Below are positions 1 through 45,509 of a stretch of 45,509 nucleotides of DNA, piece by piece. The DNA lies in NCBI GenBank assembly GCA_947588845.1, contig CANQAR010000020.1, positions 1 to 45,509 of the forward strand. Reading direction: 5' to 3'. The translations under genes and the position numbers were made by a program. The notes below the pieces were generated by a model that had not been told where the DNA came from, made no database searches, and saw only the letters and a list, made by a program, of their open reading frames with translations. This stretch comes from an uncultured Lachnospiraceae bacterium. Lineage in GTDB: Bacteria; Bacillota; Clostridia; Lachnospirales; Lachnospiraceae. Numbering within the stretch: position 1 is the first letter of the stretch; each line of letters opens with the position of its first letter.

Positions 1-201
1 CTTGTGGAGACGGCAAAAGCAAACCGCCTGAATGTGTTCCAGTACCTCTATACATTGCTGCTGTACATGCCGGACTACAAGGATGAGCCCGCAGGCGTGG
101 AGGCGATGATGCCGTGGAGTGATTTTATAAAGGAACGCTGCAGCGGGGTGATGGATACAGAAACGGAAACGCCGGAGAATCGGGGGGAGATGTCGTGGTG
201 A
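1..201 (+). pseudogene. IS66 transposase (TnpC), C-terminal fragment
   Basis: The reading frame is open from the first base of the window and ends at TGA 199-201. The peptide (ETAKANRLNVFQYLYTLLLY, then MPWSDFIKERC) matches the characteristic C-terminal tail of IS66-family transposases. The catalytic DDE part would lie to the left of the window. I cannot tell whether the upstream part is intact, so this is a partial gene at the edge. It is followed directly by serine-recombinase debris, which suggests nested mobile-element insertions. Confidence 0.75.
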
Positions 202-264
202 CAGCTGCCCCCTGGCTGCTGACCAGTTTTTAATCGAACGGTATCTTATTCATCGCTTACGATC

Positions 265-663
265 ATTTTCCTTCAGGAGAAAGCCCACAGGGAGAGCAAA
301 AAAGGTGCAGCCGTAGCCCTAGAAGGCAGAATCGCACAGCTCAAAAACAGTAAGCTGAATTTGTATGAACTCTATGCCGGGCAGATGATGACCAGGCAAG
401 AGTATCTGGAGAAGAAGAAAAAAATGCAGCAAGAAATTGATTCCCTTGAGGAAGAACAGCAAGAGGCGAAAAAAGCAGAAGAGGAACAGAGCGAGATGGT
501 AGCCGCAGTAGACAGGGCGGCAGAAGATACGAAGCTGTTCACTGGGAAGCTGACCAATGAGATAGTGGAGCGGTTTATCGACACGGTGTTTGTGTATGAT
601 TCGGAAAGAATTGAGATTGTCTATAAGCTGGAGGATATAATCAGGAAAGAACTGATGCTATAA
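265..663 (+). pseudogene. Large serine recombinase, C-terminal remnant
   Basis: An open frame from about 223 to the TAA at 661-663 encodes a lysine/glutamate-rich coiled-coil followed by LTNEIVERFIDTVFVYD and IEIVYKLEDIIRKEL. This is the usual C-terminal end (DUF4368-type) of Tn4451/TndX-like large serine recombinases. The catalytic serine domain and the zinc-ribbon are missing, so it cannot be functional. An internal TTG (361) could act as a start but is probably not used. The remnant marks an old integrative-element end immediately upstream of the polysaccharide locus. Confidence 0.7.
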
Positions 664-681
664 AGATAGCTGATTCCAAAT

Positions 682-755
682 AGCCCACTGGGTCGCAGTC
701 TGACTGGATGGATGATAATCCAGTGAGAAGGTGACCTGGTGGGCTTATTTTTTTT
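682..755 (+). terminator. Rho-independent terminator after the recombinase remnant
   Basis: AGCCCACTGGGTC (682-694) pairs with GACCTGGTGGGCT (733-745) with only minor mismatch or wobble, and a T-rich tract (TATTTTTTTT) follows. A second short stem (ACTGGAT/ATCCAGT) sits in the loop. It lies 19 nt after the recombinase stop and just before the truncated aminotransferase. Confidence 0.7.
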
Positions 756-842
756 ACATTACGACAGAAATTCTTGATTTTGTCACGTGGTCGCGTTTAA
801 GGGGTTTCCACGGTTGGGGAGAACATCAACGAGCTGGAAAGG

Positions 843-1979
843 ATGACAGCTGAATATCTGGGAATGAACTACGCGGTGGCATTGTCCTGCGGGACGGCGG
901 CTTTACATCTGTGTGTGAAGCTGGCGGCTGAGCGTATTAACCCGGGAGCAGAGCCGGGGAACAGCCTGGCAGGGCAGAGAGTGTTTTGTTCGGATATGAC
1001 TTTTGATGCATCTGTAAATCCGGTTGTTTATGAAGGCGGGGAGACGGTCTTTATTGATACGGAGACCGATACCTGGAACATGGATCCGGAGGCTCTGGAA
1101 AAGGCTTTCAAGCTGTATCCGGATGTAAAGCTCGTCGTATTGGCGCATCTTTACGGGGTTCCAGCAAAGATGGATGAGATCGTAACGATATGCCGGAAGC
1201 ATGGAGCACTGATTGTTGAAGATGCTGCTGAAGCAATGGGTGCGCGTTATGACGGTTCAGTGGTAAGTGGTATGTGTGGCAGCTTTGGTGACTTCAATGC
1301 GATCAGCTTCAATGGGAACAAGATTGTAACAGGCAGTTCAGGCGGAATGTTCGTAACCAACAACAAGGATGATGCCGATAAGGTTCGCAAATGGTCAACA
1401 CAGAGCAGAGAGGCAGCACCTTGGTATCAGCACGAGGAACTCGGTTATAATTACCGCATGAGCAATATCATCGCCGGGATCGCAAGAGGCAATATACTTC
1501 ATATCGATGAACACATTGCACAGAAAAAAGCTATCTATGAGCGATACAGAGAAGGTCTCAAGGATCTGCCTGTGGTAGTCAACCCGTTTGAGGATAAAGC
1601 CAAGCTGAATTATTGGCTCAGTTGTCTCCTGATCGATGAGTCGGCTATGTGTCAGCAGGTCAGGGGTGAGAAAGAGTACCTTTATGTAAGTGAACCTGGG
1701 AAGAGCTGTCCGATGGAGATACTGGATGCACTAAGTGCTTTTAATGTAGAGGGGCGGCCAATCTGGAAGCCTATGCATATGCAACCGATGTACCGGATGA
1801 ACGGCTTTGTGACACGGGAAGGTAACGGCAGAGGGTGCACAAATGCCTATATAAACGGTGGATATGTTGATGTAGGTGCAGATATTTTCCAACGTGGGCT
1901 CTGTTTACCGTCTGATAATAAGATGAAGTCTGAAGAGCAGGATGTGATTATTGACATTATTCACAGATGCTTTAGGTGA
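843..1979 (+). CDS. DegT/DnrJ/EryC1/StrS aminotransferase, 5'-truncated
   Basis: PLP-dependent sugar aminotransferase of the DegT family, which aminates keto-sugar nucleotides. Visible features are the N-terminal AVALSCGTAALHL segment, IVEDAAEAMGA around the PLP-contacting aspartate, and ISFNGNKIVTGSSGG carrying the Schiff-base lysine. The C-terminal half is complete. The frame is open only from 801, after an in-frame TAA at 798-800. The codons 801-842 still encode the conserved VSTVGENINELER stretch, so roughly 40-50 N-terminal residues that normally precede it are lost. ATG 843 is the first ATG, but there is no good ribosome site in front of it. It probably derives from the 4-amino sugar (bacillosamine-type) step of the polysaccharide pathway. 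The truncation next to recombinase debris makes it likely non-functional or impaired. Confidence 0.8.
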   Translation: MTAEYLGMNYAVALSCGTAALHLCVKLAAERINPGAEPGNSLAGQRVFCSDMTFDASVNPVVYEGGETVFIDTETDTWNMDPEALEKAFKLYPDVKLVVLAHLYGVPAKMDEIVTICRKHGALIVEDAAEAMGARYDGSVVSGMCGSFGDFNAISFNGNKIVTGSSGGMFVTNNKDDADKVRKWSTQSREAAPWYQHEELGYNYRMSNIIAGIARGNILHIDEHIAQKKAIYERYREGLKDLPVVVNPFEDKAKLNYWLSCLLIDESAMCQQVRGEKEYLYVSEPGKSCPMEILDALSAFNVEGRPIWKPMHMQPMYRMNGFVTREGNGRGCTNAYINGGYVDVGADIFQRGLCLPSDNKMKSEEQDVIIDIIHRCFR

Positions 1980-2043
1980 TATCGGCTCCGTATGTATGAG
2001 GTATGTACCATAGAAAAAACCATGTTGGCTGAATGTGCATAAG

Positions 2044-2115
2044 AGGTCATATAGGCATCGGCTGGATATGCATGAGGGGTCAGGTCATATAGGCATCTGC
2101 TGAATATGACTGAGA
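2044..2115. repeat. Two imperfect tandem repeats, ~38 bp unit
   Basis: AGGTCATATAGGCATC followed by GCTG-ATATG occurs at 2044 and again at 2082, a 38-bp period, with a third degenerate half-unit upstream near 2020. The repeats lie in the 225-bp gap between the aminotransferase and the acyltransferase. No promoter or terminator could be assigned with confidence in this gap. Confidence 0.6.
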
Positions 2116-2204
2116 TAATCACATCGGAAGGCTAAATTGGGTGTAATTCAGTGCGCAAATGACTGTGAGTAATAATCCGGCTCCAGTTTAGAGAGGAACA
2201 GTAG

Positions 2205-2680
2205 ATGAACAAACGGCTATGGCATTCACTACGAATCTCTTTGATGATGAGATCTGACAAGAGAGTCGAATACTTAAGAAAACACAATGTATTCGGTAAT
2301 ATTGGGAAAAATACAATATGGCGTGATAGATTGGTTCCTTTATATGCCGACAGAATTTTTTTAGGCGATAATGTGCGCTGCGGATCCAACGTCTATTTCA
2401 TCACCCATGACGTTATTCATGATATGCTGAATCACCGAGAAGGAAACGAATTTGAATTTGAGGAATTTATCGGTGACATATATGTCGGAGATAATGTGTT
2501 CATAGGATCGAATTCTACGATTCTCGGTGGTGTAAATATTGGCTCAAACGTGATTATTGGCGCAGGAAGTCTTGTGAATAAAGACGTACCCTCAAATTCT
2601 GTTGTGGGGGGGTACCGGCTAGGTACATATGTTCGTTTGATGACTTTGTAGAAAAGAGAAAAAGAGCATCTGTGGGATGA
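2205..2680 (+). CDS. Hexapeptide-repeat acyltransferase, frameshifted in a G7 run
   Basis: Left-handed beta-helix (LbH) O- or N-acetyltransferase of the type that modifies polysaccharide sugars. Hexapeptide turns such as [18 protein letters not shown] and [14 protein letters not shown] are clear. ATG 2205 follows AGAGGAA at good spacing. As read, the frame ends at 2651 with [12 protein letters not shown]. One base change in the seven-G run at 2606-2612 restores the normal family ending [20 protein letters not shown]. That restored frame ends at TGA 2678-2680, overlapping the next gene's ATG as ATGA. The overlap strongly supports the restored frame as ancestral. The shift could be a sequencing error, a recent mutation or phase variation. 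With the DegT gene next to it, it may have acted in an acetamido-sugar pathway. Confidence 0.75.
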
Positions 2681-3330
2681 TTGACTGGCGGGAAGAGTAT
2701 ATGAAGAAACATAAACCTTATGGACCATATGAAAGATTTATTAAACGACCACAGGATTTTCTGTGTTCATTATTAGCCACAATCGTTCTTTCTCCAGTAT
2801 TGCTCATTGTAGCAATCTTGGTTCGCATTAAGTTGGGAAGCCCCATACTTTTTACTCAAGATCGGCCTGGAAGAAATGGAAAGATATTCAAGCTATATAA
2901 ATTCCGTACAATGTTACCGCCAAAGGATGATGTGATTGATCCAAAACAGGATGCTGTACGGTTGACGCCATTCGGGAAGAAATTGCGTAGAACAAGTCTG
3001 GACGAGCTCCCTGAACTTTTCAATATGTTAAAGGGCGATATGGCAGTGGTTGGTCCTCGGCCTTTGCTTGTCCAGTATCTTGATAGATATGACGAGCATC
3101 AAGCGCGTCGCCACGAGGTAAGACCAGGATTTACAGGGCTCGCACAGGTTCACGGACGGAACGCCATTTCGTGGGAGGAAAAGTTTGACTGGGACGTGAA
3201 GTATGTGGATCATGTCACGTTTCTAGGAGACTGGAAGATCATTTTTGAGACAGTACAAACTGTTTTAAGGCGTGATGGGATTAGTGCCGCTGGAGAAGCC
3301 ACCATGGGAGAGTTCATGGGATCGGAGTAG
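2677..3330 (+). CDS. Initiating sugar-phosphate transferase (PglC/WcaJ-like)
   Basis: Bacterial sugar transferase (PF02397) that moves a sugar-1-phosphate onto undecaprenyl phosphate at the inner face of the membrane, the first committed step of polysaccharide assembly. A single hydrophobic segment (about residues 28-50) is followed by the family signatures FTQDRPGRNGKIFKLYKFRTM, RRTSLDELPELFN with the catalytic Asp-Glu pair, and VGPRPLL. At 217 residues it is the small, PglC-like form without extra membrane helices. The start at 2677 overlaps the upstream stop (ATGA). An internal ATG at 2701 has a better-placed GGGAAGAG and is a credible alternative. The gene belongs to the same run as the acyltransferase and ATP-grasp gene. 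Confidence 0.88.
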   Translation: MIDWREEYMKKHKPYGPYERFIKRPQDFLCSLLATIVLSPVLLIVAILVRIKLGSPILFTQDRPGRNGKIFKLYKFRTMLPPKDDVIDPKQDAVRLTPFGKKLRRTSLDELPELFNMLKGDMAVVGPRPLLVQYLDRYDEHQARRHEVRPGFTGLAQVHGRNAISWEEKFDWDVKYVDHVTFLGDWKIIFETVQTVLRRDGISAAGEATMGEFMGSE

Positions 3331-3335
3331 AATTG

Positions 3336-4916
3336 ATGAGATTACTTTTTACAGGTGTCGGCAGGAGAATAGAGCTTTTACAGGCATTCAGAAATGCTGC
3401 ACTGGTGCTGAATAAAGAATTGAAAATTTATGGCGCAGATATGGCTGGAACAGCTCCTGCATTAGCGTATTGTGATTATACCAGGATAGTCGTTGCAATG
3501 AAGGATCCGGGATACATAGATAACCTATTGTCTATATGCAAAGCTGATCACATCGATCTGCTCATTCCCACAATAGACACGGATCTGCTGGTGTTGTCTG
3601 AGAATAAGGAAAAGTTTGAAGCTATCGGAACGAAAGTGATGATTAGTGCTCCTGACAAGATTCGAATCTGCCGGGATAAAAACAATACAAGTCAGTTTTT
3701 TGTAGATTGTGGCTTGCATGCGCCGACGCCTGTCAATGATTGGAAAGAGTACAAGAGCGGCTACCCGGCCTTTATTAAACCGAAGGATGGGAGCAGTTCT
3801 ATTAACGCATTTAAGGTAGAGAATCAAGAAGAACTGGAAATATATGCTGGACAGGTTAAAGATTATATAGTTCAACCGTTCGTGAGCGGACATGAGTATA
3901 CAATTGATATCTTCTGCGATTGGCATGGGGGGCCGATAAGTATCGTGCCCCGTGAGAGGCTTCAAGTAAGAGCAGGGGAAGTTCTCAAGACCCAGATCTG
4001 CATGGATAAAACCATGATTCAAGAGTCGAAGGCACTGTGTAAGGTATTCAAGCCCTGTGGCCCGATGACTGTTCAGCTTATCCGAGATGCTGCAGGTATT
4101 GACTGGTTTATCGAAATCAATCCTCGTTTTGGGGGCGGAGCACCTCTGTCCGTGAAAGCAGGCGCAAGAAGCGCGGAAGCAATTCTGAAAATTATGGATG
4201 GCGAAGAGGTTGAGGCGCAGGAGATTGCCGATGGAGCTATTTATAGCCGCTTCGATCAGTCTGTGTGCATAACCGAAGGTAAGGGGCATATCAAAGGCGT
4301 GATCTTCGATCTTGATGATACGCTCTACCCAGAGAAAGAGTATGTTAGGAGCGGTTATAGAGCTGTCAGCGATTACCTCGATGGTAGATATGAAGAAAAG
4401 CTGTGGAGCTTTTTTGAAGCCGGAAAACCTGCCATAGATGAGCTGTTGAAAGAACTGGGACGAGAGAATGAGAAAGCAGAAGTGCTGGAGGTCTATCGTT
4501 CCCACATACCAAGTATTCATCTCTATCCGGGTGTAGCTGAGATGATAGAAGAACTGAAAGCAAAAGGTATAAAAGTTGGTATTATTACTGATGGAAGACC
4601 AGAAGGACAGCGGAATAAAATAGAGGCATTGGGGTTAAATGTAGATGGTGTGATCATCACAGATGAACTTGGTGGTGTTCAATTCCGCAAACCTTGCGAT
4701 ATCGCATTTCGTATTCTGATAACCCGGTGGCGGCTTAATCCAGCTGATGTAGTGTACGTTGGAGACAATCCAACAAAGGACTTTCAGGCTCCACAGCAGC
4801 TGGGGATGAGGAGTTTATGGTTTATGAATGCGGATGGGTTGTATTGTGATAATCCAAAAGTCCAGAAGCAACCAATAAATAGTGTTTCGCAACTAATAGG
4901 AGTCCTTGAAATATGA
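3336..4916 (+). CDS. ATP-grasp ligase fused to HAD phosphatase
   Basis: Two enzymes in one 526-residue chain. Residues 1-315 form an ATP-grasp domain: N-terminal FTGVGRRIELLQAF, a central YPAFIKPKDGSSS nucleotide-binding stretch, and EINPRFGGGAPL, the metal-binding segment near the end. Residues about 325-526 form a HAD hydrolase: GVIFDLDDTLYPEKEYV (nucleophile DxD), IITDGRPEGQ, and VVYVGDNPTKDFQAPQQLGM (motif IV). I expect the ATP-grasp part to join a carboxylate to an amine or similar group, but the substrate is unknown. The HAD part would dephosphorylate a linked intermediate. ATG 3336 is preferred over TTG 3333. The stop overlaps the next start by ATGA, so translation is probably coupled. 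Confidence 0.82.
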   Translation: MRLLFTGVGRRIELLQAFRNAALVLNKELKIYGADMAGTAPALAYCDYTRIVVAMKDPGYIDNLLSICKADHIDLLIPTIDTDLLVLSENKEKFEAIGTKVMISAPDKIRICRDKNNTSQFFVDCGLHAPTPVNDWKEYKSGYPAFIKPKDGSSSINAFKVENQEELEIYAGQVKDYIVQPFVSGHEYTIDIFCDWHGGPISIVPRERLQVRAGEVLKTQICMDKTMIQESKALCKVFKPCGPMTVQLIRDAAGIDWFIEINPRFGGGAPLSVKAGARSAEAILKIMDGEEVEAQEIADGAIYSRFDQSVCITEGKGHIKGVIFDLDDTLYPEKEYVRSGYRAVSDYLDGRYEEKLWSFFEAGKPAIDELLKELGRENEKAEVLEVYRSHIPSIHLYPGVAEMIEELKAKGIKVGIITDGRPEGQRNKIEALGLNVDGVIITDELGGVQFRKPCDIAFRILITRWRLNPADVVYVGDNPTKDFQAPQQLGMRSLWFMNADGLYCDNPKVQKQPINSVSQLIGVLEI

Positions 4917-5998
4917 ATATATTGCTGTTTTCAAGAATTGTAGCGAAGTCTGGTGTAGGCAATCACATGAAGCAGTTGTCAGAAGAATTAGTAAGGCAAG
5001 GGCATTATGTTATTGTGGTTTCTTCTACCAACGACTTACAAATTGGAAGAGGTACTTCGCAAGTAGACTTTGTGGAACTTGATGTTACATCCCTAAACCC
5101 TATAGTGATTCTGAAACAGGTTCGTGAATTACATAAGATCATTCTTGATAGAAAAATAGACATAGTACATTGTCATCATCGGATGGCTGCACTTTATATG
5201 AAAGTGTATAGGATATTTTATAGGATTCCGATGGTTTATACATTGCATTTGGCTAATGTACCGGCTGACGTTCTTCATAGAAGTATGACTTTTGTTGGCG
5301 ATAAGGCAATAGGTGTATCGACAGAGGTCAGCAACTTTCTTGTAGAGAAATTAAGGGTGAATAAAAGCAAGGTTGTAACCATTTTCAACGGGGTTGACGA
5401 AAAGCAACTATTACCCCTATCTGTTGAGGAAAAAGAATCCTTGAGAGAGCGATGGAATGTTAAACCGTCTAATATAGTATTTGCAATGCACTCAAGGATA
5501 GACGAAGTGAAGAATCACGCATTAGTAGTTGAAGCAGTGCGGATGATGAGTAAAGAAGAGAGAGAAAAGGTTAAGATCATATGCAGCGGTTCGCAAACAG
5601 GTAGCTATTACGAGAAAATCGCAAAAATAATAGATGAGTATGGACTGAACGAGAGTTTTGTTTTCACAGGTTGGGCTAATACAAGGGATATTCTCGGGAT
5701 TAGCGATGCATTGATATTGACATCAACAAATGAAGGTTTCCCGCTTTCTGTTGTTGAGGCGTTTTTATTGAAAGTTCCTGTTTTACGAACTAGGACGGGA
5801 GGCTTTGACGATCAAAGGTACTGTTTTGAGCTAATGTTGAACAATCCACAACAGGTAAAAGAAGAAATGCTCAAGATTGTAAAGGATAAGGCTGACTATA
5901 GGGAACATGTAGAAAAAGCTTACGAATATGCTTGGAATAACTTTACAGTTGAGAAAATGACGGGAAAGACAGTTACGATTTATCAGGAAGTAATCTAA
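4913..5998 (+). CDS. GT4-family glycosyltransferase
   Basis: Retaining GT-B glycosyltransferase (361 residues) that adds a sugar to the lipid-linked repeat unit. The N-terminal part has a glycine-rich SGVGNHMKQLSEEL acceptor loop and DIVHCHHRM. The C-terminal GT1/GT4 domain shows VVTIFNGVD, VFTGWANTRDILGISDALIL and the EX7E-type EGFPLSVVE nucleotide-sugar motif. No membrane segments are seen. It starts inside the stop of the upstream gene. The donor sugar cannot be inferred. Confidence 0.88.
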   Translation: MNILLFSRIVAKSGVGNHMKQLSEELVRQGHYVIVVSSTNDLQIGRGTSQVDFVELDVTSLNPIVILKQVRELHKIILDRKIDIVHCHHRMAALYMKVYRIFYRIPMVYTLHLANVPADVLHRSMTFVGDKAIGVSTEVSNFLVEKLRVNKSKVVTIFNGVDEKQLLPLSVEEKESLRERWNVKPSNIVFAMHSRIDEVKNHALVVEAVRMMSKEEREKVKIICSGSQTGSYYEKIAKIIDEYGLNESFVFTGWANTRDILGISDALILTSTNEGFPLSVVEAFLLKVPVLRTRTGGFDDQRYCFELMLNNPQQVKEEMLKIVKDKADYREHVEKAYEYAWNNFTVEKMTGKTVTIYQEVI

Positions 5999-6030
5999 TC
6001 AAAGTGCTATAACATTTGGAGGCAGGTTGC

Positions 6031-6864
6031 ATGAGCGAGAAACAACTCAGAAAGGATATTAGAAAAGTCCAACTTGAAATGCTGATTAAGCTTGATGAGG
6101 TTTGTGAGACGAATGGTCTTCGGTATTATCTTGCCTTTGGAACTTGCCTTGGAGCTTTGCGGCATAAAGGATTTATCCCTTGGGATGATGATATAGATGT
6201 CCTTATGCCATACGTTGACGCGAAACGGTTGATAGAATTAAAGGATCAATTTGGCGAAAGGTATTTTGTCCAAAGTAAAGAAACGGATTCAGATTACAGA
6301 TCAATTGCTATGAGAATACGTGATACTGAAACGACGTGTATTGAAAGGGATGAAGTAGATCTTAATATAAATAAAGGTATATATATTGATGTTTATCCAT
6401 TTTACGAATGTTCATCAAATAGGATAATAAGAACGAAAGATATTCTATTATCGCATTTACTTAAAGTCCTAGTAAACAATCGCCCACCGGTAAATCACGG
6501 AGTAATATTAGCAACTGTTTCAAAAGTGGTTTTAAAGTTGTTTTCAGATGCGAATCGAAAGAAAACAATAGTCAAGATTGAAGAAAGATTGGGCTCTGTA
6601 AAGGGTAAAGAGATTCTTGATTATTATGGTCAAGATATAACTCTTTTTTCTGCAATTTCATATCCAAAAGAATGGTTTACAGAACCAAAGAAGCTTGAGT
6701 TTGAAGGTCTATATTTTGACGGCGCAACAGAACCAGAAAAGTATATGCAGAAACGATATGGTGACTATATGAAATTGCCACCTGTTGACAACCGTATAGT
6801 GCACCATACATATATAATAATAGATCCATATAAAAGTTTTAAAGAGTATGAGAGTTCACGATAA
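6031..6864 (+). CDS. licD: LicD-family phosphotransferase 1
   Basis: LicD/fukutin-related nucleotidyltransferase-fold enzyme (277 residues). The family moves a phospho-head group (phosphocholine, or ribitol-phosphate in fukutin-type members) from a CDP-activated donor onto a glycan. The diagnostic block is GTCLGALRHKGFIPWDDDID, whose aspartates bind metal, and KRYGDYMKLPP closes the domain. ATG 6031 is chosen because GGAGG (6018-6022) lies 8 nt ahead; a TTG at 6016 would overlap that site. It precedes an IspD-like gene and SDR, so a CDP-alditol donor is as plausible as phosphocholine. Confidence 0.85.
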   Translation: MSEKQLRKDIRKVQLEMLIKLDEVCETNGLRYYLAFGTCLGALRHKGFIPWDDDIDVLMPYVDAKRLIELKDQFGERYFVQSKETDSDYRSIAMRIRDTETTCIERDEVDLNINKGIYIDVYPFYECSSNRIIRTKDILLSHLLKVLVNNRPPVNHGVILATVSKVVLKLFSDANRKKTIVKIEERLGSVKGKEILDYYGQDITLFSAISYPKEWFTEPKKLEFEGLYFDGATEPEKYMQKRYGDYMKLPPVDNRIVHHTYIIIDPYKSFKEYESSR

Positions 6865-6962
6865 GCATGATGGAACGACACTAAGATAACATTCGAATAG
6901 TTAGGATTAATGTGGCAGAAATTAATTAGTAATTTCTCGATATTATGAGGTAAAATAAAGAT

Positions 6963-7679
6963 ATGAAAAATATAGCTCTCTTAATTGCTGGTGGATCTGG
7001 TAACCGGATGCACCAGGACATACCTAAGCAATTCCTGACCGTAAATGAGCGGCCGGTGATCGTTTACACGTTGGAAGCATTTCAAAATCACCCCGAGATT
7101 GACGCAATTGCGGTTGTATGCATTGCCGGGTGGGAGCAGATCCTTTGGGCTTACGCAAAACAGTTCAATATTACAAAATTGAAATATGTGATTCCTGGAG
7201 GCGACAGTGGGCAGGCGTCTATCCGAAACGGTGTTTTTGATCTCGAAAACTACTTTTCGCCTGACGATCTTGTCCTAATCCATGATGCGATCCGTCCAAT
7301 GGTTTCAGCGGAAATAATTTCAGATAATATCCGCGTTGCACAGAAGTATGGTAATGCAATAACAGTTATCCCCTGTGCCGAGGCTATGATGCAGACAGAG
7401 GACGGGGTTATTTCAGTTGGAAGCTATCCGCGAGATAGACTCAAACGCACACAGACCCCGCAAGCATTCAGGCTTTGTGAGATATGCGATCTGCATCGGC
7501 GTGCGCTCGAAAAGGGAATCACTAATTCGGTTGCATCTTGTACACTAATGATAGAAATGGGCGAACAAGTATACTTTTCGACAGGATCGGAAAAGAACAT
7601 CAAATTGACAACGGTTGAGGATATCGATATCTTCAAGGCGCTATTGGCAGCAAAGCGTTCTGATTGGCTGAAGGATTAA
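6963..7679 (+). CDS. IspD/TarI-like cytidylyltransferase
   Basis: A CTP-dependent transferase of the IspD family (238 residues). It has the N-terminal LIAGGSGNRMHQDIPKQFL nucleotide-binding loop, VLIHDAIRPMVS, and RTQTPQAFR near the active site. IspD itself makes CDP-methylerythritol; relatives make CDP-ribitol (TarI), CDP-arabinitol or mammalian CDP-ribitol (ISPD). Its place between LicD genes and an SDR, with an AraD remnant downstream, argues for a pentitol-phosphate substrate rather than isoprenoid synthesis. This is inference from context. A GAGGT ribosome site lies about 12 nt upstream. Confidence 0.82.
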   Translation: MKNIALLIAGGSGNRMHQDIPKQFLTVNERPVIVYTLEAFQNHPEIDAIAVVCIAGWEQILWAYAKQFNITKLKYVIPGGDSGQASIRNGVFDLENYFSPDDLVLIHDAIRPMVSAEIISDNIRVAQKYGNAITVIPCAEAMMQTEDGVISVGSYPRDRLKRTQTPQAFRLCEICDLHRRALEKGITNSVASCTLMIEMGEQVYFSTGSEKNIKLTTVEDIDIFKALLAAKRSDWLKD

Positions 7680-7683
7680 ACGT

Positions 7684-8739
7684 ATGGGTATCTATGAAAG
7701 TAAACTCTGGCTCTCCGATCTCGATGAGATTTTAGAGGCATTACCGGAGCTTGATGAATTGGCTGGCTGTGGAGTGATGGTCACCGGCTGTACTGGACTT
7801 ATCTGTTCTGCCGTAATGGATGTCCTCATTCGATGGAATGAGACTCATGGAGGTAAAATAAGGATTCTTGCGGCAGGAAGAAGCGAGAAAAGGGTGAAGA
7901 CACGGTTTGCACTTTATACGGGTGAGACTTGGTTCAGCTTCGTCCCCTACGATGCCTCTTCGACAGAGAATATGTTAACCCTTCCTTGCGACTATATTAT
8001 TCACGGTGCAAGCAATGCGTCTCCAAACAAGATCGTAAAAGAACCGGTAGAAACAATGCTGAGTAATTTTACCGGAATTAAGTATTTGCTAGATTATGCA
8101 AAAGAGAAGGATATAAAACGAATTCTTTACATTTCCAGTTCTGAGGTTTATGGAAAAAAAGAAGGCATTCAGCCATACAAATCTAATGAATATGGATATA
8201 TAGATTTGCTCAATGCCAGGAATTCCTACTCTGTTGGTAAGCGTGCCGCAGAAACACTATGTGCTTCCTATTATGATGAGTATAGCGTTGATTCTGTGAT
8301 TATTCGTCCCGGACATATTTATGGCCCGACAGCAGTGGAATCAGACAATAGGGTTTCATCTGCTTGGGCTTATGACGTTGCCCGGGGTAAAGACATTGTG
8401 ATGAAGAGTGATGGAAGTCAGATTCGGAGTTATTGCTATTGCTTGGACAGTGCATCGGCGATTTTGAAGGTGCTGTTGAGAGGTGAGTCTGTTGCTGCAT
8501 ATAACATCTCTAATCCGACATCAATTATAAACATTCGAGGCATGGCTGAGATTCTTGCTAAATCTGGTGATGTAGAGCTAAAAATGGAGCTTCCTACAGA
8601 GGCAGAGAAAAGGGAATTTAATCCTATGAGCAACTCATCCCTCGACAGTACAGAGTTGTTAAATCTTGGCTGGAAGGGGCTATTCGACGCAGAGAGAGGC
8701 TTATCTCATACAGTGGAGATATTGAAGGAAATCATTTGA
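7684..8739 (+). CDS. NAD-dependent epimerase/dehydratase (extended SDR)
   Basis: Extended short-chain dehydrogenase (351 residues) with a Rossmann loop GVMVTGCTGLICSAV, the catalytic serine region LYISSSEVYG and YSVGKRAAE (the YxxxK pair). IIRPGHIYGP is the usual substrate-domain entry. It begins 5 nt after the IspD-like gene, so the two are probably translated together. Pneumococcal arabinitol capsules are, as far as I recall, made with an IspD-like/SDR pair (abpA/abpB). By analogy this protein could reduce a pentulose-5-phosphate to the alditol phosphate. It could also act on a nucleotide sugar. Confidence 0.8.
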   Translation: MGIYESKLWLSDLDEILEALPELDELAGCGVMVTGCTGLICSAVMDVLIRWNETHGGKIRILAAGRSEKRVKTRFALYTGETWFSFVPYDASSTENMLTLPCDYIIHGASNASPNKIVKEPVETMLSNFTGIKYLLDYAKEKDIKRILYISSSEVYGKKEGIQPYKSNEYGYIDLLNARNSYSVGKRAAETLCASYYDEYSVDSVIIRPGHIYGPTAVESDNRVSSAWAYDVARGKDIVMKSDGSQIRSYCYCLDSASAILKVLLRGESVAAYNISNPTSIINIRGMAEILAKSGDVELKMELPTEAEKREFNPMSNSSLDSTELLNLGWKGLFDAERGLSHTVEILKEII

Positions 8740-8754
8740 AAGACAGGGGACAAG

Positions 8755-9259
8755 ATGCTGGAAGAGTTAAGGAAGCTGATATACGAAGTGAATCTAGAGT
8801 TTTACAGAGTTTTCCCATTTATTGGAGGTGTCACTCACACGCATTCAATCAATGCGGTTGTGTTAGCCCAGGCTTGCCTTGACATTCCAGTGCTTGGAAT
8901 CACTCATGTGGATATTTCTATGGACTGATTCCTTGTACGAGGGATTTAAAACAGCAGGAAGTTGAAGAAACCTATAGTGTAAACATTAAAAAGGTTATTG
9001 TGGAATGTGTCAATGAACGTAGGATTGATCCTATGACTGTTTTCGGAATCGTCGTAAAGAATCATGAGTCTTTTAGTTGGGGAAAGGATGTTGCTCACGT
9101 CTGTCTATCATGCTGTTTTGGTGGAGGATGTAGCTGAAATGAATATAGAGACTCTGTAGCTGAATTCAGATGCAGAAATCAAATAAATATGTACTGGATA
9201 AACATTGTATAAGGAAGTATGCTCTAATGTATACCATGGACAGGGGAAGAAGTAGATGA
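8755..9259 (+). pseudogene. AraD-like pentulose-5-phosphate 4-epimerase, decayed
   Basis: The three frames together read as a class II aldolase/L-ribulose-5-phosphate 4-epimerase. Frame one (8755-8928) gives MLEELRKLIYEVNLE and then IGGVTHTHS with the zinc-binding HxH. Frame two (8916-9137) gives GLIPCTRDLKQQEVEETY, KKVIVE and SFSWGKDVAH. Frame three holds YHAVLVEDVAEMNIETL, a stop, and finally LDKHCIRKYAL. There are several frameshifts, in-frame stops and a loss of about 60 codons after residue 15. The ancestral stop at 9257-9259 overlaps the next LicD ATG (9256) as ATGA, so it was part of this operon. It points to a pentulose-phosphate supply step, now lost. Confidence 0.75.
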
Positions 9260-10086
9260 GTACGATAAGCGCTAAAGAAGCACAGCTTAAAGTAAAAAAG
9301 ATTCAAGACACGATCTATCCAATTCTTTGTGAGATTGATTCATTTTGCACAAAAAGGGGGATACAGTACTATTTATGTGCGGGTTCATGTCTCGGAGCAG
9401 TACGTCATAAAGGCTTTATACCGTGGGACGATGACGCAGACATAATGCTGCCTCGTCAATACTATGATAGATTCATAGAAGAGTATTCAAAATATCAAGA
9501 TCGAAAGTATCAAATTGGTGCGATTTCTATAAACAAGGATTGGAATCGAGAGTTTTGCAGGGTTTGGAATGACAAAACAAGTCTTCATCTTAATAAATTA
9601 GAGGATGTTAACTTGGGTGTCTTTGTAGATGTATTTCCTATTGATGGATTTCCAACAGATAAAGTTGCCCAGAGGATGTATCTAGCTCATATGAAAATTT
9701 TATCTAGTCTAGGTCTTGCGACAATTAAATCTGAATTCTTTGAAGGCGAAAAATTTAGATTTCTAAAAAGAATCTTGAAGGTCATTCTAAAACCATTAGG
9801 TATGCGTTATTTTGCTAAGAAAATGGACAAGTTAGCGAGGAAATATCCATTTTCTTCTTCAAAGTATGTTGGAGTAGGAATTGCTCCAGGATATGGGAAA
9901 AGAGAGATTATGCCAAAGAGTGTTATAGAAAAGGAAATACGGATGCGGTTTGTGGATCGTGATTTTTCAATTCCACTTGACTATGATACATATCTCTCAA
10001 ATCTTTATGGCAACTATATGGAAATCCCAAGGAATGCAGAGGAAAATGGGTACACACACCTTCAAGACTGGGATATAAAATTCTAA
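9256..10086 (+). CDS. licD: LicD-family phosphotransferase 2
   Basis: LicD protein of 276 residues with GSCLGAVRHKGFIPWDDDAD (metal-binding aspartates), VFVDVFPIDGFP and a C-terminal YLSNLYGNYMEIP. AGGGGAAG sits 8 nt before ATG 9256. It is closely related to the next gene (10114) and more distant from the first LicD (6031), so 9256 and 10114 probably arose by duplication. It would transfer a CDP-activated phospho-group to the glycan; the group is not known. Confidence 0.87.
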   Translation: MSTISAKEAQLKVKKIQDTIYPILCEIDSFCTKRGIQYYLCAGSCLGAVRHKGFIPWDDDADIMLPRQYYDRFIEEYSKYQDRKYQIGAISINKDWNREFCRVWNDKTSLHLNKLEDVNLGVFVDVFPIDGFPTDKVAQRMYLAHMKILSSLGLATIKSEFFEGEKFRFLKRILKVILKPLGMRYFAKKMDKLARKYPFSSSKYVGVGIAPGYGKREIMPKSVIEKEIRMRFVDRDFSIPLDYDTYLSNLYGNYMEIPRNAEENGYTHLQDWDIKF

Positions 10087-10113
10087 TTTTCTTGATAATT
10101 GGGTGAGAAGATA

Positions 10114-10944
10114 ATGGATGAGCAGTATAAAATTAATGAAACAATAATCAAAATGCAGGATGTCGTATACGAAATTTTATGTGAGATAGATGATTTTTGC
10201 AGGAAGAATAGTATTAGGTACTTTCTTTCCGGTGGAACATGTCTTGGTGCAGTACGTCATAATGGATTCATTCCATGGGATGATGATGGAGATATTATGA
10301 TGCCTAGAGATGATTTCGAGCGTTTTGTGAAGGCGTTTAAGAAAAATCATTCGGACTCAGTTGATATAGGCGCACTTTCGATAGACGATAAGTGGAATAT
10401 ACCTTATGCGAGAATATGGAATAAGCGCACTCATATTGTGCATAAAACGGTATACGATCCTGGTATAGGAGTAAGTGTAGATGTTTTTCCTATTGATGGA
10501 TTACCCAAGGGAAAGCATCGAAAGAAAGTTTTCTTTGCTTATCTCAAGTATCTGGATATTATGTGTTCGGAGGCTAAAAGAAAGGGATTTTCCTCAAGGC
10601 ATAAATTCAAGGTGCTGAGGAAAGGTATGGGTGCGGTTGCTAGGATATTTGGCTCTCGTTATTTTGCCCAAAGAATGAATATTGTAGCAAGTAAACAAAG
10701 GTTTGATGAATCCGAATATGTTGCGTGTAGTATGCCAGTGCACTACGGAGAAAGGGAAGTCATCAAGCGAGAATTGATGTTAGAGTCAGTGGACAGGAAG
10801 TTCCGTGACAAGATATTTTGGATTCCCAAAGGATATGATACCTATTTGCGTAATTTGTATGGGGATAATTATATGGAAATACCTACCCCACTCGATGCAA
10901 TTAATCATCAAGAGTCTTGGGAAGTAAAATTTGATTGGGAATGA
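10114..10944 (+). CDS. licD: LicD-family phosphotransferase 3
   Basis: LicD protein of 276 residues, tandem paralogue of the preceding gene. It has GTCLGAVRHNGFIPWDDDGD, GVSVDVFPIDGLPKG, the CSMPVHYGEREVI segment and NLYGDNYMEIPTP. ATG 10114 is chosen because GGTGAGAAG lies just ahead; a TTG at 10099 in the same frame lacks a site. The decayed LicD that follows resembles it most, including the VHYGERE stretch. Confidence 0.87.
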   Translation: MDEQYKINETIIKMQDVVYEILCEIDDFCRKNSIRYFLSGGTCLGAVRHNGFIPWDDDGDIMMPRDDFERFVKAFKKNHSDSVDIGALSIDDKWNIPYARIWNKRTHIVHKTVYDPGIGVSVDVFPIDGLPKGKHRKKVFFAYLKYLDIMCSEAKRKGFSSRHKFKVLRKGMGAVARIFGSRYFAQRMNIVASKQRFDESEYVACSMPVHYGEREVIKRELMLESVDRKFRDKIFWIPKGYDTYLRNLYGDNYMEIPTPLDAINHQESWEVKFDWE

Positions 10945-11039
10945 TTCATGGTATAGTCTTATTGGATTTCTACAGGAAAAACAATTAAGAAAAGTAATAT
11001 TAATGATGAGAGATATAGTTAATATAAATAGAACTGCAA

Positions 11040-12102
11040 AAAGAACGAAGATGCCATTTTGAAATACTGTGGGAGATTGATTCTTATTGCAATGAGAATG
11101 ATGCTGGGGTCAAAAGGAATTTTGCCCCCATGATGCCACGGATTTCTCCGCACTTCGTGCTCACGAAATCCTGAAACACCTCAAATCCGCACATTTTTCC
11201 ATGAAAAATGGCTCCTTTTCGGTGTTTTTGGGGGCTCAGTGTCATGCTTTTCCATGCGAACATGGAACGCATGACCTTTCGACCCTGGCATCATGAGAAT
11301 GGAATCAAGTACTTCCTTTCTGATGGAACTGTTTAGGAGCAGTACGCCATCAGGGTTCTAGCCCTAGGATGATGATGGCGATGTCATGATGCTAAGAGAG
11401 GATTATGAAAAATTTATTAGTGGATTTTCAACCTTGACATTGAGCAGATTCAGAAATTTCACATTAGAAAATAATAAAAATGCAATGTATCATATGCGAG
11501 AGTATGAGATCCTAATATCAGAATTAACTATAAAAACAGTTTATGTTCCGGAAATAGGCGTTAATGTTGACTATTTCCTATTGATAGAGTATCAGACAAT
11601 TCTTTTGGGTACAAAACGTATTACTGGAAATTAAAGATTTTTGATAATATTCGCTCGAAAGCGGTTAGAAAGGAATATCTGGCGCGCATCGATTTGTTGC
11701 ATTCAGAAAAGTGGTAGGTAACATAGCAAAATTGTTTGATGCTTACTCTTTCGCATCAATGATGAATTTATTAGCAAAAGCGAATCGATTATGAGACGTT
11801 AGATCTGGTTGCCTGCAATTTTCCTGTTCATTATGGCGAACGGGAGATAATTGATAAAAAGTATATGTTTGAACAAGTATATATAGAATTTGAAAATTTA
11901 AGGTCGCGGTTCCTTCAGGATATAAAAAATATTTAAGAAATTTATCTAATGACGACCATATGAAGATCTTGGATGCTTTTCAAGTTAGCAGTACCTAGAA
12001 GTATGGGATGTTGTTTTTGACGTTGCACCGAATGAAAATCTAAATATTGAGTTGAATTTTAAGAATTGGGATCTATGTTCCAATATCAGAGGTTATAACT
12101 AA
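11040..12102 (+). pseudogene. LicD-family gene 4, decayed and interrupted
   Basis: Fragments in changing frames match the upstream LicD paralogues. EILWEIDSYCNEN occurs before position 11100. After the inserted element come KYFLSDGT, AVRHQGF-like codons, a TAG in place of the conserved tryptophan, then DDDGDVMMLREDYEKFISGF. Much later VHYGEREIIDKKYMFE and EVWDVVFD appear. In-frame stops, frameshifts and the 193-bp insertion make it non-functional. A short open frame at 11386-11634 is only a piece of this relic. Confidence 0.75.
11100..11292 (-). mobile_element. 193-bp MITE-like element, copy 1 (inverted relative to copy 2)
   Basis: The ends form imperfect inverted repeats (GATGCTGGGGTCAAAAGG at the left; reverse complement of the right end GATGCCAGGGTCGAAAGG). 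ATGAGAAT stands directly on both sides (11092-11099 and 11293-11300), an 8-bp target duplication (9 bp if the ambiguous G is counted). The same 193 bp occurs at 41667-41859 in opposite orientation, differing at only about five positions. Internal near-palindromes suggest folding. No transposase lies within. Confidence 0.85.
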
Positions 12103-12119
12103 TAAGGATTTGAACAAGT

Positions 12120-13322
12120 ATGAAAAATAAGAAGAGTTTCAATATAAGATTTAAAACTAATATATGCAATCCGATTTTTATGAGTTTACTGATTTTGGGT
12201 GTAATTGAGCCATCTGGAATTTTAGATATGTCAGAAATGTATGGTGGCATATGGCGAATTATACATTTACCTTTTACTTTGCTGTTGTATTTTTCTCTTT
12301 TGTTTTGTATTATTATTCTTTTTTCAAATAGCACTAAACGAGTTGATTTATTTTCAATATTAATAGTTCTATTTTGGGGTTGGACAATCTTTACGAATGT
12401 AATAAATGGTCATGGATTTTGGGAATCAACATTCTTTTCATTTAAAGTTTTGGTAGGTATTTCGATACTTCGATACTACTTATTGAATGATTATCTAGAA
12501 GAATATGTTGCAGTTTTTCATTTTTGGATGGTTGTGTTTGTGGTCATAAATGTTATAACACAGTTGGTTTATCCAAACGGGTTATATGTTGGTGCAACAT
12601 TGTCTGGCATGTGGTTTTTTGGAAACAGAAATGCGTTTATATTCTTTTACTATATGGGCATCATGTTTGCCACATTACATTATCTGACGAAATATAAAAA
12701 ACTAAAGTTTTCCTACTTCTTATATATAGCATTGCTGGTTTTCTCTGAGATCATAGGAGGTTCTGTGACGAGCGGCATTTCAATAATCGTAACAGTTCTT
12801 ATGATCGTGTTCTTACGAAATATTAAGACATCTAAATATAAAATATGTGGCATTAGTATGATTGTATCAATTATTTTATCATATCTGATTATAAGTTTTG
12901 GAGTCAATACTTCAATCGCAAGAGTAATGGAGATGTACCTAAATAGGACTGTGAAATTTACTGGTAGGACTACAATATGGAATACTGCTCTACAATTGCT
13001 GGAAGGTCATCAATTTATGGGTCTAGGGTGGGCTGAAATTCCTGTCAATTGGAATTGGGATGTATATCAATGCCATAATAATTATTTGGATTTGATTTTT
13101 ACAGGTGGCATTATTCTTCTTATTATATATTTTGCTTTAGTATATGTTGCAATTAGAAGATTGGATGCTAAAGAAAAAAATATTAGTCATGCAATTTTAG
13201 CATTCCTGTTTGTTGGATATACAATAGTATATATTGCGGAGGCCCGAAGAAAGGAAGTTGGTATATTCCTTTTATTAGCTATGATGTATTATTCGAAATA
13301 TTTCAATAAGAGGATCGTATGA
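12120..13322 (+). CDS. wzy: O-antigen/capsule polymerase (Wzy-like)
   Basis: A 400-residue membrane protein with about ten hydrophobic segments, the layout of Wzy polymerases and O-antigen ligases. The GNRNAFIFFYYM stretch and the later long periplasmic-loop region with GRTTIWNTALQLLEGHQFMG, GLGWAEIP and QCHNNYLDLIFTGG fit the O-antigen ligase/polymerase family (PF04932-like). It would join undecaprenyl-linked repeat units outside the membrane. Very AT-rich, like many Wzy genes. It lies directly after the LicD relic, with no good ribosome site before ATG 12120. Confidence 0.82.
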   Translation: MKNKKSFNIRFKTNICNPIFMSLLILGVIEPSGILDMSEMYGGIWRIIHLPFTLLLYFSLLFCIIILFSNSTKRVDLFSILIVLFWGWTIFTNVINGHGFWESTFFSFKVLVGISILRYYLLNDYLEEYVAVFHFWMVVFVVINVITQLVYPNGLYVGATLSGMWFFGNRNAFIFFYYMGIMFATLHYLTKYKKLKFSYFLYIALLVFSEIIGGSVTSGISIIVTVLMIVFLRNIKTSKYKICGISMIVSIILSYLIISFGVNTSIARVMEMYLNRTVKFTGRTTIWNTALQLLEGHQFMGLGWAEIPVNWNWDVYQCHNNYLDLIFTGGIILLIIYFALVYVAIRRLDAKEKNISHAILAFLFVGYTIVYIAEARRKEVGIFLLLAMMYYSKYFNKRIV

Positions 13323-13348
13323 CCTGACAAGAAAGGAATTGAGATTGT

Positions 13349-14377
13349 ATGAAGTTATATATTTGTGTTACTTATTATCATGTACTGATTAGCACAATAA
13401 AATGTATTCTTTCAGAAGAAAAATATGATGTGCTGTTATCAAATCGTATTCCGGGTTATGAGGAATTATATTTGTCGCTTGAAAAATCAGGTGTATTCCA
13501 TAGAATTATTGAGTATGACAACGTGAGCATTTGGAATGAGGAAAAGAAGGTTAACCAGCGACTGGATCAATTCCTCCATCAATATCAAAATAAAAAGATT
13601 GTTGAAAAATACTTGAAACTGGATTTCGGTCAGTATTCTGCTATTTATCTATTTCAAGATGTTCATTATCTTGCCTATTATCTGATTGCCAAGGGATATA
13701 AATATCATCTATTGGAGGACGCTCTGGATTATTATAGATACTTTGATAAATATTATAGCATAACGAAAGCAAGCTATGATAGGAATTCACTGAAGTTTAG
13801 AATTAAACGGTTGACAGGGCTTGGCACACAGGCCTGGGGCAATTCGGATGCCTGTATTGACGTGGAAGTCAACAGCTTGCAAAACTTGCAATATCAGAAC
13901 GAAAAGTTTTTTGAAGTGCCCAGAAAAGAATTATTTGGGAAGCTATCACCTGAACAAAGGAAAACAGTTTTTAACATTTTTGCAGAAAACAAAAATATGG
14001 ATGATAGCCATGAGGATGCTGTATTGCTTTGCACACAGCCATTATATAATGATGGCCATGTGTCAACGATGATAACTCAATTAAAGGTGTTTGAGTCCAT
14101 CGTAAAGGACTACTGTAATAAGGGCTATAAGGTTGTTATAAAACCTCATCCCAGAGATGAAGGCGATTATTCTGCTATGATTGATAGGTATCATTGTGGG
14201 TATATAGATAAGAATCTTCCCTCTGAGGTGTTGAACTATAACCCGGATTCAAAACCGTACTATGCAGCTATATCTGTGACATCCACCTCGATCAATTTTC
14301 TTGATTGCGCAATAAACAAAGTGTTTATAGGAATGGATTATGTGCAGAAGATCGACACTGAGGATAGGCATCGTTGA
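13349..14377 (+). CDS. Polysialyltransferase/GT52-like glycosyltransferase, C-end likely frameshifted
   Basis: A 342-residue protein without membrane segments. It starts LYICVTYYHVLIS and later shows VVIKPHPRDEGDYSAMIDRY, NLPSEVLNY and AISVTSTSINF. This pattern is that of the GT52/POLYST group, whose known members use CMP-sialic acid. The presence of a KdsB-like CMP-transferase in the same operon fits a CMP-ulosonate donor. The frame ends abruptly with DTEDRHR. A one-base shift near 14366 continues as GIVDDLPVQMIGKFFFELSN to a stop at 14460-14462, overlapping the next gene. The end may therefore be a frameshift. Confidence 0.62.
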   Translation: MKLYICVTYYHVLISTIKCILSEEKYDVLLSNRIPGYEELYLSLEKSGVFHRIIEYDNVSIWNEEKKVNQRLDQFLHQYQNKKIVEKYLKLDFGQYSAIYLFQDVHYLAYYLIAKGYKYHLLEDALDYYRYFDKYYSITKASYDRNSLKFRIKRLTGLGTQAWGNSDACIDVEVNSLQNLQYQNEKFFEVPRKELFGKLSPEQRKTVFNIFAENKNMDDSHEDAVLLCTQPLYNDGHVSTMITQLKVFESIVKDYCNKGYKVVIKPHPRDEGDYSAMIDRYHCGYIDKNLPSEVLNYNPDSKPYYAAISVTSTSINFLDCAINKVFIGMDYVQKIDTEDRHR

Positions 14378-14436
14378 TGATCTCCCTGTTCAAATGATCG
14401 GCAAATTCTTTTTTGAGCTTTCGAATGGTGATGTAG

Positions 14437-15912
14437 ATGACGATAAACGACAAGAATTTTAAAAATTCATTATTAAAAGAATATAATAAAATGTCTACAC
14501 CGGCAAAGGCTGGTATGTGGTTCACCATATGTGGTTTTCTTCAAAGAGGTATTTCGTTTTTAACGACCCCTGTTTTCACACGCATTCTTACAACCGAACA
14601 GTATGGAATTGTTAGCGTATATAATACTTGGGTTGAACTGATATCAATTCTCTGCACACTCAACCTTTTTTACGGTGGATTTAATAACGGTATGCGCGAC
14701 TATAAAGATCGTAGAGATGAGTATGTATCTGCTGTTCAAGGCTTGATTACTGCCGTAACGGTATGTTGGGTTGTTATATATTTTGTCAGCTGTTCTTTTT
14801 GGAATAAGCTGCTTGAGATGCCCTTCCCAATTGTGTTAATAATGTTTCTTCAAATTATTGCTTCAGCAGCATTATCATTATGGGCAGCACGGGAAAGATT
14901 TGAATTTAGATATAAAAACTTAGTGATAGTTACAGTTGCGAATATACTATTGGGAGCAGTCATCCCCATTATTGCAATTGTACTATCTGCGCCCGAAAAT
15001 GGAGCAAACGCTAGAATTATTGCCCATGCGATTTCTGTCATTCTTGTATGCGGATGTATATACATTCACAATATAAGAAAAGGGAAGGTTTTTTATTCAA
15101 AAGAAATTTGGAAAGTAGCGTTCTTCTTTAATTTGCCTTTGCTTCCGCATTATTTATCTACGATGATATTAAATCATTCTGACAGGATAATGATTAGTAA
15201 AATGGTTGGATCAAGCGAAGCGGCTATTTATAGTGTTGCTTATTCTGCCGCGATGGTACTTAATATTCTTGCAACTTCGATCAATCAATCATTTGCACCA
15301 TGGATTTATGGTGAGATTGATAGAAAAGAATATGGCAGAATCGCGAAAGTAGGAAATGCAATGTTTGCAGCAATAGCGCTGATATTGATGATGCTGATTG
15401 CTTTTGCCCCGGAAGCCATCGCGGTTTTTGCGGGTTCAAAGTATACTGAAGCTGTAAAGATAGTTCCATCCGTGGCGTCCAGTCTTTACTTTATCTTTAT
15501 GTATCAGATATTTGCCAATGTCGAGTTCTACTATAAACGCAACAAGTTTATAGCTTATGCATCTATGTCAGGAGCTGCACTGAATCTTATATTAAATTAT
15601 TTCGGAATAAAGCTTTTCGGATATATCGCGCCTGGTTATACAACCTTGATCTGTTATATTGTCTTTGGTGTGGCTCATTACCTGTTTATGAAACAGATTT
15701 GCAAGGAAGAATTGGATGGAATAAAACTATTTGACTCGAAAACTATTTTTGCGATGGCTATAGGATTGACATTGTTTTCTGTTTTAATGGTATTTTTGTA
15801 TCTATATACTATTGTACGATACGTTATATTAGCTGCCATTATTATCGCAATAGCTGCCAACAGAAACAAATTGATTAAGTATTTAAAAATATTTAAGAAT
15901 AAGGAGGACTAA
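14437..15912 (+). CDS. wzx: Polysaccharide flippase (Wzx-like)
   Basis: MOP-superfamily exporter of 491 residues with about twelve to fourteen membrane helices. The N-terminal block AGMWFTICGFLQRGISFLTT with TPVFTRILTTEQYGIVSVYNT is typical of Wzx/RfbX proteins. It moves undecaprenyl-linked repeat units across the membrane and pairs with the Wzy-like gene at 12120. It probably overlaps the true end of the upstream transferase. It ends just before a strong AAGGAGG site for the next gene. Confidence 0.9.
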   Translation: MTINDKNFKNSLLKEYNKMSTPAKAGMWFTICGFLQRGISFLTTPVFTRILTTEQYGIVSVYNTWVELISILCTLNLFYGGFNNGMRDYKDRRDEYVSAVQGLITAVTVCWVVIYFVSCSFWNKLLEMPFPIVLIMFLQIIASAALSLWAARERFEFRYKNLVIVTVANILLGAVIPIIAIVLSAPENGANARIIAHAISVILVCGCIYIHNIRKGKVFYSKEIWKVAFFFNLPLLPHYLSTMILNHSDRIMISKMVGSSEAAIYSVAYSAAMVLNILATSINQSFAPWIYGEIDRKEYGRIAKVGNAMFAAIALILMMLIAFAPEAIAVFAGSKYTEAVKIVPSVASSLYFIFMYQIFANVEFYYKRNKFIAYASMSGAALNLILNYFGIKLFGYIAPGYTTLICYIVFGVAHYLFMKQICKEELDGIKLFDSKTIFAMAIGLTLFSVLMVFLYLYTIVRYVILAAIIIAIAANRNKLIKYLKIFKNKED

Positions 15913-15916
15913 AGTG

Positions 15917-16681
15917 ATGAAGATCATTGGTGTTATTCCTGCGCGTTACAAATCATCCCGTTTTCCCGGAAAGCCGCTGGTAGATATTTGCGGCAAGCCT
16001 ATGGTTTGGTGGACTTATCAGCAGGCAATTCAAGTTACGGAATTCGATGAAGTATATGTGGCAACAGATGATCAGAGGATTTTTGACACTTGCATTGAAT
16101 TAGGTGTGAATGTCATTATGACTTCCGAAGATAATAAGACTGGAACAGATCGTGTTGGAGAGGTTGCCAGAAAAATTCCTGCTGACATTATTGTGAATGT
16201 CCAGGGCGATGAGCCTTTAATGGCTCCAGAGACAATTCGAGCGGCTATTCTTCCGATGATTGACGATCCTTCTATCCAGGTGACTAATCTTATGGCGCGT
16301 ATTACTGATCCTGTTGAATTGATTAATTCGACGATTCCTAAGGTTATAACAAATAAGGATAATATCGGAGTATATATGACGAGAGCGGCAGCACCGTACC
16401 CGAAGGGAAGCATAGATTATCCGTTCTACAAGCAGATTTGCGTTTATGCTTTTAGAACGGATGCTCTTGCTTTCTATTGTGAATACGGAAAGAACTACGG
16501 GAAAGCAAAGATAGAGGCGATCGAAGATATCGAGCTTCTCCGATTCATTGAGAATGGTTATAAGATTAAGTTCATGGAAGTAGAGGTTGAAAGCTTGGCT
16601 GTTGATACGCCCAATGATCTTGATAAGGTTCGCTCCATTATGGCTGCTAAAATAAAGGCGGGCGAAATTAGCAATCACTAA
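15917..16681 (+). CDS. kdsB: KdsB-like CMP-ulosonate synthetase
   Basis: CMP-3-deoxy-D-manno-octulosonate (Kdo) synthetase family, 254 residues. It opens with GVIPARYKSSRFPGKPL (CTP loop) and has KTGTDRVGEVA, IIVNVQGDEPLM and the C-terminal ESLAVDTPNDLDKV. Such enzymes activate 2-keto-3-deoxy sugar acids as CMP derivatives. KdsB usually serves lipopolysaccharide in Gram-negatives. Here no KdsA or KdsC is seen, and the next genes encode an aldolase and a KDG-kinase-like protein. The real substrate may therefore be another ulosonic acid. AAGGAGG at 15901-15907 favours ATG 15917 over GTG 15914. Confidence 0.85.
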   Translation: MKIIGVIPARYKSSRFPGKPLVDICGKPMVWWTYQQAIQVTEFDEVYVATDDQRIFDTCIELGVNVIMTSEDNKTGTDRVGEVARKIPADIIVNVQGDEPLMAPETIRAAILPMIDDPSIQVTNLMARITDPVELINSTIPKVITNKDNIGVYMTRAAAPYPKGSIDYPFYKQICVYAFRTDALAFYCEYGKNYGKAKIEAIEDIELLRFIENGYKIKFMEVEVESLAVDTPNDLDKVRSIMAAKIKAGEISNH

Positions 16682-16700
16682 AGGCTTCGGAGGAATCAGA

Positions 16701-18281
16701 ATGAATAAGGTATATGTTTTAGACTGCACTTTACGTGACGGAGGATATTGTAACAAATGGCGATTCGGTTTTGATAATGCCAAGAAGATAACATCTGGAT
16801 TAGTAGAAGCAGATGTTGAGATTGTAGAATGCGGTTTTATTACAAATAAGATCGTTTATAGTCCTGAAGTAACCAAGTTTACTACCCTTGACGAAGCTGC
16901 AAAGATTATCCCTGAGAACCGGGAAGGGAAAATCTTTGTAGCCATGATGAATTATGGTGAGTACAGCATTGACGATCTTCCTCCTTATGATGGTTCCTCT
17001 ATCGATGGCATAAGGGTTGCGTATCATAAAAAAAACAGGTATGAAGCTCTGGATCTGTGTAAGGCCATTAAAGCAAAGGGGTATCTTGTGTTTATCCAGG
17101 CAATGGTATCCCTTAGTTATTCAGATGAAGAGTTTCTAGAAACAATCCATATTGTTAATGATTTTGAACCTTATGCTTTCTATATTGTGGACAGTTTTGG
17201 TATGATGAAAGGAAAAGACCTTACTCGTCTTTTCTTCATGGTTGAACATAACCTTAAAGAGAGTATATGGATCGGTTTCCATAGTCACAATAATATGCAG
17301 TTAGCATATTCCAATGCTCAACAGCTAATAGCTGTACAGACAAACAGGAATCTGATTATCGATTCTTCCATTATGGGAATGGGTAGAGGAGCTGGAAATC
17401 TTAATACAGAATTGTTCGTTGAATATCTTAACGAGAATTCAGGAAAGAAATATCAGCTTAAGCCACTTCTCACAATTGTAGATAAGATTTTAACTCGGTT
17501 TTATGAGCGGAGTTATTGGGGATATAGTTTACCTAACTATATCTCTGCTTCCCACAATGCTCATCCCAATTATGCCAGTTATCTTGATGAAAAAAAGACT
17601 CTTACTTTTGAAGATATGAGCAATATTTTCGATATGATGGATGATGATAAGAAGGTATCTTATGACAAAGCCTATATCGAGGAACTTTATCTGAAGTATC
17701 AGGAAAAGGATAGAGTTCAAGAGGAACATTTGTCCGATTTTGCGGAAAGAATAGCCGGAAAGACTGCTCTGATTATTGCTCCAGGATTGAGTTCGATTGT
17801 AGAAAGAAAAAAAATAGTTGATTGTGCCGCTAGAAATGAAATTGTCACAATCAGCATTAACTACGATTATGATGAGAAATTGACCGATTTTATCTTTCTT
17901 AGTAATCTTCGGCGATACAGAGATCTTCCTGCGGAGAAGAAGGGGAAGAGTATTGTAACATCCAATATCCCGGCTGTTGATGTCTATTTACAGGTTCGTT
18001 ATAAAGATCTGTTAAACAAGGTTGAGGCTGTAGAAGATAATGCGGGACTCATGTTAATTCATTTCCTGGTAAGCCAGGGTATAAAGAAAGTATATATTGC
18101 TGGTATGGATGGTTATTCGACTAATCCCGATGAGAATTATGCCGATCAGAAGATGAATTTTTATACACAGAAAGAACTGGTGGAGAAAAAAAATACAGGT
18201 ATGATAACAGTGCTTAAGGGATATCAGGAACAAGTCGATATTGAATTCCTTACAACTCCTAAGTATGTGTCAATAGACTGA
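16701..18281 (+). CDS. DRE-TIM aldolase fused to a DUF115/GT42-like Rossmann domain
   Basis: 526 residues. Residues 1-300 form an HMGL-like TIM barrel: LDCTLRDGGYCNKW (variant of the DRE motif; Asp8 and Arg12), VDSFGMM, and the metal-binding pair H194/H196 in GFHSHNNMQ, as in 4-hydroxy-2-oxovalerate aldolase. Residues about 345-526 form a second domain that starts GKTALIIAPGLSS and has FLVSQGIKKVYIAGMDGYS. This loosely resembles DUF115 or sialyltransferase GT42 proteins; the assignment is weak. The aldolase could make or split a 2-keto-3-deoxy acid from pyruvate and an aldehyde. The gene lies 19 nt after the CMP-transferase with a GGAGGA site, so the two probably share a pathway. Confidence 0.72.
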   Translation: MNKVYVLDCTLRDGGYCNKWRFGFDNAKKITSGLVEADVEIVECGFITNKIVYSPEVTKFTTLDEAAKIIPENREGKIFVAMMNYGEYSIDDLPPYDGSSIDGIRVAYHKKNRYEALDLCKAIKAKGYLVFIQAMVSLSYSDEEFLETIHIVNDFEPYAFYIVDSFGMMKGKDLTRLFFMVEHNLKESIWIGFHSHNNMQLAYSNAQQLIAVQTNRNLIIDSSIMGMGRGAGNLNTELFVEYLNENSGKKYQLKPLLTIVDKILTRFYERSYWGYSLPNYISASHNAHPNYASYLDEKKTLTFEDMSNIFDMMDDDKKVSYDKAYIEELYLKYQEKDRVQEEHLSDFAERIAGKTALIIAPGLSSIVERKKIVDCAARNEIVTISINYDYDEKLTDFIFLSNLRRYRDLPAEKKGKSIVTSNIPAVDVYLQVRYKDLLNKVEAVEDNAGLMLIHFLVSQGIKKVYIAGMDGYSTNPDENYADQKMNFYTQKELVEKKNTGMITVLKGYQEQVDIEFLTTPKYVSID

Positions 18282-18415
18282 AAGAAAGTGCCAGCCGTTG
18301 GTAGAGAATCAGAATACAATCCTTTTAGATGAAATCTTGATGGATGTAAAGAATCAGCCGGAATCTGAAGAAGAGTGTGAATTACGGCTGAGTGACTGCT
18401 TTAGAGGGTATTATT

Positions 18416-19441
18416 ATGAAGGTTATAACATTTGGGGAAATTCTTCTGCGTTTAGCAGCACCAGGATATACAAAACTATTTCAAAAAGACAGCCTTGATT
18501 CCACATTCTGTGGCAGTGAGGCGAATGTTGCCGTCAGCCTTTCCATATTTGGGATGGATTCGTCTTTCGTGACGAAACTACCCGATAACGATGTGGGGTA
18601 TGCTGCTGTAAATTCTATGCGATATTTCGGCGTTGATACAAGTAAGATTATTTATGGCAATGGACGGATGGGTCTTTATTACCTTGAAAAGGGAGCATCG
18701 CAGCGTTCGTCTAAAGTGATCTACGACAGAGAATACTCGGCTATTTCCTTGGCGAAACGAGAGAACTTTGACTGGGATAAGATATTTGATGGTGCAGATT
18801 GGTTCCATTGGACAGGAATTAACCCAGCGCTGTCGGATGAACTTGCCTTGATTTGTGAGGATGCATGTAAAGCGGCGAAGGGAATGGGGCTCACGGTTTC
18901 ATGTGATCTTAACTATCGTGGAAAGCTTTGGAGTCCGAAAAAGGCCCGGACAGTAATGGAGCCGTTTATGAAATATGTGGATATTTGTATTTGCAACGAG
19001 GAGGATGCTGAAAAGGTCTTGGGAATAAAAGCGCCCGATACAGATGTGGAATCCGGAGAACTGAATAATGCGGGCTATGTTCACACAGCGGAGATGATAC
19101 ATAGTCAATATGGGTGTAAGTTTGTAGCGATTACGCTGAGAAAGAGTTTTTCAGCAAGTAGAAATGGATGGAATGCAATGCTTTACGATGCAGAGGCGTT
19201 GGAAAGTTATTTTAGTAGAGAATACAATATTCAAATTGTCGATCGCGTTGGCGGCGGGGACAGTTTTGCCGCAGGGTTGATTTATGCAATGATGCAAAAG
19301 ATGGAATGCCAGGATGCCATTGATTTCGCCACAGCTGCAAGTTGCCTGAAACATACCATTGAGGGAGACTATAACAGGACAACAGTTCAGGATGTTCAAG
19401 CATTGCTTCGATCTGGTGGAAACGGTAGAGTTCAAAGGTAA
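18416..19441 (+). CDS. PfkB-family sugar kinase (KDG kinase-like)
   Basis: Ribokinase-fold kinase of 341 residues. It opens with VITFGEILLRLAAPG, has FCGSEANVAVSLSIFG, and ends with the PfkB signature DRVGGGDSFAAGLIYA, whose aspartate is the catalytic base. The N-terminal pattern is that of 2-keto-3-deoxygluconate (KDG) kinases. Following an aldolase and a CMP-ulosonate synthetase, it probably acts on a keto-deoxy acid or its precursor. ATG 18416 follows AGAGGG; the in-frame GTG 18392 has none. I could assign nothing to the 134 bp before it (18282-18415). Confidence 0.83.
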   Translation: MKVITFGEILLRLAAPGYTKLFQKDSLDSTFCGSEANVAVSLSIFGMDSSFVTKLPDNDVGYAAVNSMRYFGVDTSKIIYGNGRMGLYYLEKGASQRSSKVIYDREYSAISLAKRENFDWDKIFDGADWFHWTGINPALSDELALICEDACKAAKGMGLTVSCDLNYRGKLWSPKKARTVMEPFMKYVDICICNEEDAEKVLGIKAPDTDVESGELNNAGYVHTAEMIHSQYGCKFVAITLRKSFSASRNGWNAMLYDAEALESYFSREYNIQIVDRVGGGDSFAAGLIYAMMQKMECQDAIDFATAASCLKHTIEGDYNRTTVQDVQALLRSGGNGRVQR

Positions 19442-19478
19442 AGATTGTTGTTTTCATAAAAGGGGGAATCGGCTCATC

Positions 19479-20354
19479 ATGCTTACAAGGATACAATTTG
19501 ATATTCTTGAATCTTTAGACTCAGCACCAGATCATGTTGAGTTAAATATTCCTGGTTACAATAAAGAGTTCTTGGATCAGGTGGTTCGAGAATTAGAGGA
19601 ATCGAGGTTCATAAATAAAGGCATAGTTACTTCGGATGGTTACGCGGCGCTTGAACCTTACCGTGTGAAGCGCGCGATATTTATCGCGGCCGGCTTTGGG
19701 ACAAGGCTGGTTCCGGTAACGCTTAATACGCCGAAGCCTCTTGTCCGGGTTCAGGGAAAGCGGATCATTGACGGGCTTATTGACGCGGTTCTGGCAGCGG
19801 GAATCGACGAAATCTATATTGTCCGGGGGTATCTTGCGGAGCAGTTTGACCAGCTGCTCTATAAATACCCGATGATTAAATTTATTGAGAATCCAGCATA
19901 TAACGAAACTAATAATATTTCTTCCGCGTTGTGCGCAAGGTATCTGTTTGGCAATGCGTATTTATTTGAAGCAGATCTGCTGCTTCAAAAACCTGAGCTG
20001 ATTAAGAGATACCAGTATTCTTCCAATTTTCTTGGGTACTGGAAGGAAAGGTCGGATGACTGGTGCTTTACCGTGAAGGACGGATACATAGCGACTCATA
20101 AGATAGGGGGAGTGGACTGTTATCAGGAATACGGCATTTCCTATTGGGATAATGTATCCGGCAGGAAACTGGCGGCGCACATAAAAGAGGCCTATGAAAT
20201 GCCAGGCGGGAAGGAGCTGTTCTGGACGCAGGTGCCGCTCTCGGTATTTCCTAATGAATACAAGGTAGAAGTCCGTGAATGCAGTGAGGGCGATGTGATT
20301 GAAATTGATACTTTCCGTGAGCTGAAGGAAATTGATAAGGCGTATGATGTGTAA
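19479..20354 (+). CDS. LicC/PntC-like nucleotidyltransferase with degenerate N-terminal winged helix, copy 1
   Basis: 291 residues. The first 60 look like a shortened winged-helix (FDILESLDSAPDHVELNI, VVRELEESRFINKG). From about residue 65 follows a nucleotidyltransferase domain: KRAIFIAAGFGTRLVPVTLN, TPKPLVRVQGKRIIDGLID, NISSALCARYLF, FEADLLL and DDWCF. LicC makes CDP-choline; PntC makes CMP-aminoethylphosphonate. Either type of head group would suit LicD. ATG 19479 is taken because the HTH region starts there as in the tandem paralogue, with AAGGGGG about 12 nt ahead. The C-terminal EIDTFRELKEIDKAYDV is nearly identical in both copies. Confidence 0.8.
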   Translation: MLTRIQFDILESLDSAPDHVELNIPGYNKEFLDQVVRELEESRFINKGIVTSDGYAALEPYRVKRAIFIAAGFGTRLVPVTLNTPKPLVRVQGKRIIDGLIDAVLAAGIDEIYIVRGYLAEQFDQLLYKYPMIKFIENPAYNETNNISSALCARYLFGNAYLFEADLLLQKPELIKRYQYSSNFLGYWKERSDDWCFTVKDGYIATHKIGGVDCYQEYGISYWDNVSGRKLAAHIKEAYEMPGGKELFWTQVPLSVFPNEYKVEVRECSEGDVIEIDTFRELKEIDKAYDV

Positions 20355-20459
20355 AATTTTAGATGGCGCTGAATATTTTGGAACTTTGGGATTGATTCAT
20401 AATACGCGCGGAAGACTATAGAAATGGAACGTCGTGGAATGTTTCTAGAAGAGTTATTG

Positions 20460-20488
20460 TTGACAAACAGTGTATTTGCTCTCATAAT
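20460..20488 (+). promoter_or_regulatory. Sigma-70/A promoter for nucleotidyltransferase copy 2
   Basis: TTGACA (20460-20465), 17 bp, CATAAT (20483-20488). This is a near-consensus housekeeping promoter in the 185-bp gap between the tandem nucleotidyltransferase genes. Transcription would start near 20495. The octamer ATGTTCAA (20487-20494) overlaps the -10 end and the start site. Confidence 0.75.
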
Positions 20489-20494
20489 GTTCAA
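20487..20494 (+). promoter_or_regulatory. Candidate operator half-site ATGTTCAA
   Basis: The octamer ATGTTCAA overlaps the downstream edge of the -10 box of the promoter at 20460. The same octamer, once direct and once inverted, brackets the -10 of the promoter at 21516. Its position would let a bound repressor block RNA polymerase. The regulator is unknown. Confidence 0.4.
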
Positions 20495-20539
20495 TATGAT
20501 CTGAAATTTAGATAAAAATGGAACAAAAGGAGCAAAATT

Positions 20540-21433
20540 ATGGGGCTTTCAAGAAAACAGTTTAATATACTTGAGCAGTATGTTGTTTATGGAGAATTGA
20601 CACAGAGGCGGCTCTGTGAACTGACCGGTCAGTCTCTGGGGAGCGTGAACAGGCTTGTTAAAGAACTGACCGGGCTTGGATATGTTTCAAAAGGGAAGAT
20701 TACTTCTGCCGGGCTTGACGCATTGGAACCTTATCGTGTAAAACGGGCCATTTTTCTGGCGGCGGGGTTCAGTGCGCGGCTGATGCCGATTACTTTGAAC
20801 ACGCCGAAGCCGCTGGTCCGGGTGAAAGGGAAACGGATTATCGACGGCCTGATTGACGCGTGTCTGGAAGCGGGAATTGATGAGATTTATATTGTCCGCG
20901 GATATCTGCCGGAGCAGTTTGACCAGCTGCTTTATAAATACCCGATGATTAAGTTCTTGGAGAATCCTCTTTATAACGAGTCGAATAACATTTCTTCTGC
21001 CATGGTTGTCCGGTATATGCTTTCAAATTCCTATGTGTTTGAAGCGGACCTGCTGATCAGCAATCCCCGGATTATAAAACGCTACCAGTACAGCTCCAAC
21101 ATCCTGGGAATCAAAAAGGAGAGAACCGACGACTGGTGTGTGGCTGTCAGGGACGGAATCATTACGGAAGAGAAAATCGGAGGACAGGGTGATGACATCT
21201 GGCGTCTGCTAGGCATTTCCTACTGGTCAGAGCCGGATGGGCACAGGCTTTCCAATGATATCCTTGAGGTGTACCAGGCGCCGGGCGGCAAAGAGAGGTA
21301 CTGGGAACAGGTTCCGCTGCTTTACTGCAGGTCTCACTATGCGGTCGAGATCCGTGCCTGTTCGGAAGAGGACGTTACGGAGATCGATACCTTTCGCGAA
21401 CTAAAGGAAATCGATAAAACCTATGATGTGTAG
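20540..21433 (+). CDS. LicC/PntC-like nucleotidyltransferase with N-terminal winged helix, copy 2
   Basis: 297 residues. Residues 1-60 carry a clear winged HTH (LTQRRLCELTGQSLGSVNRL, VKELTGLGYVSKGKI). The nucleotidyltransferase part starts near residue 69: AIFLAAGFSARLMPITLN, TPKPLVRVKGKRIIDGLID, NISSAMVVRYML, FEADLLI and DDWCV. It is a close tandem paralogue of 19479 and has its own promoter and a strong AAAGGAGC site. Known relatives attach CMP to phosphocholine (LicC) or to aminoethylphosphonate (PntC). The nearby PEP mutase favours a phosphonate. The fused DNA-binding domain raises the possibility of self-regulation. Confidence 0.82.
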   Translation: MGLSRKQFNILEQYVVYGELTQRRLCELTGQSLGSVNRLVKELTGLGYVSKGKITSAGLDALEPYRVKRAIFLAAGFSARLMPITLNTPKPLVRVKGKRIIDGLIDACLEAGIDEIYIVRGYLPEQFDQLLYKYPMIKFLENPLYNESNNISSAMVVRYMLSNSYVFEADLLISNPRIIKRYQYSSNILGIKKERTDDWCVAVRDGIITEEKIGGQGDDIWRLLGISYWSEPDGHRLSNDILEVYQAPGGKERYWEQVPLLYCRSHYAVEIRACSEEDVTEIDTFRELKEIDKTYDV

Positions 21434-21480
21434 GAGGAAGATGACTGGAAAGTTCACTATAACAGAATAATAAATAATTT

Positions 21481-21487
21481 TTGAACA
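21481..21487 (-). promoter_or_regulatory. Upstream operator half-site (TTGAACA)
   Basis: TTGAACA lies 29 bp upstream of the -35 box of the operon promoter, in the same orientation as the copy at 21555. It matches the heptamer but not the full octamer (here followed by G). It may be an auxiliary site; a chance match is possible. Confidence 0.3.
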
Positions 21488-21515
21488 GAAAAAGGTGTAT
21501 TTTTCTTTAAATCAC

Positions 21516-21544
21516 TTGACATATGTTCAAAAAATGAATATAAT
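21516..21544 (+). promoter_or_regulatory. Sigma-70/A promoter of the transporter-phosphonate operon
   Basis: TTGACA (21516-21521), 17 bp, TATAAT (21539-21544): a perfect consensus pair. It lies about 50 bp before the solute-binding protein gene and probably drives the run of same-strand genes to 31371. Two inverted octamers lie inside and just after it. Confidence 0.85.
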
Positions 21545-21562
21545 CTCCGTATAATTGAACAT
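21523..21562. promoter_or_regulatory. Inverted-repeat operator ATGTTCAA ... TTGAACAT
   Basis: ATGTTCAA (21523-21530) between the -35 and -10 boxes faces TTGAACAT (21555-21562) just after the expected transcription start. Their centres are 32 bp apart, about three helical turns. This arrangement is typical of a repressor that grips both sides of the -10 region. The same octamer is found at the promoter of the upstream nucleotidyltransferase. Confidence 0.5.
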
Positions 21563-21594
21563 TCAGAATGGATGGTTAAAGGAGGAGATTTAAA

Positions 21595-22632
21595 GTGAAA
21601 AAGATGGCATCTGGAATTTTTATATTTACGCTGCTGGCAGCACTGGCGCTGCCTGTTTATGGACTGGCGGACGAGACTGAATCCATAAGTCCCGCTGCGC
21701 CGGAAGCCTCTGCAGAACTGGACACCAGCAGCAATAAAGTTGTGATCTATTCCGGCGCTGAAGAGTACCGCAATGAATATTTTCTGGAACGTCTTAAGGA
21801 AGAATTCCCGGATTATGACATTTCTATTGAATACATGCCTACCGGCAATCTGGCTGCCAAACTGGCGGCAGAGGGCAGTGATACGGACATGGATATCTTT
21901 TATGATCTTGATTTCAGTTATGCGGGGCTTGTGGAAGAGTACCTTGCGGATGTATCCGCCTACGACCAGTCGATCTATGTGGATGACTGCAAGGTTGAGG
22001 GAGGACATTATCTTGCCGCGACGAGAAACGGAGGCGCCGTCATTATCAATCCCGATGTATTGGAAGAGAACGGTATTGAGGAACCGGCCAGTTATGCGGA
22101 CCTTTTGAAGCCGGAATTTAAGGGACTTGTTTCCATGCCGGATCCCAAGTCTTCCGGAACAGGATATATGTTTGTCAAGAGTCTTGTGAATGCCTGGGGT
22201 GAAGAGGAGGCTTTTGATTATTTTGACAGTCTCGCGGAAAATATCCTGCAGTTCACATCTTCTGGTTCCGGCCCCGTAAACGCGCTGATTCAGGGGGAAG
22301 CCGCGGTTGGACTTGGCATGACCGCGCAGGCTGTGACGGCTATCAATGAAGGCGCGAACCTGAAAATCTTGTTCTTCGAGGAAGGTTCTCCGTATTCCCT
22401 GTATGGATATGCGATCCCGAAAGGGAAAGAAACCAGGAAAGCGGTCAAGGATGTTTTTGATTTCTTCTATACCACGCTGGTCCTTGAGGATAAGGAGCTT
22501 TATTATCCGGAACAGGTATTCGTCGGACAGGTGAATGAGATTGAAAATTTCCCGAAGGATATTGAGTATTCCGATATGTCCGGCAACACAACAGAAGAGA
22601 AGATGAGGCTTCTTGAGAACTGGGAGTACTGA
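21595..22632 (+). CDS. ABC transporter solute-binding protein (AfuA/PhnS-like)
   Basis: Periplasmic-binding-protein-like lipid-free or exported protein of 345 residues, with a signal peptide of about 25 residues (charged MKKMA, hydrophobic core, VYGLA). The mature part has KVVIYSGAEEYRNEYFLERL and MPDPKSSGTGYMF, features of the family that binds ferric iron, putrescine or 2-aminoethylphosphonate. No clear lipobox cysteine is visible. GTG 21595 follows GGAGGAG at good distance. Its company (ATPase, fused permease, PEP mutase) makes a phosphonate ligand attractive but unproven. Confidence 0.82.
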   Translation: MKKMASGIFIFTLLAALALPVYGLADETESISPAAPEASAELDTSSNKVVIYSGAEEYRNEYFLERLKEEFPDYDISIEYMPTGNLAAKLAAEGSDTDMDIFYDLDFSYAGLVEEYLADVSAYDQSIYVDDCKVEGGHYLAATRNGGAVIINPDVLEENGIEEPASYADLLKPEFKGLVSMPDPKSSGTGYMFVKSLVNAWGEEEAFDYFDSLAENILQFTSSGSGPVNALIQGEAAVGLGMTAQAVTAINEGANLKILFFEEGSPYSLYGYAIPKGKETRKAVKDVFDFFYTTLVLEDKELYYPEQVFVGQVNEIENFPKDIEYSDMSGNTTEEKMRLLENWEY

Positions 22633-22646
22633 AACAGAATTTTTCA

Positions 22647-22680
22647 GGAGGTGAAGGGTAAAAACTTCCCTCCTTTCTTA
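22647..22680 (+). terminator. Intra-operon hairpin with T-rich tail
   Basis: GGAGGTGAAG (22647-22656) pairs with CTTCCCTCC (22665-22673) around a short A-rich loop, followed by TTTCTTATTAT. It lies between the binding-protein gene and the ATPase gene. Such stems often let the binding protein be made in excess of the membrane parts. It may be only a partial terminator or an mRNA-stabilising stem. Confidence 0.55.
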
Positions 22681-22740
22681 TTATCAGGGAATCCTCCTGC
22701 AGGATCGGACGGCAGGGGATCAATTGACAGGGGAATGTAT

Positions 22741-23535
22741 ATGGACAAAATTATTGTTAGCAATCTTTCGAAAGCATTTGGTCAGACAGGTGTACTGCAT
22801 GATGTCAGCTTTACAGTGAAAGACGGGGAGTTTCTGTCGATTCTTGGTCCTTCCGGATGCGGCAAGACGACAATCCTGCGTATACTGATTGGGCTTGAGT
22901 CAGCGGACAGCGGCAGGATTGTCAAAGACGGGAAGGATATTACAAATGTTTCCCCTGCCATGAGAAAGATGGGCATTGTATTTCAGAACTATGCTTTGTT
23001 TGAAAATATGACTGTCCTTCGCAATGTGGAATATGCGCTCAGGAAAAGTGCGTCTACGAAAGACAGCTATGACAGAGACAGCGCGAAAAGGAAAGCCGAA
23101 GAGATGCTTGCCCTGGTGGGGCTTTCAGAGCATATCAATAAAAAGCCACGCCAGCTTTCTGGCGGACAGCAGCAGAGGGTCGCCATAGCGAGAACGCTTG
23201 CGCTTAATCCTGACGTCATTCTTTTTGATGAACCGATGTCTGCGCTGGATGTGGATACAAGGTTGTCCCTGCGTGTGGAACTGAAGGAACTCCAAAAGAA
23301 ATTTGGTAATACGATGATTTATATTACGCATGATCAGGAAGAGGCCTTTGCGATGTCGGACCGGATCATGGTCATGGACGCAGGGGTTATCCATCAGCTG
23401 GATACGCCGCATAATATCATTGATCATCCTGCCGACGACTACGTGAAAAGGTTTGTAATCAGGAATATCAATATAAAGATTAATTCTTTGATTCAGTTTG
23501 CGCGCGCAGCTGAAGTAACGGAGGAAAAAAGATGA
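22741..23535 (+). CDS. ABC transporter ATPase
   Basis: ABC ATPase of 264 residues: Walker A GPSGCGKTT, Q-loop VFQNYALFE, signature LSGGQQQR, Walker B VILFDEP, and H-loop ITHDQEEA. This fits the importer class of FutC/PotA/PhnT. No TOBE domain follows the ATPase core. ATG 22741 is used because AGGGGA precedes it at proper spacing. The stop overlaps the permease ATG (ATGA). Confidence 0.9.
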   Translation: MDKIIVSNLSKAFGQTGVLHDVSFTVKDGEFLSILGPSGCGKTTILRILIGLESADSGRIVKDGKDITNVSPAMRKMGIVFQNYALFENMTVLRNVEYALRKSASTKDSYDRDSAKRKAEEMLALVGLSEHINKKPRQLSGGQQQRVAIARTLALNPDVILFDEPMSALDVDTRLSLRVELKELQKKFGNTMIYITHDQEEAFAMSDRIMVMDAGVIHQLDTPHNIIDHPADDYVKRFVIRNINIKINSLIQFARAAEVTEEKR

Positions 23536-25106
23536 GGCGGAAATGGACTCCTTCAACGGCACTGAAACTTCTTCTCTGTGTATTCTGGCTTGTCTCGATC
23601 ATTCTTCCGTTGGTCAGGATGCTGTCAAATATGGCTTCGGTTGATGTGCTGTCGGTAATGACAACGAGAAAGTTTTCCAGAGCGTTAAAGCAGTCCCTGT
23701 TCGTTTCAGGTACTGCGACAGTGATTTCCGTATCTCTTGCCGGGCTTCTTTCCTGGGCTGTCGCGAGGACAAATATAAGGCATAAGACTCTGGTTAATAC
23801 GCTGCTGACGGTTCCGATGCTTATTCCGTCGATCTCCCACGGCATGGGGCTGATCATTATCCTTGGAGCGAACGGATGGCTTTCCAGACTTATTGGACTG
23901 GATAATGGAATCTATGGTTTTTGGGGGATTGTTATTGGTTCGGTAATGTATTCATTTCCCGTGGCGTACCTGATGCTTTACGATGTGCTCAGGTATGAAG
24001 ACGGGACGCCGTATGAGGCGGCGGAGGTAATGGGCCTTAAAACAGGAGACCGGTTCTCTGCCATTACGTTTCCATACCTGCGGAAGCCTCTCATTTCAGT
24101 AATCTTTGCGACGTTTACAATGATTATTACGGATTACGGTGTTCCGCTTATGGTTGGAGGAAAATTTACGACGCTGCCGGTCATGATGTACCAGGATGTG
24201 ATAGGCATGCTGGATTTTGGCAAGGGTTCCGTGATAGGCATGATCCTGCTGGTTCCTGCGCTGATTGCCTGTATTCTTGATATGATGAACAGGGATAAAG
24301 GAAACGTTGCTTTTGTCGGGAAAGCGTATGAAATAAAGGACAATAAGGCAAGGGATACTGCGGCAAAAGTGATTTGTGTTGTGGTTGTAATTCTGGTGTT
24401 TTTGCCGATCGGATCTTTTTCTGTCCTGTCGTTTGTAAATAAATATCCGATTGATATGACCTTCTCCTTGTCAAACGCGGATCAGGCGGTACAGATGGGG
24501 GCAATGAAGTATTTGAGGAACTCGCTGATTATTGCGGCAGTAGTATCGGTCTTTGGCACTGCTCTGGCAGTTTTCAACGCGTACATGACGGCAAGGAATA
24601 AGACAAAGCTGAGCTACCCGCTTCATTTGATGTCGATCATGTCGCTGGCAGTTCCCGGACTGGTGCTGGGTCTGTCATATGTCATGTTTTTTAAAGGGAC
24701 GGTTTTATACGGGACCTTTGCGATCCTGTTCCTTGTAAATTCGATGCACTTTTTCTCATCGCCTTATCTGATGGCCTACAATACGTTCGGGAAGATTAAT
24801 GAGAATCTGGAAAATGTTGGGGCCGCGATGGGGATCAGCCGGTGGGCAGTCACGAAAGATGTGATTCTTCCGCAGGCAAGAGGCACAATCCTGGAAATGA
24901 TGAGTTATTTTTTTGTCAACTGCATGATGACCATTTCAGCAGTTTCGTTTCTGGCAAATGTATCAGATAAACCAATTGCTCTTATGATCACACAGTTTGA
25001 GGGACAGATGCAGCTGGAATGCGCCGCGTTTGTTTCGCTTATTATATTTCTGGTGAACGTGGGCATGAAATACTGCGTTTATGTGGTAAAAAAGAAAACA
25101 GCCTAG
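23532..25106 (+). CDS. ABC transporter permease, two fused transmembrane domains
   Basis: 524 residues with about twelve membrane helices in two BPD_transp-type halves. Each half carries an EAA loop that docks on the ATPase: YEAAEVMGLKTGDRFSAITF in the first and ENVGAAMGISRWAVTKDVIL in the second. Fused permeases of this type occur in iron(III) (FbpB/FutB) and 2-aminoethylphosphonate (PhnU/PhnV-like) importers. The start is translationally coupled to the ATPase. With the binding protein it forms a complete importer. Confidence 0.88.
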   Translation: MRRKWTPSTALKLLLCVFWLVSIILPLVRMLSNMASVDVLSVMTTRKFSRALKQSLFVSGTATVISVSLAGLLSWAVARTNIRHKTLVNTLLTVPMLIPSISHGMGLIIILGANGWLSRLIGLDNGIYGFWGIVIGSVMYSFPVAYLMLYDVLRYEDGTPYEAAEVMGLKTGDRFSAITFPYLRKPLISVIFATFTMIITDYGVPLMVGGKFTTLPVMMYQDVIGMLDFGKGSVIGMILLVPALIACILDMMNRDKGNVAFVGKAYEIKDNKARDTAAKVICVVVVILVFLPIGSFSVLSFVNKYPIDMTFSLSNADQAVQMGAMKYLRNSLIIAAVVSVFGTALAVFNAYMTARNKTKLSYPLHLMSIMSLAVPGLVLGLSYVMFFKGTVLYGTFAILFLVNSMHFFSSPYLMAYNTFGKINENLENVGAAMGISRWAVTKDVILPQARGTILEMMSYFFVNCMMTISAVSFLANVSDKPIALMITQFEGQMQLECAAFVSLIIFLVNVGMKYCVYVVKKKTA

Positions 25107-25134
25107 AATATTTTTGAGATATGAGGAATATGAA

Positions 25135-26436
25135 ATGAAAGTTGTTTATACTTGTTTCTGCACGGATGTTATTCATGAAGGACATCTCAATATCATCAAT
25201 GAAGCGCAGAAGCTGGGCGAAGTAACCGTCGGTGTTCTGGCCGATGCGGCAAGTATCCGATATAACAGGTTTCCGGCGGTCAGCCTCGAGGAACGCATCA
25301 GGCTGGTTGAAGCTATACCGGGTGTCGCGCATGTCATTGTACAGAATGAGATCATGTATGACGAAATTTTTGAACGGCTCCATCCGGATTATATTGTTCA
25401 CGGGGACAACTGGTCTTTACCGTCCATGCAGGCAATTTATCAGAATATCAAAAATCTGATAAAGAAATATGGGGGTGAACTGGTAGAAATTCCATACACC
25501 TACAGCGAGAATGTGCAGCGGACGGATCATCAGATGATAGAGAAGCTGGCAATGCCGGAATTCCGCAGAGGAAGGCTCCGCAAGCTGCTGCAGATGGTGC
25601 CCATTGTGAAAACAATTGAGGTACACAGCGGGCTTACCGGACTGATTGCTGAAAAGACGGTTGTTGTTGACGGCGAAACAATTGACCAGTTTGACGCAAT
25701 GTGGATTTCTTCTCTTTGCGACAGTACTGAAAAAGGGAAGCCGGATATTGAACTGGTGGATATGACCAGCCGTTTCCAGACGATTGAAGATGTCATGGAA
25801 GTAACGACGAAACCGGTTATTTTTGACGGGGATACCGGCGGATTGACCGAGCATTTTGTTTATACGGTGAGATCTCTGGAACGTATGGGGGTTTCGGCCG
25901 TTATTATCGAGGACAAGACCGGCCTTAAAAAGAATTCTCTTTTCGGTACGGAGGTTGAGCAGACGCAGGCAGGCATTGAGGACTTCAGCGCAAAAATAGC
26001 CGCTGGAAAAAAGGCGCAGCTTTCGGATGATTTTATGATCATTGCCAGAATTGAAAGCCTGATTCTGGAGCAGGGCATGGAGGATGCGCTGAAGAGGGCG
26101 AGGGCTTTCGTGGAGGCGGGAGCTGACGGCATTATGATTCACAGCAGGCGGAAAGAGCCGGATGAGATTCTGGAATTCTGTGATAAATTCAGGGCGGAAA
26201 ATAAGGAAACTCCCCTCGTGGTAGTCCCGAGTTCCTTCAATGTTGTCACAGAGGAAGAGCTTGCCGCGCACGGGGTCAATATTTGTATCTATGCAAACCA
26301 GCTGCTCAGGGCGGCATTCCCGGCGATGGAAAATGCCGCAAAAAGTATTCTGAAACATCACCGCGCAAAAGAGATTGACAGTGAGCTGATGCCGATTAAA
26401 CAGATCATCACGCTGATTGATGAGATAAATTATTAG
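25135..26436 (+). CDS. pepM: Cytidylyltransferase-PEP phosphomutase fusion
   Basis: 433 residues, two domains. Residues 1-140: HIGH-type nucleotidyltransferase, with VIHEGHLNIINEAQKLGE (H14xxH17) and YIVHGDNWS. Residues about 145-433: phosphoenolpyruvate mutase barrel with FDGDTGG, the diagnostic EDKX5NS (EDK at 259-261, NS at 267-268) and MIHSRRKEPDEI. PEP mutase converts PEP to phosphonopyruvate, the entry to nearly all natural phosphonates. The EDKX5NS motif separates it from isocitrate lyase relatives. The attached cytidylyltransferase probably activates a phosphonate product as a CMP ester. ATG 25135 follows GAGGAA; TTG 25114 does not. Confidence 0.9.
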   Translation: MKVVYTCFCTDVIHEGHLNIINEAQKLGEVTVGVLADAASIRYNRFPAVSLEERIRLVEAIPGVAHVIVQNEIMYDEIFERLHPDYIVHGDNWSLPSMQAIYQNIKNLIKKYGGELVEIPYTYSENVQRTDHQMIEKLAMPEFRRGRLRKLLQMVPIVKTIEVHSGLTGLIAEKTVVVDGETIDQFDAMWISSLCDSTEKGKPDIELVDMTSRFQTIEDVMEVTTKPVIFDGDTGGLTEHFVYTVRSLERMGVSAVIIEDKTGLKKNSLFGTEVEQTQAGIEDFSAKIAAGKKAQLSDDFMIIARIESLILEQGMEDALKRARAFVEAGADGIMIHSRRKEPDEILEFCDKFRAENKETPLVVVPSSFNVVTEEELAAHGVNICIYANQLLRAAFPAMENAAKSILKHHRAKEIDSELMPIKQIITLIDEINY

Positions 26437-26458
26437 GACGCAGAGAAAGCAGGGGCTT

Positions 26459-27185
26459 ATGTACGCGATATTGTCAGACATTCACGGAAATATGACCGCG
26501 TTGGAACGGGTTGTTGAGGACATGCGTTTTTTTGAGATAGACGGGATCATTCTTCTCGGCGACCTTATTGACTACGGGATGCAGTCCAATGAAGTTGTGG
26601 AATATATACGTCTCCGGCTGCAGGATAAAGTCATCTGCAGTATTTGGGGAAACCATGAGCGGGCGATTCTGACTTCAGATTTTGGAAGGTTTTCCAGCCG
26701 GAGAGGTGCGGAATGCGCCAGGCATACAGCTTCCCGGCTTTCAGGGGAGACCCGCCGGTATCTTTCGGAAAAGATGAATCATGAAGGGCTGTATGAATTT
26801 GAACTGGGGGGGCAGAAAAGCTCTTGCTGTACATGGTTCACTCGAAGACCGGTACTGGAAGGCAGTCGGGCCGGAAAACGTTAGAGGGGATTACAGTTCC
26901 TATGATGTTGTTTTTTCTGGACATTCGCATTACACGCACATGTTTACCAGGTTTTATGACCATGCGGATCCGGAAAGAAGAAACAAGCATGCGGTCCTGT
27001 TTATCAATCCGGGCTCAGTCGGACAGCCCAGGAATCATAATCCGGCCGCGCAGTATGCACTGCTGGATACCAGAACGATGGCGGTGGTTCTCCGGGCAGT
27101 TCCATACGATGTTGAAGCGGCCATGGCATCCTACGATGGCAGCGTTGATGACTTTTATCGGGCAAGACTGAAAACGGGCGTGTAA
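26459..27185 (+). CDS. Metallophosphoesterase, frameshifted in a G7 run
   Basis: Calcineurin-like phosphoesterase. Motifs seen are SDIHGN (DxH), LLGDLIDYG (GD), WGNHERA (GNHE) and FSGHSHYTHMF (GHxH). As read, the frame starting at ATG 26459 stops at 26884 after entering nonsense at the seven-G run 26806-26812. With six G's the chain continues as RKALAVHGSLEDRYW to TAA 27183-27185, giving about 242 residues, the usual size. The remaining motifs all sit in the second frame. It lies between PEP mutase and SDR genes and may hydrolyse a phospho- or nucleotide-phosphonate intermediate, which is inference only. Confidence 0.8.
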
Positions 27186-27205
27186 AAAAGAAAGTGGAGG
27201 CAGTT

Positions 27206-28216
27206 ATGAAGAGACTATACGTGATCAGCGGGGTGACCGGGATGACCGGAAATGAACTTGTCCGGCAGATCCTGACCGACGGGGCTGAAGATAAAATCAT
27301 TGGTTTTGATAATTTTTATGCATCATCGATCGATACGGTAAAAGACCGTATTGATGACGAACGTTTTGCGTTTTTTGAATATGATTTGAATAATGAGGAG
27401 CAGATGCGCGCGGTTGAAGAGCTTGCGGCTTCTGAGAAAGACAAGTATGAAGAGCTTGTCTATATCAATTGCGCGGCTGTCGTCCATACGGAACATTTTT
27501 ATCATGTTTATGAAACCTTTGAGACAAATGTAAAAGGCATGAATTCTTTCCTGGAGCAGGCAGTCAGGGTGGGCGCCCAAAAATATATTAACTGTTCTAC
27601 CTCGGAAGTTTATTCCATGAATTCCTGGAATGAAACCGGCGGCGTAAAAGAGGATGATTATATCACCATGGCTGATGCAGAACACAGCCAGAGGACCAGC
27701 TATGCCGTGGGAAAGCTGCTGACGGAATTTTTCCTGAAGGATGCCGTGGACGCGGGAAAGATTAAAGGCTGTTCTATCCGGTTTGCCAACGTTTACAGCC
27801 GGAATGAGCGGTTCCCGAAGCACATCATACCGTTTATCATCAACAGTTTCAAGAATGAAGGGAAGGTAGTCCTGCTTGAAAACAGCAGAAAAAACAGAAG
27901 GACATTTTTGAATAACTATGACAGCTGCAGTGCTGTTCTTGCTCTGGTAAATACAGACACGGCCCTTGACGGGACCATATATAATGTTGCGACAGATGAG
28001 GAGATCTCGATCATTGATCTGGCAGAGCTCTGTGCCAGGATGATGGGAATTGAAAATCCTGTGATTGAATTCAGCGGGTACAGACAGTCTGACCCGGAAA
28101 GGCGGCTGCTGTCCACAGAGAAAATAAGGACCCGCACGAACTGGAGCCCCAGAGTCGATCTTGAGAAAGGGCTGAAAGAATGTATCAGAAACTATCTGGC
28201 AGGAAGTGAATCATGA
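27206..28216 (+). CDS. NAD-dependent epimerase/dehydratase (extended SDR)
   Basis: 336 residues. GVTGMTGNELV forms the Rossmann loop, INCSTSEVYSMNSW the catalytic serine region, and YAVGKLLTEFF the YxxxK pair. SIRFANVYSRNERFP is a substrate-domain signature. ATG 27206 is favoured because GGAGG lies 8 nt ahead, whereas GTG 27194 would precede that site. The next gene starts inside its stop codon (ATGA). In a phosphonate operon it may reduce or modify the phosphonate aldehyde or the nucleotide-linked product; it could also serve a sugar. Confidence 0.8.
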   Translation: MKRLYVISGVTGMTGNELVRQILTDGAEDKIIGFDNFYASSIDTVKDRIDDERFAFFEYDLNNEEQMRAVEELAASEKDKYEELVYINCAAVVHTEHFYHVYETFETNVKGMNSFLEQAVRVGAQKYINCSTSEVYSMNSWNETGGVKEDDYITMADAEHSQRTSYAVGKLLTEFFLKDAVDAGKIKGCSIRFANVYSRNERFPKHIIPFIINSFKNEGKVVLLENSRKNRRTFLNNYDSCSAVLALVNTDTALDGTIYNVATDEEISIIDLAELCARMMGIENPVIEFSGYRQSDPERRLLSTEKIRTRTNWSPRVDLEKGLKECIRNYLAGSES

Positions 28217-28992
28217 AATCAGTAATTATCACAATCGCAGGGGTTTCAAGCCGGTTTAACATGGGGATACCGGAACAGGAGAAAGTTCTGAAGGCGATCT
28301 ACTGGGAGGATAACCCGGAAGATACGCTTTTACGGCACCTTTTAATGAAGTGTGTTTTTGCAGATAAAATTATTCTTGTCGGGGGCTACCAGTTTGACAA
28401 ACTGAGGCAGTTTGTTGACAAGAACCTCAGGAAAGAATTTCCCAATATTGTTTTGATCAAAAATGAACATTATGAAGATCTGGCGTCAGGGTACAGCCTG
28501 TATCTTGGAATCAGAGAGGCAGTTAAAGCGGGAAGCAGTGAGGTACTTTTTGCAGAAGGGGACCTGGATATTGACGGGGAATCGTTTGCGTCGGTTTCCG
28601 GTTCAAAAAAATCCGTTCTGACGTATACAAAGGAACCGATTTATGCCAGCAGGGCGGTTGTCCTTTACCAGGATCAGGCGGGGAGATATAAATATGCATT
28701 CAATTGTGATCATGGAATGCTTACGATCAACGAGCCTTTTCTGGCTGTCTTTAATTCAGGCCAGGTATGGAAATTTATGGATATCGACGCCCTGAAGAAA
28801 GCAAACGATGCGTTTTTCCTTGAAGAAAAGGGAGGAACTAATCTGAAAATCATTCAGCGTTATATAGAAGCCGCAGATCCCAGGGAAATGGAGCTGCTGT
28901 GCCTGGAGCGATGGACCAATTGCAATACACGGGATGATTATAAGACAATCAGAAATTATTGGAGAGAAGAAAAATTACAAAGGAAAGAATGA
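28213..28992 (+). CDS. GT-A-fold nucleotidyltransferase-like protein
   Basis: 259 residues. The N-terminus IITIAGVSSRFNMGIPEQEK has the sugar-nucleotidyltransferase loop form (AGxSSRF). VLFAEGDLDIDGESF occupies the place of the metal-binding aspartates. The remainder is unlike the LicC-type proteins upstream. It probably transfers a nucleotidyl group, but the substrate is unclear. It overlaps the upstream SDR gene by ATGA, and a gap of 61 bp follows. Confidence 0.65.
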   Translation: MKSVIITIAGVSSRFNMGIPEQEKVLKAIYWEDNPEDTLLRHLLMKCVFADKIILVGGYQFDKLRQFVDKNLRKEFPNIVLIKNEHYEDLASGYSLYLGIREAVKAGSSEVLFAEGDLDIDGESFASVSGSKKSVLTYTKEPIYASRAVVLYQDQAGRYKYAFNCDHGMLTINEPFLAVFNSGQVWKFMDIDALKKANDAFFLEEKGGTNLKIIQRYIEAADPREMELLCLERWTNCNTRDDYKTIRNYWREEKLQRKE

Positions 28993-29053
28993 ATTCAGGC
29001 AGAGTTTTTATAACGTCTGATGCCTGAGCAGAGTGAAAGGAGCGGTTATAAAC

Positions 29054-30241
29054 ATGAGAACTTTGCAGGACAGGCTGGCCGCAGTCGAAACGCATGTCAG
29101 GAATGACAATGTTACGGTGATGATCATTGGTCTGGGAAGCGTCGGGACATACCTTCTTGACTATCTGGTAAGCAGGAACGACGAGGCGGTAAAAGTGGTA
29201 GTCGTCGGCCGTAACTACGAAAAGATGGAGAAAAACGTGAACATTGTCCGTGTAGCGGCGCTGATCCGGGGACTGAACAGGACGGCTATTCAGATTCAGG
29301 GCGGTGTGGATTTTACGGATGTGGACTCTGTTCAGGCGGCGATTGAAAAGTACGAGCCTGATTTTATCGTAAATTCGAGCCGGGCCTATCCGGGGCTTAA
29401 ATATGGAAGCATCAGCTGGGCGAATGTCAGGGCCTATGGGATCTGGACGCCTCTGGCGATCCGCTTTACCAAGAATGTCATGGAAGCCTGTGACAAAGCG
29501 GATACGAATGCCGTGGTTATTAATACTTCCTATTCGGATGCAGTGATCCCCTGGCTGAAAAGCGCGGGAAAAGCCTATCCTGATTTTGGAAGCGGGAATA
29601 TGAACCATCTGATTCCCCGTATCAAATTTGCCGCGGCCGAAATGCTGGGGATAAAAGATTTCTGGAATGTGGACGTCATGTTTGCGGCGGGACATTTCCA
29701 TGATGTATGTATCAGCAAGGAAGGCCAGACGGAGGGCGTAAACCTGCCGCTTAAAATTTATTATGAGGGGAAAGAGGTGCATCTTGACCACAACGAGATT
29801 TTCAGCCGCTGCAAAATTGCAATGCCTGTAGACGCGCAGAGGAACATGATGAACGCCTCCAGCGATTATCAGATTATTGAAGCGGTAATCAATGCCGTGA
29901 GAACCGGAGAGGGCCATAGGGTATTCATCCCGGGGGCATTTGGCGAAATTGGAGGATACCCTGTTCTGATTGGATACAGGGAAAACAGGCTGGATGCCTG
30001 GATTGATGAATCGGTTTTCAGCTTTGACGAGATGAATAAGGCGGACAGATTATCCATGGCGCTTGACGGTGTTGAGGATGTAGTTAATGGAACACTGGTT
30101 TATACAGACCATCTGATTGAGAAAGCCAGGAAGGCTTTTGGCGTGGAGCTGCCAAAGAAAGTGGCTTTTGATGATATTGAAAAGACGGCGAAATTTATAA
30201 TTGACGAGATTATTACTCCACAGCTGGCAAAGAAGGAATAA
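29054..30241 (+). CDS. Rossmann-fold oxidoreductase of unknown substrate
   Basis: 395 residues. MIIGLGSVGTYLLDYLVSRND forms an NAD(P) loop, and VNSSRAYPG and NTSYSDAVIPW follow. I do not recognise a specific family; the layout recalls saccharopine-dehydrogenase-like or lactate/malate-like Rossmann proteins. ATG 29054 has AAAGGAGC in front; GTG 29033 does not. It lies 5 bp from the phosphonopyruvate decarboxylase gene. A role as reductase of phosphonoacetaldehyde is possible, because that enzyme's product is unstable and no transaminase is nearby. This is inference. Confidence 0.55.
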   Translation: MRTLQDRLAAVETHVRNDNVTVMIIGLGSVGTYLLDYLVSRNDEAVKVVVVGRNYEKMEKNVNIVRVAALIRGLNRTAIQIQGGVDFTDVDSVQAAIEKYEPDFIVNSSRAYPGLKYGSISWANVRAYGIWTPLAIRFTKNVMEACDKADTNAVVINTSYSDAVIPWLKSAGKAYPDFGSGNMNHLIPRIKFAAAEMLGIKDFWNVDVMFAAGHFHDVCISKEGQTEGVNLPLKIYYEGKEVHLDHNEIFSRCKIAMPVDAQRNMMNASSDYQIIEAVINAVRTGEGHRVFIPGAFGEIGGYPVLIGYRENRLDAWIDESVFSFDEMNKADRLSMALDGVEDVVNGTLVYTDHLIEKARKAFGVELPKKVAFDDIEKTAKFIIDEIITPQLAKKE

Positions 30242-30246
30242 CACAT

Positions 30247-31371
30247 ATGAAAGTAGAAAAATTCGTGGAAACGATCGGGGCGGACTTTTACACAGGGGTG
30301 CCGGACAGTCAGCTGAGGGCATTATGTGATTACCTGATGCACACCTATGGAATCGACCCCAGGCACCATATCATTGCGGCCAACGAGGGAAACTGCACTG
30401 CGCTGGCTGCCGGCTATCACCTTGCTACCGGCAAAGTTCCTGTAGTATACATGCAGAATTCCGGTGAGGGAAATATTATCAACCCGGCTGCCAGCTTGCT
30501 GAATGATAAGGTTTATGCGATCCCGTGTGTATTCATCATCGGCTGGCGGGGCGAGCCGGGCGTTCACGACGAACCACAGCATATCTATCAGGGCGAGGTG
30601 ACGCTCAGACTGCTTGAAGACATGGACATCGCGCATTTTGTCATCTCGAAAGAAACAACAGAGAACGAGCTTGCTGCAAAGATGGCGGAATTCAGAGAAA
30701 TTCTTACGGCCGGAAAACAGACTGCGTTTGTCGTCAGAAAGAGTGCACTTGAGTTTGACGGCAAGGTCAAATACGAAAACAGCAGCTCCATGACCCGTGA
30801 AGATATTATCAGGCATGTTGTGGAGTTTACCGGTGACGACCCGATTGTCTCAACTACCGGTAAGGCCAGCCGTGAGCTGTTTGAAATCCGTGAGGCGAGG
30901 AGTGAGGGACACGAAAAAGACTTCCTGACCGTCGGATCAATGGGGCACGCATCGTCAATCGCGCTTGGCATCGCCATTCAGAAACCGGACAGGAAGATCT
31001 GGATCATTGACGGCGACGGCGCGGTTTTGATGCATATGGGCGCGATGGCAGTGATTGGCGCAAATGCTCCGAAAAATCTTGTTCATATCGTTATAAATAA
31101 CGGTGCGCACGAGACAGTTGGCGGTATGCCGACGGTTGCCGGGAAGATCGACCTTGTGACAATTGCGAAAGGCTGTGGCTATGCGAGTGCAGTAAGTGTG
31201 AACAGTTTTGAAAAGCTTGGCGCAGAACTGGAAGCCGCCAGGCTGAGAAACGAGCTGAGCCTGATTGAAGTCAAATGCTCTATTGGTGCAAGAGAGGATT
31301 TAGGAAGACCGACAACCACGGCGAGGGAGAATAAGAAGAATTTTATGAAATTCATTGGATCTTGTGCTTAG
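30247..31371 (+). CDS. ppd: Phosphonopyruvate decarboxylase
   Basis: ThDP enzyme of 374 residues that decarboxylates phosphonopyruvate to phosphonoacetaldehyde, pulling the unfavourable PEP mutase reaction forward. The N-terminal pyrimidine-binding half has FYTGVPDSQLRAL, ANEGNCTALAAGYHLATG, VVYMQNSGEGN and GWRGEPGVHDEPQH, all typical of Ppd. The C-terminal half carries the ThDP motif GDG (256-258) ... NN (284-285). The length is the family's usual size. It begins 5 bp after the Rossmann oxidoreductase and closes the operon. Confident assignment. Confidence 0.92.
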   Translation: MKVEKFVETIGADFYTGVPDSQLRALCDYLMHTYGIDPRHHIIAANEGNCTALAAGYHLATGKVPVVYMQNSGEGNIINPAASLLNDKVYAIPCVFIIGWRGEPGVHDEPQHIYQGEVTLRLLEDMDIAHFVISKETTENELAAKMAEFREILTAGKQTAFVVRKSALEFDGKVKYENSSSMTREDIIRHVVEFTGDDPIVSTTGKASRELFEIREARSEGHEKDFLTVGSMGHASSIALGIAIQKPDRKIWIIDGDGAVLMHMGAMAVIGANAPKNLVHIVINNGAHETVGGMPTVAGKIDLVTIAKGCGYASAVSVNSFEKLGAELEAARLRNELSLIEVKCSIGAREDLGRPTTTARENKKNFMKFIGSCA

Positions 31372-31394
31372 GTTAATGCTCCTTCTCTTTATAG

Positions 31395-31438
31395 TCTGGC
31401 ATGTACAGCAGCAGTTTATCACAACTGTCCATGCCAGA
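31395..31438. repeat. Inverted repeat after the phosphonate operon
   Basis: TCTGGCATG (31395-31403) is perfectly complementary to CATGCCAGA (31430-31438), with short extra pairing inside. There is no T-run after it, so it is not a classical intrinsic terminator. It could stabilise the 3' end of the operon message. Confidence 0.5.
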
Positions 31439-31483
31439 GCACAGATCTATGGTATTGAGTAGATAGTAATTACACATTCTATT

Positions 31484-32110
31484 TTATACGTCCACCTCTT
31501 GAGATAGTTCAAGTAATTTCTTTAAATCCTTATCATATTTTGTTTTTCTAATCTCTTCAGAGGATAGCTGAGAAAAAAGATAATTCAGTACCTCTTCTGA
31601 AAAACATGCTAAATCCCATATTTGATATGTTTTGAGCTTTAATTTACTATTTTGAAGTTTTTCTCCAAAATATTGTGGATCGTTATGTGCATGGATTGAA
31701 TTCCGCACTTTTCTAAGGGTTTCAATAGTCTTCTTTCTTTCAGCCAAGCCTTTTTCAAACTCTTCTAATTTCAATAATGTATTATCCATTGATGGGAACA
31801 AATGAATATAAGATTTACATTCTTGGATTAAATTAGGAATAGTTTTTGGTTTTTTTGGTTTATTTTTTGTTTCTTCAGATGCATTTTTTGCTTTTCCAAA
31901 TTTATCATATAATCTTGCTAAAATAAGTATATAACTATCTATTAATGCAGATTCTATAATCAGTGTGAAATTAGGAGCACATTTCATTTTTTCTTCATTA
32001 TTTCTAATATCGTCTTCAACACTTAGCAGGTCTTTCAAGTAAACCAATTGCATTAAATACCCATCAATATCTTTTATCATGTCCTCTTTCTTTTTTTCTT
32101 GTTGACTCAT
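31484..32110 (-). CDS. HEPN-domain protein (AbiU2-like)
   Basis: 208-residue helical protein. It carries the HEPN RNase signature R-X5-H at R136 to H142 in KVRNSIHAHND, with an NxxHxHxD pattern resembling AbiU2-type HEPN proteins. A lysine-rich stretch (about residues 72-90) divides two helical parts. AGGAGGA lies 9 nt ahead of the start. HEPN proteins of this type are often toxins or abortive-infection ribonucleases. It stands alone, divergent from mobile-element scraps, with no visible antitoxin partner. Confidence 0.6.
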   Translation of the reverse strand: MSQQEKKKEDMIKDIDGYLMQLVYLKDLLSVEDDIRNNEEKMKCAPNFTLIIESALIDSYILILARLYDKFGKAKNASEETKNKPKKPKTIPNLIQECKSYIHLFPSMDNTLLKLEEFEKGLAERKKTIETLRKVRNSIHAHNDPQYFGEKLQNSKLKLKTYQIWDLACFSEEVLNYLFSQLSSEEIRKTKYDKDLKKLLELSQEVDV

Positions 32111-32250
32111 AGTGTTATATTCCTCCTCGTATTATAAAATATTATTAATTTACAACAGCTTTTGTATTTCCCTGAATCTGGATAAAATGCAGTGTTCCAT
32201 TGATTTTATTAAAACTACTCCATTTTTCTTGAGAGTTGAAAGTTTTCAAT

Positions 32251-32290
32251 AAAAGAATAAAAAAGAATAAAAAAGAATAAAAAAGAATAA
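32251..32290. repeat. Four perfect tandem copies of AAAAGAATAA
   Basis: Four head-to-tail copies of a 10-bp unit lie in the 249-bp gap between the divergent HEPN gene and a transposase remnant. Such simple repeats easily change in number. I see no other signal in this gap. Confidence 0.9.
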
Positions 32291-32359
32291 CCCTTCCGCA
32301 TGATTTTATGGTATTCTTTAGTCACCACAACAAAAAAGGCATAAACCACGGAAAGAGTT

Positions 32360-32662
32360 ATGCTGTGTATGAGTTTACCATATTTTCTGGTGGTTTTCCA
32401 TACAATTATGATAAATTTTATCGAAAATATTCTCTCACGCTTTGAATCCTGCTTCTCACGTAAGGCTGCTTTTGGCTGGTTTGTCGTCCTTATCATCGGT
32501 CTGATGCTTTTGAGGGAGGGTATCGGAGGCTGCGGTGATGGATTATCTGAGGAAACATTTTTCCGCCTTTTGAATCAGAGCCCGGAATTACGCATAACGC
32601 GGATAATTCAGGAACAGCAGGAGGATACGCCAGAGGTCTGTGAAGATTTGCTGGCTTCTTAA
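32360..32662 (+). pseudogene. Transposase N-terminal remnant
   Basis: 100 codons beginning LPYFLVVFHTIMINFIENIL, FESCFSRKAAFGWFVVL. This resembles the N-terminus of a DDE transposase common in Clostridia. After IIGLMLLREG the expected sequence is lost and a short unrelated tail follows. Probably a relic; the family assignment is from memory of the N-terminal pattern. Confidence 0.45.
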
Positions 32663-32798
32663 TCGTGCAAACTTTTAACTCTCAAGTCTTGAAGAAGTCA
32701 AACAACTGAAAGCTGACAGAAGCGCATAGGCAGAGTTATAGAGCCGGGGAACTAAAAATGGTTTTCTGGTTCAATTTAAAAGAATCAACGTAAACGTC

Positions 32799-33165
32799 AA
32801 ATCTGGCTTCTGGGCAGAACGGATCCGGCTTTTTGGGAAGGGCCTGTCCCGCAGGGACTGGTGCCTGGAGAATGGAATCTCCCAGTCTACATTCGGCTAT
32901 TGGTTCCGGAAACTGCAGACGGCGGATTCAAAGACCGACCAGAGCAGTGATCCTGTGTTCGTCAGGCCTCCTTCCGAGCAGGAGATCTCCTCCGGCTGTG
33001 CCGCCGTGCGCCCCTGTCGTGATCTGTCTTCACCGGAACGTCCGCATTGAAGTCAGTGCAGACTGCCCCGCTGGGCTGCTCTCTGCTCTGCTTGAGGCTG
33101 TAAAGAATTATGCTTGATTTCTCAGGAAGCACTGCCGTCTATCTGGCCTGCGGATTATCTATCCT
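32799..33165 (+). pseudogene. IS66 OrfA and start of OrfB, truncated
   Basis: The frame starting near 32799 reads LSRRDWCLENGISQSTFGYW, typical of IS66 OrfA. A frameshift near 33000-33030 moves to the frame ending RIEVSADCPAGLLSALLEAV and KNYA at TGA 33115-33117. OrfB begins at ATG 33110 (MLDFSGSTAVYLACG) and breaks off near 33155. It is a decayed IS66 5' end unrelated in position to the IS66 genes at the window edges. Confidence 0.75.
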
Positions 33166-33217
33166 CCGGTTATTTTTATCCTCCTCTTTTTTAAAAACGT
33201 AAAAACAGATAAAATCC

Positions 33218-33246
33218 TTGAATTCAGCTGTGACCTTTAGTATAAT
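33218..33246 (+). promoter_or_regulatory. Sigma-70/A promoter before the Rpn-type gene
   Basis: TTGAAT (33218-33223), 17 bp, TATAAT (33241-33246). It lies 110 bp upstream of the nuclease gene at 33356 and leaves a leader with no other feature I can name. Confidence 0.6.
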
Positions 33247-33355
33247 GTATGTAGATTAGTAAGGCTTGGCGGCGGTTACCGGATGATTCCACCGCTTCCC
33301 ATGCCGACAGTTCTTACTTATAACGAAAACAGCCTGAAGCAGGGGACGATGAATA

Positions 33356-34285
33356 GTGGGAAAGATTGATACGATAACAAAGGATTACATGAAAAATAAT
33401 TCGGTCTTTGCCGACGCCTTCAATTATTTTATATACGGAGGAAGGCAGGTGATCAGGCCGGAAAACCTGCAGGAGCTTGACACCACAGAGATTGCGGTTC
33501 CATTTGGAAACGGAGATGAGGCGGCGGTCCAGAAATTCAGGGATCTGCTGAAAGCGGCGACTTTGATGACGGACGATAATGTCACATACGTTGTTTTGGG
33601 TGTGGAAAATGAGTCGGAGGTAAAGTTTGCGGAACCGGTTAAAACCGGTCTGTATGATTTCCTTCAGTACTCAAAGCAGGTACAGAAGACGGCGGCAGGG
33701 CATCGAGAAGCGAAGGACTGGAAAGGGCATGATGAAGGAGAATTCCTTTCCGGATTTTACAGGGAGGATAAGCTGACGCCGGTAATCACGCTGGTCATTC
33801 TCTTTGGTGCGAAGAAGTGGGATGGGCCGAGGACGCTGCACGAGATGATGTCCACACAGAAAACGGACATACTGAAATACGTGTCTGATTATAAACTCAA
33901 TCTGATTGAGCCGGCCGCGCTGTCCGCGGATGACCTTGATAAGTTTCACTCCAGCCTGAGATCGGTTTTGGGGTTCATAAAGTACTCCAATGACAGCGAT
34001 GAACTGGATGCATTTTTCTCGAAGGAGAGAGGATTACGGACACTTGATGTAGAGGCTGCAAGGGTAATAAGGGTATGTACGAATACAAATATCCAGTTTG
34101 ATGAAAAAGCGGAGGTGGTTGATGTGTGTAAAGCTGTGCAGGAAATGAATGAGAAAGCAAGACTGGAAACCTTGAAAAATGATGTCAGGAATGTCATGGA
34201 ATTTTTCAAAGTGAGCGTTGAGGAAGCGATGAAAGCACTGAAGATAGGAGAGGAAGACCAGGCTGTTTTGATGAAGCTGATTTGA
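33356..34285 (+). CDS. Rpn-type PD-(D/E)XK nuclease family protein
   Basis: 309 residues. It begins MGKIDTITKDYMKNNSVFAD, then FNYFIYGGRQVIRP, VVLGVENESEV (candidate D/E-x-E motif) and LVILFGAKKWDGPRTLHEMM. This is the layout of Rpn/transposase-like PD-(D/E)XK proteins abundant in Lachnospiraceae. These are recombination-promoting nucleases or defence-related proteins. The C-terminus is helical with LKNDVRNVMEFFKVSVEEAM. GTG 33356 is the only start that keeps the N-terminus. Parts of it recur downstream as broken copies. Confidence 0.7.
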   Translation: MGKIDTITKDYMKNNSVFADAFNYFIYGGRQVIRPENLQELDTTEIAVPFGNGDEAAVQKFRDLLKAATLMTDDNVTYVVLGVENESEVKFAEPVKTGLYDFLQYSKQVQKTAAGHREAKDWKGHDEGEFLSGFYREDKLTPVITLVILFGAKKWDGPRTLHEMMSTQKTDILKYVSDYKLNLIEPAALSADDLDKFHSSLRSVLGFIKYSNDSDELDAFFSKERGLRTLDVEAARVIRVCTNTNIQFDEKAEVVDVCKAVQEMNEKARLETLKNDVRNVMEFFKVSVEEAMKALKIGEEDQAVLMKLI

Positions 34286-34366
34286 TAGGGGAGAAAGACA
34301 ACAGCAATCGAGCGAATCAGGCATCTATTATAATGCTAAAAATGACTGGACTTTCAAAAGAGGGGT
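33939..34366 (+). repeat. Direct repeat, copy A (3' end of Rpn-type gene plus flank)
   Basis: About 430 bp, from the AAGTTTCACTCCAG codons through the gene's stop and about 80 bp beyond, recurs at 35223-35670 with high but imperfect identity. The shared non-coding tail shows a DNA duplication rather than only protein similarity. Confidence 0.8.
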
Positions 34367-34440
34367 GGGGAACCACCTCTCCAAATGTTTAAGGGTTTTG
34401 GAATATTTGTTTCCAGAGGTTTTTTGCTTTCCATTTTCTG

Positions 34441-34563
34441 TTAAATCATCTTCTTTAGAACTGCCTGGTCTTCCGCACCCATCGTTGCAGACTCGATCAG
34501 ATTGAGCCTGTAGTCAGCCGCGCAGTTCAATATCTCCGGATCCTGTGTGGACATCATCTTATG
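34441..34563 (-). pseudogene. Rpn-type nuclease remnant, opposite strand
   Basis: Read on the minus strand, these bases encode HKMMSTQDPEILNCAADYRL and NLIESATM, then GAEDQAVLKKMI and a stop. The first part matches LHEMMSTQKTDILKYVSDYK and NLIEPAAL, and the last part matches the C-terminal GEEDQAVLMKLI, of the gene at 33356. The middle is deleted. It is a third relic of the family, inverted. Confidence 0.65.
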
Positions 34564-34659
34564 CTTTCTGATAATTTTATCCTGAAGCCGCGACCATTCG
34601 GAAGGTTTGGAAGAATCCTGCTGGAATCTCTTGATGTGGAGGCTGATCTGGGGTACAAT

Positions 34660-35196
34660 ATGAATAAAAAAGCGGCGCTCGCGCTGCTTATAGAAGCGGA
34701 GGCGACGAACATGTCTTCGTTCAAACCATTAAGTGAACAGACGCTGATGAATAATTACGTGTTCTCTATGGTCATGAGGGAACCCGGACGGATCAGGCCG
34801 CTGCTTGAATATATTCTTGATAAAAAGATCCGGCGTATAAGCATGGTTGAACCGGAGCTGAGAGAAGAGATTCTTTATCTGGATCATGAAGAGATAACAG
34901 GCCCATATAGTAGAGAACTTGATAATGCAGTGAATGAATTGAAATCGAATGAAGAGAGGAGGCAGGAGTATATGATTCTGATGACCTATGGCGCAGAGAG
35001 GGAAGCAGCCGGGAAATATATCAGTCTGGTTGAGCAGATCCGCAGGTGGTATGAAAAAAAATTATCCATACCGATAGAGGATGCAGCGAGTTATGCAGGT
35101 ATCACACCTTCACAGTTTGAGGGAGTGCTTTCACTTATCAAAGCGCATCCAGACTGGGACGATGCGAAAGTTGCAGATAAAGCCAGTTGGAGATGA
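34660..35196 (+). pseudogene. Rpn-family fragment lacking the central nuclease domain
   Basis: It begins NKKAALALLIEAEATNMSS, then LMNNYVFSMVMREPGRIRPL and ILDKKIRRISMVEPEL, as Rpn proteins do. It then jumps to the C-terminal region SRELDNAVNELKSNEERRQE and YMILMTYGAERE. The central catalytic segment, normally over 100 residues, is missing. An open frame extends upstream to 34561, but family similarity starts at ATG 34660. Probably non-functional. Confidence 0.6.
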
Positions 35197-35222
35197 GAAG
35201 TAGGAAGAAAATTTGGGTGTGG

Positions 35223-35670
35223 AAAGTTTCACTCCAGTCTGAGATCGGTTTTGGGGTTCATAAAGTACTCCAATGACAGCGATGAACTGGATGCATTCCT
35301 CTCGAAGGAGCGCGGACTGCAGGCGCTTGATATAGAGGCGGCAAGAGTGATAAAGGCGTGTGCAAATACAGAGATTGAGATTGATGAGAAAGCGGGAGTG
35401 ATTGACGTGTGTAAAGCTGAGCGTGAAATGAAGGAAAAAGCAAGTGAAAAGGCAAGACTGGAAACCTTGAAAAATGATGTCAGGAATGTCATGGAATCTT
35501 TTAAGGTGAATGTTGAGGAAGCGATGAAAGCGCTGAAGATAGGGGAGGAAGACCAGGCTGTTTTGATGAAGCTGATTTGATGGGGGAGAAAGACAACAGC
35601 AATCGAGCGAATCAGGTATCTATGATAATGCTGAAAATGATTGGACTTTCAAAAGAGGGGTGGGAAACAT
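35223..35670 (+). repeat. Direct repeat, copy B
   Basis: Second copy of the segment at 33939-34366, including the last ~115 codons of the nuclease gene and the AAAGACAACAGCAATCGAGC downstream sequence. Copy B has a 12-bp insertion encoding extra KASE residues. Confidence 0.8.
35224..35580 (+). pseudogene. Rpn-type nuclease, C-terminal fragment
   Basis: Frame from KFHSSLRSVLGFIKYSNDSD to GEEDQAVLMKLI and TGA. It equals the C-terminal third of the gene at 33356 and begins just after the fragment at 34660-35196. No catalytic region is present. A TTG at 35251 could start translation but probably does not. Confidence 0.7.
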
Positions 35671-35729
35671 GTTCAGGCTGTTTGTAGAGAGGGGGAGCAG
35701 TTATCGGTAATAACCATAAGAGAAGAGCA

Positions 35730-36986
35730 ATGCTTCTTTTTCTGATTGCTTATATGTTTACGACCCTGTGGTTCACAATTTTGAAACGTCCGGTGAGTTA
35801 TCATCCTGCTCAGTTTCAACTGTTCTGGTCGTACAGGAGATGGTTTGCGGGAGATACGAATCTTGGGAATGAGATCATAATGAACATTGCCATGTTTGTT
35901 CCGTTTGGGTTTCTGTTTTCGTCTATTCTGACTTTTTCCGGTCGTCGGCGCTTTGTATTTGTGGTTATTTTTGCTGCTGTATTTTCCCTCACGATTGAGA
36001 CTTTCCAGTTATTCCTGATGCGCGGGTTGTTTGAGTGGGACGATCTGATTTCAAACACGGTTGGTGCCGGGTCTGGCTGGGCGCTGTATACGATATTGGA
36101 GAGGCTGTTGAATGAGAAATATTTTTCGATCATGATTACATTCACCGGCACTGCCTTTATGGTTGTCTGTTTTTCTATTTATATCAGTGGGCGGAAAGCC
36201 GTCGGCCTCGAGTCTGACGATACTTCACGGGCATACTGTTTTCAGATCGATGATGTGGCGGTTGATGGCGATATATTGACGATGACTGGCTTTGCTTTTC
36301 GTTATGAGCATCCGTCTGGTGAGTTTTCTCTCGTGCTGCGGCCGATTGAGGGGGAGGAAGTGAAACTCGTGACAGTCTGCGGAGCTGTTCGTTTGGATGT
36401 CAACGAATACTTCAAATGTGACTATGACTATACAAATACAGGATTCACGGCAAGTGGAAGCGTAAATCCTGATATAGAATATGAGGTTATGATTAAATGG
36501 CCGTGGTCGGCTCCGTTATCCACTGGAGTGTACGTTTCCGGAGATAAATTTTATTATGCGGCGGCGGCTTCTTTTGAGCCTCCCGCTGCTGATGGTGCCG
36601 CTGATCTGAAAGAAATTTTGGACAATGGGACACTTCGTGTTTACCGGCCGGATTATCATTGCTGGGTGTATCAGGTGGAAAATCACCTCTACTGGATTGT
36701 CGATTCTGATTTCAATTTTGAAGATAACGGCAGGACATACATCCAGTATCAGATGTGGACGACCCAGATTCAGAATCTGCCAAAGGAGAGACTGGAACAT
36801 AGTTATTTCTGGGATAACATAGGCGGATATTTTGAGGACTATGAAATCTATGGAGATTATGGCTCCTATCGTGTTATGCGGCGGGAACTGCCTGCAGATT
36901 ACTCCCTCACATCGATAGTAACGGGTTATTACAAGAACGGAGAGTGGGTTTGGAAAAACTTCTTCAGGCCGATTTACGAAACTTGA
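35730..36986 (+). CDS. VanZ-family membrane protein with a C-terminal ectodomain
   Basis: 418 residues. The first ~150 residues hold four membrane helices with the VanZ pattern NIAMFVPFGFLFSS, TIETFQLFLMRGLFEWDDLI and NTVGAG. Residues from about 175 on are polar and aromatic-rich with two repeated beta-strand-like blocks, probably outside the membrane. VanZ proteins confer modest teicoplanin tolerance in enterococci, but most have unknown roles. No strong ribosome site; AGAAGAG lies just ahead of ATG 35730. Confidence 0.75.
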   Translation: MLLFLIAYMFTTLWFTILKRPVSYHPAQFQLFWSYRRWFAGDTNLGNEIIMNIAMFVPFGFLFSSILTFSGRRRFVFVVIFAAVFSLTIETFQLFLMRGLFEWDDLISNTVGAGSGWALYTILERLLNEKYFSIMITFTGTAFMVVCFSIYISGRKAVGLESDDTSRAYCFQIDDVAVDGDILTMTGFAFRYEHPSGEFSLVLRPIEGEEVKLVTVCGAVRLDVNEYFKCDYDYTNTGFTASGSVNPDIEYEVMIKWPWSAPLSTGVYVSGDKFYYAAAASFEPPAADGAADLKEILDNGTLRVYRPDYHCWVYQVENHLYWIVDSDFNFEDNGRTYIQYQMWTTQIQNLPKERLEHSYFWDNIGGYFEDYEIYGDYGSYRVMRRELPADYSLTSIVTGYYKNGEWVWKNFFRPIYET

Positions 36987-37044
36987 TGAAACTTGCGAGT
37001 TTGACGTCTGCTGTAAATTCGGCTGAGAACAGAGAGGATATATT

Positions 37045-38160
37045 ATGGAACTGCGTAACATCGGGATTGCATTGTCTGGCGGGGGTATTCGGGCGACTGT
37101 TTTTCACCTGGGGGTTCTCAAGTGGATAGCAGAGAAAGGCGCGCTGGAGGAAGTAAAATGTATTTCTTCTGTTTCAGGCGCCAGTCTCTGCGTTGGCATG
37201 ATTTATGCCCACAACAATCTGAGATGGCCAGCCAGCAAAGAATTTCTTGACACTGTCCTGCCTTCGATTGAAAAGGTGCTGTTGACGAGTGATTTAGAAC
37301 TTTCAGCGCTGAAAATGCTTATTTTTTCTCCGGATTATTGGGGCAGAAAAGTTAATATTCTTGCCAGGGCGCTGGAGAATAAGTGGGGAGTTCATGGGAA
37401 TCTGTCAGAACTGAAGGGAAACATGATGTGGTATATAAACTGCACAACTTATGAGACGGGGAAACGTTTTATATTTTGCAGAGACAGCATGGGGGATTAC
37501 GAGACTGGCTATGTTGAAAATCCCGGTATTCCATTGGCGGATGTGATGGCCGCGTCGGCCGGATTTCCCATTCTGATTGGTCCGTACAGTCTGCGGACAG
37601 GGGACTACAGATGGATTCCTTCACGTTATAGTAAATCAGGCCGGCGGATTCCTCCTGCCGGCACGATACACCTCTGGGATGGGGGAGTTTATGACAACCT
37701 TGGGCTGGAATCAATATTTAAACCTGAAAATGGCGGAACGTTAAGCGAAGGTCTGGATAATATAATTGTCAGCAATGCTTCTCCATCGATTGATATTTAT
37801 AAGCGGCGAAGAGGATTGTCCGTACGCAACCTGAAGCGGCTTCTGGATATTTCAATGAGTCAGGTTGAGTCTCTCCGGTCCCGGATGGTTATGGACTTTA
37901 TTATTCGAAGCGGGCAGGGGATGTATATCAAGATAGGGAACAGTGCGGAAAATATGGCTTTGAAAAGCAGGTGTCAGAGCGCCCCGGAATGCTGTTCGCC
38001 GGAGAAATATTTATCTGAGGAACAGGCTGCAAAGCTCGCCGGCTATCCGACAACACTCAGAAAACCGGCGGAGGCTGATTACCGGCTGCTTTTACGGCAT
38101 GGATATGAAGTGGCTGAGTATACATATTGTTGTCATCATGTGAAAGCTTATTGCCCGTGA
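37045..38160 (+). CDS. Patatin-like phospholipase
   Basis: 371 residues. It begins NIGIALSGGGIRATVFHLGV (oxyanion GGGxR), then SSVSGASLCVG with Ser47 as likely nucleophile (GxSxC instead of GxSxG), and HLWDGGVYDN with the catalytic aspartate in DGG. These Ser-Asp dyad enzymes cleave acyl chains from lipids. GAGAGG lies before ATG 37045. It directly follows the VanZ-like gene (58 bp), and the two may be cotranscribed. In phage-defence islands patatins serve as effectors; here no cyclase partner is seen. Confidence 0.82.
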   Translation: MELRNIGIALSGGGIRATVFHLGVLKWIAEKGALEEVKCISSVSGASLCVGMIYAHNNLRWPASKEFLDTVLPSIEKVLLTSDLELSALKMLIFSPDYWGRKVNILARALENKWGVHGNLSELKGNMMWYINCTTYETGKRFIFCRDSMGDYETGYVENPGIPLADVMAASAGFPILIGPYSLRTGDYRWIPSRYSKSGRRIPPAGTIHLWDGGVYDNLGLESIFKPENGGTLSEGLDNIIVSNASPSIDIYKRRRGLSVRNLKRLLDISMSQVESLRSRMVMDFIIRSGQGMYIKIGNSAENMALKSRCQSAPECCSPEKYLSEEQAAKLAGYPTTLRKPAEADYRLLLRHGYEVAEYTYCCHHVKAYCP

Positions 38161-38245
38161 AAGTAAACATAAACTGAAATAAATTGGAAAAATGATAGAT
38201 TCTTATTAAGTAAACCAGAAGGAGCAGATTAGCTGAGGTAAAATT

Positions 38246-39382
38246 ATGGAAAACCAGGAAGAAAAATATGAAGAAGATGAGATAGAGCTGGAAAATGCGG
38301 AAGAACTGGAAAATATGGAATACGAAGGAAATGCCAACTCGTATGTTTTTAAAGAAGTACGTGTTACTAAAAAGGATTTTTCGGTATATGAACTTTTGAG
38401 AAAATATAAACAAGGAAAACTGATTCTTGATGTATCATTTCAGAGGAGAAAAGTTTGGAGTGATAAACAGAAATGTGAACTGATTGAAAGTATTTTAATG
38501 GGACTCCCGTTACCGATATTTTACTTTAAGCAATTAGACAATTCAAGATATGTTGTTGTGGATGGAAAACAACGTCTGTCTGCTTTGTTCGGTTATTTAA
38601 ATAACGAATTTGTTTTAAAGGATCTTAAAATCCTTAATTTCCTGAATACAAAAAAATTCAAAGATTTGGAAAACGAACTTGGGATATATCAATCGCAATT
38701 GGAAGATTATCAGGTATACTCCCATGTGATTCTGCCTCCAACCCCGGATAAAGTATTATTTGATGTTTTTGACCGCGTAAACCGAGGAGGAACCAAGCTG
38801 AATAAGCAGGAAATCCGCAATGCTTTATACCAGGGAAAAGGGATGGAAATGATCCATGAGATAACAAAAAGCGAGATTTTTCAAAAGGTAACTCGTATTA
38901 AACCGGAAAAAGATTACCGTATGAAAGGGGCTTATTTGTTAACACGTTTTTTTGCCTTTTATTTGTATTTTTCCGATAAACTGTTTATCAAAGGAGAAAA
39001 ATACAAATACAATGGGGACTGCGATAATTTAATTGAAATTTCACTGAAATATTTAAATTCATGTGAAAATACAAAATTAATAAAACTGAAAGAGCAGACG
39101 GAAAGAGCATTGGAAAATACATATTTTTATCTTGGCAGGTTAGCGTTTAGAAAAACGGAATCGCATCCTATAAATATGAATTTATTTGAAACAACATTAT
39201 TTCTTATGACAAACATAACGGAGCAGAAAGAAGGAATAAAGAGTGTTTTAAAGGATAAACTATATAAAGTTATTAATAGTGAGGAATTTTTAATTTATAT
39301 TGGAAACGGGAGAGACGGGGTACCGAACGTTATGGGACGGTTCAGGTTAATTCATTCAGTAATAAAGGAGATCAAGGAATGA
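38246..39382 (+). CDS. DUF262 protein (GmrSD/ParB-like N-domain)
   Basis: 378 residues. An acidic N-terminal tail (about residues 1-30) is followed by the DUF262 core: LDVSFQRRKVWSDKQKCELI, ILMGLPLPIFYF, YVVVDGKQRLSALFG (DGQQR-type motif) and VFDRVNRGGTKLNKQEIRNA. This fold is shared by GmrS and DndB/ParB-like NTPases or nucleases of modification-dependent systems. No DUF1524 HNH domain follows. The stop overlaps the ATPase start by ATGA, so the two are probably coupled. Confidence 0.82.
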   Translation: MENQEEKYEEDEIELENAEELENMEYEGNANSYVFKEVRVTKKDFSVYELLRKYKQGKLILDVSFQRRKVWSDKQKCELIESILMGLPLPIFYFKQLDNSRYVVVDGKQRLSALFGYLNNEFVLKDLKILNFLNTKKFKDLENELGIYQSQLEDYQVYSHVILPPTPDKVLFDVFDRVNRGGTKLNKQEIRNALYQGKGMEMIHEITKSEIFQKVTRIKPEKDYRMKGAYLLTRFFAFYLYFSDKLFIKGEKYKYNGDCDNLIEISLKYLNSCENTKLIKLKEQTERALENTYFYLGRLAFRKTESHPINMNLFETTLFLMTNITEQKEGIKSVLKDKLYKVINSEEFLIYIGNGRDGVPNVMGRFRLIHSVIKEIKE

Positions 39383-40511
39383 TAAGCAAGGTTCAGATAA
39401 GATCCTTAAAGTCAATAAAAGATTTAACTGTTAACTGCAGCAGACTCAATCTAATTGTTGGAACAAACTCTGCAGGGAAATCAACGTTTTTGCAGGCGCT
39501 GCTTTTAGAAGCTCAGAACGGTTTTGATAAAAGCGGATTGAATGGACCGTTAATATCGCTGGGAGAATATAGAGAGGTCCGTAATTATTCTATGCCGGAT
39601 TCAAATATTAAAATCTGGATATGGGAAAATGGATGTACGGAACCTGCCTGGGTTGAGTTCAGTGAGGATTTTGAGAATTCATGTAAAGTGGCTGTATCAG
39701 GAGAACTGAATGTCATAGATGAAATCCTGGAAAATTATTCGATCAATGAAAATGAGACGGAGCATCTTCATTGGGAAACTGGGTTCCACTATCTGTCCTG
39801 CCATAGATTAGGTCCGCAGGATATTTACGCAAAATATTTTGGGAATGATGATAATTTAGGAATTGATGGCGAGTATGCGTTTTCTTATTTAATGAGACAT
39901 GAGCAGGATGCTATATCTGAGGAACTGGTAAAAAATGAAGAAATTTTGACAAATAGTCTTGGAGAGCAGGTTAATTATTGGCTGAATTATATTATAGGGA
40001 CAAATTTTCTGCTGAAGGATATAAAAAAACAAATTATCTGCAGGTAAAATATAACACAAATCCGGCGAATTTAAACTCCGAAGCAATGTATAGCAGACCG
40101 GTAAATGTGGGTTCTGGCATCAGTTATCTGATAACTATTTTAATTACATGTCTGGCCTCCGACAAAGGTGATATTATTTTGATTGAAAATCCTGAAATTC
40201 ACCTTCATCCTAAGGCACAATCCAAGTTGTGTGAATTTTTGTACTATATTGGAAGTTCTGGACGGCAGCTTTTTGTAGAAACCCACAGCGACCATATTTT
40301 TAATGGAATCCGAGTAGGAATTTCCAACAAGACCATGAAAGAAGACTATATAAAAGTTAATTTCTTTGTGCTTGACAAGAATTATAATACTCAATGCAAC
40401 CCTGTAAAATTTGGTGATTTCGGGAAAGTTATGGGGACGAATAAGGAACTGGATATTAACGATCTGTTTGATCAGTTTGAAATTGATCTGGATCGGATGT
40501 TGGGGTTGTAG
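39379..40511 (+). CDS. AAA (RecF/OLD-like) ATPase, frameshifted in an A7 run
   Basis: Frame one (39379-40047): NLIVGTNSAGKSTFLQALLL (Walker A), SCHRLGPQD. Frame two, ending 40511: NVGSGISYLITILITCL (ABC-like signature), DIILIENPEIHLHPKAQSKL (Walker B) and FVETHSDHIFNGIR (H-loop). The junction lies in the seven-A run 40023-40029. One added A, or a -1 ribosomal slip on A AAA AAA, fuses the frames to about 377 residues. This matches AAA_15/AAA_21 (OLD-type) ATPases. No TOPRIM nuclease domain follows. The DUF262 partner precedes and a DUF4160-type gene follows. Confidence 0.8.
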
Positions 40512-40537
40512 AGATACCAGAAGAAAGATGGGAGAAT

Positions 40538-41053
40538 ATGAATTATTATGTGAATGAATATTCTTTGAGAGGACAATTTGACAATGAGTATAAATTTTTT
40601 GATTCCCTGAGAGAATATACACTTCCTGCCCTGGAAAAAGTAAAAGAAGAGGAAGGAAAGGAAGGAAGAATCATTTCTTTTTCGCATGAGGCTTACAAGG
40701 CAGAGCAGCTTCCGTTGACTGCTTTTATCGGTGAAGAAAGATATGATGCAGAACTTGACAACATCTGGTCTTCGGAGTGGTGGAAACAGGCGCCGGAAAT
40801 AAGAAAATGGGTGATCAACGACAAGTATTTCGTTGAAATCCGTGCAAAAGAGTATGAGTATCATTCGCCCCATTTTCATGTTTCCAGTCCTGAATATCAG
40901 GCAGTTTTTCGCTTGAGTACAGGAGAGTTCCAAACTGGAAGTAAGGATCGTGATTTATTGCATGCTGTAAAAAAGTGGTATGAAGAGCATAAGGCAGAAT
41001 TAGAGCAGGCCTGGAATTTGCTGCATCCCACAATTACATATAATAAATCTTGA
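40538..41053 (+). CDS. DUF4160-like protein
   Basis: 171 residues. The N-terminal half is charged and of unknown type. The C-terminal part HSPHFHVSSPEYQAVFRLST, GEFQTGSKDRDLLHAVKKWY resembles DUF4160, a small domain common in toxin-antitoxin and accessory modules. It begins 26 bp after the ATPase on the same strand with GGGAGAA ahead, so it probably belongs to the same unit. Confidence 0.6.
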   Translation: MNYYVNEYSLRGQFDNEYKFFDSLREYTLPALEKVKEEEGKEGRIISFSHEAYKAEQLPLTAFIGEERYDAELDNIWSSEWWKQAPEIRKWVINDKYFVEIRAKEYEYHSPHFHVSSPEYQAVFRLSTGEFQTGSKDRDLLHAVKKWYEEHKAELEQAWNLLHPTITYNKS

Positions 41054-41155
41054 AAATCACAGGAGACTGGTCTGCATAAGATATGGATTTTGGTAGTAAG
41101 ATCACTCTCCTCAATAAGGGCCAGGCGGCCATGTTTATATGGAGGTAAAATTAGT

Positions 41156-41668
41156 ATGAAACGTTTGCTGGTAGTTGTGGACATGCAGAGAGATTTTATC
41201 GATGGGAGTCTTGGCACTGCCGAGGCGCAGCAGATTGTTCCTGCGGTGAAGAACAAGATCAGGGAATACCGGGACGCCGGTGATGAGGTGGTGTTTACGC
41301 TGGACACGCACGGGGAAGATTATCTTTGCACGCAGGAGGGCGGGAAGCTTCCGGTGATGCACTGCATAAAAGGTACGGAAGGCTGGGAACTCTGCGATGA
41401 GCTGAAGGAGGAACCGGGACAGCGTTTTGAAAAGGGGACGTTCGGGAGCAAAGAGCTGGCGGCGTGGGCGGCCGCGCAGAATTTTGGTTCTGTTGAGGTC
41501 GTCGGGCTCTGCACGGATATCTGTGTGATCTCCAACGCGCTTCTTTTGAAGGCATTTCTGCCGGAAGTTCCGATTCGGGTCGACGCGGCCTGCTGCGCGG
41601 GAGTTACGCCGCAAAGTCATACGAACGCGCTGGAGGCGATGAAAATGTGCCAGATTGAAATAATGTGA
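41156..41668 (+). CDS. Isochorismatase/nicotinamidase-like cysteine hydrolase
   Basis: 170 residues with the full triad: VVDMQRDF (Asp9), FEKGTFGS (Lys) and VGLCTDICV (Cys). Such enzymes deamidate nicotinamide for NAD recycling or cleave related substrates. ATG 41156 is used because GGAGG lies 11 nt ahead. The stop TGA (41666-41668) uses the first two bases (GA) of the inserted 193-bp element, so the last few original residues after CQIEIM are lost or changed. The core is intact, so the enzyme is probably active. Confidence 0.82.
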   Translation: MKRLLVVVDMQRDFIDGSLGTAEAQQIVPAVKNKIREYRDAGDEVVFTLDTHGEDYLCTQEGGKLPVMHCIKGTEGWELCDELKEEPGQRFEKGTFGSKELAAWAAAQNFGSVEVVGLCTDICVISNALLLKAFLPEVPIRVDAACCAGVTPQSHTNALEAMKMCQIEIM

Positions 41669-41859
41669 TGCCAGGGTCGAAAGGTCATGCGTTCCATGCT
41701 CACATGGAAAAGCATGACACTGAGACCCAAAAAACACCGAAAAGGAGCCATTTTTCATGGAAAAATGTGCGGATTTGAGGTGTTTCAGGATTTCGTGAGC
41801 ACGGAGTGCGGAGAAATCCGTGGCATCATGGGGGCAAAATTCCTTTTGACCCCAGCATC
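41667..41859 (+). mobile_element. 193-bp MITE-like element, copy 2
   Basis: Starts GATGCCAGGGTC and ends GACCCCAGCATC, imperfect inverted termini. It equals the copy at 11100-11292 in reverse orientation at about 97 percent by eye. Only ATGT is repeated at its borders, so the target duplication here is short or decayed. Internal stems include GTCATGC...GCATGAC and GGATTTC...GAAATCC. An open frame within it is a by-product. Confidence 0.85.
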
Positions 41860-41977
41860 ATGTAATAAGAAAGAAAATTTAAGAAAATCAATTTCACAGC
41901 AGGGAGATGGCTCGAAATGTGTTGAAAAAGGCGCGGAAATCCTGTATACTGACAGCTGATGAAAAGAGGGATAGATT

Positions 41978-42766
41978 ATGTCAGAGAGAAAAGCAGTCTT
42001 TTTTGATATTGATGGTACGCTGTGGGATTTCAACCGCAATATTCCCGCGAGCGCGGTCGAGGCGATCCACGCGCTGCAGGCGAATGGCCACCTGGCTTTT
42101 ATCTGCAGCGGCAGGTGCCGTGCGCACATCTGCGATCCGCGTTTGCTGGGGATCGGATTTGACGGGATTGTCTGTGCCTGTGGAACGATGGTCGAGTACA
42201 AGGGGAAGACGTTGTTTTACAACCGGCTGGACAATGCGCTTGTCGAGCGTGTGATCAGGGTGATGCGCAAATATGGCGTGCTTCCGCTGCTGGAAGGGCG
42301 CGTGGACGTCTATTTTGATACGGAGGAGTTCCAGTGGAATGATTTTGCCGACAGGCTCCGGAAAGAACTGGGGGATCATGTGCTTTCAATCGCGGAACAC
42401 TGGGGAGAGTGGGAAGTCTCCAAATTCACCTGCGTGATAGAAAATGTTGACGGCGAAGCGTTCATGGCGGAGTTGTCTGACGCGTTTGATTTCATGGTAC
42501 ATAATGGGGTGATCGTGGAACTGGTTCCTAAAGGGTTCCACAAGGGAATCGGCGTTGAGAAGGTCTGTGAATTTCTGGGAATGGATATTTCGGACACGTT
42601 TGCGATCGGGGACGGCGTAAATGATCTCGGTATGCTGCGTACGGCCGGTACGGGGATCGTGATGGGGAACGGATCCGATGTGGCAAAGGCGGCTGCCGAC
42701 TATGTGACCGCGCCGCTGTCGGAGGACGGGATCTGGAAGGCGTGCAGACATTTTGGACTGATCTGA
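41978..42766 (+). CDS. HAD phosphatase (Cof-type)
   Basis: 262 residues: FFDIDGTLWDFN (DxD nucleophile), FICSGRCRAHI (motif II), a C2-type cap, and FAIGDGVNDLGMLRTAGTGI with VMGN (motif IV). Typical Cof/YbjI-class sugar-phosphate or cofactor phosphatase. AGAGGGA lies ahead of ATG 41978. GC-rich compared with the DUF262 region. It begins about 120 bp after the inserted element, which may carry or separate its promoter. Confidence 0.85.
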   Translation: MSERKAVFFDIDGTLWDFNRNIPASAVEAIHALQANGHLAFICSGRCRAHICDPRLLGIGFDGIVCACGTMVEYKGKTLFYNRLDNALVERVIRVMRKYGVLPLLEGRVDVYFDTEEFQWNDFADRLRKELGDHVLSIAEHWGEWEVSKFTCVIENVDGEAFMAELSDAFDFMVHNGVIVELVPKGFHKGIGVEKVCEFLGMDISDTFAIGDGVNDLGMLRTAGTGIVMGNGSDVAKAAADYVTAPLSEDGIWKACRHFGLI

Positions 42767-43082
42767 AAGCAGGGCCTCTGCGGCATTTTCAGACACATGC
42801 AGGCAGGGGCATTGTCTGTGGGAATAAACGTCTCTGGCAGCAGGGGCGTTTTTCGGTTTTATGCGCAGGCCCGTGTAAGGAAACCAGCTGCTGGCGCAGC
42901 ACCTGGGGCGCGCGTACAGCATGCTCTGGAGTATTGACCGGGGAGGCGTCAAACTGCGCCCGGTGATGGAGGATGGCTGATGAGGCTGCCGTTCACGGGA
43001 ATAGCGGTGAGGTTCTGCAGATCAGGAAGTCAGAATCTCACGTCAGTGCGGGCTTCTGAACTTTGGAAAAGAGGTGTGAGTC
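42767..43082. other. Gap with terminator and no convincing gene
   Basis: After the HAD gene there is an intrinsic terminator (42827-42860). Beyond it a 33-codon stretch (about 42884-42982) ends AYSMLWSIDRGGVKLRPVME and lacks a start. It may be the end of a lost gene, but I cannot name it. A GAGGTGTGAG site near 43070 serves the next gene. Confidence 0.5.
42827..42860 (+). terminator. Rho-independent terminator after the HAD gene
   Basis: AACGTCTCTG (42827-42836), loop GCAG, CAGGGGCGTT (42841-42850), a ten-pair stem including G-T pairs, then a T-rich tract. It lies 60 bp beyond the HAD stop. Confidence 0.8.
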
Positions 43083-44015
43083 ATGCTTTATATCAGGAAT
43101 CTGGAAGACGGTCTTGGCGTTTTTAAAACGCTGGGCTCGGATGTGCGGATGCGGATTGTTGAGCTGCTGTCTACGCATGGGGAGATGAATATGAATGAGC
43201 TGGCTTCGGCGCTCCGGCTTACGAACGGTGCGCTGACCGCTCACATCAAGCGTCTTGAGGATTGCGGGATCATCGAGACGGTGTCGGAGTACACAGGACA
43301 CGGAAATCAGAAGAAATGCAGCATGAAGATCAGCCAGGTTCTTCTCAGCGTCAGCGGAACAGAGGATATGGGGGACATCAGGGTCTATGAGACGGAGCTG
43401 CGGGTCGGTCATTTCAGTGATTACTCAGTCCGCCCTGAGTGCGGGCTTGCGAGCGGTTACAGTATGATCGGGGAGGCGAATGATCCGCGGTATTTTGCGC
43501 ATCCGGAGCGTCTGCAGGCGGGAATCCTGTGGTTCCGGGAAGGTTATGTGGAGTACAGGATCCCGAATATGCTTCCGCCGGGACAGAAGATCAGTCAGCT
43601 CACGTTCTGTTTTGAGATTTCGTCGGAGCACACAGGCATCGGGCCTGATTCTCAGGCGGATATTGCGTTCTATCTGAATGGAAAGCTTCTCGGAAACTGG
43701 CTCAGCCTCGGGGATATGGGCGGGGTCAAGGGAATCTATACCCCGGTCTGGTGGTCGGCGCGTGCGCGGCAGTATGGACTGCTGAAAATGATCGTGGTGA
43801 ATTCAAAGGGAACGTTTCTCGACGGGCTGAAGATTTCCGGCGTAGGTCTCGATGATTTCCGGCTGGATGACAGCAGCGATATCCGGTTCCGTTTTGCGGT
43901 GGAGGAGAATAAGCTTTATACCGGGGGACTGGTGCTCTACGGGGCAGGATTCGGCAATTATAATCAGGATATCAAAATCCGGGTGCATTATACGCAGAAT
44001 GACAATCAGAACTGA
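43083..44015 (+). CDS. ArsR-type winged-helix regulator with a long C-terminal domain
   Basis: 310 residues. Residues 1-80: winged HTH (FKTLGSDVRMRIVELLSTHG, ELASALRLTNGALTAHIKRL). From about residue 100 a beta-rich domain follows (YVEYRIPNML, LTFCFEISSE, ADIAFYLNGKLLGNW), much longer than in ordinary ArsR proteins. It may sense a sugar or other small molecule. No target is visible. AGAGGTGTGAG precedes ATG 43083. Confidence 0.72.
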   Translation: MLYIRNLEDGLGVFKTLGSDVRMRIVELLSTHGEMNMNELASALRLTNGALTAHIKRLEDCGIIETVSEYTGHGNQKKCSMKISQVLLSVSGTEDMGDIRVYETELRVGHFSDYSVRPECGLASGYSMIGEANDPRYFAHPERLQAGILWFREGYVEYRIPNMLPPGQKISQLTFCFEISSEHTGIGPDSQADIAFYLNGKLLGNWLSLGDMGGVKGIYTPVWWSARARQYGLLKMIVVNSKGTFLDGLKISGVGLDDFRLDDSSDIRFRFAVEENKLYTGGLVLYGAGFGNYNQDIKIRVHYTQNDNQN

Positions 44016-44019
44016 TGGG

Positions 44020-44058
44020 AAAGGCAGGAAATGTCCCTTCGGAGATTTCCTGCCTTTT
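44020..44058. terminator. Terminator between convergent genes
   Basis: AAGGCAGGAAAT (44021-44032) pairs perfectly with ATTTCCTGCCTT (44045-44056), followed by TT. It sits between the converging ArsR-type and MntR-like genes and probably serves mainly the plus-strand gene. Confidence 0.8.
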
Positions 44059-44075
44059 GCGGCCGATCTGAGGTT

Positions 44076-44447
44076 TTAATTCATTTCGGCGAGAATATGC
44101 TGTTTTAGTTTTTCAAAGCTCTCCTTGCTGACAACATGCTCGATCCGGCAGGCGTCCTCTGTGGCGGTTTCTTCGTTCACGCCGAGCCAGATGAGCCATT
44201 TGCTCAGCAGCTTGTGGCGTTCATAGATCATTTCTGCGATCTCGCTTCCGCTGTCCGTGAGTGTGATATATCCGTCGGAATCCATAAGGATCAGTCCCTT
44301 TTCGCGCAGGCCTTTCATGGCAACGCTGACGCTCGGCTTGGAGAATCCAAGCTCGTTCACGATGTCGATCGAGCGTACCTGGGGAAGGCGCTCATGGAGG
44401 ATCAAAATGGTTTCCAGATAATTTTCAGCTGATTCGAGAATTTTCAT
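44076..44447 (-). CDS. DtxR/MntR-family metal-dependent regulator
   Basis: 123 residues. The N-terminal winged HTH has YLETILILHERLPQVRSIDI and LGFSKPSVSVAMKGLREKGL. The dimer and metal region RHKLLSKWLIWLGV, ATEDACRIEHVVS contains the Glu/His ligands of the family. It lacks the SH3 domain of iron-type DtxR, so it is MntR-sized, a probable manganese or iron sensor. No transporter lies next to it in the window. Confidence 0.82.
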   Translation of the reverse strand: MKILESAENYLETILILHERLPQVRSIDIVNELGFSKPSVSVAMKGLREKGLILMDSDGYITLTDSGSEIAEMIYERHKLLSKWLIWLGVNEETATEDACRIEHVVSKESFEKLKQHILAEMN

Positions 44448-44659
44448 AAGGCAACAACTCCTTTACTGCTTAAAAAGGCGCCGCACAGACCGGACCGCGG
44501 ACATGAATGTGCACGGAGTCCGTATCATGCGGACAAATGGAAAAAGTATAAATTCTTATTAGTATATCATGTCCACGGAAGAAAAGCAAAGGAAAGTTGC
44601 TGGTCGCCAGCGGTGAAGAATAAAATCGGTTACTGTTCACACGTCGGCTTGAAAGGAAG

Positions 44660-44702
44660 GAACCGATGGGGTAGACTGAAATCAGTCGAAAGCCGTCGGT
44701 TC
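44660..44702 (-). terminator. Nested stem-loop after the IS66 transposase
   Basis: GAACCGA (44660-44666) pairs with TCGGTTC (44696-44702), with an inner stem GACTGA/TCAGTC. On the minus strand it directly follows the transposase stop at 44705 and leads into CTTCCTTTC. It is probably a terminator or part of the element end. The rest of the 257-bp gap up to the MntR-like gene shows only a TATAAT-poor AT-rich stretch near 44560. Confidence 0.5.
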
Positions 44703-44704
44703 TT

Positions 44705-45508
44705 TTATCTGTCAAAGATTTGTGCTACTCTCTCAAACAGGTTCTCTTCCTCATTTCTGCGCATCATAACAAGCATGCTCATGCACTGACAGAGTAAATC
44801 AAGGCTTTCCATACTCCGGAATGTCACGGCCTGCTGTTGTTTTCTCTTGTATCCCCTCAGGAGACGCTCCGCCTCGTTGTTCGTGGCCGGCACACGGGGA
44901 TCCTCCAGGAACAGCAGGTGGCTGGACGCGTACTTTTCCATCCGCAGGAACAGGTTGTACCCTTCCCTGTAGTAATCCCCTGCCGGGATCTCTTCATATT
45001 CCTCCCCCGCTCCCTTCAGGATCTCCAGGTACTTTTCCCTGTACTCTGCTGCTTTCTCCCGGCTGCATCCGGCCTCCCCGGACGTGTTCCTCTCATGGAT
45101 CATCTCCCTCACCAGCTCATGCATCTGACGGTTCCACCCGCGCTCCGGCTCATTCTCCATACTCCCCTTGAGGTACCTCAGGATATGCGCCAGACATTCC
45201 TGGTGCTCCCCTCCATAATTATAGAAGGTTGTGTCATGGTCATGGACAAGGGTCCCCTGGTAATCTTCCACAGGCGTCCCCTTTACCCCTTCATGCCCTT
45301 TCTTCTCCCGGGCCTGGTACAGCACCTCCCCGCCAGGGGCCGCGCATACATACACATACGCATGCTTCCCGTTTACTTTCGCGTTCGTGCAGTCGGCATG
45401 CATCACCGGGCAGAGCAGCAGACGGGAGAACACTTCCCCCCGCTCCTTTTTCGTTTTCCCGGCGAATTCCCGGGAAAGGCGGTTTACCATCCCTTTGGAA
45501 ATGTTCAG
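44705..45508 (-). CDS. IS66 transposase (TnpC), N-terminus beyond the window
   Basis: About 268 codons remain. The first visible residues are LNISKGMVNRLSREF; the frame continues out of the window. The DDE aspartates lie in MHADCTNAKVNGKHAYVYVC and LVHDHDTTFYNY; the glutamate is in ATNNEAERLLRGYKRKQQQA. It ends FERVAQIFDR. An internal ATG at 45490 is not the real start. It encodes the DNA-cleaving enzyme of an IS66 element. Confidence 0.85.
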   Translation of the reverse strand: MNISKGMVNRLSREFAGKTKKERGEVFSRLLLCPVMHADCTNAKVNGKHAYVYVCAAPGGEVLYQAREKKGHEGVKGTPVEDYQGTLVHDHDTTFYNYGGEHQECLAHILRYLKGSMENEPERGWNRQMHELVREMIHERNTSGEAGCSREKAAEYREKYLEILKGAGEEYEEIPAGDYYREGYNLFLRMEKYASSHLLFLEDPRVPATNNEAERLLRGYKRKQQQAVTFRSMESLDLLCQCMSMLVMMRRNEEENLFERVAQIFDR

Positions 45509-45509
45509 T

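Follow-up and report, generated by a model that had tools for sequence, protein, structure and literature searches.

A phosphonate gene cassette without an AEP transaminase, and an adjoining putative AEP salvage module, in an uncultured Lachnospiraceae bacterium

Gene content of the locus

The window analysed here, a stretch of 45,509 nucleotides from an uncultured Lachnospiraceae bacterium, carries a block of genes (Table 1) that a first-pass annotation had treated as a single phosphonate route lacking an AEP transaminase. The block, at 19479-31371, is made up of two modules: the cassette core, in the order PepM, metallophosphoesterase, SDR, DUF6564 nucleotidyltransferase, dehydrogenase and Ppd, and, separate from it, the genes at 19479-25106, which encode two LicC-like cytidylyltransferases (ntpA and ntpB) and an ABC importer. 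The gene inventory of the annotation was borne out, there being two Rossmann oxidoreductases (the extended SDR and the dehydrogenase), four nucleotidyltransferase domains (ntpA, ntpB, the N-terminus of PepM and DUF6564), and three LicD genes in the window, which lie at least 8.5 kb upstream of the interval. The importer (21595-25106) had gone without comment there, as had the metallophosphoesterase, which is split between two frames in the window and is an intact single ORF in relatives.

Table 1. Positions of genes and regulatory features in the window
Feature	Position	Strand	Evidence or remark
LicD-family transferase, candidate, putative link	6016..6864	+	PF04991 E 2.9e-38
LicD-family transferase, candidate, putative link	9256..10086	+	PF04991 E 1.8e-43
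LicD-family transferase, candidate, putative link	10099..10944	+	PF04991 E 1.9e-43
ntpA, LicC-like cytidylyltransferase	19479..20354	+	mechanical ORF start 19359
Promoter-like site before ntpB	20460..20488	+	11/12 to consensus; TGTTCA half-site at 20488
ntpB, MarR-type winged helix fused to LicC-like cytidylyltransferase	20540..21433	+	MarR_2/HTH_24, NTP_transferase
Operator-like inverted repeat GTTCA-N25-TGAAC	21452..21486	.	motif count
Promoter-like site before importer and cassette	21516..21544	+	12/12 to consensus, TTGACA-17-TATAAT
Operator-like inverted repeat GTTCA-N26-TGAAC, overlaps promoter	21525..21560	.	motif count
ABC substrate-binding protein, PhnS2-like	21595..22632	+	TIGR03261 best, 165.8 bits, below cut-off 392.75
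ABC ATP-binding protein, PhnT2-like	22651..23535	+	TIGR03265 best, 321.8 bits, below cut-off 457.7
ABC permease, PhnU2-like	23532..25106	+	TIGR03262 best, 371.1 bits, below cut-off 593.25
PepM, PEP mutase with an N-terminal Fom1-like cytidylyltransferase domain	25114..26436	+	TIGR02320, CTP_transf_like
Metallophosphoesterase	26459..27185	+	two overlapping ORFs, different frames: 26459-26884, 26781-27185
Extended SDR, NDP-sugar type	27206..28216	+	mechanical ORF start 27194
DUF6564 nucleotidyltransferase	28213..28992	+	PF20202 E 3e-93
Dehydrogenase, lactate/malate dehydrogenase fold	29054..30241	+	weak Sacchrp_dh_NADP (Pfam); mechanical ORF start 29033
Ppd, phosphonopyruvate decarboxylase	30247..31371	+	TIGR03297, 466.8 bits

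The capacity to make phosphonoacetaldehyde, claimed in the annotation, agrees with the family scores, as both PepM (406.1 bits, cut-off 319.55) and Ppd (cut-off 312.5) exceed their cut-offs. The EDKxxxxxNS motif of PepM is invariant across 17 aligned sequences (alignment A1, in which the PepM of the window is joined by 16 of the 22 called PepM ORFs; one sequence contains a run of N), and GDG...NN is readable in the Ppd translation. The N-terminal domain of PepM is of the CTP_transf_like family and has as its closest PDB match 5x3d (E 3.6e-29), which we take to be Fom1 (the entry title reads phosphoenolpyruvate phosphomutase); the protein has the cytidylyltransferase-PEP mutase architecture of Fom1 of fosfomycin biosynthesis. 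Of the HxGH motif in this domain G23 and H24 are invariant and H21 nearly so in the 17 sequences. At the C-terminal end of the domain, where Fom1-type HEP cytidylyltransferases have an ISSTT-like motif, the Fom1 motif appears not to be kept: the region aligned to PGIS of Fom1 reads differently in 17 of 17.

An AEP transaminase is indeed missing from the window, where the family scans found one aminotransferase, at 843-1979, which is of the DegT/DnrJ type and whose match begins at profile position 34. A genome-wide search with TIGR03301, proposed in the annotation as a check, returned six weak matches and none above the cut-off, the best reaching 52.5 bits against 360.8 in a genome of 96.93% completeness. 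Only 3 of the 35 distinct genomes that bear the dehydrogenase have an AEP transaminase above the cut-off, and 28 of the 35 have no TIGR03301 match even at E 1e-20, so that phosphonoacetaldehyde capacity without this enzyme is both real and usual for the cassette; matches of that weak level are common, being found in 12 of 14 control genomes. In four further genomes there are PhnW-like matches of 137-140 bits, below the cut-off, and one of these genes adjoins the cassette of the importer-type locus L028, near a MobA-like gene, which makes a divergent transaminase possible there.

The importer and its LicC-like enzymes

For all three ABC subunits the best NCBIfam match is to the PhnS2/T2/U2 families, a putative 2-AEP ABC transporter, with each score below the equivalog cut-off. 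The product of ntpA, which has an NTP_transferase match, compares with LicC (1jyk, CTP:phosphocholine cytidylyltransferase) at E 9.9e-28 and with PntC (6pd1) at E 1.4e-12, and that of ntpB at E 2.1e-26 and E 3.1e-9, respectively; both align with LicC over the whole catalytic domain, and the homology of ntpB to LicC and PntC is full-domain. In contrast to LicC, ntpB has a winged helix in front, and the N-terminal extension of ntpA, a part without a Pfam match, resembles it. Both PntC amine-contact positions are Glu in ntpB, as in Tde-PntC, and Asp in LicC. The Glu of Tde-PntC two residues before the metal Asp is kept in ntpA, which has Thr at the second PntC position, as does L020a; the AEPT-linked genes of L015 and L060 have Asp there, like LicC. 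On these alignments ntpB is a probable AEP-type cytidylyltransferase.

In another genome a gene 64% identical to ntpB directly adjoins those for PepM, Ppd and an AEP transaminase, which argues that ntpA and ntpB belong with the AEP-type importer. The single-route reading thus loses two of its four nucleotidyltransferases to the importer, and AEP may still reach the surface, by import. The module at 19479-25106 probably salvages and activates AEP. Together with self-regulating cytidylyltransferases, such an importer would parallel, for phosphonates, the scavenging of choline by means of the lic genes, and AEP scavenging fits rumen bacteria, as rumen ciliates are rich in AEP.

Regulation of the importer and cassette is probably exerted by the winged-helix part through binding of the GTTCA-N25/26-TGAAC sites. 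Spacings of 25 or 26 occur only at the two promoter sites, a spacing of 24 occurs once, inside ntpB, and pairs with other spacings from 0 to 40 stand at six other positions of the window; these counts are of a motif spotted by eye in the same regions where it was then counted, and the 18 control regions were picked after it had been seen. The window holds 43 promoter-like sites against 31.0 expected (sd 5.7), and 12 terminators against 13.9 expected, which gives no signal.

Distribution of the cassette and its dehydrogenase

A further 31 genomes carry the gene set, in some cases incompletely, a recurrence beyond chance, and the cassette is conserved but patchy in the Lachnospiraceae and relatives. 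Among the distinct genomes with the dehydrogenase (37 records that amount to 35 genomes, as G538 and G673 have coordinates identical to G075 and G080), PepM is present in 34 of 35 and Ppd in all 35, and in a sample of 397 genomes of the family DUF6564 and the dehydrogenase are found in the same five. Two records that bear a Butyrivibrio name and are not marked as metagenome assemblies (L019 and L021) have the core as well. Across 36 loci, of which L055 and L057 repeat L024 and L029 (the counts without them being 34, 32, 30, 29, 28 and 27 of 34), the flanking genes differ from locus to locus. At least one core gene is missing in L009, L014, L016, L031, L032, L033 and L039 despite at least 6 kb on one side, L033 having the dehydrogenase and metallophosphoesterase as its sole core genes.

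LicD was considered as a constant partner and set aside, since it is present in only 12 of the 36 loci within the stretch examined; Glyphos_transf occurs in some loci. The route originally proposed stands in the replacement of the transaminase by dehydrogenases and cytidylyltransferases, with glycan-type transferases sometimes nearby, and falls as a single block. In 7 of the 35 genomes the cassette is accompanied by Fe-ADH modules that resemble a hydroxyethylphosphonate (HEP) route, and in L016 and L022 the two stand in the same gene run; the window's genome differs from the fosfomycin system in that no match to a module of this cassette-linked type was found at E 1e-40. In L038 the neighbour of PepM is a fusion of a class I/II aminotransferase with MobA, both domains of which are matched, at least in part, in 6 of the 35 genomes; at E 1e-30 the fusion is absent from the window's genome.

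The dehydrogenase has a weak Pfam match to Sacchrp_dh_NADP, a family that is the commonest weak match in all 28 members aligned (A2, in which 27 of 30 dehydrogenase ORFs stand with that of the window, L009, L032 and L039 being left out and L028 and L029 having no called ORF). A saccharopine dehydrogenase acting by reductive amination was dropped, because the match covers only the N-terminal Rossmann part (residues 29-116 in the window protein) and the whole model matches lactate/malate dehydrogenases (LDH/MDH), of which the matches listed for its fold consist. With these it has in common the fold and, in a profile alignment, the GxGxxG and GSG...R motifs; it departs from them in having no Ldh_1 match among the Pfam results of the 28 members, in having His192 at the position of the catalytic Asp, and in a long, poorly modelled loop with invariant residues of its own. 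R196, invariant in 28 of 28, is placed by the profile alignment at the substrate-carboxylate Arg, the roles of these LDH positions being those we take them to have, and His221 is in register with LDH in an ungapped reading only, as hhalign places gaps there. A further alignment (A5) holds 10 of 11 LDH matches, without L069, which did not pass the ORF filter, and others hold the window with 21 of 25 SDR ORFs (A3) and with 21 of 30 DUF6564 ORFs (A4); sequence-based profile searches of the PDB that started from A2 and A4 gave no match.

Proposed pathway and candidate products

The chances are about even that the locus joins two phosphonate branches, a de novo core and AEP salvage, that feed a surface glycan. 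In the core, PEP would be converted to phosphonopyruvate by PepM and then to phosphonoacetaldehyde by Ppd, as assigned from their families; the LDH-fold dehydrogenase and the SDR would then most likely turn phosphonoacetaldehyde into a second phosphonate, X, with no PLP transaminase involved. DUF6564, which on our reading of the alignments appears to carry NTP-transferase motifs, would make CMP-X, perhaps with the Fom1-like domain of PepM, and a LicD- or Glyphos_transf-type enzyme would attach X to a glycan of capsule or teichoic type. In the optional salvage module the PhnS2/T2/U2-like importer would take up AEP, which LicC-like enzymes would convert to CMP-AEP.

According to the abstract of Rice et al. 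2019 (PMC6697681), bacteria put most of their phosphonate capacity into tailoring the cell surface, with AEP and similar molecules. The Pnt/PntC pathways presented there have in common with the cassette PepM fused or next to nucleotidyltransferases, the logic of CMP activation and LicC-like enzymes, whereas the cassette has no AEP transaminase and has instead the LDH-fold dehydrogenase, the SDR and DUF6564. The words Lachnospiraceae, Butyrivibrio, helix-turn-helix and transporter did not turn up in a word search of the main text of that paper, and a description of the cassette was not among the open-licence papers listed by literature searches. It can be suggested, tentatively, that the cassette forms a third head-group class besides transaminase-PntC (AEP) and Fe-ADH-MobA (probably HEP), in which a PLP-free pair of LDH-fold dehydrogenase and DUF6564, joined by an SDR that handles a CMP-linked phosphonate like a nucleotide sugar, yields an undescribed surface phosphonate, combinable with AEP salvage under cytidylyltransferases that self-regulate by DNA binding. 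To our knowledge few phosphonate head groups other than AEP-like ones are known, and with a conserved transaminase-less core in named Butyrivibrio other surface phosphonates become directly testable.

The most likely identity of X is a simple phosphonoacetaldehyde derivative. Within the two-branch reading HEP is the leading single guess, somewhat less probable than all other products together, and one pocket residue resembles amine-type enzymes. This residue, at a PntC amine-contact position, is Glu in 22 of 22 DUF6564 rows and His in 7 of 7 Fe-ADH-linked transferases, with the caveats that Cys stands there in an additional LicC-like gene of L056 and that the second PntC position is Thr in ntpA and L020a and Asp in the AEPT-linked genes of L015 and L060 (the L072 row of the NTP alignment is a second, aminotransferase-type match, the L072 Fe-ADH fusion having been read separately). 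The Glu argues for an amine in X, and the co-occurrence of HEP-like Fe-ADH modules suggests that the core may make something other than HEP. Both observations, and the lack of a role for the SDR, count against a rather doubtful alternative with 2-hydroxyethylphosphonate as X, in which phosphonoacetaldehyde is reduced by the LDH-fold enzyme (or by the SDR) and CMP-HEP is made by the Fom1-like domain of PepM and/or DUF6564. That alternative draws on the likeness of the PepM N-terminus to Fom1, on the action of Fom1 on HEP as given in section 6 of PMC6697681, on fusions of MobA, cytidylyltransferase and Fe-ADH, which suggest that such domains work jointly, and on Ppd in every distinct genome.

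It is unlikely that the product is plain AEP, formed by an aminotransferase that escaped recognition and is encoded elsewhere in the genome, with the dehydrogenase and SDR serving another step. The E-x-D pocket pattern common to DUF6564 and transaminase-linked transferases would fit, as would the aminotransferase-MobA fusion, the PhnW-like enzymes (one beside the L028 cassette) and the apparent AEP type of the importer; set against these are the scarcity of TIGR03301 matches over the cut-off, the frequency of weak ones in control genomes, and the absence of the fusion from the window's genome at E 1e-30. Less probable again is the proposal that the SDR, DUF6564 and dehydrogenase supply an acceptor, in the form of an activated sugar or polyol, and that PepM and Ppd alone act on phosphonates, as the near-strict co-occurrence of the former with PepM and Ppd while surrounding genes vary speaks against it, and phosphonoacetaldehyde would be left without an enzyme in core-only genomes. 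Reduction of phosphonopyruvate, an oxaloacetate isostere, to phosphonolactate that is then activated is very unlikely as the main route, for although the LDH/MDH fold and R196 would suit it, it is weakened by the presence in every genome of Ppd, a drain on the substrate not needed there, and by His192 at the position of the catalytic Asp.

Gene content of the phosphonate interval

The gene content of the interval 19479-31371 bears out what the first-pass annotation had read there: PEP mutase (PepM) exceeds the curated cut-off of TIGR02320 and phosphonopyruvate decarboxylase (Ppd) that of TIGR03297, and both Rossmann enzymes and all four nucleotidyltransferase domains are found. The only aminotransferase seen in the window, described as truncated and of sugar type, is a DegT-type protein in which positions 1-33 of the profile are missing. 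The absence of an AEP transaminase from the window, for which a genome-wide search had been proposed, holds at the level of the TIGR03301 (PhnW/AepZ) cut-off for the genome (completeness 96.93%), where no protein exceeds it and the best match reaches 52.5 bits. Two features had escaped that list. One is an ABC importer, whose three subunits all have as best models, below cut-off, the putative 2-AEP transporter components PhnS2, PhnT2 and PhnU2. The other is a metallophosphoesterase gene that is split across two frames in the window, whereas 28 relatives have it as a single ORF 242-279 aa long; the split is either an assembly error or a mark of gene decay.

There is about an even chance, in our estimation, that two branches meet here, the core making a second phosphonate, X, from phosphonoacetaldehyde and the LicC-like/importer module salvaging AEP. 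The leading single candidate for X is 2-hydroxyethylphosphonate. Gene content, conservation, co-occurrence, predicted fold and motif counts are direct observations; the PepM and Ppd reactions and CMP activation are assigned from family knowledge. The scheme would further call for reactions of the dehydrogenase and the SDR, a substrate for the DUF6564 nucleotidyltransferase, transfer by LicD proteins, import of AEP by the ABC importer, and regulation of the LicC-like/importer module, all of which are predicted steps.

Coordinates of features in the window and in related loci (L-numbers)
Feature	Location	Strand	Remark
Sigma-70-type site, 11/12	20460-20488		before ntpB
GTTCA-N25/26-TGAAC operator-like repeat	starts 21452 and 21525		sole window places with this spacing
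Sigma-70-type site, perfect	21516-21544		before importer
ABC importer	21595-25106		within interval
PepM	25114-26436
Metallophosphoesterase	26459-27185		read in two frames
Ppd	30247-31371
MobA-like NTP transferase + Fom1-like cytidylyltransferase + Fe-ADH	L013:1724-3970		triple fusion, beside cassette
Same domains	L016:11194-13437		triple fusion, beside cassette
Same domains	L022:1462-4108		two ORFs, beside cassette
MobA-like NTP transferase/class I/II aminotransferase fusion	L038:4284-6125		adjoins PepM; domains scanned
Same fusion	L034:11273-13075		domains scanned in L038 only
PhnW-like class V aminotransferase + DUF2284 gene + MobA-like gene	L028:13329-15731	-	138.4 bits, below cut-off

Distribution of the core

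A single scan with the 29054 protein, the dehydrogenase, as query yielded 31 loci, many of them titled Lachnospiraceae, Ruminococcus or Butyrivibrio and several labelled as rumen samples, in which PepM, metallophosphoesterase, SDR, DUF6564 and Ppd genes recur around the dehydrogenase in more than one order. Among 36 loci (34 distinct, as L055 repeats L024 and L057 repeats L029) the dehydrogenase is present in 36, DUF6564 in 34, the metallophosphoesterase in 32, SDR in 31, Ppd in 30 and PepM in 29. Contig ends account for absences in L013, L054, L056 and L058; core genes are missing despite room on at least one side in L009, L014, L016, L031, L032, L033 and L039, with L033 reduced to dehydrogenase and metallophosphoesterase. 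Counted by genome (37 handles, 35 distinct), Ppd is over cut-off in all 35 and PepM is present in 34, in 33 of them over cut-off; the PepM of G090 is partial, and in G022, which lacks it, the dehydrogenase contig ends nearby. The distribution of the core is patchy: with the window's own genome counted, it occurs in 2 of 60 relatives, 5 of 397 genomes of a family sample and 1 of 398 of a phylum sample. DUF6564 matches in the family sample fall in the identical five genomes.

AEP transaminases and other add-on modules

Only three of the 35 genomes carry an AEP transaminase over cut-off. In L015 it is part of the cassette and has a LicC-like gene of its own, and in G068 it belongs to a separate operon (L059, on a contig other than that of cassette L017) together with PepM, Ppd and a LicC-like gene with an HTH-length N-terminus. 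Four further genomes give TIGR03301 matches of 137-140 bits (cut-off 360.8), and at the E-value used 12 of 14 control genomes also give matches; two Butyrivibrio genomes, G070 (L019) and G072 (L021), give none at E 1e-20. One of the four weak matches (L028, genome G079) adjoins the cassette on the opposite strand, and with its DUF2284 and MobA-like neighbours is a possible further head-group module.

Seven of the 35 genomes encode MobA-(CyTase)-Fe-ADH modules, either as one protein or as a pair of neighbouring genes, those of L013, L016 and L022 adjoining the cassette. Fusions of MobA with a class I/II aminotransferase, to which six genomes have matches that cover each of the two domains in part at least, are possibly another kind of AEP-forming enzyme. 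No AEP transaminase over cut-off, MobA-Fe-ADH or MobA-aminotransferase module was found in 21 of the 35 genomes, the window's included, although drafts may miss genes; counting the weak match of G079 lowers this number to 20. In 16 of the 21 the importer module, too, is absent from beside the cassette.

The importer module, its promoters and neighbouring genes

The importer module, made up of LicC-like genes and the importer, occurs in the window, L020, L026, L028 and L029, though both LicC-like genes were not seen in every one within the stretch covered. The module seems to have been gained or lost as one unit, since L023 shares the upstream capsule genes of the window but has PepM directly 3' of the pfkB gene. 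Sigma-70-type sites are somewhat commoner in the region than chance (43 against 31.0 expected, sd 5.7). The operator-like repeat of the window recurs, allowing one changed half-site base, in the corresponding regions of the other four loci, and also upstream of the AEP operon of L059. Each importer promoter region holds two elements, with starts 73-74 bp apart in four of the five and 94 in L026. TGTTCA/TGAACA occurs 16 times in eight regions (1581 bases; 1.63 expected, sd 1.19, maximum 6 in 500 shuffles) and once among 18 controls, each covering the 200 bases before a cassette that lacks LicC-like genes, counts that are descriptive rather than an independent test, because the motif was first spotted in these partly homologous regions and the controls were picked afterwards. 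The placement of the repeats at LicC-like/importer promoters and at the AEP operon suggests that the LicC-like proteins are likely enzyme-regulator fusions.

Upstream, a gene set common to the window and L023 (13349-19441) encodes an HMGL-like aldolase, a KDG-kinase-like PfkB, a CTP_transf_3 cytidylyltransferase (15914-16681) and a polysialyltransferase-like protein (13349-14377), which perhaps supply the capsule with an unusual acidic sugar. AbiU2-type HEPN, GmrSD N-terminal domain and AAA ATPase domain proteins, encoded near the cassette at 31484-32110 (-) and 38246-40047 (+), are possible defence genes. An IS66-type transposase at 44705-45490 (-) points to a possible mobile element next to the locus.
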